From: Erwinia tracheiphila
GTDB lineage: Bacteria; Pseudomonadota; Gammaproteobacteria; Enterobacterales; Enterobacteriaceae
DNA: 64,000 nucleotides
Direction: 5' to 3'
Assembly (NCBI RefSeq): GCF_021365465.1
Contig: NZ_CP089932.1
Span: 806,001-870,000, forward strand
The position numbers and the translations under genes are program-made. Under the pieces are notes generated by a model. It was not told the DNA's origin and did not search any database. It was given only the letters and a program-made list of their open reading frames with translations. Shown piece after piece: positions 1 through 64,000 of this stretch. The first letter of the stretch is position 1, and every line of letters starts with the position of its first letter.

Positions 1-2
1 GG

Positions 3-62
3 GCTGATTATCTTGATGAAACAACTAAGAAAAGAATTGCACCTTTTGACTTTGATAACTAA
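3..62 (+). CDS. C-terminal end of a truncated gene, unidentified
   Basis: The third forward frame is open from the window edge and ends with TAA at 60-62, giving a 19-residue acidic/hydrophobic tail (…KKRIAPFDFDN). It is followed by a strong intrinsic terminator, as expected for the end of a real gene. The body lies outside the window, so no function can be given; the position next to island genes suggests another island gene. Confidence 0.35.
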   Translation, partial: ADYLDETTKKRIAPFDFDN

Positions 63-80
63 CTGATTATTATAAATAAA

Positions 81-121
81 ATGGCGTATTCAATAACCAA
101 TTGAGACGCCATTTTTTTTTT
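81..121 (+). terminator. Rho-independent terminator
   Basis: Outer arms ATGGCGT (81-87) and ACGCCAT (105-111) enclose a second pairing TCAAT/ATTGA, and a run of ten T follows at 112-121. It closes the truncated gene at the window edge and lies just before the DUF6387-type gene. Confidence 0.85.
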
Positions 122-172
122 GCGATTTATGTGCTATTACGAAGTAATACTTTTTACAACGGAGTGGCATTA

Positions 173-1042
173 ATGAAATCTTGGGTAAAAATGAATAGTT
201 GGACATCAGAAGACACCAAAGCAGTGAAAACGTGGTTTGATTTGGACAAATATCGAGAGTTTGAAAACATTTCTATTAATATGCTTTACCATGAAATATG
301 GGCGAGAACGTATTTCTTCAAACCAGTAATAGAAGAAGGAATGCAGAAAACGGTAATGAAAAATTATATGCAGATATTGGATGGTGATCCTTTTCTTATC
401 AAAGAGAAGCACTTAAATTATATGGATGCCGAAAATAAATTATATCAACCCCCATACTTTTTTATTACTACAGTTGATCGAATAGCAAATATCAGTTTTG
501 CTTGTATGAGAAAGGCTTTATTCATAAGAGCAAATACAGAGCAATATAAAATAGATTCCACTATTGAAAATGAATATATTTCCGAAAAAATCCCTGAACA
601 GTTTCCTACTACGATTATGTTAGAAATCGATCTTGCGGGTGGAAGCGATGATGAGATAGCTGAGGCCCTGCGAGTATCATTACCACAATGGCGAAAAGTA
701 AAAGGCGTTAAACCGGCACCACTTGATGCAGTCAGATTTGGTTATGGAGCAATAAAAAAATTAATTAGCTATCGAATAATCCCTATGCTTGATTTGCTCG
801 CATGGTCAGAACGAAAAAAAGTACTTCTGTCTGATGACAGACTATCTCGATTACTATACACGGATGAAGATGATGATAAGGCGATTCGCCAAGGATATCA
901 TATAAGAGATGCTGATCGGCCTTTCGCAATGAAAACTGTAGAAATTGATTTTTTAAGACAATTTAACTTTTTTATTAATAAAAATCAGCATGTTAAAGAA
1001 ATGAGGGTTTCGGATGTTATGAAACTGTCAGATACTGATTGA
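173..1042 (+). CDS. DUF6387 family protein
   Basis: This 289-residue protein begins MKSWVKMNSWTSEDTKAVKTW and resembles the DUF6387 family, recognised from memory; these proteins are found in integrative islands close to integrases and AlpA regulators. The ATG at 173 is chosen over an upstream in-frame start because GGAG lies about 10 nt before it. No catalytic motif, signal peptide or membrane segment is visible. The sequence is AT-rich and unlike the core genes further right. The last 12 codons are almost exactly repeated at 1975-2013, which points to a second, mostly lost copy. The function of the family is unknown; a role in island biology is inferred only from context. Confidence 0.65.
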   Translation: MKSWVKMNSWTSEDTKAVKTWFDLDKYREFENISINMLYHEIWARTYFFKPVIEEGMQKTVMKNYMQILDGDPFLIKEKHLNYMDAENKLYQPPYFFITTVDRIANISFACMRKALFIRANTEQYKIDSTIENEYISEKIPEQFPTTIMLEIDLAGGSDDEIAEALRVSLPQWRKVKGVKPAPLDAVRFGYGAIKKLISYRIIPMLDLLAWSERKKVLLSDDRLSRLLYTDEDDDKAIRQGYHIRDADRPFAMKTVEIDFLRQFNFFINKNQHVKEMRVSDVMKLSDTD

Positions 1043-1146
1043 TTATATTGCAATGGTTGATGAGTATATTTTAAGAAAGAGTTTACTGAAAATAGAGGTT
1101 TATTATTATTTAAAATGCGGTAACGATTATGCGAAATATGACAATT

Positions 1147-1202
1147 TTCCCAAAATATGATTGTGCTATAATATAAAAGCACAACGTTTCCCATTTTGGG
1201 AA
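1147..1202 (+). promoter_or_regulatory. Extended -10 promoter inside nested inverted repeats
   Basis: TTCCCAAAAT (1147-1156) and ATTTTGGGAA (1193-1202) are perfect 10-bp arms. Between them GTGCT (1163-1167) pairs with AGCAC (1178-1182), and TGCTATAAT (1164-1172) is an extended -10 promoter element. The right arm also forms a small palindrome, TTCCCA-TTT-TGGGAA. A repressor binding the TTCCCA/TGGGAA boxes on either side would control a rightward transcript; that is inference. Confidence 0.5.
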
Positions 1203-1301
1203 GAAATGAAGAATGCCAGATTAGACAATATATACAGCACATAATTGATATAATGTCAGGAAAAATCTGACAGTAAAGAGGCTAATCTATAGCCTCTTTT
1301 T
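1179..1301 (+). ncRNA. Candidate small structured RNA
   Basis: A transcript starting 6-8 nt after the -10 element at 1167-1172 would run about 120 nt to a terminator. It would contain a hairpin TGTCAG (1254-1259)/CTGACA (1267-1272) followed by the terminator stem 1275-1299. The only ORF inside is a 12-codon one starting at 1206, weakly preceded by GGGAAGAA. The 3' end runs antisense to the stop codon of the minus-strand gene at 1287. Promoter, compact structure and terminator are visible in the sequence; that an RNA is made is inference. Confidence 0.35.
1275..1301. terminator. Bidirectional terminator
   Basis: AAAGAGGCTA (1275-1284) pairs perfectly with TAGCCTCTTT (1290-1299) around a 5-nt loop. 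T-rich flanks on the right and the A-rich left flank allow termination from both sides: the rightward candidate RNA and the leftward gene ending at 1287. Confidence 0.75.
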
Positions 1302-1712
1302 AATTTTGTTTAGAGCTTTTCTGTTATGAATTTTGGATTCGATTATATTTTTTTCTCTTTTAGCAGTGTGTAAGTTATTTAATGTAATGAATTTTTTTGT
1401 CAGATCTTGATAGTTTTCTGTGAATATATTTTCAGATATAGCAAATGAATTATCTTCCTGTTTTGTTAAAATTTCTTTGCCGAGCATATAACTAATTAAA
1501 GAGGTTGTTTCATCTGGTATTATCGTTTTTCGCTCACTTATATCATCAATTAGAAATTGTAAGAAATCAAGATATTCTCGTGGTGTTAGATTATATAGAT
1601 ATTTATCATAGAATTCATAACTACCAAGTTTGATTAATTCACTTTTGAAAAGATGCTCATTACTATAATAATACACTCTAATGTGGTCGATGTTCTCTTT
1701 AATATTAATCAT
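1287..1712 (-). CDS. Hypothetical protein, AT-rich island gene
   Basis: A 141-residue protein starting MINIKENIDHIRVYYYSNEH, with no family recognised. It is strongly acidic/basic mixed, rich in Lys, Ile, Asn and Leu, and ends in a basic stretch (NRKALNKIKKRL). No membrane segment or signal peptide is seen. AAGGG lies about 8 nt before the ATG, and the stop codon falls inside a terminator hairpin, both in favour of a real gene. It is transcribed against its neighbours and its very low GC content fits recent acquisition. Confidence 0.5.
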   Translation of the reverse strand: MINIKENIDHIRVYYYSNEHLFKSELIKLGSYEFYDKYLYNLTPREYLDFLQFLIDDISERKTIIPDETTSLISYMLGKEILTKQEDNSFAISENIFTENYQDLTKKFITLNNLHTAKREKNIIESKIHNRKALNKIKKRL

Positions 1713-1974
1713 TTTGGGGCCCTTAAGAATTATTGTTATAATAAAATAACATGTAAAAGCTATTATGCAATAGAATTTAGAAGGTTTTTATTATAAAAAT
1801 AAATTTTTCAAGTTAACTGCTTATTGATGAAAAATACATAATTAGATGCTACCTTAATACGCAATTGAACAGATAGTTATCTTCTCTAAGCTCAAATCTA
1901 GTGAGTAAAGGCTTTCGATCTTGTGAAAATTTAGGTGCATGAAAGAACCGTTTTCTACCTGTAGCCTATTGATG

Positions 1975-2013
1975 TGAGGGTTTCGGATGTTATGAAACTC
2001 TCAGATTCTGAGT
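1975..2013 (+). repeat. Duplicated 3' end of the DUF6387-type gene
   Basis: This stretch repeats 1002-1040 with only a few mismatches and still reads RVSDVMKLSDSE-stop, against RVSDVMKLSDTD-stop in the intact gene. It is best read as the remnant of a second copy, or one end of a duplication that carried 1043-1974. The rest of 1713-2135 shows no gene. Confidence 0.7.
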
Positions 2014-2135
2014 GATATGAATCTCCAGAGACTCATAGTTTCGAACCAGGGATGGCTCTGGTGTTCGCAATCTCGCTTCATCCATTCGAAATTCATTTGT
2101 ACTGTATCCCTGTAGAAACAACAGAGGACATACAT

Positions 2136-2339
2136 ATGGAAAATCAAGCTCGTCTCATCCGTTTACCAGAAGTCATGAAGAAAACTGGATTTGGTAAAGC
2201 GTGGATCTATCGTCTTATCAGCCAAAATCGGTTCCCACAGCCAGTAAAGATCGGTGTTCGCGCTACCGCTTTTGTCGAAAGCGAAATCGATGAATGGATT
2301 CAATTAATTATCGAAAATTCAAGAAAGCATGTCGCTTAA
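2136..2339 (+). CDS. AlpA-family DNA-binding regulator
   Basis: This 67-residue protein (MENQARLIRLPEVMKKTGFG…) has the AlpA/MerR-like winged helix layout: RLPEVMKKTGFGKAWIYRLI forms the helix-turn-helix, followed by NRFPQPVKIG and a C-terminal ESEIDEWIQ. AlpA proteins of P4-like islands and prophages activate excision by inducing the integrase or acting as recombination directionality factors. Position 2136 is chosen as the start because AGAGGA lies 8-9 nt upstream; an in-frame ATG at 2052 lacks a ribosome site. No intact partner integrase of the P4 type remains here; only the dead one at 19 kb and the recombinase trio downstream. Confidence 0.85.
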   Translation: MENQARLIRLPEVMKKTGFGKAWIYRLISQNRFPQPVKIGVRATAFVESEIDEWIQLIIENSRKHVA

Positions 2340-2574
2340 CAGAAATGCTGCTTCATCGCTTTTTAACTATTGATAATGTATTAAAAAAAAGAAATTTACA
2401 GATCTTATGAGTTTACGTAGTGGGTAAAAAAAAGAGGCTTTGTAAAGTTTGCATCTGAAAAAATGAATATATTTGACGTAATTCTTTACCTTTTTTCTGG
2501 CAGAGCTTTTGCTATAAGACTTAGAGATAGTTTTCTTAATATCGGGTATGGATACTCTTTACTAGCCGTACCTG

Positions 2575-2594
2575 TTTATTTGACGTCAAATAAA
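2575..2594. repeat. Perfect 20-bp palindrome upstream of recombinase trio
   Basis: TTTATTTGAC is followed directly by its reverse complement GTCAAATAAA. The 10-mer TATTTGACGT inside it also occurs at 2470-2479, 107 bp upstream. It sits 125 bp before the first recombinase gene, in the otherwise gene-free stretch 2340-2718, so an operator or recombinase-binding site is likely; which one cannot be told. Confidence 0.6.
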
Positions 2595-2718
2595 ATTTTT
2601 CAAGCCATTAATATATATACCAAATAAACTAAAGTCATTGTAAAAAATTTGAATTATTTTGAATTGGAATATATTTAATAAGTGAGAGTGATATTAATTT
2701 GTAAAGAATGAGGTCAAA

Positions 2719-3924
2719 ATGGGATATAAAGTAAAGAAATTCATCATGAGTAATGGCGAGCGAGGATGCCTGATCCTTGATAAAAATAGTAATCTACCAG
2801 CTTACTATCAAAATCTATTTCTTACTACAGACATAAGAAATAGAGGCGCAACCGCCTCAACTATGGAAATAGTTGCAACTAACTTACTAATTTTTAGTAA
2901 TTTCTTAGATAGTAGGAAAATCAATATAGTTGAGAGAATTGAGCTTAAAAAGTATCTCAGCGTTGCAGAAATAGATGATCTGGTAAGATATGCGAAACAA
3001 AGATTCGATAGACAAAAAATTATAAATATAAAATCAGCAAGTAATAGGTTTATTGCGAAGAGAACCTTTAGTTATAGAATACACGTTTTTTCACGCTACC
3101 TTAAGTGGTTATGTGGATTAGTTCATTCGTCAAAGGGGATTCATGCAAGGTATGAAGTAGACGTATTTATTGAAAGTATCAGAGCACATATTCCAAGAAA
3201 CAGTTCATTGAATATGAATGAAATATCTGAAAAATCGTTAAATGAAGAAGAGATCAAAGTGCTTTTCCGTCTATTAGAAATTGGCGGGATTGAAAACCCT
3301 TTCCATAAGGAAGTACAGGTCAGGAACAGACTAATATTTACCTTGCTCTTAAATTTAGGTTTAAGGGCTGGAGAGTTGCTCAATCTTAAAATAGATGATT
3401 TTGATCTCAGAGACAACACTTTAAGTGTAGTCAGAAGACATGATTCAAAAGAAGATGGAAGATCTTATCAACCATTAGTAAAGACTGGAGAAAGGGTTAT
3501 TCCGTTATCTGATGAGTTAGCCTGTGAAATTTTTGATTACATAAGCAATAGCAGAGAAAAAATGACAAAAAGAAAAAAGCATAATTTCTTATTGGTGGCT
3601 CATTGCACCGGAAAAAACGCAGGGGAACCCTTAAGCATTTCAGCTTATGAGAAGGTGATATCAACACTGAAACGAGGATGTCCAGATCTATATAATCTTT
3701 CAGGTCATAAGCTAAGGCACACTTGGAATTATATGTATTCTAAAGGCATAGAAGGTGCTGAATTAGAATATAGTAGAAGGAAAGATTTAAGGAATTATCT
3801 GATGGGTTGGTCAAAGGAGTCAATCATGAGTGATAGATACAATTTTAAATATATATCTCAACAAGAGAAGAATGTCGTCTTAAAGGTCTATAAATCAGTA
3901 AGTAAAATAATTAGTGGGGTTTAG
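2719..3924 (+). CDS. Tyrosine recombinase, first of a Tn554-like trio (TnpA-like)
   Basis: A 401-residue site-specific recombinase. The catalytic set is visible: Arg216 in LGLRAGEL, His330 and Arg333-His334 in GHKLRHTW, Trp364 and the nucleophile Tyr374 in SDRYNF. The N-terminal ~180 residues match the core-binding (SAM-like) part. It is the first gene of a block of four genes with the order recombinase-recombinase-larger recombinase-small protein, the layout of Tn554-type elements (TnpA, TnpB, TnpC) and related three-recombinase elements, where the proteins act together to insert the element in one orientation. AGGTCAAAATG gives a modest ribosome site. AT-rich, unlike the core genome. Confidence 0.85.
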   Translation: MGYKVKKFIMSNGERGCLILDKNSNLPAYYQNLFLTTDIRNRGATASTMEIVATNLLIFSNFLDSRKINIVERIELKKYLSVAEIDDLVRYAKQRFDRQKIINIKSASNRFIAKRTFSYRIHVFSRYLKWLCGLVHSSKGIHARYEVDVFIESIRAHIPRNSSLNMNEISEKSLNEEEIKVLFRLLEIGGIENPFHKEVQVRNRLIFTLLLNLGLRAGELLNLKIDDFDLRDNTLSVVRRHDSKEDGRSYQPLVKTGERVIPLSDELACEIFDYISNSREKMTKRKKHNFLLVAHCTGKNAGEPLSISAYEKVISTLKRGCPDLYNLSGHKLRHTWNYMYSKGIEGAELEYSRRKDLRNYLMGWSKESIMSDRYNFKYISQQEKNVVLKVYKSVSKIISGV

Positions 3925-3925
3925 T

Positions 3926-5239
3926 GTGGAAATCAAATGTATTGAAAATGAGCAAATTTTTTTTGCTAAGATGAATAGATATAGTTTCAAACTGTCAGAT
4001 AAGAAATGGCAACTTGATAAAGAAAACTGCGTATACCCTCACAAAGTTGTAGATAGAATGCCTACAAAAATGAAACTTAGCTACTTAAAAACATTAGCTT
4101 ACTATGCGTCTGAATATAGTTCTTTTTATATACAAAATATTAACAATCTATTTTATAAGTGGTTTGGTGCAATGACCATCGATACTATTGATGACAAAGC
4201 AATATATCAATTGAATGTTTATTTAGGTTCAGAAAGAAACTACAAACTAAACATAATTAAAGCTTTCATCACTAAATGGAAAAATCTCAATTATCCTGGG
4301 GTAGAAGCGACTGCCATTAGAATGCTGGAGAAAATAAAAATCATTCCAAACCAAACAGGAGATGCAGTCAAAAGACGAGATCCAAATAAAGGACCTTTAA
4401 CTGAAGCGGAATTCAATAATATTATTAACGCAGTTGGAAAACTTTATCATGAGAAGAAAATTCAATGCTTTTTGTATTGTTATATCCTTTTGTTGGCAAT
4501 AACAGGAAGAAGGCCATTACAATTAATATCTTTAAAAGCTAAAGATCTCATTAAAAATGAGAAAGGGTGCTTTTTAAATGTACCAAAAGTAAAACAAAGA
4601 AAATGTTTCAGAAAAGAATTTAACATGGTAATGATAGAACCGTTCTTATATGACAGCTTATCAATGTTAATTAATCAAAATCAGGCGTTTGTTGAAGATA
4701 AATTCAGTGTTGGGATTAGTAACTATAGAGGCGAATTACCAATATTCATGAATTTAGATAAGATTACGGAAACAAAAATGATTGAGGTTTTTTTATCTGA
4801 TTTAACAACAGATTTCTTCCATATGAAAATTTCAGTTATGTCAAAACTATTAAAACACTTTCCGTCAAAATTCGATGTTAGGTCAGAAAGGACTAACAGC
4901 TATATAGAGCTTAATGCCAGAAGATTCAGATATACATTAGGGAGTCGACTGGCTAATGAAGGAGCCTCAATTGAGGTTATTGCTAAAGCGTTAGATCATA
5001 AATCAGTAAACTCTTCTATGATATATATAAAAAATAATCCTGACAACGTTTATGACATCGATAAGAGACTAAGTGCGTTTTTTAACCCCTTATCTAATAT
5101 ACTTATGGGCATAGAGATTGAAGAAAACAAGAACTTTTTTATCAAGTATGTTTCAGATGCATTTTTCTTATTAGAAGATACGAAAGAGGATTTGAAATGT
5201 TTAACGTGTAAAAAATTCAATCCGTGGAGAGCATTATGA
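3926..5239 (+). CDS. Tyrosine recombinase-like protein, second of trio
   Basis: About 437 residues, with a GTG start at 3926 one base after the previous stop (GGGG lies 6-7 nt upstream); an alternative GTG at 3914 would overlap the previous gene. Box I Arg is in AITGRRPLQL (about residue 195). Box II reads NARRFRYTLG, so both histidines of the usual HxxRH are replaced while Arg remains. The C-terminal LDHKSVNSSMIYIK holds the candidate nucleophile Tyr. A CLTCKK motif near the end resembles a half zinc knuckle. It overlaps the next gene by ATGA, so the two are translationally coupled. The changed box II suggests a helper role or reduced catalysis; this is inference. Confidence 0.75.
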   Translation: MEIKCIENEQIFFAKMNRYSFKLSDKKWQLDKENCVYPHKVVDRMPTKMKLSYLKTLAYYASEYSSFYIQNINNLFYKWFGAMTIDTIDDKAIYQLNVYLGSERNYKLNIIKAFITKWKNLNYPGVEATAIRMLEKIKIIPNQTGDAVKRRDPNKGPLTEAEFNNIINAVGKLYHEKKIQCFLYCYILLLAITGRRPLQLISLKAKDLIKNEKGCFLNVPKVKQRKCFRKEFNMVMIEPFLYDSLSMLINQNQAFVEDKFSVGISNYRGELPIFMNLDKITETKMIEVFLSDLTTDFFHMKISVMSKLLKHFPSKFDVRSERTNSYIELNARRFRYTLGSRLANEGASIEVIAKALDHKSVNSSMIYIKNNPDNVYDIDKRLSAFFNPLSNILMGIEIEENKNFFIKYVSDAFFLLEDTKEDLKCLTCKKFNPWRAL

Positions 5240-6867
5240 ACAAAATATTTATTTTTGAACCAAGCAATAAAAACAACCCTCACGATAATGTTATTAAGTT
5301 CATCGAGTTTTGTAAGAGTACTATTTCTAATAATAATTTAACAACTTCTTGGGAAAGCAATAAATGGAAAGGTTTATATAGGTTTACTAAGTTTAACTCA
5401 AAAAACAATCTAAACAGCAAAGAATGCTTGGATGATAGCTTTATTAATTTTGCTAAAGCATATATGTTGCATGTGCATTCATTCAATAAATCTAAGACGA
5501 AACACTCAACATTATCAATGTTGAAGATTGTCGAATTCGTTTTACTTAAAACCAATATGGAAGCTAATGTAAACTATTGCAACAATTCAATCTTTGATGA
5601 ATGCATAAGAATAGCCTCTGAAAAGTATTCTAAAGCACACGCATTTTCTATTGGGAAAGAACTTGAGAAATTTAGTTCATTTCTAAGTGATAATAAGATG
5701 ACTAATTTATCTTATTTATTTTGGGTAAACCCTATTAGGTATAGGATTACTCAGTCTTGGACTGGTTATGATTCTACACTGGAAGGCCATCCTAGATTGC
5801 CTGATATCAAATCAGTTATTGCGATTGCTGAGATTTTTTCAAAGAGGAATGAACAATTATCTTCAAGAGATATATTTACTACATCTGTGCTAGCTTTACT
5901 TATGTGCGCACCTAGTAGGATATCAGAGATTTTAGCTTTGCCAGCAGATTGTGAAATTACAGAATGTGATGGAAAGGGAATTCAAAGATACGGTTTGAGA
6001 TTTTTTTCAGCAAAAGGGTATGAAGGTAATATAAAATGGATTCCAACTTTAATGATACCTGTAGCTAAAAAGGCAATTAGCAGATTAAAGGAATTATCAA
6101 GTCAAGCGAGGTTATTGTCTGCTGAAATTCAAAATAATTACTCTAATTCAACGATGGGGACCCTTAAAGAAAATATACCTGAAGATTTCCCTTGGTATGA
6201 TAGAGAGAAGAAAATCAAATATTCTAATGCGCTTTGCTTGTTAACTGAAGGACAGTTAAGTCAAAATAAAAAGAAAATGTCAGATAAGCGATTCAGACCT
6301 ACAATGAATTTTTTTAAAACTGATGTCGTTGATTCGGTTTATATAAAAGGATATTTTAATGTGTTTAAAAGGCATGGTTATATAAATGAAGACGGTAGCC
6401 CATATTTGCTAAGAACACATCAATTGAGGCATCTTCTCAACACATTTGCTCAAATAAATGGTATGGATGAGTTTAGTATTGCTCGCTGGTCTGGACGTAA
6501 GCTTATTTATCAAAATGTTTCTTATGACCACAGATCGCATCTTCAAATGTCTAAAGCAATAAGAGAACAAAAGTTATCAGTGTGTGTTAACGAGTACAGA
6601 ATAAAGGAGGCTCCAGTGGTTGATCCTAATGAGTTTGATTCACTTAGTAGTGGCGCAGTACTTGTATCAAAACATGGCTACTGCAAGCACTCATATGCGT
6701 TTAAGCCGTGTGATCATTATCCAATTAAGAACTCTGGTTTAGATAACGAAACGATTTCAAACATTCACGATAAAATTTTAAAAAGAACACTGTATGATAA
6801 AAATGATGGGAACATAAATGCTGATAGATGGTATGAATTCCATAAAAAAATAACAAAAGGAGAATAA
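5236..6867 (+). CDS. Large tyrosine recombinase, third of trio (TnpB-like)
   Basis: A 543-residue site-specific recombinase. The ATG at 5236 overlaps the preceding TGA (ATGA), preferred over an upstream GTG at 5224. Catalytic residues seen are Arg in CAPSRISEIL, the HxxRH block in THQLRHLLNTF, Trp in ARWSGRKL and the terminal Tyr in NVSYDH. Length and the long insert between box I and box II match TnpB of Tn554-type elements (about 550-650 aa). A C-terminal region with Cys and His (HGYCKHSYAFKPCDHYP) could bind a metal. It lies directly before the small TnpC-like gene with no gap, so the four genes form one operon. Confidence 0.85.
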   Translation: MNKIFIFEPSNKNNPHDNVIKFIEFCKSTISNNNLTTSWESNKWKGLYRFTKFNSKNNLNSKECLDDSFINFAKAYMLHVHSFNKSKTKHSTLSMLKIVEFVLLKTNMEANVNYCNNSIFDECIRIASEKYSKAHAFSIGKELEKFSSFLSDNKMTNLSYLFWVNPIRYRITQSWTGYDSTLEGHPRLPDIKSVIAIAEIFSKRNEQLSSRDIFTTSVLALLMCAPSRISEILALPADCEITECDGKGIQRYGLRFFSAKGYEGNIKWIPTLMIPVAKKAISRLKELSSQARLLSAEIQNNYSNSTMGTLKENIPEDFPWYDREKKIKYSNALCLLTEGQLSQNKKKMSDKRFRPTMNFFKTDVVDSVYIKGYFNVFKRHGYINEDGSPYLLRTHQLRHLLNTFAQINGMDEFSIARWSGRKLIYQNVSYDHRSHLQMSKAIREQKLSVCVNEYRIKEAPVVDPNEFDSLSSGAVLVSKHGYCKHSYAFKPCDHYPIKNSGLDNETISNIHDKILKRTLYDKNDGNINADRWYEFHKKITKGE

Positions 6868-7266
6868 ATGGCTAAGCATATAAATGGTTATCATGAGAAG
6901 AAGATTGTAGATGTTATTAACACATGGTCTATAGATGAAAAACTAACCTGGGATACTTTGTGCGATAGGTTAGTCAGGGTTATTGGGAAAAGACCATCAA
7001 GACAATCCTTAAGTAGTCATGTAAGGATTGCGGAAAGCTTCAATGTGAAAAAAGCCACAATCAAATCTGGTGTAATACACACTGTAAAACCTGCTAATTT
7101 AAAAGTGGCTTCTCAACGAATTAAAAGACTTGAAGCAGAAAATGAAGCTTTGAAGGCATTAAATGAACGCTATTTAGAGCAGTTCAAAGTATGGCTTTAT
7201 AATGCTCACCTTAAACAAATAACGATTGAAGAGCTTAATAATCCGTTACCTGCAAAATACCTTTAA
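6868..7266 (+). CDS. TnpC-like small coiled-coil transposition protein
   Basis: 132 residues, starting right after the TnpB-like stop with a strong AAAGGAG site. The first ~75 residues look like a small DNA-binding domain (basic, GKRPSRQSLSSHVRIAESF), followed by a heptad-rich helix (RIKRLEAENEALKALNERYL) typical of the coiled coil in TnpC of Tn554 and its relatives. TnpC is known to influence orientation and efficiency of insertion in Tn554; the same role here is inferred from gene order and architecture. Confidence 0.7.
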   Translation: MAKHINGYHEKKIVDVINTWSIDEKLTWDTLCDRLVRVIGKRPSRQSLSSHVRIAESFNVKKATIKSGVIHTVKPANLKVASQRIKRLEAENEALKALNERYLEQFKVWLYNAHLKQITIEELNNPLPAKYL

Positions 7267-7363
7267 TAAAATTGATAGGTTTTAGCTATTGACATGGTGA
7301 AATATTATGTTATTCATTTTCTTGTCAGGACGACAAAATTTCACTATTGCAAGGATGCATATT

Positions 7364-7777
7364 ATGGACAAAACAAATATCAACTTAATGGAAAGGTATC
7401 TTCTTCTGCTTGATCGATTCGTTGATAAACTCGCTGAATCAGGTTTCTCAGAGCAACGAATTATCGAACAATCATATCTTTTTTGTGCCGGGTTTTACAT
7501 TAAATACCAGCCTGAAATAGAAAAGCTAACGTTTTCAAATAGGGAAGTTGTATTGAGTTTTTTGCTTCTTTCTTATTATTGCTATATCAATAAAATTGAG
7601 AATGATATGATCGATAAAGGACGAATGAGGGACGTATGTTCATCACTGATCAATTTCATTATTAGTAATGGCAGCAGAACAGAGAAAGTCTATGTCCATG
7701 AGCGAAAAAAATATGAAGCTTGGGTGTTAAAAAGAGAGTTATCTATGAAGGATAAAAGGAAAAAGTATGGACTGTAG
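7364..7777 (+). CDS. Hypothetical protein downstream of recombinases
   Basis: About 137 residues from ATG 7364, which has AAGGA 8 nt upstream; earlier in-frame starts at 7307 and 7355 lack a comparable site. The protein is all-helical in appearance, with a hydrophobic middle (VVLSFLLLSYYCYINKI) and a very basic C-terminus (ELSMKDKRKKYGL). No family is recognised. It sits 97 nt after the recombinase operon and is followed by a good terminator at 7879, so it is probably the last gene of the transposition block or the first cargo gene. Confidence 0.55.
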   Translation: MDKTNINLMERYLLLLDRFVDKLAESGFSEQRIIEQSYLFCAGFYIKYQPEIEKLTFSNREVVLSFLLLSYYCYINKIENDMIDKGRMRDVCSSLINFIISNGSRTEKVYVHERKKYEAWVLKRELSMKDKRKKYGL

Positions 7778-7878
7778 TTTTGTATGGTTATCATGAAGCC
7801 AAGCTTAGCTAACTTATCGTTTGAATTTTATTATTACCATTAGTGCATTATCATTCTGCTAATTTAATCAATACATAA

Positions 7879-7904
7879 AAAAGCACCCTCGCAGGTGCTT
7901 TTGG
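7879..7904. terminator. Intrinsic terminator
   Basis: AAAAGCACC (7879-7887) pairs with GGTGCTTTT (7894-7902) around a 6-nt loop; T-rich on the right and A-rich on the left, so it can work in both directions. It ends the recombinase block. Confidence 0.8.
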
Positions 7905-7987
7905 TATTTTAAAATGATAATCTGCATCAGCCCATAGAGGCAACATCACCAACAATAAGGTTGCTGATGAAAAAGAAGGAGTGGCGT

Positions 7988-8065
7988 ATGAACAAAAAAC
8001 GCTCCCGTGCATTAAAGGTGATGTTGTTTATCCTTTTAATGGTGGTTAGCACATCTGTGTATTAA
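7988..8065 (+). CDS. 25-residue basic/hydrophobic membrane peptide
   Basis: ATG 7988 has GAAGGAG 5-8 nt upstream and opens a 25-codon frame: a basic head (MNKKRSRALK) and one hydrophobic helix (VMLFILLMVV) ending STSVY. This is the shape of small enterobacterial membrane peptides, including type I toxins of the Ibs group, though no specific family can be named. Its leader holds CATCAGC (7925-7931)/GCTGATG (7963-7969), and CAACATCACC (7941-7950) is the perfect reverse complement of GGTGATGTTG (8017-8026) within the coding region, so the start site can be folded away. A strong hairpin follows at 8077-8105. The gene ends 42 bp before an IS256-family insertion. Confidence 0.55.
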   Translation: MNKKRSRALKVMLFILLMVVSTSVY

Positions 8066-8076
8066 CCATTGGGATA

Positions 8077-8105
8077 ACAGCCAGTGGCGCAATCCACTGG
8101 TTGTT
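8077..8105 (+). terminator. Strong hairpin (likely terminator) split by an IS
   Basis: AACAGCCAGTGG pairs with CCACTGGTTGTT around CGCAAT (one G-T wobble). The downstream arm ends at the target duplication of the IS256-family element, so the T-rich tail expected of a terminator now lies 1.3 kb away or is lost. Confidence 0.5.
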
Positions 8106-8107
8106 AT

Positions 8108-9421
8108 GAGCCTGTAATTTAAATTGTGTATCTGCCTGTTTTTGATATCTTCATTTCGATAACGGAGACAGGTAATTATGGACGAAAAAAGACTCAAAGC
8201 CCTTGCGGCTGAACTGGCTAAGGGGCTGAAAACCGAAGCCGATCTCAACCAGTTTTCCCGCATGCTGACGAAGCTTACAGTTGAAACTGCGCTCAATGCT
8301 GAGCTGACTGACCACATCGGACACGAAAAGAACGCACCCAAAACAGGCTCAAATACCCGCAATGGTTATTCGTCAAAAACGTTGTTGTGCGACGATGGTG
8401 AGATTGAAATCAGTACACCACGTGATCGTGAAAGCACCTTCGAACCTCAGCTTATTAAGAAAAATCAGACACGTATTACGCAGATGGACAGTCAGATCCT
8501 GTCGTTGTATGCAAAAGGCATGACCACCCGGGAGATTGTCGCCACCTTCAAAGAAATGTACGATGCGGACGTCTCACCCACGCTGATATCGAAAGTCACT
8601 GATGCGGTGAAAGAGCAGGTATCTGAGTGGCAAAACCGTCCGCTGGATGCTCTGTATCCCATTGTTTATCTTGACTGTATTGTCGTAAAAGTTCGCCACA
8701 GTGGCACTGTAATTAACAAAGCCGTATTCCTTGCTCTGGGTATTAACACCGAAGGCCAGAAAGAATTACTGGGCATGTGGCTCGCAGAAAATGAAGGTGC
8801 GAAGTTCTGGCTCAGCGTGCTGACTGAGCTGAAGAATCGAGGTCTCCAGGATATCCTGATTGCCTGCGTGGATGGCCTTAAGGGCTTTCCGGATGCGATA
8901 AACAGCGTGTACCCGCAGACGCATATCCAGTTGTGCATTATTCACATGGTACGCAACAGCCTGAAATACGTGTCATGGAAGGACTATAAAGCCGTTACTG
9001 GCGGTCTGAAAGCGGTTTATCAGGCTCCGACAGAAGCAGCAGCGCTGATGGCCCTGGATAAGTTCGCTGATGTCTGGGACGACAAATATTCGCAAATCAG
9101 CAAAAGCTGGCGTGCACACTGGGAAAATCTCAATACGTTCTTTGGTTATCCACCAGATATACGTAAGGCTATCTACACCACGAATGCCATCGAGTCGCTG
9201 AACAGCGTTATCCGGGCAGCGATAAAGAAACGCAAAGTGTTCCCGACAGATGACTCAGTGCGCAAGGTGATATATCTGGCAATCCAGTCGGCCTCGAAAA
9301 AATGGAGTATGCCGATCCAGAACTGGCGGCTGGCAATGAGTCGCTTTATTATCGAGTTTGGTGACCGCCTGAGCGATCACCTTTAATACGGTGGCAGATA
9401 CACAGAATTATTTACAGGGTC
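8108..9421 (+). mobile_element. IS256-family insertion sequence, copy 1 (intact)
   Basis: The 1314-bp element is bounded by imperfect inverted repeats starting GAGCCTGTAA (left) and GACCCTGTAA (right, reversed). An exact 8-bp target duplication, GTTGTTAT, lies at 8100-8107 and 9422-9429. It carries one intact transposase gene. A related, non-identical copy lies at 40308-41622. Confidence 0.92.
8178..9386 (+). CDS. IS256-family (mutator-type) transposase
   Basis: 402 residues, the usual length for the family. Catalytic acidic residues fall in YLDCIVVKV and ACVDGLKGFPDAI and in the conserved TTNAIESLNSVIR block; the CIIHMVRNS motif of mutator-type transposases is present. GGAGACAGG precedes the ATG. 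The frame is unbroken, and with intact ends and target duplications this copy should be able to move. It differs from the copy at 40379 by scattered substitutions, so the two did not arise by a very recent duplication within this genome. Confidence 0.95.
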   Translation: MDEKRLKALAAELAKGLKTEADLNQFSRMLTKLTVETALNAELTDHIGHEKNAPKTGSNTRNGYSSKTLLCDDGEIEISTPRDRESTFEPQLIKKNQTRITQMDSQILSLYAKGMTTREIVATFKEMYDADVSPTLISKVTDAVKEQVSEWQNRPLDALYPIVYLDCIVVKVRHSGTVINKAVFLALGINTEGQKELLGMWLAENEGAKFWLSVLTELKNRGLQDILIACVDGLKGFPDAINSVYPQTHIQLCIIHMVRNSLKYVSWKDYKAVTGGLKAVYQAPTEAAALMALDKFADVWDDKYSQISKSWRAHWENLNTFFGYPPDIRKAIYTTNAIESLNSVIRAAIKKRKVFPTDDSVRKVIYLAIQSASKKWSMPIQNWRLAMSRFIIEFGDRLSDHL

Positions 9422-9480
9422 GTTGTTATCAATTTACTATCTATGACGTACTTTATTTTGTTTGTCAAATATAATTAAGG

Positions 9481-9771
9481 TTATTTAGATGGTGCCATTG
9501 CTTTCCATGAGTCATCGGATTTAATAAACTTTAATTCCATTGTTGATGCTCTGTCGCCTACGATTGGTAATTTTGCATCGAATTCTACCGAGCAGAGATA
9601 ACTGCCATCACTCTCTTTATCTTTACAGGCAATTTTCTTGGAAGAATTCAGTGTGCCATGCATCTCACTCATAAAGCTCTGCATGGCTTGTGAAATATCT
9701 GCATCCGATGGTTCACTATTGCAGCCTGTCAGCAACATAGAAGCTAATAATAGTAGCATGATTTTTTTCAT
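9481..9771 (-). CDS. Small lipoprotein
   Basis: 96 residues with a lipoprotein signal peptide (MKKIMLLLLASMLLTGC); the lipobox LTGC puts the acylated Cys at 17. The mature part has two further Cys (IACKDKE and YLCSVEF) that could form a disulfide. No family is recognised. Its ATG overlaps the stop of the upstream DUF4755-like gene by four bases (ATGA), so the two are co-expressed. It ends near the IS256-family element without being cut. Confidence 0.7.
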   Translation of the reverse strand: MKKIMLLLLASMLLTGCNSEPSDADISQAMQSFMSEMHGTLNSSKKIACKDKESDGSYLCSVEFDAKLPIVGDRASTMELKFIKSDDSWKAMAPSK

Positions 9772-10373
9772 TCTTGGTTTCCTTTTTTTGCATCAGCATT
9801 TACGGTTAAGTCAAAAACGGTCATCCACTGCCTCATTTGTTTTTTTAAGCTAATTAATCCCTTCTGATCTTTATAAGATCCTTCTTGAGGGAAGAATCGA
9901 ATATGCCACTCAGGGTTTCTAATGTCTTTAACCTTGATAAAGAAGCCTGTGTCATTAATGTTTTCACCAAGAATCTTATTGTTAATCAAATTGGTTGTAG
10001 GGTTAAGACCTGAAGTGAGGATTTGACCACCTGCGCTAATGTTATATTCCCAGCTTTCAACATCGGAGAAAGCGTAGGTTTTTTCGTTTAACCCATCTTT
10101 TAAATAAAGCTGTTTTTTAGCTTTATCTAAACGCATCTCCTGATTATGGAATTTGTAGATAAATACACCATCGTCATTATCATTCAGGTAGTTAAAGCTG
10201 GAACGTCTATTTTTATTTTTTAACCACGCGCCCCAGGCCGTTATCATCAACATCGCACAAACAAAAAACCACACAACCCAATACTCTGATAATGCTTTAG
10301 CACCAAATAAACACCCAACAAGAAACGGAAGAAGGATTGCTAACATTACACGCTTCATCATGAGATATCTCAT
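9768..10373 (-). CDS. DUF4755-like membrane-anchored protein
   Basis: 201 residues. Two N-terminal hydrophobic helices (VMLAILLPFLVGCLFGA and WVVWFFVCAMLMITAWGAWL) are followed by a soluble domain that resembles DUF4755 as remembered from mobile-element gene sets: an N-terminal beta-rich part (VFIYKFHNQEMRL…KKQLYLKDG) and a C-terminal part containing GFFIKVKDIRNPEWHIRFF. AGGA lies 8 nt before the ATG at 10373. It is coupled to the lipoprotein gene downstream, and the pair lies between the mobilization genes and the IS. The role is unknown; a function in the mobilizable element's cell-surface interaction is only a guess. Confidence 0.6.
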   Translation of the reverse strand: MRYLMMKRVMLAILLPFLVGCLFGAKALSEYWVVWFFVCAMLMITAWGAWLKNKNRRSSFNYLNDNDDGVFIYKFHNQEMRLDKAKKQLYLKDGLNEKTYAFSDVESWEYNISAGGQILTSGLNPTTNLINNKILGENINDTGFFIKVKDIRNPEWHIRFFPQEGSYKDQKGLISLKKQMRQWMTVFDLTVNADAKKGNQE

Positions 10374-10495
10374 ACTTCAGTTCCTGTATGTTCGATATGT
10401 GTTTATAAAAATAGGCTAGTAAAATCAACCTATTATCTATTTATGCTTGAAAGTACATTTTGAACACTTCTAAGGACATAGCAAATTGCTTGTAC

Positions 10496-10551
10496 CGATC
10501 GATTATTTATCAATTGATTGGTTGTGGCTATCAATATAAATAAATCGATCG
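10496..10551. repeat. Long imperfect inverted repeat near mobilization genes
   Basis: A left arm of 23 nt starting CGATCGATT (10496-10518) pairs with a right arm of 22 nt ending AAATCGATCG (10530-10551), with only small bulges, around an 11-nt loop TGGTTGTGGCT. A third CGATCG-like site follows at 10559-10564. It lies 30 bp past the relaxase stop codon. An oriT or a transcription stop are both possible; a clean U-tract is absent. Confidence 0.45.
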
Positions 10552-10580
10552 ATTATAACGATCGTTGATTTGTTTAGAAA

Positions 10581-11768
10581 TCATGGGAATAGGGGGTTAT
10601 GGGCTTTATGGTGGGAGCTTTTTGGTTCCAAACTATCCGTTTTAGCTTGTTTCAAGCTTTTCAAGGACAGGTGAATCGTGGACATGGAAAAAAATTTCCT
10701 TGGACCATTGAACGCCTTCAGAAATGGGATACGCATCGTTTTAAGTGCGCTAACAACACTCACCAGATAAGGTATGGTTGCGATCCAACGCATTGTCATG
10801 CTTGTGGGCTTTGTGGGGGCTGTGTCAGGTCTTGGCAAGGGAACCCTTATCTCAGGGGAGACCTTATCATCAGGATAGTCTTCAACTATAGATATGGCAG
10901 CTTCGTTACTTCGAGAAGTATCAGGTACAGGGATGACAGGTCTTTCCTCTCCAATGTGTGAGCTGGAATTCATCGATATCATTGGTTCCAAGTTCTTCCA
11001 ACTGTACTTCTTGCCAAGCTGGGAAGCTTTGAACACAACACCTTTGCATTCAAAGGAAAATCCATTCATCTTGCCAGTGGACGCTACGTTGCATTTCGCC
11101 GTAATGCCCATGCTATTCAGCTTTTCAACGAAGTCATCAATTGCTATAGGATTTAGTGTTATCGAATCTATAGCCCTCTGGATGATAGATTTAGGGCATG
11201 GTTCACCAGTTCTTTCCTCTAGCATAGCCTCATTACGTGATTTTTTACGTTTCGGTTTAGAGGAAAGAGAAGATGTAGATGCTTTAGCTCCTGGCCCTTT
11301 GGTTCTTGTCAGATTGTAATCTCTTTCAAGTTGCTGAATTATTCTCGTGCTTGCCAGGTTCTCATTCCTGCCGAGGTAGAGCTTTCCGGCATCAAGAGAC
11401 ACTCTGCTGGCGATGATATGGATGTGCTGGCCATCTTCGTCGTCATGTAGGACGTAGCATCTGAGATGCGTTTCAGAGAAGCCCATGCGGGACATGTAAT
11501 CATCTGCTATTTCAGCCCACTGTTTAGCCGTTAGTGATTCACCTTTAGGTAAGCGAAGCGAGTTGTGCCAAACAGCCTTTTGCACGTCAGGGCGAAGCTG
11601 TTTGGTGCTATCAAATTCAGCGATCAGATCTTTAGCGGCATTGCCAACTATCGTTATATTTCCACCGATCACGATAGGGTCTTTTTTATGATGAGAACCG
11701 GGCCTTAACGCATAGAGGACGACACCAGCAAAAATCTTTCCTCTGCGGATTTTTTGCATCCCTTTCAT
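10581..11768 (-). CDS. Relaxase / mobilization nuclease
   Basis: 395 residues. The N-terminal domain shows the relaxase fold markers: VWHNSLRLPKGESL and the metal-binding histidines in GQHIHIIASRV, as in MOBP-type relaxases that nick at oriT and lead plasmid transfer. A basic Ser/Lys-rich linker (about 175-205) separates it from a C-terminal region with no recognised domain and an odd basic/hydrophobic tail. Its ATG uses the last base of the MobC-like gene's TAA stop (TAATG), so the two are coupled. The catalytic Tyr cannot be assigned with confidence. It belongs to a mobilizable plasmid or element now fixed in the chromosome; no type IV secretion genes are present. Confidence 0.85.
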   Translation of the reverse strand: MKGMQKIRRGKIFAGVVLYALRPGSHHKKDPIVIGGNITIVGNAAKDLIAEFDSTKQLRPDVQKAVWHNSLRLPKGESLTAKQWAEIADDYMSRMGFSETHLRCYVLHDDEDGQHIHIIASRVSLDAGKLYLGRNENLASTRIIQQLERDYNLTRTKGPGAKASTSSLSSKPKRKKSRNEAMLEERTGEPCPKSIIQRAIDSITLNPIAIDDFVEKLNSMGITAKCNVASTGKMNGFSFECKGVVFKASQLGKKYSWKNLEPMISMNSSSHIGEERPVIPVPDTSRSNEAAISIVEDYPDDKVSPEIRVPLPRPDTAPTKPTSMTMRWIATIPYLVSVVSALKTMRIPFLKAFNGPRKFFSMSTIHLSLKSLKQAKTDSLEPKSSHHKAHNPLFP

Positions 11769-12181
11769 TATTTATCACTGACAGATCGATTTGCTGACAG
11801 AAGGGCATCTCTTAGTGCTTTTATTCTTTTTTGTACCGTATAAATTTCGGTGATAGTAAAAGGACTATTGTGTGATTTAGTATTGAGATGCTGAACGAGG
11901 TTGTTCAGATTCTGAGACGCTTTGGCAAGGTCTTTCCAGACAATTAGATTTATTTCAGGAATTTTGGGAGGGAGACGATTCAATGCTGACATACGTATCC
12001 AAACAGCACGGTTGAGATCTTCTCGTAAGCCATCAACGTAAGATAACTCGGCATCATTTAATCTGATACTAATACAATGAGAACGTGTCTGCTGGGATAG
12101 TGTTTTAGCAGAAGTAAAATTTTCATAGCTACAACTTCTGAATGGCTCGAACTTATTAAAAGTATGATTCCTATCATTCAT
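11768..12181 (-). CDS. MobC-like mobilization accessory protein
   Basis: About 137 residues from the ATG at 12181, which has AAGGAG 5 nt upstream; a longer frame to 12298 has no better site. The middle part SHCISIRLNDAELSYVDGLR looks like the ribbon-helix-helix DNA-binding segment of MobC/MbeC proteins, followed by the helical region with DLAKASQNLNNLVQHLN, a characteristic MobC motif. MobC proteins bind oriT and help the relaxase melt it. It stands upstream of and overlaps the relaxase gene by one base, and a perfect inverted repeat lies just before its start. Confidence 0.75.
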   Translation of the reverse strand: MNDRNHTFNKFEPFRSCSYENFTSAKTLSQQTRSHCISIRLNDAELSYVDGLREDLNRAVWIRMSALNRLPPKIPEINLIVWKDLAKASQNLNNLVQHLNTKSHNSPFTITEIYTVQKRIKALRDALLSANRSVSDK

Positions 12182-12205
12182 ATGAACTCCTTTCATATAG
12201 TAAAG

Positions 12206-12236
12206 TAAAATAAGCATGTCCATTATGCTTATTTTA
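12206..12236 (-). promoter_or_regulatory. Perfect inverted repeat upstream of mobC-like gene
   Basis: TAAAATAAGCAT (12206-12217) and ATGCTTATTTTA (12225-12236) are exact 12-bp arms around GTCCATT, 25-55 bp before the mobC-like start codon. Ribbon-helix-helix mobilization proteins commonly bind such repeats at oriT or at their own promoter, so this is a candidate for either. The rest of the gap up to 12446 has only a loose AAGGGC/GCCCTT pair. Confidence 0.5.
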
Positions 12237-12446
12237 TTTATATGATAGATGCTGAAAAAGTCAATGTATAGGGTTGGTTTTGCTTTTAATTTTTTCAACC
12301 AAAGGGCGAAAAAACAAGGAGCAACTCAAAGTATCACCGAAGGAGATGCTGAGAGTTAGCCCTTGCTGAAGTTGTTTAAAATAAAAAATTAGTTTTATAT
12401 AAATATTGCTATTCGTAATTGGAGATGGTTAACAGATTTTGATACA

Positions 12447-13190
12447 CTACAGAAGGTTTGGAATTAGGATATTGGATATTCCTGAGCCATTGCCAGACCA
12501 GTGTTGACTTATACCTTCATAATAAGGTTTCCACCATGCTTTTTGTGCTCTTTTAACTACATCAATGTATTCAGAATCACATAATGCTTGTTGCCAAATA
12601 GAACCAAAGAAATTTGAAATAATAAAGTCAATGGCTAATATCACATCCATAGGAGGTAAAGGTAGTCTTGGAGCATCAAGAATCATTAATTCTCCATAGT
12701 CATTTAAATTATCAGTCAGCCTGTTTCCTCCATTTTGTAAATGGAATTGAGGATGAGTAAATGAATTTACGCCATCCCCCATTTGAGGAACATGATAATC
12801 AAAATGCCAAGCACTATGTGATGTTTTTATCTCAATTTTTTCTGTTGTGTCATTGATCCACTCAGCTTTAAGTCGTAATTGCCCTGAAAGTTCTTTAATC
12901 TTCGAAAATTCATAAGGACCTTCACTTTTTAATATAAATTCCAAATGTATTTCAATAGGGTTTTCTTTAGGTGTAATTTGGGTCGGACAAATTGTTCCAG
13001 ATTTTTCGCTAAGATAAAATACTAAATCGTCTAAAGAGTATTCAAAGTCCTCCCCTGTTTCGGAGTGGAGATTTGCATTAAGTTTACTGATTAAACGGTT
13101 GAGAGGATTAATATCTGGGCATATGCGGCTATCATATAAAAAGTCCCTGAGCCTACACATATCGTCTAACAAAGTTGTATTATTGTTCAT
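12447..13190 (-). CDS. Unknown protein, last gene of the methyltransferase-kinase operon
   Basis: A 247-residue soluble protein with no family recognised. It begins MNNNTTLLDDMCRLRDFLYD. The central part has aromatic and His clusters (SAWHFDYHVPQMGDG; HPQFHLQNGG), then a conserved-looking DAPRLPLPPMDVILAIDF and a C-terminal WW/YY-rich segment (KAWWKPYYEGISQHW). The His/Asp clusters could be catalytic, but no known nuclease motif can be named. Its ATG touches the stop of the receiver gene, so it is the fourth gene of one translationally coupled operon. By position it may be the effector or an output partner of the receiver; that is inference. Confidence 0.6.
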   Translation of the reverse strand: MNNNTTLLDDMCRLRDFLYDSRICPDINPLNRLISKLNANLHSETGEDFEYSLDDLVFYLSEKSGTICPTQITPKENPIEIHLEFILKSEGPYEFSKIKELSGQLRLKAEWINDTTEKIEIKTSHSAWHFDYHVPQMGDGVNSFTHPQFHLQNGGNRLTDNLNDYGELMILDAPRLPLPPMDVILAIDFIISNFFGSIWQQALCDSEYIDVVKRAQKAWWKPYYEGISQHWSGNGSGISNILIPNLL

Positions 13191-14293
13191 TATAATTTAA
13201 ACCTCGCCCGAATTCGATCCAATTTTGTTCTATCTTCTGGATGTACTTTATATTTTTCGGCCCGTCTCTCTAACACTGTTTTAATTGAAAGGTATTTATC
13301 ATCTTCCCAAGGTTTTAATTCCATAGATGATGCACGAAGAGCATCTATTGTATCAAGAGGTTCTTTACTGATGATACAATTAACCCAAAACTTGGTGCTT
13401 TGGCCTGGATGTACGCTATGAATTGGCATCAATCGTTCTAAGCCAAGTTTTTCTTTGATGATCTCCACTCTTTTTTCTGAGGTTAATCCTTTAATTATTG
13501 GGCAGTTAAGCTTTTTATTTATCCACAACTCTACATCTGCCCACCACCATCTTTTATAATAATCAGAGAATATTCCATTGTATTTATATTCCTCAAGGTG
13601 CCCAATTACTTGGTGCCAGTCTGGCGATTCTTCAATATTAATACCCAGTCTGGTTGCCAAAGTTATCTCAGAAACTAACATGCCACTACTTCTCAGAAGT
13701 GTGGAGTGTATGGATGTGACGAGCTTATGTATATCTTTATCATACTGAGAAATATATATTTCAAATCTTTTATCAAGCAATGAATAATTACTGCTCAGAG
13801 AAAGCAATTGATATAACGAGTCTTCCGAATGCGCACGTTTGTAAGCATTCACAATAGATTTTATTAAGTGAACTTTTTTTTCTAACAATTCTGGTTGTTC
13901 TAATATGCTTTTACTCAAAACTAAATCAAATAGATCATGCGAGCTTGAATCGGGATTATAATATTCAATTAATAAGCTTTCGAGAGAGAGTAAAATTATT
14001 GGCTTATAAGATATATTATCTGACTTACCCGCCATGAGTGTACGTAAATTTTGTGCTAACGCGGCACCAAAGTAATCAACTGGTTCTACTCCCTCAACAA
14101 AGCTGTCAAGTTTTTGATCTATGATGATACCATCATAACCTTGTCTTAACTCTATGGCTATTTCACTCATTTTAGTCGGCGGTTTATGAGTGATTTTTAA
14201 ATCAAAACTCGCTTTACTGATTATTGCTTCAATTAAACCCTTTACTTGCTGAGGCTGATCATCATCGATATAAAGTAGGTTAATAGATGTCAT
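13190..14293 (-). CDS. Receiver-domain protein with long C-terminal domain
   Basis: About 367 residues from the ATG at 14293 (AAGGA 8 nt upstream; an earlier ATG at 14311 is possible). Residues 1-130 form a response-regulator receiver: acidic pocket Asp10-12 in LLYIDDDQ, phospho-acceptor Asp59 in GIIIDQKL, Ser103 in PIILLS and a Lys in LVLSK. The remaining ~230 residues are not a known DNA-binding output; they contain WWWADVELWINKKL and PGQSTKFWVNC and look enzymatic or protein-binding. It overlaps the kinase-like gene upstream by 14 nt. The pair therefore looks like a two-component relay built into the operon, with the output probably passing to the C-terminal domain or the 247-residue neighbour. 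Confidence 0.75.
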   Translation of the reverse strand: MTSINLLYIDDDQPQQVKGLIEAIISKASFDLKITHKPPTKMSEIAIELRQGYDGIIIDQKLDSFVEGVEPVDYFGAALAQNLRTLMAGKSDNISYKPIILLSLESLLIEYYNPDSSSHDLFDLVLSKSILEQPELLEKKVHLIKSIVNAYKRAHSEDSLYQLLSLSSNYSLLDKRFEIYISQYDKDIHKLVTSIHSTLLRSSGMLVSEITLATRLGINIEESPDWHQVIGHLEEYKYNGIFSDYYKRWWWADVELWINKKLNCPIIKGLTSEKRVEIIKEKLGLERLMPIHSVHPGQSTKFWVNCIISKEPLDTIDALRASSMELKPWEDDKYLSIKTVLERRAEKYKVHPEDRTKLDRIRARFKL

Positions 14294-16589
14294 CTGGTAT
14301 TTCCTTATCATCAGCTTTTGGAATTCTCAACTCAAAGCACGTTGTAAAACCATCGGATGCATCAACTATAGATATTTCTGCAGACATGGATTCAACGAGA
14401 TCACGTACGATTGATAACCCCAATCCCATTCCTTTTAATGATAAATCATCACTTTCAAAAGGTCCTGATGGTGTACTTGTTGTATAGAAAGGCTCAAAAA
14501 CTCTTTCTCTATTTGCAGGTTCAATTCCATCACCGCTATCTTCGAATCGGATAATTATATCTTCACTATCTTTTTTCGCTGTTAAAGACATTTTTCGTGG
14601 ATTTGTTCCAGAACGAAGTATTGCTTTATATGCATTCGTAAAGAGATTTATAAATACAGAATATAGCTCTGAAACATGAATCGGCTTCGTAAAAAGTTCA
14701 TAACCTTCATAATGTATTGCAAACTGAATTCCTTTGCGTTCTATTATTGGTTTCATCGATTCATAAAATGGCTCAATAGAGTCTCTTATCTCAATAACTT
14801 TCTTATTTCTGTTTACATTCTCACGTATAGTACTGTCAAAAAATTTAGTAAATGATTTTAATGTTGCAATGTTATTTTCAAGGCTATTTAGAGCAGAGTC
14901 TCTATCTTCCTCTAATAATTTAGACTGTTTAAGGTTTTGAACGTTAATACTCAAACTTGTTATTGATAAATTTATTTCGTGTGTAAACTCACCAATAGCA
15001 AGACCCATAGCTCCAAGCACTCTAAGAAGCTCAATTTCATCGATTAAAGATTGAGATATCACACTCGCTTGTTTTAGCTCATCTGCGGCTTCATGGAGAT
15101 CTTCAATAATTTTGTTTCTTATACTTTTATCTTCAATGTTATTAATGACACCATCACTTGAAACGTCATCAACAGATGTTGCTGCATCTACCAATTTACT
15201 AACCGAGCTTATCGTTTCAGATACAATATTTAATTTATCTTTGACTGATATTGTTGGTTTAGTTTCTTTAACATAGCTACGGTCATTTGGATTTATTTTT
15301 ATATTTCTGGCTTCACTAATTCTTATTACCGCAGCCGTCAGTGCTTTATATACAAAGAGACGAAGTTCTTGAAAGGCATCGGTATGAATCAGACCTTCCC
15401 TTGAGGACGTTTCTTCAAAGTCTATTCCATTTAGGTCTTCAACTTTGACGTGTCCAAAGAAGTTTTGATTACCATGAGGGGGTAATATCTTTCTCCTTCG
15501 AACCGAGTCATCAAGAGCCGTCCAGTCATCATACTGCTCTCCATAAGGAGAAACCTTGAATCCATTTCGATAGATTTTTATTCCGCCATTTTCACGTAAA
15601 TATACCGCTTGTTTTCTGGAGTTAACTGTTGCTAATGAGAAATAGTATGCATCAAGCTTTACTGGAGAGTTTATATGTGAGAATTTTCGTATGTTATTTT
15701 TTTCATCATACCATACATCTATGCTTTCATTTTTTATGCCAAGGGTTTCACTGCTAACTCTCACTACAGCATTTCCATTTTCAAGTGTTGCTGTAATATG
15801 AGCATCACTATCAGAAAAAATTTCAGTTTTCTCATCTGCAACTAATTCATAGCCATTGGTATTTTTATAATAGAACTTTACTTGGAAACCTGGATCTGTC
15901 TCGCTTGGGGCAATGTTTATAATGCTCTTAATATATTTATAAGCCGTTTTTATGTTCCCATCAGACCAATCTTTATCATTCAGATCTTCTATTATTATTT
16001 TTGTTCCATGAATGAAATCCACATCGATTTTTGAGATAGTGTTAGCAATGAAGGATATATTTTTCTTTTTTGAAAACTGCTGCCAGTTAATTTCTATTAA
16101 ATATCCTAACTCTTCATTTTCTTGCTTAGTAATTATTTTTAAATAATTTCCCAATCGCTGTGTAGAAAAACGCCCAATACCTTTTCTACCTGCTCTTAGT
16201 CTCTGATATCGTTCTGAAACAGAGTTATCTTCTTTTTCACTTGTGCTTATTCGCATGAATCCATTGATAATATCTTCCTTTGACATACCTGTGCCGTCAT
16301 CGAATATGACTATTCGAGGGTTTGCTTCGTTCAATTCGAAATATACATTTACTAATGTCGAATCTGCGTCATAAGCATTTTTCACCAATTCACTGACAGC
16401 AGTAGTTTTTTTAGCGACTAACTGCTCACCTAATCTTCTAACTAAATTCGCATCTACAGAAAATCTAATATTGTTGTTGTCTTTTTCGGTGATTTTTACT
16501 GCTGTTTCTAATACTTTATCATAATCGAGAGCCTCATTATCCAGGAGGGCTTTCATCTTATCCTTCAAAAAAAGAATATCTTCACTCAT
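14280..16589 (-). CDS. Protein with two GHKL ATPase domains (Hsp90/MutL-like plus histidine-kinase-like)
   Basis: 769 residues. The N-terminal GHKL ATPase of the Hsp90/MutL/MORC type has its N-box Asn71 in ELVKNAYDAD, DDGTGM at 97-102 and GRKGIGRFS at 134-142. The C-terminal half is a histidine-kinase core: H-box His537 in GEFTHEINLSI, N-box NLFTNAYKAI near 650, DSGDGIEP near 684 and GMGLGLSIV from 720. No membrane segment or signal peptide is present, so the sensor is cytoplasmic. The start overlaps the methyltransferase stop by eight bases, and the stop overlaps the receiver gene. The Hsp90-like domain could act as a nucleotide-driven clamp that senses DNA or protein and controls the kinase half; this is inference from domain content. 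Confidence 0.85.
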   Translation of the reverse strand: MSEDILFLKDKMKALLDNEALDYDKVLETAVKITEKDNNNIRFSVDANLVRRLGEQLVAKKTTAVSELVKNAYDADSTLVNVYFELNEANPRIVIFDDGTGMSKEDIINGFMRISTSEKEDNSVSERYQRLRAGRKGIGRFSTQRLGNYLKIITKQENEELGYLIEINWQQFSKKKNISFIANTISKIDVDFIHGTKIIIEDLNDKDWSDGNIKTAYKYIKSIINIAPSETDPGFQVKFYYKNTNGYELVADEKTEIFSDSDAHITATLENGNAVVRVSSETLGIKNESIDVWYDEKNNIRKFSHINSPVKLDAYYFSLATVNSRKQAVYLRENGGIKIYRNGFKVSPYGEQYDDWTALDDSVRRRKILPPHGNQNFFGHVKVEDLNGIDFEETSSREGLIHTDAFQELRLFVYKALTAAVIRISEARNIKINPNDRSYVKETKPTISVKDKLNIVSETISSVSKLVDAATSVDDVSSDGVINNIEDKSIRNKIIEDLHEAADELKQASVISQSLIDEIELLRVLGAMGLAIGEFTHEINLSITSLSINVQNLKQSKLLEEDRDSALNSLENNIATLKSFTKFFDSTIRENVNRNKKVIEIRDSIEPFYESMKPIIERKGIQFAIHYEGYELFTKPIHVSELYSVFINLFTNAYKAILRSGTNPRKMSLTAKKDSEDIIIRFEDSGDGIEPANRERVFEPFYTTSTPSGPFESDDLSLKGMGLGLSIVRDLVESMSAEISIVDASDGFTTCFELRIPKADDKEIPDDIY

Positions 16590-18267
16590 AATTTTTGACC
16601 CCTTTATATCGATCTTTTCTTAATCTGAATAACCCTTTTTTAAGACTTTTCAATTCATCTAAGCTAAATAGTCCCTTATCAACAAAAAACTTATCAACTA
16701 AAGCAGTGGCATTGCTTGTTTCATTATTTAAAAGCAATTGATCTATTTCTTTACTTAAGTTGCTTAACTCGTGTATTAAATCATCTTTAATTAAGAATGA
16801 TATGTTCTTTCCTGCGGTAGGCTCTATTTTTAGCACACCTGAGCCATATGACCGACCTTCAAGTTCGGCAGAAAGTTGTGAAAATGTTGATAAAAGAGAT
16901 ATGCAACATGCTTTTTTTAATTTATTAGATGCTATATCTTTGAAAAAGATACGATGTATTGAGTTAGTGCAGTTAACTTTCCCTTTATTTAATATCATTC
17001 TGGGAAACTCATGAACCATATATGAAAAAAATGCGTCTGGGTAAATACCATCATCTGGTTGAAACCACTTTTTTCGTTTTTTGAATGTGCGGTTTTTGGC
17101 TCGTTCTTTTCTATCAACTTGTGATAAATATTTTCTCAACGGACTATGTTTTTCATATAAATCATCTGGACTGACGTGTAATAGCAATCCTTTTTTATTG
17201 TCTGCAATTAACTTCGTATGTCTTTTTAATGTGTGGTGAATTCCCTTCAAATGTGAAAATCGTGAAATAACTGGTCTAAAATGTTTATTGTCTAAATTAT
17301 GTTTTAAAATTTGACTTTGATCCAATATAAAGAAGTTGTTCATGCCGGTTACCATACCAATCTTTATATCAGCAATATCCTGTATTTTTAAACTGTACTT
17401 ATGTTCTGTTATAGACGATATCACATTTAATGTGTCAATATCTAATATATTATATTTGTAATTTTCAGAGCTATTTAATTTGTTTTCTTTAGTTCCAGTC
17501 ATTATGCTGGTTAGTTCATTTAATGTGTCAGCAAATCCAATTGAAACGTATCCATTATTGATAGGTGTCCTGTGAAACTCATCGCATAAAAAAAGTACTG
17601 ACATTTCATCGGCACCTTCATTTTTGAAAAGCCTTTCATTTATCTTTATTATTTTTAGATGGTTAAAATGATTTTTGTAAATTCTTATAAGCTCTTTCGC
17701 ATAATAGGCATTTAAAAAACTACTTGGTAATACCCATGCTATTCGTCCATTTTCTCGAATGAAGCTTAATGCATGGAGTAAGAAAAACCCCCAAAGACTT
17801 GCATTGCGTCCTAATGTTTTTGTTTTAAAAGGTGAGTCAGCAAAAACTTTTTCACAGGACTTCCTTTGTTCATAACTCATATTATGCATAGAGATATAAG
17901 GAGGGTTCCCAATGATAACCTCAAAATCTTCAATGCCAAAATCTTTTGGAAATACGTTAATGAAATCACTTAAAATGAAATGTTTTTTTATTAATAAATG
18001 CCCATATTTTTTTTTGAGAGTATCAAAGGCTTTTTGGTCTACATCAACCCCAAATAAATTTTCCATTGGGTTTATGCAGCCTATTTCCATGAGGCTCTTT
18101 TCACAGCTTTCTAAAAAGCCACAGCCTCCAAAACTTGGCTCAAGTATTTTATCAGTTGGTCTTCTAATTGCCCAATCTGACATCACTTGACTAAGAGCAC
18201 TTGGAGTATAATATGCTCCTAACTCTTTTCTCATCTCTAAACTATGGGCATTCATAATTTTAAACAT
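16582..18267 (-). CDS. Adenine-N6 DNA methyltransferase (Eco57I/TaqI-like)
   Basis: 561 residues. Motif X-like LGAYYTPSALSQVM (about 16-29) is followed by SAM-binding motif I ILEPSFGGCGF (41-51) and catalytic motif IV NPPY (121-124), the gamma-class order typical of M.TaqI and Eco57I-type enzymes. The C-terminal ~300 residues match a target-recognition region. No nuclease motif is seen, so this is not a fused restriction-modification protein of full type IIG size. It is the first gene of the four-gene operon. Start: ATG 18267 sits very close to GGGG, and ATG 18255 is an alternative. The likely role is to mark self DNA for the system encoded downstream. Confidence 0.85.
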   Translation of the reverse strand: MFKIMNAHSLEMRKELGAYYTPSALSQVMSDWAIRRPTDKILEPSFGGCGFLESCEKSLMEIGCINPMENLFGVDVDQKAFDTLKKKYGHLLIKKHFILSDFINVFPKDFGIEDFEVIIGNPPYISMHNMSYEQRKSCEKVFADSPFKTKTLGRNASLWGFFLLHALSFIRENGRIAWVLPSSFLNAYYAKELIRIYKNHFNHLKIIKINERLFKNEGADEMSVLFLCDEFHRTPINNGYVSIGFADTLNELTSIMTGTKENKLNSSENYKYNILDIDTLNVISSITEHKYSLKIQDIADIKIGMVTGMNNFFILDQSQILKHNLDNKHFRPVISRFSHLKGIHHTLKRHTKLIADNKKGLLLHVSPDDLYEKHSPLRKYLSQVDRKERAKNRTFKKRKKWFQPDDGIYPDAFFSYMVHEFPRMILNKGKVNCTNSIHRIFFKDIASNKLKKACCISLLSTFSQLSAELEGRSYGSGVLKIEPTAGKNISFLIKDDLIHELSNLSKEIDQLLLNNETSNATALVDKFFVDKGLFSLDELKSLKKGLFRLRKDRYKGVKNYE

Positions 18268-18989
18268 ACCCCAATTTTATCATTTTCAAGTACTGCCCTT
18301 GTTCAGCCTATGTAAAGAGGCTTTAACTGTTAAACCTATTCGTTTAAGATACCTTTGCTCTACAAGCGCATTGCATAACAATTTGATTATAAAGGTTATT
18401 TTCTTGCTTTGCATTCGAAGAGCGTAGGCTACCGCAGAAGGCTATACCCCCTGTCTTCACCAAGATAGTAGTTTAACATGGAAAATGCTTCTTTTTCTAT
18501 TCGTTTGTAATATAGCTATTTAAATTTAGATTGGATTTCATCATGTTCCTTTAATATAAATAAACGATGCGTTTACATGAGTTATTTAAAAACAAAATTC
18601 TTGCTTATTTGTTTCTTTAATTAATGTATTTAACTTCTAATTCATGTGTGTTTTTTGAAAACTATATTATTATTTATATATTGCTTATAATCTTTTAAAT
18701 ATATTATATTCTTGCAGATAAGAACATCACTGATTTTGAATTCATTTAGTGAATAACTTTGCTATTTTTAATCATAGTCCCTGTTTTATACCTTGTCTTG
18801 CAAGATGAACTGGATGAAAATCAGTATGTGATCTTTTTTTCAAAGTATGATGTCATAAAAAGTTCGTTAAAGTATTTCGATATCAAAGAACTGTTGCCAA
18901 AGGACAACAATACCTATGATGGTATTAATGATGGTACTTCAATAATGATTTTGATAAAATAGCCTTAAATACAATGGGATAATTGATAT
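18268..18989. other. AT-rich intergenic stretch upstream of the operon
   Basis: About 720 bp without a convincing gene. A 67-codon frame at 18759-18962 has no recognisable product or ribosome site. The stretch must hold the leftward promoter of the methyltransferase operon, but no clear -35/-10 pair stands out. It joins the operon to the attachment-site relic at 18990. Confidence 0.5.
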
Positions 18990-19007
18990 GTTCGAGTCCG
19001 GCCTTCG
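18990..19007 (+). other. Attachment-site relic: 3' end of a tRNA-Leu
   Basis: GTTCGAGTCCGGCCTTCG is identical to the T-arm and 3' acceptor part of the enterobacterial leuX-type tRNA-Leu as remembered, a classical integration site for P4-like islands. The rest of the tRNA and its CCA end are missing. It lies directly before the relic of a P4-type integrase, the usual order at an island's left attachment site. Confidence 0.6.
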
Positions 19008-19013
19008 ACCCTT

Positions 19014-19613
19014 CTGAGAAGAAAAAAAGCAGACAAGATCGGGCAAAGCGGAGTCATGACATTCGAAGCTGTTGCAAGGGACTGGCATACTGCCTGTAAA
19101 AGGAAATGGTCAGATTCCCATAGCGAGAGAGTTCTAAAAAGCATGGAAGATGATCTCTTTACTGCGATTGGTAAAAGGAAAATATCCGAGCTTAAAACAA
19201 AATAATTTCCTGAAACCATCAAGGCTGTTGCAGCTTCTGGGCGATTAGAGGTTGCTTCCCGCCTACAGCAAAGGACAACGGCGGTAATGCGTTATGCTGT
19301 CCAGAACGGGTTGATAGATTACAACCCTGCCCAAGAAATGGCAGGGGCTATTGCGATAGCAAAGCGGGTGCATAGACCAGCCTTACCATTTGACAGGTTC
19401 TCAGAGCTTTTAGAGCGCATCGAGGGCTTCAAAGGTAGGAAACTCACTAAGTTAGCTGTGAAGCTGACATTGCTTATTTTTATCCGTTCCAGTGAACTCA
19501 GGTTTGCTCGTTGGTCAGAGATCGATTTCGAGAATGCTATGTGGACTATTCCAGCAGAACGAGAACCATTACTCGGAGTGAAACATTCACACCGTGGTTC
19601 GAAAATGCAAACT
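19014..19613 (+). pseudogene. P4-type integrase, truncated and with a stop codon
   Basis: The frame reads KKADKIGQSGVMTFEAVARD… and, after an in-frame TAA at 19203-19205, ETIKAVAASGRLEVASRLQQ and RSSELRFARWSEID, which is the core-binding domain and box I Arg of P4/phiR73-type tyrosine integrases. The first ~110 residues are missing (deletion towards the attachment site), and the C-terminal half with HxxRH and Tyr is cut off by the IS3-family element at 19614. The stop replaces what is probably a Glu codon (GAA to TAA). The gene is therefore broken three times and the island cannot excise with it. Confidence 0.85.
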
Positions 19614-19685
19614 TGTAGTGGCACACTGAATTTGTCCACCTGAGTTGAGGTGATATGCTCACCTCAAAATTTCACAGGTGAACCA

Positions 19686-20849
<1,164 letters not shown>

Positions 20850-20857
20850 CCACTACA

Positions 20858-21207
20858 TATGAACTTCTTTCAATCCCATGCAGAGGATGTCAGAGACGTG
20901 CCACATTCACGATATGTCAGGTCCTCAACGTGCAAAAACGCCGGGCGGTTCAATTCACCCTCGGGCTTAAACCCCCACAGGCCGATCGTGCTGCCAGTTT
21001 AATTATGCGATATAAACAGACAGGCAGGGTTGAGTGGGGAAACGTCCGCAGACGCCAGGGGAGACGTGGCACAATCAAGGCGGTTCGAATCGCGTTTCTC
21101 AGGAAAAATTAACAGCATCCTGTCCTGAACCGGGTAGGTGCGGATGATGCGAAAACGGTGACAACACGCGGCTCGTGGGACGTGCAAAAATTCAGGGGGC
21201 CTGGAAT
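20858..21207. other. Gap between IS3 relic and rpoD terminator
   Basis: About 350 bp of higher GC than the island. An 88-codon frame (20846-21112) starts inside the IS end and has no recognised product. In E. coli this place holds mug and the ileX tRNA; neither is seen here, in line with a deletion next to the IS. Confidence 0.45.
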
Positions 21208-21231
21208 AAAAAAGCCCCTGCATGCAGGGGC
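21208..21231 (-). terminator. rpoD operon terminator
   Basis: The perfect palindrome GCCCCTGCATGCAGGGGC (21214-21231) is followed, reading leftwards, by six T (A-run 21208-21213). It lies 30 bp past the rpoD stop codon and ends the rpsU-dnaG-rpoD operon. Confidence 0.9.
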
Positions 21232-21260
21232 GTTAAGTCAGTTTCTGATAGTGATGTGGA

Positions 21261-23102
21261 TTAATCGTCGAGGAAACTACGCAGCACTTCAGAACGGCTT
21301 GGATGACGTAGTTTACGCAGCGCTTTTGCCTCAATCTGGCGAATACGCTCACGGGTTACATCAAACTGCTTACCAACCTCTTCCAGCGTGTGGTCAGTAT
21401 TCATATCAATACCGAAGCGCATGCGCAGCACTTTGGCTTCACGCGCGGTCAGGCCCGCCAATACATCGTGGGTGGCTGAACGCAGGCTCTCAGAAGTAGC
21501 GGAGTCCAGCGGCAGCTCCAGCGTGGTATCCTCAATAAAATCTCCCAGATGCGAATCTTCGTCATCACCAATTGGCGTCTCCATAGAGATAGGCTCTTTG
21601 GCAATTTTCAGCACTTTACGGATTTTATCTTCCGGCATTAACATCCGTTCTGCCAGCTCTTCTGGTGTTGGTTCGCGGCCCATTTCCTGCAGCATCTGGC
21701 GGGAAATACGATTGAGTTTATTGATTGTCTCAATCATATGTACCGGAATACGGATGGTACGTGCCTGGTCTGCGATAGAGCGGGTAATCGCCTGACGAAT
21801 CCACCAGGTGGCGTAAGTAGAAAACTTGTAACCACGACGATATTCAAATTTATCAACGGCTTTCATCAGACCGATATTGCCTTCCTGAATTAAATCGAGG
21901 AACTGCAAACCACGGTTGGTGTACTTTTTGGCGATAGAAATAACCAGACGCAGGTTTGCTTCAACCATTTCTTTTTTCGCCCGGCGCGCTTTCGCTTCAC
22001 CAATGGACATACGGCGGTTGATATCTTTGACTTGCTCAATGGTCAGACCCGTTTCTTCCTCGATTTGTAACAGTTTCATCAGGCTGCGCTGAACGTCTTC
22101 TGTCACATCCTTGAGTTTTTCAGACCAGGGTTTGTTCATTGCCAGCGCCGCTTTAAACCATGTTTCACTGGTCTCGTTGCCGGTAAATAAGGTGATGAAG
22201 TTTTTCTTGGGCATCTTACAAACTTCAACACAAAGCTTCATGATGATGCGTTCCTGAATACGAACGCGATCCATCATGGTACGCATATTGTTTACCAGGT
22301 AATCAAACTGTTTGGGTACCAGGCGGAACTGTTTAAAGACATCGGAAAGATTCTGGATTTCATTGACGGCGTCAGCATGGCTGCGGCCTTTGACTTTGAT
22401 TACCGCGCGGGTTTTTTCATACTGCACGCGCAAGTCGCCAAATTTCTCACGGGCCAGTTCTGGATCGATGCTGTTATCATCATCGGAACTTTCATCGTCA
22501 GAATCTTCGTCTTCATCGTCATCGTCGCGTTCTTCTTCTGACAGCTCAGAGCCAACGTGTGTGGCGGTCGGAGCCATCTCTTCTTCGGCATTCGGATCGA
22601 CAAAGCCGGTGATCATATCCGACAGGCGAGCTTCCCCTGCTTCAACACGATCGTACTGCTCAAGAAGATAGGTAATGGCTTCAGGATATTCAGCAACGGA
22701 ACACTGTACCTGATTAATCCCGTCTTCGATGCGTTTAGCGATGTCGATTTCGCCTTCTCGCGTCAACAGCTCAACGGTACCCATTTCACGCATATACATG
22801 CGCACCGGGTCAGTGGTACGTCCAATTTCCGACTCAACGCTGGATAATACTTGAGCAGCCGCTTCGGCAGCATCTTCATCCGTATCACTGGTGTTTTCGT
22901 TTAGCATCAGATCATCGGCATCAGGTGCGTCTTCCACAACCTGTATGCCCATGTCGTTGATCATCTGGATGATGTCTTCGATCTGATCGGAGTCGACGAT
23001 ATCTTCCGGCAGATGGTCATTGACCTCAGCATAGGTCAGATAGCCTTGCTCCTTACCACGGGTGACGAGCAGCTTCAGCTGTGACTGCGGGTTTTGCTCC
23101 AT
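21261..23102 (-). CDS. rpoD: RNA polymerase primary sigma factor RpoD (sigma-70)
   Basis: 613 residues, the E. coli length. Region 1.1 is at the N-terminus ([20 protein letters not shown]), region 1.2 near 95-130 ([16 protein letters not shown]), a long acidic non-conserved insert (poly Asp/Glu near 190-212), region 2 with [19 protein letters not shown] for -10 melting, and region 4.2 with [18 protein letters not shown] for -35 binding. It directs core polymerase to housekeeping promoters. It is the last gene of the macromolecular synthesis operon rpsU-dnaG-rpoD on the minus strand, 310 bp after dnaG; in E. coli this space and the dnaG end hold an RNA-processing site and a heat-shock promoter. 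Confidence 0.98.
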
Positions 23103-23412
23103 AAGACGGTATCCACACTTCTGTTAAATTAGATTGGTGTCGGTCGGCTAAACAGCCAACAATAACAGTAAGGGCATTTGATTATTGCCGCTGCCCATCA
23201 TGGCGGCTGCCAGGCTCTATCTGGCGGATAATCGGCACTCAAGCCGCTGGATGTTCTGACCGGGACTAATCTTGCCTGCCATTTTTTTTATTTGCATTAC
23301 TTTCTGAAATGTTGTCTGTCCAGATAAGCAGTGGCTGATTGACGCCGTTTGCATAAAAATGAGTGGTACGGATAAAGCCCCGGGTTTCTGTATACTGTTC
23401 TGCAAAACTAAC
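23103..23412 (-). other. dnaG-rpoD intergenic region
   Basis: 310 bp within the operon. A hairpin GCCGC/GCGGC is visible near 23189-23209 without a U-tract. This is where enterobacteria carry the RNase E cut site and a weak terminator that lower dnaG relative to rpoD; those sites cannot be pinned down here by eye. No gene is seen. Confidence 0.45.
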
Positions 23413-25170
23413 TCATCTTGCATTTCTGTTTTTTTCTAACACTTGATTGAGTGAGCTGACTTCTCTGCGCTCTTCTGACGTGAGTCCATGTGTTCGGGCA
23501 CGTGCAATCAGCTCCTCAAGACGCCGTTCCAACGCTGCATCATACATGCTGGCCAGAGAATCCTGGAACATGGTCTCAACTTCTTCATCTACGATCATGT
23601 GGTTCCACGTAGCCAGTGTTTCAATACTTCGACTGGATTTTGTTTCGCGATATAACTCTAGTAGTTGTCCTGTCGTGAGGCCAGGGTGTGCATTACACGT
23701 ATTAACCAGTTCTACAAACAGAGGAAAGCCAGCCAGATCCGAATTTTCCAGTCCCCGCATTGAAGGCACCATCGGAGCCAGCCTCGGGTTTTGTATCAGC
23801 AACCCGATTAAGATTCGCATAGTTGTACGCTTTAACGGCTGAGGCTGCCAGGACTTTGCACTCTCAGCTTGCCTTGGTAACAGCTTTTCTAACTGGACGT
23901 AGTCCGGGATACCCAGCTTGTCGCCCAACACCTGACGTAAATAAATGCGTAATGTTTCTCCTGGCACCTTACTAATTAATGGTAATGCCAGAGTGGTCAA
24001 TTGTGCTCGTCCGTCTGGGGTGCTGAGATCGACCTGTGGCAGAAGTGTATCGTAAAGAAAAGAAGAGAGCGGCATCGCCTGCTCCATTCTGGCTTCAAAC
24101 GCCACTTTCCCTTCTTTGCGCACCAGCGTATCCGGGTCTTCGCCGTCTGGCAGAAACATAAAGCGTAGCTGACGACCATCATTCATGTAAGGTAATGCGG
24201 TTTCCAGCGCACGCCACGCGGCTTCACGACCTGCACGATCTCCGTCATAGCAGCAAATGACGTTGTTCGTTGAACGAAAAAGAAGTTGAATATGCTCGGG
24301 TGTCGTTGAGGTTCCAAGCGACGCAACGGCATAATCAATGCCAAATTGTGCCAGAGCCACAACGTCCATGTAGCCTTCGACCACTAACAGCTTTGCCAGC
24401 TCAGGGTTTTTCTTTTGAGCTTCATACAGACCGTAGAGCTGACGACCTTTATGAAAAATCTCGGTTTCTGGTGAGTTAAGATATTTAGGAAGAGCATCGC
24501 CCAGTACGCGTCCGCCAAAACCTATCACCCGCCCACGCTTGTCGTTTATCGGAAACATTATCCGCTCACGGAAGCGATCATAACTTCGTCCCTGATCGTT
24601 GGTTACCAGCATGCCCGCTTCAATTAACGACTGACGATCATCCTTATTATTGCCAAATCGTTTCAGAACGTTATCCCATCCCGCTGGCGCAAAGCCAATG
24701 GAAAAATGTTCTATCACCTCGTCGCTTAACCCACGGCTTAGTAAATAAGCACGTGCAGCAGAACCCTGCTGTTGCGTGAGGGATTGCCGATAGAAATCAT
24801 TCAGCCCCCCCATTAGCTCATATAAACTCTGGCGCTGATGGCGTTCTAATTGGCTTGGGCTGCTTCCACTTTCATTAGGGACTTCCAACCCGTAAATCGT
24901 GGCCAGTTCTTCAATGCTTTCCACGAATTCCAGACGATCAAAGTTCATCAGGAAATCAATTGCATTACCGTGAGCACCACAGCCAAAGCAATGATAAAAT
25001 TGTTTTTCACCGTTAACGGTGAAAGAGGGGGTTTTTTCGTTATGAAATGGACAACACGCGTGGTAATTCTTTCCCTGCTTTTTCAGCTTTACGCGGGCAT
25101 CAATGAGATCCACGATGTCCGTGCGAGCCAGCAAGTCATTGATAAATATGCGTGGGATTCGTCCAGCCAT
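23413..25170 (-). CDS. dnaG: DNA primase DnaG
   Basis: 585 residues. The N-terminal CHC2 zinc domain is clear (CPFHNEKTPSF … YHCFGCGAHGN, about 40-66); the TOPRIM catalytic core carries VVEGYMDVVAL and CYDGDRAGREAAWRAL, with the metal-binding acidic residues. The C-terminal ~145 residues form the DnaB helicase-binding domain. It makes RNA primers for Okazaki fragments. Middle gene of rpsU-dnaG-rpoD, starting 99 nt after the rpsU stop. No lesions. Confidence 0.98.
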   Translation of the reverse strand: MAGRIPRIFINDLLARTDIVDLIDARVKLKKQGKNYHACCPFHNEKTPSFTVNGEKQFYHCFGCGAHGNAIDFLMNFDRLEFVESIEELATIYGLEVPNESGSSPSQLERHQRQSLYELMGGLNDFYRQSLTQQQGSAARAYLLSRGLSDEVIEHFSIGFAPAGWDNVLKRFGNNKDDRQSLIEAGMLVTNDQGRSYDRFRERIMFPINDKRGRVIGFGGRVLGDALPKYLNSPETEIFHKGRQLYGLYEAQKKNPELAKLLVVEGYMDVVALAQFGIDYAVASLGTSTTPEHIQLLFRSTNNVICCYDGDRAGREAAWRALETALPYMNDGRQLRFMFLPDGEDPDTLVRKEGKVAFEARMEQAMPLSSFLYDTLLPQVDLSTPDGRAQLTTLALPLISKVPGETLRIYLRQVLGDKLGIPDYVQLEKLLPRQAESAKSWQPQPLKRTTMRILIGLLIQNPRLAPMVPSMRGLENSDLAGFPLFVELVNTCNAHPGLTTGQLLELYRETKSSRSIETLATWNHMIVDEEVETMFQDSLASMYDAALERRLEELIARARTHGLTSEERREVSSLNQVLEKNRNAR

Positions 25171-25269
25171 AAGCCCCGGTTTATCAGTTCATAAACGAGA
25201 ACAAGCCGCGCATTCCTTTCGGAAAGCACGGCGTTATTATGCTACTAACCTGTCTGTGAAGCGTGAAAA

Positions 25270-25524
<255 letters not shown>

Positions 25525-25555
25525 TCAGTGTCAGCTTGTTTCAAAATGGTGCGGA

Positions 25556-25585
25556 ATTTTACTCCAACACAGGCCGCGTTGTAAA
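25556..25585 (-). promoter_or_regulatory. Likely sigma-70 promoter of rpsU-dnaG-rpoD
   Basis: On the minus strand TTTACA (25580-25585) and TAAAAT (25556-25561) are separated by 18 bp, about 70 bp before the rpsU start. The -10 context GTAAAATTCCGCACC is remembered as conserved at this place in E. coli. The rest of the 304-bp divergent spacer to tsaD probably contains the tsaD promoter, which is not resolved. Confidence 0.55.
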
Positions 25586-25789
25586 GCACCATAGCGTAAT
25601 GTCACCAACAGATGCGCCTGTGCCGCTGCCGGTTTTTTCAGGCGGAAGAGTATACATTAATCAATCGTCCTCTGTGAGAAAAGTTTCTGCTGACCTTAGG
25701 GTACGGCATGCTTAACAAGGCTGAAAATTACCGCCGCCAGGCGTCCCTTCATGATAGACTGCGCACTGCAAGAAAAGAGGTGAACAGAT

Positions 25790-26812
25790 ATGCGCGTGCT
25801 CGGAATAGAAACGTCCTGCGATGAAACTGGTATCGCGATTTACGATGATGCATCCGGATTAGTAGCCAACCAGTTATATAGCCAGGTCAAGCTTCATGCC
25901 GATTATGGCGGTGTGGTACCCGAGCTTGCTTCGCGCGATCACGTACGCAAAACCATACCGCTCATTCAGGCTGCGCTGCAAGAAGCCGGATTAGCGGCGC
26001 AGGATATTGATGCGGTAGCTTTTACTGTGGGGCCGGGTTTAGTGGGGGCTCTGCTGGTCGGGGCAACGATTGGTCGGGCGCTGGCGTTTGCCTGGAATGT
26101 CCCTGCGATCCCTGTTCATCATATGGAAGGGCATCTGCTGGCACCGATGCTGGAAGATAATCCGCCAGAATTTCCTTTTATCGCGTTGCTGGTCTCAGGA
26201 GGACATACTCAACTGATTGGTGTGACCGGAATAGGAAAGTATACCCTGCTGGGGGAATCCGTTGATGATGCTGCCGGTGAGGCATTCGATAAAACCGCAA
26301 AATTACTCGGACTGGATTATCCCGGCGGTCCGATGCTGTCGAAACTGGCGCAGCGAGGTGTCAAAAAACGTTTTATTTTCCCGCGCCCTATGACTGACCG
26401 TTCGGGACTTGATTTCAGTTTTTCAGGATTAAAAACCTATGCGGCAAATACCATCCGCGAAAATGATGGTAATGATCAAACTCGCGCGGATATTGCCAGA
26501 GCATTTGAAGACGCGGTGGTGGATACGCTGGTAATAAAGTGTAAGCGCGCGTTAGAACAAACTGGATTCAAACGATTAGTCATTGCTGGGGGAGTCAGTG
26601 CAAACCGTTCACTGCGATCTGAAATGGCTGGCGTAATGAAAGCACGAGGTGGTGAGGTTTTTTATGCCCGTCCTGAGCTGTGTACTGATAATGGCGCAAT
26701 GATAGCTTATGCCGGAATCATTCGGCTGCAAGAAGGTCTGCGGGATGAGCTGGGCGTCACGGTGCGACCAAGGTGGCCGCTGTCGGAGCTTTTACCTCTG
26801 AAGAACGACTAA
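25790..26812 (+). CDS. tsaD: tRNA threonylcarbamoyladenosine transferase subunit TsaD
   Basis: 340 residues with the ASKHA fold. Metal-binding histidines lie in HHMEGHL (about 110-116), phosphate-binding loops in GIETSCDET and SGGHTQL, and the signature [10 protein letters not shown] near the C-terminus. Together with TsaB and TsaE it transfers threonylcarbamoyl to A37 of ANN-decoding tRNAs; essential in E. coli. AAGAGGTGA precedes the ATG. It is divergent from rpsU as in E. coli. Intact. Confidence 0.97.
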
Positions 26813-26819
26813 TACAATC

Positions 26820-26844
26820 GCGCCATCGCTTATAAAGATGGCGC
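26820..26844 (+). terminator. Hairpin after tsaD
   Basis: GCGCCATC (26820-26827) pairs with GATGGCGC (26837-26844) eight bases after the tsaD stop. There is no U-tract, so it may be a weak or Rho-assisted terminator or an RNA-stabilising structure. Confidence 0.4.
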
Positions 26845-26860
26845 AGGACCCTTGTGTCAC

Positions 26861-27146
26861 TCAGTTACCCAGCAGGCCGTTCAGCCAGTTACCAATAACA
26901 GGAATGTTGGTCAGTCGTTCCCAATGGAACTGCCAATCTGGCTACCCAGGCTGGAGCCTAAATTTTTACCCATATCGGGCAGCACTGAACCCAAAGAAAC
27001 ATTTCCGAGTACTGGAACGTTAATGCCTGAATGTGAAAAAAGTCCATACACACTGTTGATGATCTGGCCACCGATGTCGCTTAGTTTGTACTGAATGATG
27101 CCGCACCGCTAACCAGTGACACTTCCGGTTGTGATAATTCTCTCAT
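26861..27146 (-). pseudogene. Class II microcin-like peptide gene with two frameshifts
   Basis: From ATG 27146 (AAGGA 9 nt upstream) the frame reads MRELSQPEVSLVSGA, a double-glycine-type leader like those of class II microcins. A one-base loss near 27101-27105 breaks the frame; the next frame gives IIQYKLSDIGGQIINSVYGL and a Gly/Ser-rich hydrophobic stretch (GKNLGSSLGSQIGSSIGN). A second one-base loss near 26916-26921 shifts to RLTNIPVIGNWLNGLLGN and a stop at 26861. Repaired, it would be about 95 residues with a cleavage site after SGAG. No immunity or export gene is near. An IS1 sits in its 5' leader. E. coli has the ttd genes at this location. Confidence 0.7.
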
Positions 27147-27186
27147 TTACAATTCCTTGTAATTAATTTTCGGTCGTGACGCAGAT

Positions 27187-27690
27187 TTATTGATAGTGAT
27201 GAAGAGTAAGATACCAACCGATGATCTTATCATGCATTTCCTCTGACTTCGAAAAGCAAATTGTTCTGCGGGTCAGTCGTTTGATATGTGTGCGAAGATT
27301 AAGATTATGTCGTTCTGTCCGTTGGGTGTATTTCTTGCTCACCACGTGGCCTGTTGCACTTAACAGAACTTTATAAACTGGCCAGGCATCTGTCATATAA
27401 AAGGCAATGTTAAATTTGCTTAACAGGGCCAGCAATCGTCGCAGGGTCGGGGCATTTCTCGGGCCGAAGACATGGGCCAGAGCACGTTTGCGGATACGGT
27501 CATAAGCATAGAACAACCACCGGGGATTGCTTTTACACCGCACGTAAGACCATTGTTCACCGGCTTCACAGCAGATAACAACCTCCGTTTCGGGGTCGAT
27601 ATTCTCAGCTACCTGCTTTGGCGAAATTTTTTTACGTGCCGCAGAACCGTATTGAGGCTGATACCGAGAACCCGTGCGGTATCGCGACAT
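27187..27690 (-). CDS. insB: IS1 InsB transposase part
   Basis: 167 residues, the InsB portion of the IS1 DDE transposase: VVICCEAGEQWSYV, YMTDAWPVYK with an acidic residue, and the C-terminal TERHNLNLRTHIKRL block. In IS1 the active enzyme is the InsAB' fusion made by -1 frameshifting in an A-rich motif; the overlap with insA at 27609-27690 fits that. No lesion is visible. Confidence 0.92.
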   Translation of the reverse strand: MSRYRTGSRYQPQYGSAARKKISPKQVAENIDPETEVVICCEAGEQWSYVRCKSNPRWLFYAYDRIRKRALAHVFGPRNAPTLRRLLALLSKFNIAFYMTDAWPVYKVLLSATGHVVSKKYTQRTERHNLNLRTHIKRLTRRTICFSKSEEMHDKIIGWYLTLHHYQ

Positions 27691-27884
27691 CCGGAATCAT
27701 TCATGGCCATATTAACAATGGTCTGGTGTGTGTCTGGTTTGGCACCGGAGTAGCTAAAATTGAGCAGAAAGGTCTTTGAACAATGCTTGCAGATGTAACG
27801 TTGGGCACCGGATGCTGAATGTCCGTTACATCGTACAGCATGAGTTTCATTGCACTGAGGGCAGACGACATCAACTTTAGCCAT
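27609..27884 (-). CDS. insA: IS1 InsA
   Basis: 91 residues with the zinc-finger region CPQCNE … CKHCSKTF and the helix-turn-helix GCRDTARVLGISLNTVLRHV. InsA binds the IS1 ends and represses transcription from them, and supplies the N-terminus of the transposase after frameshifting into insB. Intact. Confidence 0.92.
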   Translation of the reverse strand: MAKVDVVCPQCNETHAVRCNGHSASGAQRYICKHCSKTFLLNFSYSGAKPDTHQTIVNMAMNDSGCRDTARVLGISLNTVLRHVKKFRQSR

Positions 27885-28067
27885 ATGTTACATCCAAAGC
27901 GCAAAGCATACGTGTTCAGCAAGTCTGCGTCACGACCTACAATTCCTTGTAATTAATTTTCGTTGAATTTTAATTCATACCATTCCATTTAATAGGCAAT
28001 TATTTTAATGATTCAGGCAATGTGCTGTAATATTGAATTATTAGCACTAATTACATGATTAGAAATA

Positions 28068-28664
28068 TTATTTGCTTCTTTTTTTCCATATTTTAGATTC
28101 CTGCCTGCGCCACAGTCGCTGGATATTGTCGTGATGACGCAGTAATACCAGGCAAGAGAGCATGGCAACGGGAAAGGTGAATTGGGGTTTAAACCACCAG
28201 ACATAAAAGGGGGCAATCAGCGCACTTATAATCGCGCCGAGTGAAGAGTAGCCGCTCAATAACACGGTCAGCAGCCAGGTTCCGGTCATTAAGCCGGTCA
28301 AATCCCAGCCTATTGGTGCGATTGCACCAAATGCGGTAGCCACACCTTTACCGCCTTTGAAACGAAAAAATACCGGGTAAATATGGCCCAGACAAGCCGC
28401 AATTGCAGCCAGACCAAGATAAAAGGGGCTGAGGCCATAGTGATAAGCCAGCCAGACGGGAACCATACCTTTGAGAATATCAAAAACCAGCACCATCAGC
28501 GCTGGCAGTTTACCACCGATGCGTAACACGTTTGTTGCACCAGGATTGCCAGAACCTTGCTGGCGAGGATCTGGTAATCTGAATAGTCTGCACACCAGAA
28601 TAGCGCTCGAAACAGAGCCACAAAGATAGGCGAAAACAATCATACCAGGCGCGAATACACTCAT
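28068..28664 (-). CDS. plsY: Acyl-phosphate glycerol-3-phosphate acyltransferase PlsY
   Basis: 198 residues from ATG 28664; a longer frame to 28838 overlaps the divergent folB leader and is not supported. Five or so membrane helices; motifs [11 protein letters not shown] and [13 protein letters not shown] are the PlsY signatures for phosphate and glycerol-3-phosphate binding. It makes lysophosphatidic acid in the inner membrane, the first acylation of phospholipid synthesis; plsC at 57.8 kb does the second. Divergent from folB as in E. coli. Confidence 0.95.
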
Positions 28665-28772
28665 AGCATCGTTCCGTCTTGCTGGGGTCGTGTTGAACTG
28701 ATCATCTGTGGATGATACGCATAAACGACTGGAAGTGGTATCCGGCAACCGACAAAAACAGAGAGAGACATC

Positions 28773-29132
28773 ATGGATATCGTATTTATTGAGCAACTTT
28801 CCGTCATCACCACGATTGGCGTCTATGACTGGGAACAAACTATTCAGCAGAGGCTGGTGTTCGATGTCGAAATGGCCTGGGACAACCGAGAGGCTGCTGC
28901 CAGTGATAATGTTAAAGATTGCCTCAGCTATGCTGACGTGTCAGAAACTATAGTTAACCACGTAGCGAGTGGGCGTTTTGCTCTGGTGGAAAGGGTTGCA
29001 GAAGAAGTTGCCAGTCTTTTAATTGCTCGATTCAACACACCCTGGGTGCGCATTAAACTCAGTAAACCCGGTGCTATCGCGCAGGCAGTTCAGGTTGGTG
29101 TTGTGATTGAGCGCGGGACTAATCCGAAATAA
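28773..29132 (+). CDS. folB: Dihydroneopterin aldolase FolB
   Basis: 119 residues of the tunnelling fold: [16 protein letters not shown] at the N-terminus, with the substrate Glu in [12 protein letters not shown] and the catalytic Lys in RIKLSKPGA. It converts dihydroneopterin to hydroxymethyl-dihydropterin in folate synthesis. It is followed by a terminator and then uppP, the usual enterobacterial order. Confidence 0.96.
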
Positions 29133-29217
29133 ACTCAGAATGATTGCCATCACACTGAAAGCGAACGACATTATGAACTGTTTTAAGGTTGGCCTAACCT
29201 AGGGCTGACACCATTTC

Positions 29218-29245
29218 GGCGGTGGCGGACAGCGACCGCCTTTTT
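29218..29245 (+). terminator. folB terminator
   Basis: GGCGGT (29218-29223) pairs with ACCGCC (29235-29240), with an alternative GGCGG/CCGCC inside, followed by five T. It lies between folB and uppP. Confidence 0.75.
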
Positions 29246-29274
29246 ACTGTCTTTTGAGCGGATAGGGGTATTAG

Positions 29275-30099
29275 ATGGCAGATCTACATCAGCTGTGGGT
29301 GGCAGCGATACTGGGCATTGTTGAAGGATTAACAGAGTTTCTGCCTGTCTCTTCCACCGGGCATATGATTCTCGTTGGTCATTTGCTGGGATTTGAAGGA
29401 GACAAGGCAGACACCTTTGAGGTCGTTATTCAGCTGGGCTCCATACTGGCCGTAGTGGTGATGTTCTGGCGTCGCCTTTTTGGACTGATTGGTATTCACT
29501 TTGGCAAGGTGCCGCATGAGGGAACGGGGAAAGGGTACCTGACCTTAATCCATCTCCTTTTGGGAATGGTGCCGGCGGTGGTTCTTGGATTAGTTTTGCA
29601 CGATAAAATCAAATCATTATTCAATCCGGTCAACGTGATGTATGCGTTGGTAGTGGGGGGGATCTTGCTGCTGGTAGCAGAGTTTCTCAAGCCGAAGAAA
29701 CCCAAAGCTGTCGGTATTGATGATATCAGCTATCGCCAGGCATTTGTGATCGGCTGTTTCCAGTGTCTGGCCTTATGGCCGGGTTTCTCGCGCTCCGGGG
29801 CTACCATCTCCGGCGGGATGCTGATAGGCGTCAGTCGCTATGCCGCGTCAGAGTTCTCTTTTATTCTGGCGGTGCCGATGATGCTGGGCGCGACCATTCT
29901 CGATCTGTACAAGAGCAGGGACTTTCTGAGACTGGCGGATTTCCCAATGTTTGCCGTGGGCTTTATCACCGCTTTTATCGTTGCGTTAATAGCCATTAAA
30001 GTTTTCCTGAAACTAATCCAGAACATCTCGTTTGTGCCATTCGCCATCTATCGCTTTATCGTGGCAATTGCGGTCTGGTTCCTCTTCGTTCAGGTGTGA
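29275..30099 (+). CDS. uppP: Undecaprenyl-diphosphatase UppP (BacA)
   Basis: 274 residues, highly hydrophobic. The two signature motifs are [14 protein letters not shown] near residue 18 and [12 protein letters not shown] near 170; they form the active site facing the periplasm. The enzyme recycles undecaprenyl pyrophosphate to the lipid carrier used for peptidoglycan and O-antigen; overexpression gives bacitracin resistance. Converges on cca across a shared terminator. Intact. Confidence 0.97.
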
Positions 30100-30107
30100 C
30101 AAACTGT

Positions 30108-30126
30108 GCCGGACGTTCAGTCCGGC
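30108..30126. terminator. Bidirectional terminator between uppP and cca
   Basis: GCCGGAC (30108-30114) pairs with GTCCGGC (30120-30126) around a 5-nt loop; the cca stop codon lies inside the hairpin. TTTAT follows on the right. It serves both convergent genes. Confidence 0.75.
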
Positions 30127-31361
30127 TTTATCAATAAAGGATGACTGTTTTGCCACTGCCCCAGCGCCACAATGCGCCTTCGGGTTAATTCTTTGCGCAC
30201 ATCCACGCCTTTAAACCCTTCGGCAACGACATCTTTCGTGGGAATAGCCTGAACCAGCGCAAAAGCTTCGCGCAGGTAGTTCCCCTGTGGATACGCATTA
30301 TGCTCGAATCCGCTACGTCCACGGGCATCAGCCTCGCTGGTCAGGGCCATTTGTTCAACCCGGTGCGGCTTTCGCCAGGCATCAATACGGTCAAACAGCC
30401 TGATAAGCGTCTCAGGACTTTGCCGCTCAATAACATGAATGACATCATGAAACTCAGTAACAAGCAGCGCTAAATCCCGCAACGCGTTAGGAACACGCAG
30501 CCGTTGACACACTTTTTCCACCAGCGGGACGCCTGCCAGCCCATGACCATGATGACTGGGCCATTTTTCCTGAGGTGTAAGTGCTTTGCCGACATCATGG
30601 AAAAGGGTGGCGAAGCGGATGGCGACGTCATCACTTAGCCGTGCAGCTATCACCAGGGTCATCAGCGTATGCACACCAGTATCAATTTCAGGATGCCATT
30701 TTGCGGGGGCCGGGACACCATAAAGATTATCCAGCTCCGGGAAAAGTACCGCTAACGCACCACAATCGCGCAGTACCTGAAAATAAACGTCAGGATGTTG
30801 GCTTTCCAGTGCCTTTTCTGTCTCCTTCCACACCCGTTCAGGCGCTAACGCATTTAGTTCTCCCCCTTTCGTCATAGCACGCATTAATGCCAGCGTTTCA
30901 TCCGCAATGGTAAAGCCAAGGTGAGCGAAGCGCGCTGCAAAACGGGCTACGCGTAGTACGCGAAGGGGATCTTCGTCAAAGGCTGGTGAGACATGCCTTA
31001 ACTGACGCCGTGTTAAATCATGACGCCCACCATAAGGATCGTAATATTGGCCTTGCTGATCCTGAGCAATAGCATTAATAGTCAGGTCACGGCGTTGTAA
31101 ATCCTGCTCAAGAGTCACATCGGGAGCGGAATAGCAGACAAAGCCGGTGTAGCCAATACCATTCTTGCGTTCAGTACGGGCCAGTGCATATTCTTGCTGT
31201 GTCCGGGGGTGTAAGAACACCGGGAAATCCCGCCCCACTTGTTGATACCCCAAGTCAAGCATTTCCTGCGGTGATGAGCCAACTACCATCCAGTCTTTAT
31301 CTTTAACTGGCAAATTCAACAGGGCATCGCGTACAGCGCCTCCAACAAGATAAATCTTCAC
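30117..31361 (-). CDS. cca: tRNA nucleotidyltransferase / 2'3'-cyclic phosphodiesterase Cca
   Basis: 414 residues. The N-terminal nucleotidyltransferase domain has [10 protein letters not shown], the acidic pair in [10 protein letters not shown] and [11 protein letters not shown]; the C-terminal HD domain ([14 protein letters not shown]) gives the phosphatase and phosphodiesterase activities known for the gammaproteobacterial enzyme. It adds or repairs the CCA end of tRNA. Lies 126 bp after ygiM on the same strand. Confidence 0.97.
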
Positions 31362-31487
31362 TACTGTACTCCTGGCTGGTTAGTGAAGACATCATACGCG
31401 AAGTGTTAAGGCAGTTACATTGTTGCCAGAGCGGTAAGAGGTCGGACGCAGCGCGAGAAATGTCTGTTCGGGATAAAAACGCAGAAC

Positions 31488-32108
31488 TCAATTCATCCAG
31501 CGGTCTTTCTTTTTACGACTTGGAATCATATGAGGTAAAAACAGACCTAATAACAGACCGACTCCAGCCACACCGCCTCCGTACATAAACCACTGCATAA
31601 TAATGGTGCGTTGTTTGTCATCCAGCTGAACATTGGCCGCGCTGACTTTTTTCTGCGCCACAATCAGCTCATTTTTCAGCTTCTGATTCTCGTTTTTGAG
31701 GCTGTTAATGGCGCTGTCACTGCCCGCCACTTTTTTTTGCATTTCAGCGGTACGCTGGTTCCATCTGGTGTCGATGTTGGCCATCTTATCGGTGAGATCT
31801 TTAACCTGCTGCTCCAGCTGAGGTACGCGGGTGCGAATACTCGGCTGCTGGCTTAACTGCGTCTGGGGGATCCAGGTGGTTCGGCCATTTGCATCACGGA
31901 TTTGTGCATAGTGGCTGCTGTCGTCAGTTTGCAATAACGTTACCTCTTCACCTGCATTAAGAGTGCCAACCAGACGATAAGTGTCGCCAGGGCCGCTGCG
32001 CACCCAGGTTGAAAGTTCGTCAGAAATATAGCGTTTTTCTTCGGCATGGACAGATGCGGCAACGCTGAAAGTCAGAAAAGTGAGGCCAAGAAGATGCGTT
32101 TTTTTCAT
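31488..32108 (-). CDS. ygiM: SH3-domain membrane protein YgiM (TIGR04211)
   Basis: 206 residues from ATG 32108. Signal peptide MKKTHLLGLTFLTFSVAASVHA, then a bacterial SH3 domain (STWVRSGPGDTYRLVGTLNAG), a coiled coil (about 95-165), one transmembrane helix (YGGGVAGVGLLLGLFLPHM) and a basic cytoplasmic tail. The likely topology is a periplasmic SH3 domain anchored in the inner membrane. Its role is not well defined. Upstream frame extension to 32261 is not supported. Confidence 0.9.
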   Translation of the reverse strand: MKKTHLLGLTFLTFSVAASVHAEEKRYISDELSTWVRSGPGDTYRLVGTLNAGEEVTLLQTDDSSHYAQIRDANGRTTWIPQTQLSQQPSIRTRVPQLEQQVKDLTDKMANIDTRWNQRTAEMQKKVAGSDSAINSLKNENQKLKNELIVAQKKVSAANVQLDDKQRTIIMQWFMYGGGVAGVGLLLGLFLPHMIPSRKKKDRWMN

Positions 32109-32315
32109 TCGATGTCTTTTACGTGAGTTCTGAAGAAAAGTTAATGGTACAGTCTGGAGTTGGTACGCACAAACCTGAATGAGAACAGTCCTGGTCTCCG
32201 TTTGCGGCAAAACACCACGCAAAGTGCTGTGAAAGTCAGGACAGCCAGAGCATTTCTGCATTACTCTTCACGTGATAACGTAATTACTGTGCCGGTAACC
32301 AATTGATAGAAAAAT

Positions 32316-33620
32316 ATGACCATCGAAATTGAATTAAAGTTCATTGTGACACCTGAGGGCGCTCAAAAACTCCCTGAACTGCTGCTTAAATGGCCGCATC
32401 AGCACAGTGAGGGACAAAAGCTAACCAATATCTATTACGAAACGGCTGATGGTCAGCTGCGTAAAGGGGATATGGGATTGCGTATCCGCGGTTTTGGCGA
32501 CAGGTATGAAATGACGTTGAAAACAGCGGGGCAAGCAGTCGGTGGCCTGCATCAGCGGCCTGAATATAACGTAATGCTAAATAAACACGAGCTGGATATC
32601 ACCCAATTTCCCCCGGAAATCTGGCCGAAAGGCTGCGATTTAGTTGCGCTTCAGCAGAAGCTAAAGCCCTTGTTCAGCACCCACTTTGTTCGTGAAAAGT
32701 GGGTGGTTACTTACCTGAGTAGCGAGATCGAAGTTGCTTTTGACAGGGGGGATGTCAAGGCGGGAGAGCTGAGTGAAACGATTAATGAGATCGAACTTGA
32801 GCTTAAAAATGGCCAACGAGATGAATTGCTTGCTTTTGCAAGTGAGTTGACCGCGATGGGCGGGTTGAGGCTGGGGAGCCTGAGTAAGGCGGCAAGAGGC
32901 TATGCACTGGCAAAAGGTAACCCTCCGCGTGAGCTGCGGCCCGTCCCGATAATGAAAACAGAGCTAAAAACCACGGTTGAGCAAGGTATGTGTGCTGCTT
33001 TTATACTGGGCCTCAACCAGTGGCAGTACCATGAGGAACTTTGGCTCCGCGGTAATCCGGCTGCGCGGGTTGAAATTCAACGGGCACTTGAAACGATACG
33101 TCAGGCTTTTTCACTGTTTGGCTCACTGGTGCCACGCAAGGCCAGTGGTGAGCTTCGTCAGCTATTATCAACGTTAGAACAGCAGTTTCAGGAGAAAAAC
33201 TTATCAGCGGAGGCGCTGTGTTACAGCTCGCTTAGTCTGAAAGCTCAGTTAGCGCTTACTTACTGGCTGGTCTCCGAACGCTGGCGTAGTTTTATTGATG
33301 CTAAAGCAGATGCCCGCTTACAGGGGTCGTTCAAGCGCTTCAGCGACATTATGCTGGGCCGCGTCTCTGCCGATCTAAAGGAAACCTTTGCACAGGTTCA
33401 GCAGCTCAATGAATATCAGGACAAGCTAACCCGTTTGCACCGTCAGCTGCTGGCCGCACATTTACTGGCAGGTGCATATGACAGTGATGCCGTCGCTATC
33501 TGGATTGATAACTGGCAGCAGTTGGCTCAGGCCATTGAATCTGGTCAGCACAACTTGCTGGAAAGTCAATGCCGTCAGGTTATCAGACAATCCGTCTTCT
33601 GGAGGAACGGAAATATTTGA
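32316..33620 (+). CDS. ygiF: Inorganic triphosphatase YgiF (CYTH-CHAD)
   Basis: 434 residues. The CYTH domain starts with the ExExK signature (EIELK at residues 4-8) and forms the triphosphate tunnel; the C-terminal half is a CHAD domain (helical, His/Arg-rich, with LHRQLLAAH near the end) that binds polyphosphate. The E. coli homologue hydrolyses inorganic triphosphate. It lies 50 nt upstream of glnE and is probably co-transcribed with it. Intact. Confidence 0.94.
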
Positions 33621-33670
33621 ACCTGTCTTTAACAAGCTGCAGGTTAAAACCACGACTTCAGGGGGCTTGT

Positions 33671-36523
33671 ATGTTGCCATCACCTTCACCAACACTGCCT
33701 GCATTGTTATCAGCGCAGGTTTTGCTTTTTTCCACTGGGTCAGCGCCGCTCAACACTATTGAAGAGGCCGTACTGGCTTTCAGTGATTTTATCAGCGAGA
33801 ACCTGAACCGACATCCAGAGTGGTTGAGTTTACTACGGGAAAACCCGCCGGAGGCGGATGAATGGCAGCATTATGCCGCGTGGCTGGATGCGCAACTGAC
33901 ACTGGTCGGTGATGAACATGAGTTTATGCGTCAGCTGCGGTTATTTCGTCGTCATATGCTGACCCGTATTGCGTGGATGCAAACACTGGCTACCAGCAGC
34001 ACGGAGGCATCGTTACAGCAACTGAGCGTGCTGGCTGAGACACTGATTGTCGCCGCAAAAGACTGGTTATGGCAGGCATGCTGTCGGGAGTTTGGCACGC
34101 CGGTTAATGCCGCGGGTGAAGCACAGCCGCTCCTTATCCTTGGCATGGGTAAGCTGGGCGGCGGTGAGCTGAATTTTTCGTCTGATATCGACCTGATTTT
34201 CACCTGGCCTGAAAACGGCGTGACCCGTGGAGGGCGTCGTGAGCTGGATAACGCGCAATTTTTTACCCGTCTGGGACAACGTCTGATTAAAGTCCTCGAT
34301 CAGCCCACTGTTGATGGTTTTGTTTATCGCGTAGATATGCGCCTGCGGCCTTTCGGTGATAGCGGTCCTTTGGTGTTGAGTTTCGCCGCACTGGAAGACT
34401 ATTACCAGGAGCAGGGACGCGACTGGGAACGTTATGCGATGGTGAAAGCACGATTAATGGGCAATACGGACGATCGCTGGAGTCAGGAGTTGCAGCAGAT
34501 GTTGCGTCCGTTTGTTTATCGCCGCTACATTGATTTCAGTGTGATCCAGTCGTTACGTAATATGAAAGGTATGATCGCACGCGAAGTCAGGCGACGTGGC
34601 CTTATTGATAATATCAAGCTGGGTGCGGGCGGCATTCGTGAAATCGAGTTTATCGTGCAGGTTTTCCAGCTTATCCGGGGGGGGCGTGAGCGCAGTCTGC
34701 AACAGCGCTCACTTTTGACTGCTTTACAGGCGATTGAAGAACTGGGCCTGCTCTCTCCTGAGCAGGTTTTCCGGCTCACCGAGGCCTGGCTTTTTCTGCG
34801 GCGGTTGGAAAATCTGATACAAAGCATTAACGATGAACAAACTCAGGCGCTGCCGACTGACGCCCTGAACCGTGAGCGCCTGGCCTGGGCAATGGCTTTA
34901 TCGTCATGGGACGAACTGCATCAGCAGTTGCAGCAACATACGATGGCTGTTCGCGTTATTTTTAACGAGTTAATTGGTGATGACAGCCCGGATACCATTG
35001 AGAACCAGGCTAACAGTGAATTTGCGGCATTGTGGCACGACCACATGGATGAATCGGAGCTGGCCTCACTAACACCAGCGTTAAACATGGAAGTACGTAA
35101 ACGCTTACTTCAGGTTGTAACCGCGTTCCACCATGATGTTGATAAACGCACGATTGGCCCACGAGGTCGCCATGCGCTGGATCAGCTGATGCCTCGCCTG
35201 CTGTGTGAAATTTGGTCATGCGAAAACGCGGATATCATTCTGAACCGACTGACACCACTGTTGCTGGGTATTGTCACGCGTACAACGTATCTGGAGCTGT
35301 TAACTGAATATCACGGTGCGTTAAAGCATCTGATTCGTTTATGTGCAGCTTCGCCAATGGTTGCCAGCCAAATGGCACGACACCCTTTATTACTCGATGA
35401 ATTACTCGATCCCGCAACCCTGTATCAGCCGACGGCGACAGATGCTTATGGTGATGAGTTGCGACAGTATTTGCTGCGTATTCCTGAAGGCGATGAAGAA
35501 CAGCAGCTGGAGGCACTGCGACAATTTAAGCAGTCGCAGCACCTGCGTATTGCTGCAGCGGACATAGCGGGAACATTGTCGGTAATGAAAGTGAGCGATC
35601 ACCTGACATGGTTGGCTGAAGCGATGATCGAACAGGTTGTGCAGCAGGCCTGGCAGATGATGATTCAACGCTATGGGCGCCCCGTTCACCTTGAGGACGA
35701 TCGGGCGAGTGGCTTTGCGGTGATTGGTTACGGTAAATTGGGTGGCTGGGAATTGAGCTACAGCTCTGACCTCGATCTGGTGTTTTTACATGACTGTCCC
35801 GCTGACGCCATGACGGCAGGTGAACGCAGCATTGATGGCAGACAGTTCTATCTTCGGCTGGCTCAACGTGTGATGCACCTGTTTAGTACGCGGACCTCGT
35901 CTGGCATTCTTTATGACGTTGATGCCCGCCTTCGCCCTTCCGGTGCCGCTGGAATGTTGGTCAGCACGTTCGAGGCTTTCGAAGATTACCAACGAAATGA
36001 GGCCTGGACATGGGAACATCAGGCGCTGGTGCGTGCGCGTATCGTCTTTGGTGATAAGGTTCAGGGCCAAAAATTTGATCAAATTCGTCGTGCCATCTTG
36101 TGTCTGCCGCGCGACGAGCAGGCGTTAAAAAAGTCAGTTCGGGAGATGAGGCAGAAAATGCGAACTCATTTCAGCAGCAAGCACAAAGATCGCTGGGACA
36201 TTAAGGCCGATCGCGGGGGTATTACTGATATTGAATTCATTACGCAATATCTGGTCTTACGCTATGCCCGGCAGGAACCGGGACTGACCTGCTGGTCTGA
36301 TAACGTGCGTATTCTGGCGCTAATGGCTGAAAGCGGCCGAATCGATAAAAATGAGGCACAGGCGCTGACACAGGCCTGGGTCACATTACGTGATGAAACG
36401 CACCGCCTTGCTCTTCAGGAACAGGCACGTCAGGTGCCTTCAGACTGGTTTAGTGAGGAAAAATCTGTGGTAAACGCCAGCTGGCAGCACTGGTTTGGGG
36501 ATGAAAAAGCAGAAACTCTTTGA
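33671..36523 (+). CDS. glnE: Bifunctional glutamine synthetase adenylyltransferase/deadenylase GlnE
   Basis: 950 residues from ATG 33671 (AGGGGG 5 nt upstream), against 946 in E. coli; an earlier frame start at 33569 lies in ygiF and is not used. Two nucleotidyltransferase domains are visible: the N-terminal deadenylase with SSDIDLIF and the C-terminal adenylylase with SSDLDLVF, joined by the helical regulatory region. It switches glutamine synthetase off and on in response to the PII state. Middle gene of ygiF-glnE-hldE. Confidence 0.96.
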
Positions 36524-36626
36524 TTTATATAGCACCTGTTTAGCCATGAAGGGGAAATGTTTGCACCACTCAGCTTGTGCTATCATCGCGCGCAATCTTT
36601 TTTGACACTGGTCAGGAGTATCTGGA

Positions 36627-38054
36627 ATGAAAATTACGCTGCCCGATTTTAACCGTGCAGGTGTTCTTGTGGTGGGCGATGTGATGCTGGATCGCTACTG
36701 GCACGGCCCGACCAGCCGCATTTCTCCTGAGGCACCTGTTCCGGTCGTTAAAGTAGATAACGTCGAAGAACGTCCCGGTGGTGCAGCTAACGTTGCGATG
36801 AATATCGCCTCATTGGGGGCACGATCATATCTGGTAGGGCTAACTGGCGTTGATGATGCGGCACGGGTGCTGAATGAAACACTCAGCGGCGTGAATGTTC
36901 AGTGTGATTTTGTTGCGGTAGCCACCCATCCGACCATTACTAAGCTGCGAGTTTTATCACGTAATCAACAGTTAATCCGCCTGGATTTTGAAGAGGGCTT
37001 CGAAGATGTTGATGTTGCCCCGCTGCATCAGCGTATTCGTCAGGCGCTTTCGCAGGCAGGTGCATTAGTACTGTCTGACTATGCGAAAGGCGCGCTGTCC
37101 AGCGTGTCAGATATCATTCGTATTGCCCGTGAAGCAAAGGTACCGGTACTGGTCGACCCAAAGGGAACCGATTTTGAACGCTATCGTGGCGCAACGCTTC
37201 TCACGCCAAATTTGTCTGAGTTTGAGGCGGTGGTTGGTAAGTGTAAGGATGATGCCGACCTCGTTGCGCGTGGCACCCAACTGATGCAGCAGTTCGATCT
37301 CTCTGCGTTGCTTGTTACCCGTTCAGAAAATGGCATGACATTGTTACAACCCGATAAAGAGCCATTCCATCTGCCCACGCAGGCACAGGAAGTTTACGAT
37401 GTGACTGGTGCCGGTGATACGGTTATCAGCGTTCTTGCCGCTGCACTTGCGGCGGGTAATTCGCTGGAAGAATGTTGTTTTCTGGCGAATGCGGCGGCGG
37501 GTGTGGTGGTTGGAAAGCTTGGGACATCTACAGTTTCACCAGTTGAACTGGAAAATGCTATCCGTGCCCGACCTGAATCAGGATTTGGCGTGGTGAACGA
37601 AGAACAGCTTAAAGAGGCTGTGATGCTGGCACGACGTCGTGGCGAAAAAGTGGTTATGACCAATGGCTGTTTCGATATCCTGCATGCCGGACATGTTTCC
37701 TATCTGGCAAATGCCCGTAAACTGGGCGATCGACTTATTGTTGCGGTAAACAGTGATGAGTCCACCAAACGACTAAAAGGCGAAAGTCGTCCGGTTAACC
37801 TGCTGGTCAATAGAATGATTGTGTTGGGCGCGCTGGAAGCTGTGGACTGGGTGGTGTCCTTTGCTGAAGATACGCCACAGCGGCTGATTGCGGATATCCT
37901 GCCAGACCTGCTGGTTAAAGGGGGAGACTATAAGCCGGAAGATATCGCGGGGAGTAAAGAAGTGTGGGCTAACGGAGGTGAGGTTCGGGTGCTGAATTTT
38001 GAAGATGGCATTTCAACAACGAATATCATCAAAGTGATCAAAGCAAAAAGCTGA
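36627..38054 (+). CDS. hldE: Bifunctional heptose-7-phosphate kinase / heptose-1-phosphate adenylyltransferase HldE
   Basis: 475 residues. Residues 1 to ~318 are a PfkB-type kinase ([17 protein letters not shown]; catalytic [10 protein letters not shown]); residues ~340-475 are a cytidylyltransferase-type domain with the nucleotide motif [16 protein letters not shown]. It makes ADP-heptose for the lipopolysaccharide core. CAGGAG precedes the ATG and TATCAT about 40 bp upstream could be a -10 element. Intact. Confidence 0.97.
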
Positions 38055-38094
38055 CCAGGAAATTAAAAGACGAAAACTTTCGCACTTTATGAAC

Positions 38095-38274
38095 AAATTA
38101 AAACCACGTCCACAGAACGTTCTTATCGACGTGATATTACCTTTAGTTCATGGCACAGACGTGAAGATTGGCAGAACGCCTTTAGGTTCCGGGTACAATA
38201 TGAGTGCACAGGGCGTGGATTTAATTGCTTAAATTAAAACCACGCCCTGTGGATGTGGTTATCGACGCGGATTG
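38095..38274. repeat. Repeat pair with a long hairpin downstream of hldE
   Basis: AAATTAAAACCACG … TTATCGACG occurs at 38095-38131 and again at 38231-38267, 136 bp apart. The second copy forms a near-perfect hairpin with sequence to its left: CACAGGGCGTGG (38207-38218) pairs with CCACGCCCTGTG (38240-38251), extended by TTTAATT/AATTAAA around a 5-nt loop. There is no U-tract, so it is not a standard terminator. The 338-bp gap has no gene; E. coli has glgS and others in this interval. Confidence 0.65.
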
Positions 38275-38340
38275 ATTATGCAGACGTGAGAAAGGGCGAA
38301 TGGTAATGGTTTCGCGTTAAGGCCCTGTGTTAACCACTGA

Positions 38341-38370
38341 AAAGGCCACCTTCTGTGAAGGCAGCTTTTT
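38341..38370. terminator. Bidirectional terminator between hldE and ubiK
   Basis: A stem around CCTTC-TGT-GAAGG extends to AAAGGC/GCTTTTT, with T-rich tails in both directions. It separates the convergent hldE and ubiK transcripts. Confidence 0.7.
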
Positions 38371-38392
38371 GTTAAGGATAGTTTACTGGCTG

Positions 38393-38656
38393 CTATTCTT
38401 CTGAAGTGGTGGCAGCAGCGCTTTTTTCCAGTGCGGCGAGACGCTGTTCCAGGGCAGCCAGTTTTTCGCGAGTGCGCAGCAATACCTGTGCTTGCACATC
38501 AAATTCTTCACGATTCACCAGATCCAGTCGTGATAACTGTGATTGCAAAGCCTGACGAATTTTGTTTTCAACGTCGTCACTCAACTCGCGTATCCCTTTT
38601 GGCATAGCGTTATGCACCTGACGGGCAAGTTGTTCAATTTTTTTCGGGTCTATCAT
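38393..38656 (-). CDS. ubiK: Ubiquinone biosynthesis accessory factor UbiK (YqiC)
   Basis: 87 residues from ATG 38656 with AGGAAG upstream; the longer frame to 38758 lacks support. Starts [19 protein letters not shown] and ends in a coiled coil ([20 protein letters not shown]), the BMFP/UbiK family layout. UbiK binds UbiJ and helps deliver lipid-bound intermediates of ubiquinone synthesis. Divergent from ribB as in E. coli. Confidence 0.93.
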
Positions 38657-38805
38657 GGCAGCTTCCTGGTAGCAGCAAAGGTTTTCTAATTGTAATGCCA
38701 TAACTGCAAAGGACAAATCTGAAAACAGCAAAGCCAGAGCATGGTTAACATATCGCACATTTTGTTCGTTGCCCTGTCTTTTTTTCGGCGCTATAGTGGA
38801 CAGGC

Positions 38806-38954
38806 TTATTCTCAGGGCGGGGTGAAATTCCCCACCGGCGGTAAATCAGCTTTGCTGAAAGCCCGCGAGCGCTTCGGACCTTCTGGTCCGAAGGTCAGCA
38901 GATCCGGTGTAATTCCGGGGCCGACGGTTAGAGTCCGGATGGGAGAGAATAACG
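38806..38954 (+). promoter_or_regulatory. FMN riboswitch (RFN element) of ribB
   Basis: The conserved core is present: P1 TTATTCTC (38807-38814) with GAGAATAA (38945-38952), the CAGGGCGGGGTGAAATTCCCC start, a variable arm with CGGACCTTCTGGTCCG, CCGACGGTTAGAGTCCGGATG near the end. It senses FMN and turns ribB expression down. The 3' P1 strand can also pair as AATAACG (38948-38954) with CGTTATT (38981-38987), which is followed by a T-run, so alternative folds couple binding to termination or translation. Confidence 0.95.
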
Positions 38955-39058
38955 AATAAAGTCGGTTTAGTCCGCCTCGCCGTTATTTTTTGTCTGCATG
39001 ACACTCCTAAGCTCGCCCTGATTCTGGTAACCCATACACTTTACAAGGTCTAATTACC

Positions 39059-39715
39059 ATGAATCAGTCGCTTTTATCAGAATTTGGCACGCCGGAACAA
39101 CGTGTGGAACGGGCCATAGCCGCATTGCGTGATGGTCTGGGGGTGATGGTGTTGGACGATGAAGATCGTGAAAACGAAGGAGACATGATCTTCGCCGCCG
39201 AAACTATCACTGTCGAACAAATGGCTCTGACTATTCGTCATGGCAGTGGCATTGTTTGTCTGTGCCTGACGGAAGATCGCCGTCGCCAGCTGGAATTGCC
39301 AATGATGGTTGATAATAACACCAGCGTTTATGGAACCGGGTTTACTGTAACTATCGAGGCTGCGAAGGGGGTCACCACCGGCGTCTCCGCTTATGACCGA
39401 GTCACTACTATTCGTGCGGCGATTGCTGATGATGCCAGACCTGGCGATCTTAATCGTCCCGGCCACGTCTTTCCTTTGCGTGCACAGGATGGGGGAGTGC
39501 TCATCCGGGGTGGCCACACCGAGGCCACTGTCGATCTTGTCTCACTGGCTGGTTTCAAACCTGTCGGCGTGCTGTGTGAACTGACTAACGATGATGGTTC
39601 AATGGCGCGTGCGCCTGAAGTTGTTGTATTTGCCAGACAGCATCATATGCCCGTTGTAACCATTGACGATCTGATTGCTTATCGCCGCAGTCGCGAAACC
39701 GCTCAGGCCAGTTAG
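39059..39715 (+). CDS. ribB: 3,4-dihydroxy-2-butanone 4-phosphate synthase RibB
   Basis: 218 residues (217 in E. coli). Signature acidic and substrate-binding motifs [16 protein letters not shown] (about 34-49), the [14 protein letters not shown] block and [12 protein letters not shown] are intact. It makes the four-carbon unit of riboflavin from ribulose 5-phosphate. Controlled by the FMN riboswitch directly upstream and followed by its own terminator. Confidence 0.97.
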
Positions 39716-39730
39716 ACCACGATATAGACA

Positions 39731-39764
39731 ACTGAAACCGAAGTAATGTCGGTTTCAGTTTAAT
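39731..39764 (+). terminator. ribB terminator
   Basis: ACTGAAACCGA (39731-39741) pairs perfectly with TCGGTTTCAGT (39749-39759), followed by TTAATT. From here to 40307 the sequence is AT-rich with no supportable gene; E. coli has zupT in this interval. Confidence 0.8.
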
Positions 39765-40307
39765 TAACTTTCTTCAAAAATATACCGGGTGCTGATTTTC
39801 TTCAGGTTTCTGCTGATAGAGTAGTTGTTTTTTGTGATTTTTATTTATATCTCGTTCTGTGAATAAAGACGATCCTTGTATTTAACTTTTAGCTAATTTT
39901 TTTAGTTTGAATGCTAATTTTTTATTGCTTATTAAAAGCATGTTCTGTGTATAGGAACATTACTCATGCCTTACTGTCTTTGGTTATGAGTATTACAATA
40001 TAGACCAGAACGTATTTTTTAGAGCCGTTGGGATAAAATTAAATCTGCTTTCTATGAAAGTGGTATTTTACGTTATAATTTTATTTTGCGTGGAATAAAT
40101 GACAATATTTTTATTGCAAGTTAAATTCGTGTTTAGTGATGGGTTTTGTTGATGGTTTTTAGATTAATCTTTATTTTTAAAGGTCGTAGAAGCATGCGTC
40201 AGTTAGAAATAAACTAATTTATCATAAGGTTATATATGTGAAATAATGAAATCACTTTTAGTGAAACTGGACTAAGTCTGTGTTTTTTATCTTGATGAGT
40301 TATTATA

Positions 40308-41622
40308 GAGACTGTAATTAAAATTGTGTAATTGCCTGTTTTTGATATGTTCACTCCAACAATGGAGACAGGCAAATTATGGACGAGAAGAAACTTAAGG
40401 CCCTTGCTGCTGAACTGGCCAAAGGCCTCAAAACTGAGGCCGGCCTTAATCAGTTTTCCCGCATGCTCACGAAGCTGACCGTTGAAACGGCACTCAATGC
40501 AGAACTGACTGACCACCTCGGGCATGAGAAAAATGCCCCTAAAACCGGCACCAATACCCGCAACGGCTACTCTTCGAAAATGCTGCTGTGCGACGACGGT
40601 GAAATCGGGCTAAACACGCCGCGCGACCGGGAAAATACCTTTGAACCTCTGCTGATTAAGAAGAATCAGACGCGTATCACGCAGATGGACAGACAGATTT
40701 TATCCTTGTATGCCAAAGGCATGACCACGCGGGAAATCGTCGATACGTTCAAAGAGATGTACGATGCTGATGTGTCACCGGCCCTGATATCAAAAGTCAC
40801 GGATGCCGTTAAAGAGCAGGTCGCCGAATGGCAGAATCGCCAGCTGGATGCGCTCTATACAATTGTTTATCTGGACTGTATTGTTGTTAAGGTTCGTCAG
40901 AATGGCGGCGTGATTAACAAAGCGGTGTTCCTGGCTCCGGGCATCAATACCGAAGGCCGGAAAGAGCTTCCGGGGATGTGGCTGGCTGAAAATGAAGGTG
41001 CAAAGTTCTGGCTGAACGTGCTGACGGAACTTAAAAATCGCGGCCTTCAGGACATCCTGATTGCCTGCGTGGATGGCCTGAAGGGCTTCCCGGATGCGAT
41101 AAACAGCGTCTATCCGCAGACTCACATCCAGCTGTGCATCATCCACATGGTGCGTAACCGCCTGAAATACGTGGCGTGGAAGGACTACAAAGCGGTCACG
41201 GGCGGGCTGAAAACCGTTTATCAGGCACCAACAGAAGCGGCCGCACGGATGGCGCTGGATGCGTTCGCCGAAGAATGGGATGACAAATATCCACAAATCA
41301 GCAAAAGCTGGCGTGCGCACGGGGAAAACCTCAATACGTTCTTCGGCTATCCGTCTGACATCCGAAAAGCTATCTACACCACGAATGCCATTGAGTCGCT
41401 GAACAGCGTGATCCGTGCCGCCATTAAGAAACGCAAGGTATTCCCGACGGATGACTCAGTGCGAAAGGTTATTTACCTGGCAATCCAGTCGGCATCGAAA
41501 AAATGGAGTATGCCGGTCCAGAACTGTCGGCTGGCGATGAGCCGCTTTATTATTGAGTTCGGTGACCGCCTGAGCGTTCACCTTTGACGTGGTGGCAGTT
41601 ACACAGAATTATTTACAGGGTC
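40308..41622 (+). mobile_element. IS256-family insertion sequence, copy 2 (intact)
   Basis: 1315 bp with ends GAGACTGTAA and (reversed) GACCCTGTAA and an exact 8-bp target duplication TTATTATA at 40300-40307 and 41623-41630. The element is closely related to copy 1 but with many substitutions, especially synonymous ones. Confidence 0.92.
40379..41587 (+). CDS. IS256-family (mutator-type) transposase
   Basis: 402 residues, same length and layout as the copy at 8178, with catalytic regions YLDCIVVKV, ACVDGLKGFPDAI and TTNAIESLNSVIR and the CIIHMVRN block. Differences include QNCRLAM against QNWRLAM near the C-terminus and AHGENLN against AHWENLN. The frame is complete. Whether the Trp-to-Cys and Trp-to-Gly changes weaken activity is not known. 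Confidence 0.95.
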   Translation: MDEKKLKALAAELAKGLKTEAGLNQFSRMLTKLTVETALNAELTDHLGHEKNAPKTGTNTRNGYSSKMLLCDDGEIGLNTPRDRENTFEPLLIKKNQTRITQMDRQILSLYAKGMTTREIVDTFKEMYDADVSPALISKVTDAVKEQVAEWQNRQLDALYTIVYLDCIVVKVRQNGGVINKAVFLAPGINTEGRKELPGMWLAENEGAKFWLNVLTELKNRGLQDILIACVDGLKGFPDAINSVYPQTHIQLCIIHMVRNRLKYVAWKDYKAVTGGLKTVYQAPTEAAARMALDAFAEEWDDKYPQISKSWRAHGENLNTFFGYPSDIRKAIYTTNAIESLNSVIRAAIKKRKVFPTDDSVRKVIYLAIQSASKKWSMPVQNCRLAMSRFIIEFGDRLSVHL

Positions 41623-41630
41623 TTATTATA

Positions 41631-42077
41631 AGTAAGATGTTTTTGGCATCCTGCTTAAGCGCCATGTAAAGTTTCTGCTTTCTGCTTTCTAAACAGGGAT
41701 GTTTTAGAATTTATATTAGATGCTTGCGAAACAACATTAATAGTTTTATTTGGCTGGCGTTATATATAGTAATATACGCCTTTTAATTATTATTATCTTA
41801 TGTTAATCTGGTTGTTATAATTAATCATGCTTATCTGATAGATGCTGGTCAGCCAAAATATTGACGAAGTGTTCAGGTAGTATCTTTCCCTGTGATCTGT
41901 ATAAGACGAAAATTTCCGGGCGAGAATGACAGTCAACTTCAAGCCTGAATTTGTCTTTCGCCTGTTAAAAAAACGTTCAAATTTACTGAAGATCTTCATC
42001 ATGCTTATCCGGGTTCATTGATTATGAATCAGGCGTAATGTAGCCGCTATAAAGCTAATTTATTCCGGAGAATGTTG
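41631..42077. other. Gap between IS256 copy 2 and ygiD
   Basis: About 450 bp, AT-rich, no ORF with a ribosome site and recognisable product. Probably the remainder of the former ribB-ygiD spacer plus the ygiD promoter, which is not resolved. Confidence 0.5.
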
Positions 42078-42863
42078 ATGAGTCAAACACGTATGCCCGC
42101 ACTTTTCCTCGGTCATGGCAGCCCGATGAATGTGTTGGAAGAAAACAGTTATACTAATACTTGGCGAAAACTGGGTGAGACATTGCCGCGTCCGAAAGCA
42201 ATCATTGCTGTGTCTGCGCACTGGTACACCAAAGGAACCGCCGTCACGGCGATGGAAAATCCGTGCACAATTCATGATTTTGGGGGGTTCCCGCAGGCGT
42301 TATTTGATACCCACTATCCTGCTCCCGGCTCGCCTGCATTGGCGCGCGAAGTGGCAGAAGTCTTGTCTCCTGTCAGCGTTCATCTGGATCAGCAATGGGG
42401 ATTCGATCACGGTTCGTGGGGCGTTCTGATAAAAATGTATCCTGATGCCGATATTCCGCTGATACAGCTTAGTGTTGACGCAACTCAGCCTCCTGCTGTC
42501 CATTTTGAATTTGGCCGTAAACTTGCTGCTCTGCGTGATAAGAGCATTATGATTGTTGCAAGTGGCAATGTCGTGCACAACCTGCGTATGGCGCGCTGGC
42601 AGGGCAACGCTGAACCTTATGCATGGGCCCTGTCTTTCAATGACTACGTGCGGGAAAATCTCAGTTGGGAAGGCCCGGTAAATCAGCATCCGTTGGTCAA
42701 CTTTATGCAGCACTAGGGGGCTGAACTGTCTAACCCAACACCAGAGCACTATCTGCCACTGCTCTATGTTCTGGGAGCGCGTCTGCCTGGTGAAGCAGTG
42801 TCCATTCCGGTCGATGGCCTTGAGATGGCCTCACTAAGTATGCTTTCGGTTCAGGTTGGATAA
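42078..42863 (+). pseudogene. ygiD: 4,5-DOPA-extradiol-dioxygenase-like YgiD, interrupted by an in-frame TAG
   Basis: From ATG 42078 (GGAG 8 nt upstream) the frame reads MSQTRMPALFLGHGSPMNVL, with the LigB-type zinc ligands in FLGHGSP, VSAHWYTKG and GFDHGSWG. It stops with TAG at 42714-42716, but continues in the same frame as GAELSNPTPEHYLPLLYVLG to a second stop at 42863. The complete length of 261 residues plus the stop matches E. coli YgiD, where the interrupted codon is Glu, so GAG to TAG is the likely change. The truncated product (about 212 residues) lacks the C-terminal strand and conserved His region. Amber read-through cannot be excluded. Confidence 0.88.
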
Positions 42864-42898
42864 ATGCTGTCGGGGCGGCATCCATACCGCCCTGGCGA

Positions 42899-44059
42899 CT
42901 ATCCGATAAACGCATGCGGATAGAAGCGGGAAAGATCCTGAGTAATCAGTTCACGATCTTCGCGGAGACCTATTCCGGCAGGCTGGTCATCTATGAGCCA
43001 GCTGCCGATTAACGTGTAGCTGTCGCCGAATTTAGGCAGTGGGTGGAACTGCTGTACGATCATACCTTCTTCGCCGTAGGGACCGTCAGTCCGCGCTATT
43101 TCCTGGCCATTGTTTACAATGCTGATATTCGCACCTTCACGTGAAAAAAGTGGCTTAACCACGTACTTATCCATCGCGGGGACGTTATCCTCAGCAAAAT
43201 AGGCAGGGAGAAGATTGGGATGCTCAGGAAACATTTTCCACAGCAAGGGCAGAAGCGCTTTATTGGAGAGAATGCTTTTCCACGCTGGTTCCAGCCAGCG
43301 TACGCCCGCATCTTCCAGCTTTGTGGAAAACATTTCGCGTAGCATAAACTCCCACGGATACAGCTTAAAGAGATTGCCAATAACCCGATCATGGGTATCG
43401 GTAAACTGGCCTTTTTCACCCAGGCCAATTTCATCGATATACAGAAATTCTGTCGGCAGGCCCGCTTCCGTGGCGCAGTCCTGTAAATATTGCACTGTTC
43501 CGCGATCTTCATCGCTATCACGGCTGCAGGCAAAATGCAGCCAGCTGAAGCCATGCTGCTGATTTAATTCTGCAAAACGTGCAATAAGTTTTTCCTGGAT
43601 GCTGTTGAACTGATCGCTGCCAGCGGGAAGATTGCCCGCATTTAGCTGATCTTCAAACCACAGCCATTGAAAGAATGCGGCTTCATATAATGAGGTAGGT
43701 GTGTCAGCATTATTCTCTAGTAGCTTGATGTTCGTTTGCCCGTCCCAGGCGAGATCCAGCCGCGAATAAAGCGATGGCTGACGATTTTTCCATGAGGAAT
43801 GCACAAGATCCCAGGTGTGTCTGGGGATACGAAATTTAGCCAGCAGCTCCTCGCTGCCAACAACCCTCTCCACGGCCTGGAGGCACATTTGATGAAGTTC
43901 GCTGGTCACGTCCTCCAGTTTTTCAATTTGAGCCAACGTGAACTGATACCAGGCATCTTCGCACCAGTAAGGTTCATCATGCATCGTGTGGAAGTGGAAA
44001 CCAAACTCGGTTGCCTTTTCACGCCAGCCAGGCCGCTCGGTGATGGGAAGACGTTTCAT
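42899..44059 (-). CDS. ygiC: Glutathionylspermidine synthase-like ATP-grasp protein YgiC
   Basis: 386 residues, the E. coli length. ATP-grasp ligase of the GSP-synthase family: [21 protein letters not shown] near 100-120 and [18 protein letters not shown] near 290 carry the ATP- and metal-binding residues. The amidase half of true Gsp is absent. Substrate unknown. It follows ygiB by six bases; the ygiB-ygiC pair lies downstream of tolC on the same strand, as in E. coli, where they are linked to TolC expression. Confidence 0.93.
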
Positions 44060-44065
44060 ACTTGC

Positions 44066-44722
44066 TTAACCTCCAACAGAACCACTGGTATTGCTTCGTT
44101 GCATCGTCGACTGTTTCGCCACGCTCTCGCCAAATCCGCCACGAGTAATGGTTGTGGTGGTCGCTGGTTTAGGCACCATCGCCGTTTTAGGTACGTTCAT
44201 AGTGCGGCCCGTTGTTGCATTGCCAAAGCTCTTACCGCTGGCATCAACAAATTTGCCGTTTGCCGGACTACCGGGTGCGCGTGAGGTAAAAAGCGGTTGT
44301 TGAGCAAAACCAGCTCCGCCTCCCATCAAACGTCCCATCATATAGCCCGCCATCAACGGCATCCAGAAACTGCCACCTTGTTGAGATTCTGCATCGTTCA
44401 TGCCCAGGCCTGCCTGAGCGGGAGTCTGCTGGCATTGGCCCTCACCAAATTCTGCGATACAGTCTTCACGCGTGGCGAATTTAGGTGCGGTGCGATCGGC
44501 CTCTTTTTTTGCACTGCTATACGTTGTTTTACACTGCTCGCTTTTACCCGGATTAGCCTGAGAACAGTCATCGGCGTTCTGATATAACGCGACTGTTTCG
44601 TCTGACTGCTCACAACCTGCCAGCATAAAAACTGCCGTCACCGCCAGCGCGACCGGTGTCAAATGTCGTGCGCGCCAGTGTTTACGAAATGAAGCATGAT
44701 TAATCTTTTTGGTCCGTTTCAT
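44066..44722 (-). CDS. ygiB: DUF1190 lipoprotein-like YgiB
   Basis: 218 residues. After a basic head ([16 protein letters not shown]) comes a hydrophobic segment ending in FMLAGC, a lipobox-like site, then [16 protein letters not shown] and a C-terminal Gly/Ala/Thr-rich tail with [20 protein letters not shown]. Matches DUF1190 (YgiB) along its length. Function unknown; conserved next to ygiC and tolC. Confidence 0.93.
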
Positions 44723-44839
44723 CGTCTGTTTTTCCTGTACCCAAAGGGAGCGCTCAGAATAGGGGAACAGCGGTTGAAATTGAAGCGAGAGGCAGCGGTA
44801 TAAAGGGATCTTTACGTAGCTATACGTTTGATTGTGAAA

Positions 44840-44858
44840 GGGCAGCGGAGAGCTGCCC
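44840..44858 (-). terminator. Hairpin after tolC
   Basis: GGGCAGC (44840-44846) pairs with GCTGCCC (44852-44858), flanked by ATTG/CAAT, seven bases past the tolC stop. The leftward tail CTTTC is a weak U-tract, so partial read-through into ygiB is likely. Confidence 0.6.
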
Positions 44859-44864
44859 GAGCAA

Positions 44865-46331
44865 TCAATGACTGAAAGGATTACGCTTGTTACTGGAGTG
44901 TGTAACAGGAGATGTCTGCGACGACACGGTCGTCATCTGGATGTTATCGACTGTTGCAGCCTGCTGCGGATTTTCAGGCGCAACGCTGTCTGGTGAGGTG
45001 GGGACCTCTTTACCAAGACGGCTGTTAAGCGCCAGTAAATCCTGTTCGTTGAGTGTTCCCAATGCGGACTTAATGTTTAGCTCGTTAATCATGTAGCTGT
45101 AGCGCGCATCAGCAAGCTGTTGTTTGGCATTGTAAAGCGTGCTGGTTGCATCCAGCACATCTACGATAGTGCGTGTGCCAACCTGATAACCTGCCTCCAT
45201 TGCGTCAAGTGAGCTTTGCGCAGAGACCACCGCTTGCTTATAAGCGTTAATACTGCTGACCGACGCATTAACGTTATTGAAAGAAGAGCGTACGGTTTGC
45301 ACAGCAGCACGATGTGCGCTTTCTAACTGTTCGCTGGCCGCAACGTAGGCATACTGTGCCTGCTTAACCTGAGAAGTCACTGCACCACCAGCATACAAAG
45401 GTAGGGAGAAACTCAGCCCTACCTGATTCGATCCCGCAATGCTATCGGTACTGGAACTGCTTTGGTTCGCCCGCCGCCCGCCATATTTACTGTTAGAGAG
45501 GCCGGTAGAGGCGGTGAGATCCAGCGTTGGCATATGACCTGTCTCAGCCGAGCGAATTTGTTCCCTTGCCAGATCCTGATTCAGGCGGGCAGACAACAAA
45601 CTCAAATTCCGGCTTTCGGCCTCTTTCAGCAGAGCATTGACCGGCTGAGGTTTTTCCGTTTTAAAACTATCCACGTTCAGCGACGCAAGAGTCAGATAAT
45701 AGTTTCCGGCGACCTGACGTAATGTTTCGAGATTGTTATCGAGATTGTTGCGGGCCGTTACCTCGCTGGCCAGGACACTGTCATACTGCGAGCGGGCATT
45801 CTGCACATCGGTAATGGCGACCAGGCCGACGTTAAAGCGCTGAGTCGTCTGATCCAGCTGACGATAAATAGATTGTTTTTGCGCTTCAGTATATGAAAGC
45901 GTGTCAATGGCATTCAGCACGTTAAAATAGGCTGTGGCGGTATTCAAAATCAACGTTTGCTGTGCGGTCTGATAAGTGACATCCTGAATACTGGCTATTT
46001 TTTCCTGTAGCGTTAGGGTGCGCCATTTGGACATATCAAAAATGGTTTGCGTAAGTTGCAGCGAGCCGCTGGTGGTATTTGAATGCAGGCCGCCGCTGTC
46101 CCGGTAACCGTTATTGTAAGTATAATCAGCCCCTAAACCTAATTGAGGTAAAAGTGGGCTTCGTGCTTCATTAATTTTCTCAAAGGCTGCATCGCGATCA
46201 GCTGCAGAACTGCGAAGATCGGGGTTAGATAATCGAGCCTGCTGATAAATTTGTAGCAGATTTTCAGCCTGACTGGCGGCGCTTAAGCCGCCCAGGCTCA
46301 GGCCGATCAGTAACGGGAGCAGTTTCTTCAT
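44865..46331 (-). CDS. tolC: Outer membrane channel TolC
   Basis: 488 residues from the ATG at 46331, which has AAGGA 6 nt upstream; the first in-frame ATG (46337) overlaps that site. Signal peptide [20 protein letters not shown] followed by mature [12 protein letters not shown]. Two repeats of the outer-membrane efflux fold are visible ([39 protein letters not shown]), plus [20 protein letters not shown]. The exit duct for AcrAB-type efflux pumps and type I secretion. The C-terminal tail ends KRNPFSH. Intact. Confidence 0.97.
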
Positions 46332-46548
46332 TTGCATTCCTTGTTGTGCAGCAAAGCTACTCTGGTAGCTCTGGCGTAAGCCAAAAAATCACCACCGATT
46401 CTAACAGAGTAAACAAGTGAGATAAGTTGGCGGAAAGTGCCATGTTGACATAATTTTCTCAAAAAACTCATCAAGGACTACAGGGTGTGCGCGGCAGAAA
46501 TTGCGTTTTCCTGTTTTTATCACTCAAATAAGTACAAGGGAGGAGCGG

Positions 46549-47183
46549 ATGAGCGCTGACACTAAACATCCAGTGACGTTCACAAAAAATGATGTGGAAA
46601 TTATTGCACGTGAGACGCTTTATCGTGGTTTTTTTCACTGATCCGTTATCGTTTTCGCCACCGTTTATTTAACGGTGATATGAGTGGAGAAGTCACAAGA
46701 GATGTCTTTGAAAGAGGGCATGCTGCCGCCATGCTGCCCTACGATGCGCAGCGCGATGAAGTTGTGTTGATTGAACAAATTCGTATCTCTGCCTATGACA
46801 GCAGCCCGACCCCCTGGCTGTTAGAGCTGGTTGCTGGCATTATCGAACCGGGGGAAACGCCGGAGGATGTTGTTCGTCGTGAAGCCAAAGAAGAGGCCGG
46901 ATTGACACCCGGACGTGTAAGGCCTGTATTAAATTACCTGTCAAGCCCCGGCGGCACCAGCGAAAGACTGGCGATTCTGGTAGGCGAAGTTGATGTCAGC
47001 CTGGCGCAGGGCAATCACGGTCTTGAGGAAGAGAATGAGGACATTCTGGTTCATGTGGTGAGTCGTCAGCAGGCTTACCAATGGGTGGAAGAGGGAAAAA
47101 TAGATAACGCGGCTTCTGTCATCGCTTTGCAGTGGCTGCAGTTGCACTATAAAAAATTACAAGAAGGGTGGAAAACTGAATGA
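46549..47183 (+). pseudogene. nudF: ADP-ribose diphosphatase NudF, frameshifted in a T-run
   Basis: ATG 46549 (GGGAGGAG upstream) gives MSADTKHPVTFTKNDVEIIA and ARETLYRGFF, then the frame breaks at the seven T of 46629-46635. With one more T the frame continues SLIRYRFRHRLFNGDMSGEV and into the intact rest of the protein, which holds the Nudix box (REAKEEAGLTPG within residues ~100-120). E. coli NudF hydrolyses ADP-ribose. The downstream frame alone (from about 46680) could give a 167-residue product that keeps the Nudix box but lacks the dimer-forming N-terminus. A homopolymer sequencing error is the main alternative. Confidence 0.85.
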
Positions 47184-47599
47184 TGAAACACTATCTCACT
47201 GATTTTGCTGAAATGATTCGTTTGTGCGAAACAAATTTTGCTCAGTTGTGTCGCTTGTTGCCAAAGTCTCAAAACGATCGAGCTTCAGACACAGTGACTT
47301 ATCAGGTCAATAGTGCGAGTTATACAGTGACGATTCTCGAATCGACGCGCTACACCATTCTGGTGTAAATTAAACAAACTGCACCTGTGGTGAGTTACTG
47401 GAGCCTGCCGGCAATGGCGGTTCGCCTCCACTACGACGCGATGGTCGCTGAAGTGTGCTCCACACAGCAGATCTTCCGTTTCAAAGCACGCTATGATTAC
47501 CCAAATAAAAAGCTGCGTCAGCGTGATGAAAAGCACCAGATAAACCAGTTCCTTGCCGACTGTTTAGCACATGGCGCGTCAACTGCGCCGGTTTGTTAA
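47183..47599 (+). pseudogene. yqiB: DUF1249 protein YqiB, premature stop and small deletion
   Basis: The start ATG overlaps the nudF TGA. The frame reads [20 protein letters not shown] … ESTRYTILV and stops with TAA at 47366-47368; it then continues in the same frame ([20 protein letters not shown] … [20 protein letters not shown]) to 47599. Compared with E. coli YqiB the segment WLRY is missing between FLAD and CLAHGA, a 12-nt in-frame loss. Function of the family is unknown; it lies between nudF and cpdA as in E. coli. Confidence 0.85.
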
Positions 47600-47647
47600 C
47601 GTGTTCACAGATGGTTTCTGCGATAGTGTTAATCTTAAGGATTGTGA

Positions 47648-48475
47648 TTGGATAGCCTGCTAAAAATTCCTGCACAACGCGGGACCGGGATCAGGATTTT
47701 ACAGATAACGGATTCCCACCTCTTTGCTGGTAAACACGAAACGCTACTTGGCGTAAATACCTGGGCCAGCTTTGACGCGGTTTTGCAGGCTATTTCTGCC
47801 AGTAAACAACCGTTTGATTTAATTGTCGCTACCGGCGATTTGGCGCAGGATCATTCCGTTGAGGCCTATCAGCACTTTGCTGAAGGCATCGCACATCTTT
47901 CTGCCCCATGCGTCTGGCTACCGGGCAATCATGACTTCCAGCCCGTTATGTTCAGTACACTGGCTGAAACAAATATTACCGATGCGAAACATGTTATTGT
48001 TGGGGCGCACTGGCAGATTGTATTGTTGGATACTCAGGTCTTCGGCGTTCCTTACGGCGAGTTGAGTGAATATCAGCTTGAGTGGCTGGACAATACCTTG
48101 GCCCGGCAATCCGAACGCCATTCGCTGGTGTTGCTACACCATCATCCTGTGCCTTCCGGCTGTAACTGGCTCGATCAGCACAGTCTTCGCAATTCGTCGA
48201 TGCTGGAAGCGGTATTACAGCGTTATCCGCTGGCCTCGACTTTACTGTGCGGTCATATTCATCAGGAGCTTGACCTGAACTGGAATGGGCGTCGCCTGTT
48301 GGCCACGCCTTCCACCTGCGTTCAGTTCAAACCACACTGCACCAACTTCACCATTGATTCTGAAACGCCCGGCTGGCGCTGGTTAGAACTTTACGAAGAC
48401 GGGCGAGTGGAAACGGGCGTGGAGCGGTTACAGACTCGCGCTTTCAGCCCGGACCTTGATGCAGAAGGCTATTAA
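47648..48475 (+). CDS. cpdA: 3',5'-cyclic-AMP phosphodiesterase CpdA
   Basis: 275 residues with a TTG start (AAGGA about 8 nt upstream), as in E. coli. Calcineurin-like metal ligands are all present: QITDSH, ATGDLAQD, LPGNHDFQ, LLHHHPVP and LCGHIHQE. It lowers cAMP and so modulates CRP-dependent expression. Intact, although the two genes just upstream are broken. Confidence 0.96.
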   Translation: MDSLLKIPAQRGTGIRILQITDSHLFAGKHETLLGVNTWASFDAVLQAISASKQPFDLIVATGDLAQDHSVEAYQHFAEGIAHLSAPCVWLPGNHDFQPVMFSTLAETNITDAKHVIVGAHWQIVLLDTQVFGVPYGELSEYQLEWLDNTLARQSERHSLVLLHHHPVPSGCNWLDQHSLRNSSMLEAVLQRYPLASTLLCGHIHQELDLNWNGRRLLATPSTCVQFKPHCTNFTIDSETPGWRWLELYEDGRVETGVERLQTRAFSPDLDAEGY

Positions 48476-48478
48476 ATT

Positions 48479-49060
48479 ATGGGCGCGTTGTTGTATTTGC
48501 ACGGTTTCAATAGCTCTCCTCATTCCGTCAAGGCGACGCACTTTCGCCAGTGGTTAGCAGCACATCACCCAGAGATCCAAATGTATGTTCCACAATTTCC
48601 AGCTTTCCCCGAGGAAGCTGCTGCGATGTTGGAGGATATGGTGATGTCTTCAGCAGGTGAACCGTTGGGAATAGTGGGTTCATCATTGGGCGGCTATTAT
48701 GCTACCTGGCTTTCACAATGCTTTACGCTGCCTGCGGTGGTGGTCAATCCTTCCGTTCGCCCTTTTGAACTACTGGTCGATTATCTGGGCAATAATGAGA
48801 ATCCGTACACGGGGCAGAGATATGTGTTAGAGTCTCGCCACATTTACGATTTAAAAGTGATGCAGGTTGACCCGTTAGTATCGCCAGACCTGCTCTGGTT
48901 ACTACAGCAAACGGGTGATGAAGTCCTCGACTATCGTCAGGCCTTGGTTTATTACGCGGCCTGTCGCCAGACGGTGGAAGAGGGTGGAAACCATGCATAT
49001 GTCGGATTCGAACGCCATTTTTCTGCCATTATCGACTTCCTTGGTCTGTCTGCCTGCTGA
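48479..49060 (+). CDS. yqiA: Esterase YqiA
   Basis: 193 residues, identical in length to E. coli YqiA. Alpha/beta-hydrolase: [15 protein letters not shown] at the N-terminus, nucleophile Ser in [10 protein letters not shown], and catalytic His in [12 protein letters not shown]. Starts three bases after the cpdA stop, and parE follows 53 bp later, so the three genes are probably one transcript. Confidence 0.95.
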
Positions 49061-49092
49061 AGCGAGCCGCAGAATCTGGCTAATCATGTTAA

Positions 49093-51009
<1,917 letters not shown>

Positions 51010-51268
51010 TCAGGTAAAAGCCGCCTTTATCGCAGGTGTCTTTTGCACGCATCAATAGAGATGTAGCCATAGCTTTGAAAAGAAGTGACCCGTCTGAGTG
51101 GTAAGATTCTGCTCTGAAACAATAGGGCAGAACCAAAATCTGTTGATAGTCCTATCTTAAGTTGGCTGTGAAAACCGACAGGCTATAGTGAACTGCCAAT
51201 AATTCTGTTGATCGCCTGTCTGTAAAATACGCATGGCGTTCTATTTTAAACCCTGCATTGAAATACGT

Positions 51269-51820
51269 TCAGCTGGATTTCAGCACCACTACGGCATAAT
51301 GACAGGGTGAGGACCTGTGGTTAACGAAAACGCAATCAGCAGGATCGCCCAACTCCAGACACTCCCTCTTGTGCATTTCTAACACCATACTGCCTTCCTG
51401 AATGGTCAGTGAACCGTCGAGAACCCGGATGAGTTGGCGACGGCAAAGACAGGCAATTGACGGCATTGGAACGGTCACCCCCGGTGGCAGGGCGATGCTA
51501 ACCAGATCCAGCGGGATCTTTTCCTGTGAAACGTGTCGTAGGATATAGTCGGTTTCTGGATCCTGCCAGATCGGCTGTTGGTCATAACGGACCAGTGTTC
51601 CGTTCTGGGTTTCACTTAAGGCGATAAGCTGCGACATACTCATGTCAAATGAGCCCGACAATCGGGCAGGAAGTGTCGCGGTTGGGCTACTTTAGCCTCG
51701 TTCAATTTTATGGATCATTGCTCTGGATACGCCCGAATAGCCTGCCAGTTCGGTAAGCGGCCAGCCTCGTTTTTCTCTTTCTGCTTTTACTTTCTGTGCG
51801 ATACGATATTTTATGTCGTC
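51269..51820 (-). pseudogene. XRE-family regulator with cupin domain, nonsense-interrupted
   Basis: The N-terminal helix-turn-helix is readable from about 51820 (GYSGVSRAMIHKIERG), then an in-frame TAA at 51692-51694 interrupts; the same frame resumes SSPTATLPARLSGSFDMSMS and a C-terminal cupin (ending CHYAVVVLKSS). The stop most likely replaces Glu. No start codon is visible: the codon where Met is expected reads ATA, with a stop just upstream. Such regulators often sit divergently from a GNAT acetyltransferase gene and control it, as here (next entry), and both are broken. Confidence 0.8.
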
Positions 51821-51910
51821 TTATTTATTATAAAAAGTCTTTAATTGTGTATTAATTTATTATAGTAAATAATCTGTCTACTTTAATAATGTAAATGCGG
51901 AGTGTCCACT

Positions 51911-52413
51911 ATGGAAATACGAACGGCGACAGAAAGCGATGCGGCCGCCATTGCGGAGATTTATAACGATGCAGTATTGAATATACTACCGCCATCTGGA
52001 ATGACAGAACGACGGATAGTCACGATCGCATCGTGTGGATAAACGGCAAAAAAAGCGCAGGGTTTCTCGTGCTGGTGGCGGTAGATGCGGCAGGCTATGC
52101 CACATACGGTGACTGGCGCACATGGGACGGCTACCGGAATACGGTCGAGTATTCTGTCTGTATTCAGAAAGATGCCAGAGGACAGGGTGTTGACGCAGCG
52201 TTGATGCTTGATCTGATTCAGCTGGCCGCTTCTCAGGGCAAACATGTGATGGTGGCGGCGACTGAATCGACTGACGAGGCATCACTGGCGCTGCATCGAA
52301 AACTGGGGTTTATTGATGCTGGCCGGTTAAGCGAAGTTGGCTGTAAATTTGTTCGCTGGCTGGGCCTCAGCTTTTTGCAGCTGTATGTGGATGCGCGTGC
52401 TGGCTCAGACTGA
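51911..52413 (+). pseudogene. MnaT/YncA-like acetyltransferase, frameshifted
   Basis: ATG 51911 opens MEIRTATESDAAAIAEIYND; after AVLN a 2-nt insertion (TA repeated, 51981-51986) moves the frame. The second frame gives TTAIWNDRTTDSHDRIVWIN and then YGDWRTWDGYRNTVEYSV and the acetyl-CoA loop KDARGQGVDAALM. The family acetylates methionine sulfoximine/phosphinothricin-like compounds. The acetyl-CoA loop reads RGQGVDAAL where QGKGLG is usual. Divergent from the broken XRE-cupin regulator. Confidence 0.8.
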
Positions 52414-52442
52414 GCGAGAGCAATTCTTGTTCCTGCCAGGAT

Positions 52443-53370
52443 TTAGTGCCGAAGTGAAGTAAGAAAGGCGTTTTTAACCTCTTCAGCCTGGACTCCCAGA
52501 CAGAGCGTCTGCGCAGCACAAGCTGCAAACGGATTATAACTCGAGGCTAACTGTGTCAACTGCCGCAGTGTTTGACCAAAGGTGATCCCCTCGTAAAGCA
52601 CTCTTACCGGCGACCTCACCGTGGTAAATAGCTCTGGATGATTAAGCCGTGACAGCGTTAACGTGTCGTGAAGCGCCATACCGGCAACCCCTTCTTTTTG
52701 CAGGCTATAGCGAAGATATCCCTGCGAAATAGCGTCCGGCACCGGAAGGTTCAGACTGCGAATCTCCTCAGCGCTGATCAATACCTGATGAGCCACATCC
52801 AGTGGCAACATAACTACTGGCCAGGTGTAGGAAAGCACCTGGTCGGCGGCATGGTGATCTTTCCAGATATTGAATTCGCTATGCGGCGTAATGTTTCCAG
52901 CATGGCCATGCGTCCCGAATGCGCCGCCCATCATCATAACCTCTTTCACCAGAGGAACAATGCCCGGGGTCAGATTGGCAGTCGTTGCCAGATTAGTTAG
53001 CGGGCCGACAGCGACGAGGGTTATTTCCCCAGACCGCGCCCTTACCGTGTCGATAATAAAATCAATGGCGTTTCCCGTCCGGTCGTCGAAAGGATTCTCC
53101 AGCACATCACCCAGCCCGTCGCTACCGTGTACTTTAGCTGATTCCGTCGGCCAGCGGTCGGGAATATCCACGAAATACAGGCGCGTCCAGCGCAATATGT
53201 TGTGAAAACAGCCGGGCGTTTTTAACCGCCAGCTCTATCGGAACATTGCCAAACACGGTGGTAATTCCCACGATATGGTGGGTTTTTGCCGCATAAGCCA
53301 GTGCAAAAGCATCATCAACGCCGATGTCCGTGTCAAAAATGATCTTTCTAATCGTGTTCAAGCCGTCCAC
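52443..53370 (-). pseudogene. Inosine-uridine-preferring nucleoside hydrolase, frameshifted
   Basis: The N-terminal part from a GTG at 53370 contains the calcium-binding signature IIFDTDIGVDDAFALA; this frame stops near 53134 after RGYSRPLADGIS. The next frame continues ESAKVHGSDGLGD and the rest of the enzyme (LVAVGPLTNLA; GGAFGTHGHAGNITPHSEFN) to the stop at 52443. Joined, about 308 residues, the normal length. The shift lies at about 53140. It would release bases from ribonucleosides for salvage. Confidence 0.85.
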
Positions 53371-53392
53371 CGAAAAATGTGCTCAACCTTAA

Positions 53393-53674
53393 CTATTTTA
53401 TTGGCACCAGCACAAAAATTTTCACTTCCACTACGTCGTCTTTGATCAAACTGCGGTGCTGTTCCATATGCTCTGTTTGCTGATGCTGCTCCAGCATAAA
53501 GATCGAATCGGGTGAATGCTGTTTCCAGGGTGCCTGCGCTTTATGATCGATTAAGGGTTGGTACTGGTCGCATCCTTCTTCCTGTAACACAACAGGGAGC
53601 AGGTTCTTTATCGCTTCCAGCACGGCGTTGTGGCGGCCAGGTCTGACGCAAATTTCAGCAATCACGGTGAGCAT
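53393..53674 (-). CDS. ygiN: YgiN-like quinol monooxygenase (ABM domain), shortened
   Basis: 93 residues from ATG 53674: MLTVIAEICVRPGRHNAVLE, then PDSIFMLEQHQQTEHMEQHR and KIFVLVPIK. This is the antibiotic-biosynthesis-monooxygenase fold of YgiN, and it lies between parE and parC as in E. coli. About ten residues appear to be missing after FMLEQ, where the family has the W-x-S … AL-x-EH helix, so the protein may be impaired. mdaB, its usual neighbour in E. coli, is absent. Confidence 0.7.
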   Translation of the reverse strand: MLTVIAEICVRPGRHNAVLEAIKNLLPVVLQEEGCDQYQPLIDHKAQAPWKQHSPDSIFMLEQHQQTEHMEQHRSLIKDDVVEVKIFVLVPIK

Positions 53675-53737
53675 AGTGATCCTTTCAGAGTTAAACATAA
53701 TTGACAGGATAGCTGACACACTTGGTCTGCCGTACAC

Positions 53738-54553
53738 CTGCTAAGGTTCTCGGGAAGCACAATTTCACTCTCTTCCCGCTCTATCAGTTACAAAGATTTA
53801 GCACAGGAGGTTCTGTGAGCGCGTAATATCTTGCGTCAGATCGGGTTCACAGATGACCGCGTGGCAAATAACGTCATGGGGCTGCAGGCAAAAAAATTAT
53901 TCCTGTGAAATGACATTGAACAAAGGTCGATATCAGAGCCTTGACGAGTTGACTGGCCCGGCAACAGGTTAGTGCTGGCAGGTAACATTTGCCTTGTATC
54001 CGGCTATGGGGATTCTGTTCTCTCATAACCCTTACGATAACGGCTGTCGTTGGCACAATCTGTCCCTTCGCCTGAAATAAAAACCGCTTTATCGATTTTC
54101 GTTGCGTCCAGTGCGTGTTGTCCCTTTCTCTGCCTTATTGGCCTTCAGAATCTTACGATTCATATTGGGACTTCTTTTTAAAGCTATTGGCACATCCGTG
54201 TGGGGCAATTAAAGACAGCGTCTTCTTATATTCCAATACGTTAAACACCGGAGAGCCTGTTACCAGAACGGCAATGATCGAATCATTATCAGCCGGAGCC
54301 TTCTCTACTCCAGGCCGCTATATTATCCGTGCATCGCTGCAGGATTGAATTCGTCTTACATATAGCCTGCGTTTTTCCCGGATGAGAAATGTGAATGACG
54401 CGCAGAGTGCCTTTTCTGGCTTTTTGATTACTATCAGCGTATATGTCGCAGAACCGAAGAAAACGCCCTGTCTGTCACCGCACTTTCGCCCTCTGTGAAA
54501 TACTGAAGGCGCATCTGCCAGCATTGACGTCAGGGCATAACGAGACGATCACC
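53738..54553. other. Gene-poor stretch between ygiN and the PheC-like gene
   Basis: About 800 bp without a supportable gene. A 77-codon frame at 54115-54348 ends in EPVTRTAMIESLSAGAFSTP and looks like the tail of a lost extracellular protein, but no start, ribosome site or family can be shown. Part of a decaying interval. Confidence 0.4.
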
Positions 54554-55324
54554 ATGATAAAAACAGGATGTGTCACGCTATTGCTTATGGCGGCGAGTGG
54601 TGCCAGCGCACAATCGCACCTTGACCAGGTGCTGCAAAGTAACGTGCTGAATGTATGTACCACCGGAGATTATCGGCCCTACAGCCTGTTGCGGGCGAAT
54701 GGGCGATATGAAGGCATTGACGTGACAATGGCACAATCGCTGGCAGCCAGCCTTAACGCGCAAATTAAGTGGGTGCCGACGACCTGGAAAACGCTAATGC
54801 AGGATTTCCTGGATAAACATTGTGATATTGCGGTAGGCGGGATTTCCGTGACGCTGAAGCGTCAGCAAAGCGCATGGTTTGCCAGTTCACTTGGAAGCGA
54901 CGGTAAAATCCCGTTGGTTCGCTGTGTTGATAAAGCACAGTATCGCACTGTTGAACAGCTTAACCGAACCTCAGTACGTCTGATTGAGCCAGCAGGTGGC
55001 ACAAACGAAGCTTTTGTCCGTACCGTACTGCCCAGGGCCAGTTTGACGCTGTTCCATGATAACGTCACCATTTTCCAGCAGTTGGTGAATAAAAAAGCCG
55101 ATGTGATGATAACTGACGCCTCTGAAGCACAGTACCAGCAGAAGCATTATCCGCAGCTTTGCGCAGTTAATCCGCAACGGCCGATGCAGTACGGTGAGAA
55201 AGCCTGGATGCTGCCACGGGATGATATGAGCTGGAAACTCTATGTCGATCAGTGGCTACATTTGAGCCTCGCCAGTGGCGAATACCAGAAAGTGGCTGGA
55301 GAGTGGTTGTCCAGCGAAAAATAG
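54554..55324 (+). CDS. Cyclohexadienyl dehydratase / amino-acid-binding-protein-like (PheC family)
   Basis: 256 residues from ATG 54554; a longer frame to 54443 has no support. Signal peptide MIKTGCVTLLLMAASGASA, then a periplasmic solute-binding fold: VCTTGDYRPYSLLRANGRYE, CDIAVGGISVTLKRQQ, EPAGGTNEAFVR and DNVTIFQQLV. The pattern matches secreted cyclohexadienyl (arogenate/prephenate) dehydratases of the PheC type more closely than transport-binding proteins. If active it would make phenylpyruvate or phenylalanine in the periplasm. It stands alone, 136 bp before parC. Confidence 0.8.
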   Translation: MIKTGCVTLLLMAASGASAQSHLDQVLQSNVLNVCTTGDYRPYSLLRANGRYEGIDVTMAQSLAASLNAQIKWVPTTWKTLMQDFLDKHCDIAVGGISVTLKRQQSAWFASSLGSDGKIPLVRCVDKAQYRTVEQLNRTSVRLIEPAGGTNEAFVRTVLPRASLTLFHDNVTIFQQLVNKKADVMITDASEAQYQQKHYPQLCAVNPQRPMQYGEKAWMLPRDDMSWKLYVDQWLHLSLASGEYQKVAGEWLSSEK

Positions 55325-55460
55325 TACGCCCGTCGGAAAACTCCCCTCCGCTACTCACCACGGTTACCTGTGACAGAACCCGCCCGGATAAGGTACTATC
55401 GCCGTCAAATGATCCCGATGTGGTATAGCGATTTTGCCACGATATGAGGAACCAACAGCA

Positions 55461-57734
55461 ATGAGTGATTTGACGCAGGATGGTGCAGAGCGTCGTGCCC
55501 TGCATAAGTTTACGGAGGAAGCCTACCTCAACTATTCCATGTACGTCATTATGGACCGTGCGCTGCCCTACATTGGCGATGGCCTGAAGCCCGTACAGCG
55601 TCGTATCGTTTATGCAATGTCGGAACTGGGGCTGAATAACAGTGCCAAGTTCAAAAAATCAGCGCGTACCGTCGGGGACGTCTTGGGTAAATATCATCCG
55701 CATGGTGACAGCGCCTGTTACGAAGCGATGGTACTGATGGCACAGCCCTTTTCCTATCGTTACCCGCTGGTCGATGGTCAGGGGAATTGGGGGGCACCGG
55801 ACGATCCAAAATCCTTTGCGGCGATGCGTTATACCGAATCGCGCCTGTCAAAGTACGCTGAACTGTTGCTCAGTGAGTTGGGGCAAGGGACCGTCGACTA
55901 CATCCCGAACTTTGACGGCACTTTGCAAGAACCTTCTATTCTTCCGGCACGTTTGCCAAATATTCTGCTGAATGGCACCACCGGCATCGCCGTGGGGATG
56001 GCAACGGACATTCCACCGCATGACCTGCGTGAAGTGGCCCAGGCTGCGATAAAATTGATCGACTCGCCCGCCACCACGCTGGATGAGCTGATGGACATCG
56101 TGCAGGGACCGGATTATCCGACGGAAGCAGAGATCATCACGCCGCGAAATGAGATCCGTAAAATTTACCAGAATGGACGCGGTTCAGTGCGTATGCGTGC
56201 CGTATGGAAAAGAGAGGATGGTGATGTGGTGATCACCGCACTGCCGCACCAAGTTTCGGGCGCGCGCGTGCTCGAGCAGATCGCCACACAGATGCGCAAT
56301 AAAAAATTGCCAATGGTCGAAGATCTGCGTGACGAGTCAAATCATGAGAATCCGACGCGGCTGGTAATCGTTCCGCGCTCTAACCGCGTGGATATGGATC
56401 AGGTGATGAATCATTTGTTTGCCACCACCGATCTTGAGAAAAGCTACCGCGTAAATTTAAACATGATCGGGCTGGATAACCGTCCTGCAGTGAAAAACCT
56501 GCTGGAGATTATCAGTGAGTGGCTGGTTTTCCGTCGTGAAACCGTGCGCCGTCGCCTGAACTTCAGGCTGGAAAAAGTATTAAAGCGTCTGCATATCCTG
56601 GAAGGTCTGCTGATCGCTTTTCTCAATATCGATGAAGTCATCCATATCATCCGCTCTGAGGATGATCCAAAGCCGGAATTAATGGCCCGTTTTGGGATCA
56701 GTGAAACTCAGGCGGAAGCCATTCTTGAACTCAAATTACGTCATCTTGCCAAACTGGAAGAGATGAAAATTCGTGGTGAGCAGGACGAACTGGCGAAAGA
56801 GCGTGATAAATTGCAGGATATTCTCGCTTCTGAACGAAAAATGAACACGCTGTTAAAAAAAGAACTGCAGGCAGACAGCGATGCCTATGGTGATGACCGC
56901 CGATCTCCCCTGCGTGAGCGTGAAGAAGCTAAAGCGATAAGTGAAAACGAACTGGTTCCCTCAGAGTCGGTGACTATTGTCCTTTCGCAGATGGGTTGGG
57001 TGCGCAGTGCTAAAGGGCATGATATCGATCCCGGTGGCCTGAGTTATAAAGCAGGTGACGGCTACCGGGCCGCCGCCCGCGGTAAAAGTAATCAGCTGGT
57101 GGTGTTTATCGACTCAACGGGGCGAAGCTATGCACTCGATCCAGTTACTCTGCCGTCAGCGCGCGGGCAGGGTGAGCCGCTGACCGGTAAGCTGACGCTG
57201 CCGCCGGGTGCCATTATGGAACAGGTACTGATGGAGTCTGACGAGCAGAGGCTGTTGATGGCTTCCGATGCGGGCTATGGTTTCGTCTGTACCTTCAACG
57301 ATCTGGTTTCCCGCAACCGCGCTGGTAAGGCATTACTGAGTCTGCCAGAAAACGCGAAGGTGATGACGCCGCTTGCCATTCAGCATGATGATGATCTGCT
57401 GCTGGCGATTACTGCTGCTGGCAGAATGCTGGTATTCCCGGTGGCGGATTTGCCGCAGCTATCAAAAGGCAAAGGTAATAAAATCGTCTCGATTGCGGCG
57501 GCACAGGCTGCGACCGGAGAAGACAAGTTGAGCTGGCTGCTGCTGCTGTTATCGCAGACATCCATTACGTTGCACGTCGGTAAGCGTAAACTTACCCTGC
57601 GACCGGAGGATCTGCAGAAATTCAGGGCGGAGCGGGGGCGCAAAGGCACACTGTTGCCACGCGGACTGCAGCGCATTGATCGGGTTGAAGTAGATATGCC
57701 CGAGCAGCCGGATAACGACAATAATGAAGCCTGA
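55461..57734 (+). CDS. parC: DNA topoisomerase IV subunit A
   Basis: 757 residues from ATG 55461, against 752 in E. coli. Catalytic region with the active Tyr in [10 protein letters not shown]; quinolone-determining region reads [10 protein letters not shown], with the wild-type Ser and Glu. The C-terminal beta-pinwheel has the repeated GRS/GKGNK motifs. A slightly variant stretch, [17 protein letters not shown], replaces the family's LAQLYVLPPQSTLTIHV. Followed 87 bp later by plsC. Confidence 0.98.
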
Positions 57735-57821
57735 GCGGGTTTCAGGTGAGTAGGTTGGTTTCGCTCACTCGGGATTTACACTGGTTAGCTGACCAGATCT
57801 GACAGCAATAACGAGGATGTG

Positions 57822-58559
57822 ATGCTCTCCATTTTACGCTTTATTGTAGTGATTACGTATTCGGTGCTGGTATGTGTGTTTGGCTGTATCTATTGCCTGT
57901 TCAGCCCGCGTAACCCGCGTCATGTTGCCACCTTTGGCCATATGCTCGGCCGTTTGTCGTTGGTTTTTGGTGTGAAAGTTGAATTGCGAAAACCCTCAGG
58001 GGCCAATAATTTCCCCAATGCCGTTTATATCGCCAACCACCAGAACAATTACGACATGATCACCGCAGCCAACATTGTCCAGCCAACGACTGTGACCGTC
58101 GGTAAGAAGAGTCTGCTGTGGATTCCATTTTTTGGACAACTGTACTGGCTGACGGGCAACTTGTTGATTGATCGCGATAACCGCACCAGCGCACATGGCA
58201 CCATTGCTGAACTGGTTGCTCAGTTTAAAAAGAAAAAAATCTCGTTCTGGATGTTTCCTGAAGGTACCCGCAGCCGTGGACGTGGCCTGCTGCCGTTTAA
58301 GACCGGAGCCTTTCATGCGGCGATGGCGGCGGGGGTGCCGGTGATTCCGGTCGTGGTGAGTAACACGCACGATAAAATTAAACTGAATCGGCTGAAAAAT
58401 GGGCTGGTTATTGTTGAAATGTTGCCTCCCGTCGATACCTCTGCATTTGCGGACCAGTCGGTGCGTAAGTTAGCCACGCACTGTCGTGAACTGATGGCAG
58501 CTAAACTGCAAGAACTAAACGCGGAAGTGGCTGCCCGCGAAGCCGCCGGGAAATTCTGA
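57822..58559 (+). CDS. plsC: 1-acyl-sn-glycerol-3-phosphate acyltransferase PlsC
   Basis: 245 residues from ATG 57822 (GAGG 5 nt upstream), the E. coli length. Catalytic HX4D in NHQNNYD, acyl-phosphate site FPEGTRSRGRGLL and GVPVIPVVVS. N-terminal membrane helix. It makes phosphatidic acid, completing the step begun by PlsY. Part of parC-plsC-ftsP. Intact. Confidence 0.97.
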   Translation: MLSILRFIVVITYSVLVCVFGCIYCLFSPRNPRHVATFGHMLGRLSLVFGVKVELRKPSGANNFPNAVYIANHQNNYDMITAANIVQPTTVTVGKKSLLWIPFFGQLYWLTGNLLIDRDNRTSAHGTIAELVAQFKKKKISFWMFPEGTRSRGRGLLPFKTGAFHAAMAAGVPVIPVVVSNTHDKIKLNRLKNGLVIVEMLPPVDTSAFADQSVRKLATHCRELMAAKLQELNAEVAAREAAGKF

Positions 58560-58650
58560 GTCTGGCCAGATTATACGCACAGCATTCACTACAACCATAA
58601 AAATGGATAGCATCCTGCTCTCAGGGCTGCATTTGGGTTACGGAGCTTTT

Positions 58651-60066
58651 ATGTCTTTTAGTCGTCGCCAGTTTATTCAGACTTCCAGCGTGGTTCTTTG
58701 CGCCAGCGCACTGCCCGTAAGCGTCAATGCTGCCGGGCCCGGTACCCCCTTACCTGTTCCTCCGCTGGTGGAATCCCGTCGTGGGCAGCCTGTTTTCCTG
58801 ACGCTACAGCGTAGCCACTGGTCGTTTACCAGCGGTAGCAAGGCTCAGGTATGGGGAATAAACGGCATGTACTTGGGACCAACGGTGCGGGTATGGAACG
58901 GTGATGACGTTAAACTCATCTACAGCAACCGGCTCAATGAACCGGTTGCCATGACCATTAGCGGGCTCCAGGTGCCGGGGGCACTGGTGGGAGGCGCTCC
59001 GCGTCTAACGTCCCCGGGCGTGGACTGGTCACCGGTCATGCCGATTCGCCAGCCCGCCGCAACCTGCTGGTACCATGCCTGCACACCCAACCACATGGCA
59101 ACACATATATACAATGGGCTTGCCGGAATGTGGCTGGTGGAAGACGAAATAAGTAAAGCGTTGCCGCTGCCAAATCATTATGGCGTGGACGATTTCCCAT
59201 TAATTATTCAGGACAAACGCATCGATAATTTTGGCTCACCGGAATATGCAGCGCCGGGGAGCGGAGGCTTCATTGGTGATACGCTGCTGGTCAATGGTGT
59301 GCAAAATCCCTGGGTGGATGCCTCCCGTGGCTGGGTTCGCCTGCGGTTGCTCAACGCCTCTAACTCACGCCGCTACCTGCTGCAAATGAGCGACAACCGC
59401 CCATTTAACGTTGTTGCCAGCGATCAGGGTTATCTCCCTGCACCCGTGTCAGTACAGCAGCTTTCACTGGCACCGGGAGAGCGGCGAGAAATTGTGGTTG
59501 ACATGAGTCAGGGCAATGAAGTGTCGATCACTGCGGGGCGGGCTGCGGGGGTTGTCGAGCGCTTGCGTGGGTTGTTTCAGCCGTCCAGCGTGTTGACCTC
59601 TACGGTGGTACTGACACTGCGTCCAACCGGGTTGTTGCCGCTGGTAACGGACAACCTGCCTGTGCGTTTACTGGCAGACCCGGTGATTGAAGGAAGCGTT
59701 AGCCGTACGCGAGAATTTCGTTTGGGAGATTCACAACCTGGAATCAACGGTGCAATCTGGGACCTGGGGCGTATTGATACGCAGGCACAGCAGGGTACTT
59801 ATGAGCGCTGGATTATTTACGCCGATTTGCCGCAGTCTTTTCATGTTCAGGGCGTGATGTTTCTGATTAAAACGGTCAATGGCGCGCAGCCTATGGTGGA
59901 AGACCGGGGCTGGAAAGATACCGTCTGGGTGGATGGCAATGTGGAGTTGTTTGTTTCTTTTACACAATCTTCTTCAGCCCATTTTCCTTTTATCTACTAC
60001 AGCCAAACCCTTGAAATGGCCGATCGTGGCAGCGTTGGACAACTTCAGGTACAGCCAGCGACCTGA
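58651..60066 (+). CDS. ftsP: Cell division protein FtsP (SufI)
   Basis: 471 residues from ATG 58651. Twin-arginine signal SRRQFIQTSSVVLCASAL exports it folded through Tat. Multicopper-oxidase fold without the full copper ligand set: WYHACTPNHMATHIYNGLAG, LLVNGVQNPWVDASRGWVRL, AHFPFIYYSQTLEMADRG. Known to protect the divisome under stress in E. coli. Directly after plsC as in E. coli. Confidence 0.95.
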   Translation: MSFSRRQFIQTSSVVLCASALPVSVNAAGPGTPLPVPPLVESRRGQPVFLTLQRSHWSFTSGSKAQVWGINGMYLGPTVRVWNGDDVKLIYSNRLNEPVAMTISGLQVPGALVGGAPRLTSPGVDWSPVMPIRQPAATCWYHACTPNHMATHIYNGLAGMWLVEDEISKALPLPNHYGVDDFPLIIQDKRIDNFGSPEYAAPGSGGFIGDTLLVNGVQNPWVDASRGWVRLRLLNASNSRRYLLQMSDNRPFNVVASDQGYLPAPVSVQQLSLAPGERREIVVDMSQGNEVSITAGRAAGVVERLRGLFQPSSVLTSTVVLTLRPTGLLPLVTDNLPVRLLADPVIEGSVSRTREFRLGDSQPGINGAIWDLGRIDTQAQQGTYERWIIYADLPQSFHVQGVMFLIKTVNGAQPMVEDRGWKDTVWVDGNVELFVSFTQSSSAHFPFIYYSQTLEMADRGSVGQLQVQPAT

Positions 60067-60445
60067 ATAGCTGCGCTGAATAGTGCTCCACTTTTGGTCA
60101 GGCCTTGTGGGATCGGGACGTTTTCGTTGCCATTTGGCGCTACGTCGTGCCTCGTTCTAACGTACCTGTCAGATGCCCATAAATGGCATGTGTAGCGGTT
60201 TCGGCGCAGCTATTTAGCGTGCCAGAAATAAAATGGACCTGATGCTACCCTGATTTATTTTTACTGATAAGGCTGGTTTTATTTGAGGTTTCTTCAATCG
60301 TTAATGCAGGGTTAATAATAATGATGTTAGCGGGTCGTGTTTATTAACGTTAAAAAGGAAAATAAAATCCCGGATGTGCGGTAAACGGCACACCCGGAGA
60401 TGCAACATAATCAGTACATGATAATTCTTAAGGAGTTTATTCGGC
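60067..60445. other. Gap after ftsP with leftward terminator
   Basis: No gene is seen. CCGGATGTGC (60370-60379) pairs with GCACACCCGG (60388-60397), one mismatch, with ATTTTATT after it when read leftwards; it is probably the terminator of the YhcN-family gene at 60446. Confidence 0.6.
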
Positions 60446-60715
60446 TTATTTTTTTTCCAATACAATAGCCGTTCCACGCCAGTGACTTGAATCACCCGGA
60501 GTTCCAAGAGAAGAAATATACATATACTCGCCACCTTTTTTATTCACTTCTGCTTTCAATGCATCAACGGCTTTTGACTTACCGCCACGTACATTAGCAA
60601 CAGAGACACGTTCTTTTTTGGTATAATTCTTAAGGTCTTTCTTTGGTACAATCTGTGCCGCAAAAACCGAGCCGTTCAACATTGTAAGAACAAGAAACGA
60701 AATAATTTTCTTCAT
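60446..60715 (-). CDS. DUF1471 (YhcN/BhsA-family) periplasmic protein
   Basis: 89 residues from ATG 60715. Signal peptide MKKIISFLVLTMLNGSVFA, then the YhcN fold: VSVANVRGGKSKAVDALKAE, GGEYMYISSLG, HWRGTAIVLEK. Members respond to acid, peroxide, metals or biofilm signals in enterobacteria; which applies here cannot be told. GGATGGT lies upstream, a weak ribosome site. A single-gene unit with its own terminator. Confidence 0.85.
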   Translation of the reverse strand: MKKIISFLVLTMLNGSVFAAQIVPKKDLKNYTKKERVSVANVRGGKSKAVDALKAEVNKKGGEYMYISSLGTPGDSSHWRGTAIVLEKK

Positions 60716-60730
60716 TGTGAGACCATCCAT

Positions 60731-61192
60731 AATTGAAGTTGATTGATGAGTTTTTTATTCCTTAATATTATACAATTTTATTGTATAATATCCACAGTTA
60801 AGTTTGTAAATTTATCTTAAGCTTACGCGTAGTTATTTTAATTATGAAATTTAATGTTAAATTATTTTATTTCCTAGTGCGGTAATTTTTAAATATAAAT
60901 TTAAAATCAACATATTTTCAATGTATTTTTTGTATTAATTTATGGCCAGAGTATGATAGGTCAGTGATAAATAGACGGGCAATTTAATATGCGTTTAACA
61001 CAGAAAGGCCCATGTTCGTACAATAAGCCTGCTGAAAATAAAATCTATTGTTAAGTTTCAGGTGCCGTGTTAACAGAGCGATTTTGAAGTTTGGGAGGGA
61101 ATGTTAACAGCGGTGATCCGTCTCAAAAATTAGGCTATGTCCCTTAATCACCTGAGCTATAGTAACGGCCTGTTTCCACAACACTTTAAACT
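60731..61192. other. AT-rich gap before the IS5 fragment
   Basis: About 460 bp, no gene. The 60750-60930 part is very AT-rich and would carry the promoter of the YhcN-family gene. The left end of the IS5-family fragment lies somewhere in 61080-61190 but its inverted repeat cannot be identified because the right end is missing. Confidence 0.45.
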
Positions 61193-61737
61193 ATGGCTCG
61201 CTACGATCTTCCCGATGAAGCATGGACTCTCATCCAGCCCTTATTACCTGCTGAACCAGCAATAGCACGGGCCGGACGACCATGGGCAGAACATCGTATG
61301 ATCATCAACGGTATGTTCCGGGTGCTGTGTTCAGGCGCACCATGGCGCGATTTGCCTGAGCGATACGGCCCATGGAAAACGGTTTACAATCGTTTTAACC
61401 GCTGGTCGAAGTCGTGAGTGATTAACATTATTTTCAATAAGTTACTTTCATTACTTGATGCATATGGCTTGGTTGACTGGTTTGTCACGGCGCTGGATGG
61501 CAGCAATATCCGTGCGCTCAGATGTGCTGCCGGGGCTCAAAAAAACATCCCGATATCGCCGGAGATAACGGTCTGGGTCGCTCTCGCGGTGGTTTTGGCA
61601 CCAAAATCCATCTGGCGACAGACGGAAGCGGTCTCCCGTTAAACATCGTTCTGAGCCCTGTGCAGGCTCATGAAAGCCAGTTCGCATTACGTTTTCTGGA
61701 TGGTATTGGTGTTCAGCGTCAGAACGGACCTATTTGA
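61193..61737 (+). pseudogene. IS5-family transposase, 5' part only, with stop and frameshift
   Basis: Reads MARYDLPDEAWTLIQPLLPA … YGPWKTVYNRFNRWSKS, in-frame TGA at 61415-61417, then VINIIFNKLLSLLDAYGLVD and ALDGSNIRALRCAAGAQK. At the A-run near 61540-61546 one A is missing and the frame shifts to KKHPDIAGDNGLGRSRGG … QAHESQFALRFLDGIG. The match ends abruptly at about 61733, where it is joined to the lectin gene. About 180 of the usual 260 residues remain. Confidence 0.85.
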
Positions 61738-63161
61738 TTGCGGAAACTGACCCCTTAGAATTGAACCTTAACGTATCCCTTGTCAGGCAAAATAACTGGC
61801 AGGCAAGAGAGTTGATTTACGCCATCCCTCTGAGAAACAGCGTAAAGGATATCGTTATCAAGCCAGAGTCTAATTTAACCCGTGCGATGACGGTTGATTC
61901 AAAAAACTCTGCCATATTACAGAACTCATTCGAATTTCCCGAACAGCGCTACACGATTATCCGGGGCAATGCCGATGTGAATTCATTTGTAATAAAACAA
62001 AGCAGCGATAACAAGTTTTTATCATGGGATGGTGGTTCGAAAGTCCATTTCGATACCGCTTCTTCAACTGGAAATAATTTATGGAGATTGAATTATCTTC
62101 CGTCATTAAGAAAAAATGTCATCACAAATAGAATAAATGATAATATAGCCCTTGATGTTCCTGGATCAGTTACTGATAATGGTAATGAGCTGATTATGTA
62201 CACCCGGCACAATGGGGCCAACCAGAGATTTATGGTCGCTGGTTCCGGCTTGGGTGAGCGAATATATATTGTTTCAATGTTAGATCAATCAAAGGTTTTA
62301 TCCGCCAGTAACGATCATCACAACGCTATTATCTATAACAGGGATACGGGTCCTTTGCAGGCTTTTGTTCTGATAAAATGCGATTATAAGGGTGATAATG
62401 TTTATCAAATAATAAATGACTGGACAAATCTTGTTCTGGCATGGAATGTGATATGGACTGTGCCAAATGGCAGCCATGTTTTCTTTCATAAAAATGAATC
62501 TTATAAAGATGAGTATTACTGGATCCTGAACCCGCAACGTGATGGTGGTTATATTATTTCGAACTTTAGAGACCCGAACCGTGTTTTAGATGTCGCCAAT
62601 GCTGCAACGGCTAATGGTACAAGGTTGCAACTTATTCACAGAAATGGAAACAGGGCACAGCTCTTTACATTCTTGAAGAATCCGGAGACATCGCCAGCTG
62701 CTCCTTTGGAACATAATAAAACGGCTATTATTAGAACGACACAGTTTGCTAATCGTGGTGATTATGTTTTCAAAGTGTCCAACGTTGATGCAATTTTAAT
62801 TATCGCACTCCGTGATAATAATGATCATCTGGAGCGCTTTAATTTCTTCAGAGCGAGAGGAAAAGGTCCGTGCGTTTATTAAATAAGAAGTAATACATGG
62901 CCTTCAGCGGTACTAACTAAACATGGTGATAGTGTTTATTTGACACAAAATAATTATGATGATTCTCAGTTTTGGTTTTTAAATTACAATCCGAATCAAA
63001 TTTCATCTGACAAAAATTATTATACTATATCAAACCTTTCATCCCCGGAGCTGATTTTAAGCACACCTGTTAAGGTTGATGGCAATATCCGTACCATTTC
63101 GTTTGTACAAAGAACTGACTCTCCAAATACCGACTGTTTTTTTGTGATTGACTATATCTGA
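61738..63161 (+). pseudogene. Ricin-type beta-trefoil lectin protein, 5' end lost, internal TAA
   Basis: The frame runs from the IS5 junction to TAA at 62880-62882 and then on in the same frame (IRSNTWPSAVLTKHGDSVYL … DCFFVIDYI) to 63161, about 475 codons in all. Repeated beta-trefoil units are visible: NIALDVPGSV, GYIISNFRDPNRVLDVANAA … NGNRAQLFTFLK, DSQFWFLNY. Such lectin modules occur in secreted carbohydrate-binding and toxin proteins, including insect-active ones. No signal peptide or start remains. The TAA likely replaces CAA (Gln). Product not expressed or nonfunctional. Confidence 0.75.
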
Positions 63162-63195
63162 CAACCCTGATTAATAAAAATATTATCATTAAGTG

Positions 63196-63226
63196 GAATA
63201 AACAGTTTATTAAACGCTGTTTATTC
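63196..63226. terminator. Bidirectional terminator
   Basis: GAATAAACAG (63196-63205) pairs with CTGTTTATTC (63217-63226) around 11 nt, between the convergent lectin remnant and yghB. Confidence 0.65.
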
Positions 63227-63237
63227 TCCTCTTCAGG

Positions 63238-63894
63238 CTAAAGAGATTTTTTCCTTTTTAGCATTATCATCACGCTGCCCAGCACGCCAATGCACAGGAG
63301 TATCAGCGGCAGAACCATCAGAATGGTCATCAGCAGGTCTTCATGGCGCTTAATAAAGGGGACGTGGCTGATGGTGTAACCCAGTGTAATCAGAATGCCG
63401 ACCCACAGCAGGCCGCTCAACCAGTTGAAAATCTGAAAGCGTGTGTTGTTGAGGCCAGAGATCCCCGCCATCGTGGGCAGGATGGTGCGAACAAAAGCGA
63501 GAAATCGCCCGACCAGCAGTGCCATCAACCCATGACGATGAAACAGGTTCCACGCTCTCTGGTGATATTGCACCGGTAAATGCAGCAGCCAGCTCTTTAC
63601 CAGGCGCGTATTGCCTAACCAGCGGCCCTGCAAATAGCTCAACCAGTATCCCAGACTGGCGGCAAGCGTCAGAATGATAATGCTGGGCATAAAATCCATC
63701 GCACCTCTTGCGATCATTGCGCCTGCCAGTAACAGCAGACTGTCGCCGGGCAGGAAAGCAGCAGGTAACAGGCCATTTTCCAGTAGAAGCGTCATAAACA
63801 TAATGCTATAAACAACATATATCACGTCTGGATTAGCCAGAGCGGCAAAATCCTGTCGCCAGAGCGCCTGAATAATCTCATGTAAAACAGCCAT
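63238..63894 (-). CDS. yghB: DedA-family membrane protein YghB
   Basis: 218 residues. DedA signatures [20 protein letters not shown] and [19 protein letters not shown] are intact, with several membrane helices and a basic C-terminus (MLKRKKSL). The start [20 protein letters not shown] matches YghB rather than YqjA. DedA proteins act in proton-motive-force maintenance and lipid carrier recycling; E. coli needs YghB or YqjA for normal division and Tat export, which links it loosely to ftsP. The 106 bp upstream to the window end hold its promoter region. Confidence 0.93.
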
Positions 63895-64000
63895 TTTTTA
63901 TCCCATTAACTTCGTCAGACTGATGTTCTACTTAAAACCTTGCGGCTGCATCTTGTTTAATAATGTAGAAAACCGCTAAGGCGCAGCTTTTTAAATACTT

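Follow-up and report, generated by a model that had tools for sequence, protein, structure and literature searches.

Normally, the enzyme that recognizes a site carries out restriction directly. BREX combines PglZ and BrxC with the methylase PglX, and Detocs is composed of three genes. Among the closest described systems to the locus considered here are the HEF_HK (PF19191)/Response_reg_2 (PF19192) two-component elements found beside restriction-modification (R-M) genes (Bellieny-Rabelo et al., 2021; PMC8011034), a published set in which the receiver protein is about 600 residues long, C5 methylases are prominent and function is discussed without experiment. MORC and paraMORC ATPases are likewise found in R-M operons (Iyer et al., 2008; PMC2292703). 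In phosphorothioation defence, the SspB-SspC-SspD modification module is joined by an exchangeable restriction partner to give SspABCD-SspE or SspABCD-SspFGH (PMC8092258), and a helicase together with DUF2290 forms an anti-T7 system (Rousset et al., 2022; PMC9122126). What is said here of these four articles, and of PMC12839542 below, refers to portions of their text.

A 64,000-nucleotide stretch of the Erwinia tracheiphila genome (the window) carries a cassette that probably provides a switchable defence of a new type, directed against foreign DNA. Four co-directional open reading frames encode an N6 DNA methylase of the M.Eco57I type (561 residues; 16582..18267), a sensor kinase (HK, 769 residues; 14280..16589), a receiver protein (RR) and a third constant protein that is a candidate effector (UN, 247 residues; 12447..13190), in agreement with the gene set given in a preliminary description of this DNA. 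All features lie on the minus strand, and coordinates are those of the window. From its first ATG the RR frame encodes 373 residues (13190..14311), and from its second ATG 367 residues (13190..14293). The second ATG is the better start because AAGGAA lies just upstream of it and the five closest RR homologues have 367 or 368 residues. With RR starting at 14293, the methylase/HK, HK/RR and RR/UN genes overlap by 8, 14 and 1 bases, exactly as first described; the 14-base overlap and the numbering of Asp59 both presuppose this start.

HK consists of an N-terminal MutL/MORC-like ATPase module, a linker and a histidine-kinase core, and its sequence matches both MutL structures and histidine-kinase structures. 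Residues 63-187 (16029..16403) match HATPase_c_3 (Pfam E 2.7e-27) and residues 641-759 (14313..14669), the ATP site of the kinase, match HATPase_c (E 1.3e-25), an arrangement found in the window protein and in 37 of 37 family members. The sequence motifs are intact. Specifically, E67, N71, D97, G99, G101, K136, G137 and G139 of the N-terminal ATP site are invariant in the HK alignment (37 of 46 HK open reading frames), as are N648, N652, D684, G686, G688, G720, G722 and G724 of the C-terminal site. The predicted phosphorylated histidine, His537 (codon 14979..14981), and the neighboring E538 are invariant in the same 37 proteins.

The N-terminal module, which resembles MutL, also recalls type II R-M systems: HK residues 42-206 score 96 bits against the BbrUII/HgiDII model, far below its cut-off of 550, and the match to the PADLOC type II restriction enzyme model (2.5e-15) is similarly below cut-off. 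These systems share an M.Eco57I-type methylase and the GHKL part of HK with the window, whereas the window set adds a kinase core and a receiver and has no recognized restriction nuclease. The MORC/paraMORC operons have in common with the cassette a GHKL ATPase of the MutL kind and a DNA methylase in the operon. In contrast, the window ATPase forms one protein with a histidine-kinase core and has a receiver as its partner; the available portion of PMC2292703 contains no mention of a receiver.

RR comprises a receiver domain, with the fold and Asp site of such domains, and a helical C-terminal domain; Pfam yields no match to the window protein at E 1 or better. Its predicted phospho-acceptor (codon 14117..14119), which is Asp59 in the 367-residue form and D65 in the 373-residue form, is invariant in all 55 aligned RRs. 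Both Asp59 and His537 had been singled out for mutation in the preliminary description. The phospho-His and ATP motifs of two-component systems are present in HK, and we consider phosphotransfer from HK to RR likely.

UN carries a conserved His/Asp cluster formed by HxDxH at residues 129-133 (12792..12806; H129 in 42, D131 in 43 and H133 in 34 of 43 aligned UNs) and HPxxH at residues 146-150 (12741..12755; H146 in 42, P147 in 43 and H150 in 43 of 43). Its AlphaFold2 model has a pLDDT of 85.4, and no nuclease motif or fold was recognized in the methylase, HK, RR or UN. An HPxxHxxxG signature is common to UN and DUF2290, as part of a series of the type RxD/HxD ... HPxxHxxxG ... PR/R ... NF/F. 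The link is a weak one: window UN matches DUF2290 (PF10053) in Pfam at E 0.15 and 11.9 bits, under the curated cut-off of 25, none of the 43 UN members matches it at E 0.1 or better, and profile comparisons give probabilities of 67% and 50%. Unlike the window cassette, the anti-T7 system has a helicase as the DUF2290 partner (PMC9122126). In all seven plasmid records examined, of 16, an ATP-binding protein adjoins DUF2290.

The window methylase matches N6_Mtase (6.4e-16), Eco57I (1.9e-14) and M_Eco57I_C (5.4e-19) in Pfam and MTase_II in PADLOC (5e-90). When the four cassette proteins were scanned with PADLOC, the sole likeness to BREX was a weak one of the methylase to PglX (4.4e-6), and SspB, SspC and SspD had no match among them. 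No hit bore the name Detocs in this 2023 library, which may or may not include that system.

The constancy of the other three genes is shown by a scan of genomes with an RR peptide pattern alone, using no HK, UN or methylase query. This pattern represents one conserved RR stretch, such that RR families without it are missed, and it yielded 38 loci. HK adjoins RR in 37 of these, as does UN, the exception in each case being a contig end, and the HK-RR-UN loci span five phyla. Such regular adjacency to RR, in 37 of 38 loci for each gene, goes beyond what chance would produce. A separate sample of 394 other genomes gave two further RRs, one in the order SspB-SspC-SspD-HK-RR-UN and the other in the order HK-RR-UN-methylase. 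One weak RR match (L084 in G455; 7.4e-4) has neither UN nor a methylase at its locus, and another (G066; 2.0e-4) was left out of the locus counts. The alignments of 43 UNs and 55 RRs omit certain loci and certain nearly identical sequences. A locus tree, made by a quick method with SH-aLRT support only, lacks L033 and L039, has long branches for L043 and L041, and scores L003 as unknown, its methylase having been found afterwards.

A DNA-modification gene lies beside the trio in 36 of the 38 loci, and these genes are of four kinds: the window-type N6-methylase family (7/38), a second Eco57I-type N6-methylase family (24/38), an N6/N4 methylase (1/38) and phosphorothioation genes (4/38). No such gene was seen in L033, a 4.7 kb contig without HK or a recognized methylase, or in L041, where HK begins at the contig end. 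C5 methylases are not involved in the HK-RR-UN loci. The profile of the second methylase family was built after removing a 628-residue protein of L010 and two upstream proteins of L036. SspB-C-D lies directly upstream of HK-RR-UN in L012, L020 (Chryseotalea sanaruensis) and L081, where the trio takes the place of a restriction partner in the Ssp systems (PMC8092258), and the SspB-C-D set is only partly present in L023 and L039. At the window locus a methylase is found in place of SspB-C-D, and HK-RR-UN is set apart from SspE and SspFGH by annotation only. Thus, the constant unit is HK-RR-UN, and the methylase is an exchangeable part. Recurrence as a unit in unrelated genomes, which the preliminary description had named as a check for the entire cassette, holds for the trio, and the methylase is swapped between loci.

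Our best explanation, to which we assign an even chance of being correct, is an R-M-like defence cassette whose restriction step is under the control of a His-Asp phosphorelay. In this model the methylase would mark the cell's own DNA, and HK would inspect DNA through its MutL/MORC-like ATPase module and respond to unmarked DNA by autophosphorylation at His537. The phosphoryl group would then pass to Asp59 of RR, and phosphorylated RR would license an effector, most likely UN with its His/Asp cluster and remote DUF2290 likeness, to attack DNA or stop the invader in some other way. The trio HK-RR-UN would be the restriction module, served by an exchangeable marking module. A split between self-mark and restriction module predicts such swapping of DNA-modification partners, and we count the swapping as support; the sequence comparisons suggest that one restriction module operates together with self-marks that can be exchanged. 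Not all parts of this proposal are equally secure. A defence role for the cassette is likely, the proposition that the N-terminal ATPase of HK senses unmarked DNA could fall either way, and the assignment of UN as the effector falls slightly short of that.

Since one module accompanies chemically unrelated marks (N6-methyl bases made by several enzyme families, and a phosphorothioate backbone), under phosphorelay-gated restriction a lack of protection would be sensed by way of the partner modification proteins, not by way of a single chemical group. We tentatively hypothesize that the MutL/MORC-like clamp reads the self-mark in this manner, that the phosphorelay unleashes UN as a member of an unrecognized nuclease family, and that HK-RR-UN is the restriction partner of some sspBCD modules lacking sspE and sspFGH. 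In one survey, 2,211 of 2,678 sspBCD examples had no adjacent sspFGH or sspE, and the authors considered that other restriction partners might exist (PMC8092258). For some of these examples, HK-RR-UN is a specific candidate. If true, a phosphorelay that separates recognition from action would introduce a new principle of control into restriction, and the use of a single module with methylation as well as with phosphorothioation would demonstrate that one self-mark can stand in for another. In the open-licence PMC literature, a scope that excludes subscription papers and preprints, we found no paper pairing such kinases with SspBCD and no experiment on the HK-RR-UN family. A 2024 review of phosphorothioation machinery (PMC10853773) contains zero occurrences of histidine kinase, receiver, GHKL, MORC, HATPase or two-component, and the available text of a 2026 BREX paper (PMC12839542) mentions histidine kinase once, as a fusion to Schlafen RNases.

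Most receiver proteins act on transcription. The trio might accordingly be a regulatory two-component system in which HK senses an intracellular cue, the C-terminal domain of RR controls the modification genes and UN is an accessory, with no restriction involved. That domain is helical and could act as a transcription regulator, and the lack of a recognized nuclease also suits such a role. However, Pfam finds no DNA-binding family match in the 55 RR and 43 UN members, and the trio persists alongside modification genes of unrelated chemistry, next to SspB-C-D in a place where restriction partners are known (PMC8092258). Window segments 1-1043, 1975-8107 and 9422-19007 have counterparts in a leuX-tRNA island of Escherichia coli TUM11353, with matches of 96.8, 94.5 and 97.8%, in accord with the mobile neighborhood first described. 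Sibling islands with the recombinase/relaxase chassis in common have a SIR2 protein at the corresponding place, and others have two methylases and an HNH endonuclease, so by sequence comparison the cassette occupies the cargo slot of a defence-type island, a position that also argues against mere regulation. The surroundings of HK-RR-UN in unrelated genomes are often mobile or defence-type as well. On balance we regard a purely regulatory role as unlikely.

An abortive or toxin-like defence is improbable to a similar degree. Here the relay would report infection or DNA damage and UN would poison the cell, with the methylase or phosphorothioation genes serving as guard or antitoxin. The HPxxHxxxG signature that UN has in common with DUF2290, a component of the anti-T7 system (PMC9122126), fits this possibility, as do AbiEii toxin domains in 6 of the 20 upstream proteins (of 36) scanned with Pfam. 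Yet the DNA-modification partners in 36 of 38 loci suit self/non-self marking at least as well. Among 23 second-family loci (253 pairs, not mutually independent, for which we claim no significance), the partial correlation between UN and methylase identity with HK allowed for is 0.03, and the values are 0.32 for the RR output domain versus UN and 0.16 for the receiver versus UN.

The preliminary description knew of no named system with such a composition, and in this it overlooked the HEF_HK/Response_reg_2 elements (PMC8011034), which share with the window a soluble kinase with HATPase_c_3 and HATPase_c domains, an adjacent receiver gene and an R-M neighborhood. Related kinase/receiver pairs beside R-M genes were already published in 2021, and what is new here is the RR type of about 370 residues without PF19192, the constant UN, and N6 methylases or SspB-C-D in place of the C5 methylases of the published set. 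It is very unlikely that the cassette is merely another member of that family: despite the identical HK architecture, PF19192 matches 0 of 55 RRs at E 0.1 or better and nothing in the window's whole genome, window HK scores 19.8 bits against HEF_HK, under the curated cut-off of 24.1, and HEF_HK is listed for 3 of 37 HK members at E 0.01 or better (best E 0.0011). A kinship is nevertheless visible, since our HK profile scores 99-195 bits against the kinases encoded at four Response_reg_2 loci, and BLASTP aligns window HK with one of them over three colinear stretches at 24-28% identity. UN is absent among the open reading frames listed for these four loci, which instead have HKs of 948-1003 residues, RRs of 555-617 residues (split in L056) and a C5-methylase-like gene, recognized by eye.

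The four open reading frames of the cassette lie head to tail on the minus strand (18267-12447), encoding a methylase (16582-18267), a histidine-kinase-like protein (HK, 14280-16589), a receiver protein (RR, 13190-14293) and a protein of 247 residues (UN, 12447-13190). The overlaps of 8, 14 and 1 bases in the preliminary description are confirmed from the window when RR is taken to start at its second ATG (14293). AAGGAA lies just upstream of this codon, and the five closest homologues, at 367-368 residues, agree with this start. A Pfam scan identifies the first gene product as an M.Eco57I-type N6 methylase and finds HATPase_c_3 and HATPase_c in HK; RR and UN yield nothing above the curated cut-off.

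A profile of 37 HK homologues matches a histidine-kinase core at residues 525-761 and MutL (9n2k) at 55-119, and the window HK as a single query gives the MutL match at 56-127. Nineteen of 20 motif positions checked are identical in all 37 homologues, spanning the two ATP sites as well as His537-Glu538; the exception is position 702, with F in 34 sequences and Y in the other 3. HK looks like a MORC/MutL-type ATPase coupled to a working histidine kinase.

Recurrence of the genes as a unit in unrelated genomes had been proposed as a check, and HK and UN indeed each adjoin RR in 37 of 38 loci. These derive from a genome scan with a single RR peptide pattern, which matched 82 stretches, of which 38 encode a relative. 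Bacteroidota contribute 27 of these and Pseudomonadota 8 (alpha, beta and gamma); Planctomycetota, Rhodothermota and Spirochaetota are represented by a single metagenome bin apiece. The exceptions are L033 (loci in other genomes carry L numbers), which begins too close to a contig end to show HK, and L039, whose contig ends within RR; L036 is counted although a contig end cuts its UN. Among viral contigs, 37 matched the pattern and four encode a relative, all with methylase, HK, RR and UN (one, L046, is identical to L037).

The HK-RR-UN family is rare in sampled genomes. With the own or centre genome counted, RR occurs in 2 of 98 sampled relatives and in 4 of 369 genomes of the class (three weak), UN in 1 of 398 genomes of the phylum, and RR again in 3 of 395 genomes of the phylum of genome G828. 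One of the two RR-positive relatives holds the complete four-gene set (L003/L057). The class search also gave a distant HK-RR-UN-methylase set (L083) and a weaker RR match without such a set (L084). Window 9000-19300 is covered to at least 80% in 1 of 5,426 E. coli genomes. Among 72,556 plasmid records, tblastn finds RR in one, from Hymenobacter, where the order is HK-RR-UN-methylase. There (L005:1-11952) the cassette lies next to a Piwi-domain protein and a type IIG-like restriction enzyme-methylase.

The DNA-marking genes beside this trio vary. The window-type methylase adjoins in 7 of the 38 loci (convergently in L043), a second Eco57I-type family in 24, an N6/N4 methylase in one (L036) and phosphorothioation genes in four; no adjacent DNA-modification gene is seen in two (L033, L041). 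Second-family methylases mostly have 606-641 residues and lie directly downstream of UN, except in L038 (647 residues, opposite strand) and L007 (333 residues). L012 and L020 carry SspB-SspC-SspD (PADLOC matches in L012: 4.3e-114, E 0 and 1.9e-93), whereas contig ends leave the SspC end plus SspD in L023 and SspD in L039. A separate sample of 394 further genomes of G828's phylum gave two RR matches: L081, where SspB-SspC-SspD-HK-RR-UN recurs (3.5e-106, 0, 9.2e-85), and L082, a distant HK-RR-UN-methylase set.

When HK, RR and UN are joined for a single tree (44 rows), the four known marking labels require 3 changes, the minimum for four labels. The Ssp rows form one clade (support 100), placed within the second-methylase part at supports of only 92 and 94, and the N6/N4 case is nested in that part at 99-100. 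These placements strongly support at least one replacement of the marking part while HK-RR-UN held together; three replacements probably occurred. The earlier interpretation, that methylation marks self DNA while the ATPase and receiver sense invaders and trigger the last protein, was partly right.

Four mosaic cassettes have near-alike HK and methylase and strongly differing RR or UN, as if RR and UN had been swapped by recombination. L027 and L028 share 87-92% identity in HK parts, 82-85% in RR parts, 82% in the methylase and 51% in UN; for L008 and L024 the values are 81-89% (HK parts), 49% (receiver) and 48% (UN). Upstream of HK (L006, L007, L029, L042 and others), AbiEii toxin domains occur in 6 of 20 proteins scanned and AbiEi domains in a few. 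In a Leptospiraceae bin (L041:2-4921), an open frame of 1639 residues beginning at the contig end has HK as its C-terminal part, and its first ~1000 residues match TmtA (PADLOC, 2.1e-90), the Tiamat defence protein.

The AlphaFold2 model of UN (mean pLDDT 85.4) finds no convincing match in the PDB. D131, P147, H150, G154, G155, P174 and R175 are invariant across 43 homologues, and H129 and H146 are kept in 42; H129, D131, P147, H150 and R175 are invariant in a 17-row alignment including more distant relatives, several of which bear names of marine or salt-loving Pseudomonadota. Compared as profiles, UN and nine DUF2290 proteins match with a probability of 67% (E 5e-5, 47 columns), or 50% with the wider UN alignment, but none of the 43 members matches DUF2290 at E 0.1 or better. 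UN is possibly a remote relative of DUF2290, not a member. DUF2290 is the helicase partner in a published anti-T7 system (PMC9122126). In all seven plasmid regions opened (L066-L072; 16 records matched), the DUF2290 gene directly follows one annotated as an ATP-binding protein.

MutL-type ATPases alter shape on DNA, as is established for MutL. For the MORC and paraMORC proteins of R-M operons, a DNA-dependent shape change has been proposed as well (PMC2292703). A similar change in the ATPase fused to the kinase core could lead to RR phosphorylation. The signal would likely be missing protection reported by partner machinery rather than a single chemical group, since this one trio goes with different methylases as well as with SspB-C-D. 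We infer that UN is the best effector candidate because it is constant and compact, has a conserved His/Asp cluster and is exchanged between near-identical cassettes (L027/L028). Alternatively, the cassette may be regulatory or abortive.

The closest kind, HEF_HK/Response_reg_2 pairs beside R-M genes (Bellieny-Rabelo et al., 2021; PMC8011034), is known from sequence alone. Four such loci (L056, L085-L087), one from the window's genus, have a C5-methylase-like gene (by eye), HKs of 948-1003 residues and RRs of 555-617, the RR gene of L056 occupying two frames. Our HK profile matches their HKs at 99-195 bits, whereas the RR and UN profiles match none of their listed ORFs (E limit 1 for L085-L087, 1e-4 for L056), and none of 55 window-family RRs matches Response_reg_2. 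The two look like sister designs that share a related sensor and differ in output. Three features are new here: UN as a constant third gene, an RR family of its own, and self-marks that are exchanged, phosphorothioation genes among them. In a genome of the window's genus, the published type (L056:4063-9955) lies near an smpB-like gene (by eye); the window-type cassette of L057 is near such a gene too.

The mobile, defence-type neighbourhood noted previously is borne out by sibling islands. Window 1-1043, 1975-8107 and 9422-19007 have counterparts in the leuX-tRNA island of E. coli TUM11353, where the cassette is followed by a type I R-M system. Other islands share these recombinase and relaxase genes, and the cargo past their relaxase differs: a SIR2 protein in Ceylon31, and in A42 an HNH endonuclease with an N6 methylase and a DNA adenine methylase. 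Given this alternative cargo and the type I R-M system, the cassette occupies a slot where defence-type cargo is carried. An insertion at 8107-9422, with a 402-residue transposase ORF (8178-9386), is missing from the TUM11353 island. Remnants of the island's right end lie at 19005-20849: 19005-19607 is 84% identical to part of the island integrase gene, and its neighbours are ORFs that by eye resemble an IS3 transposase (20019-20849) and rpoD (21261-23102).
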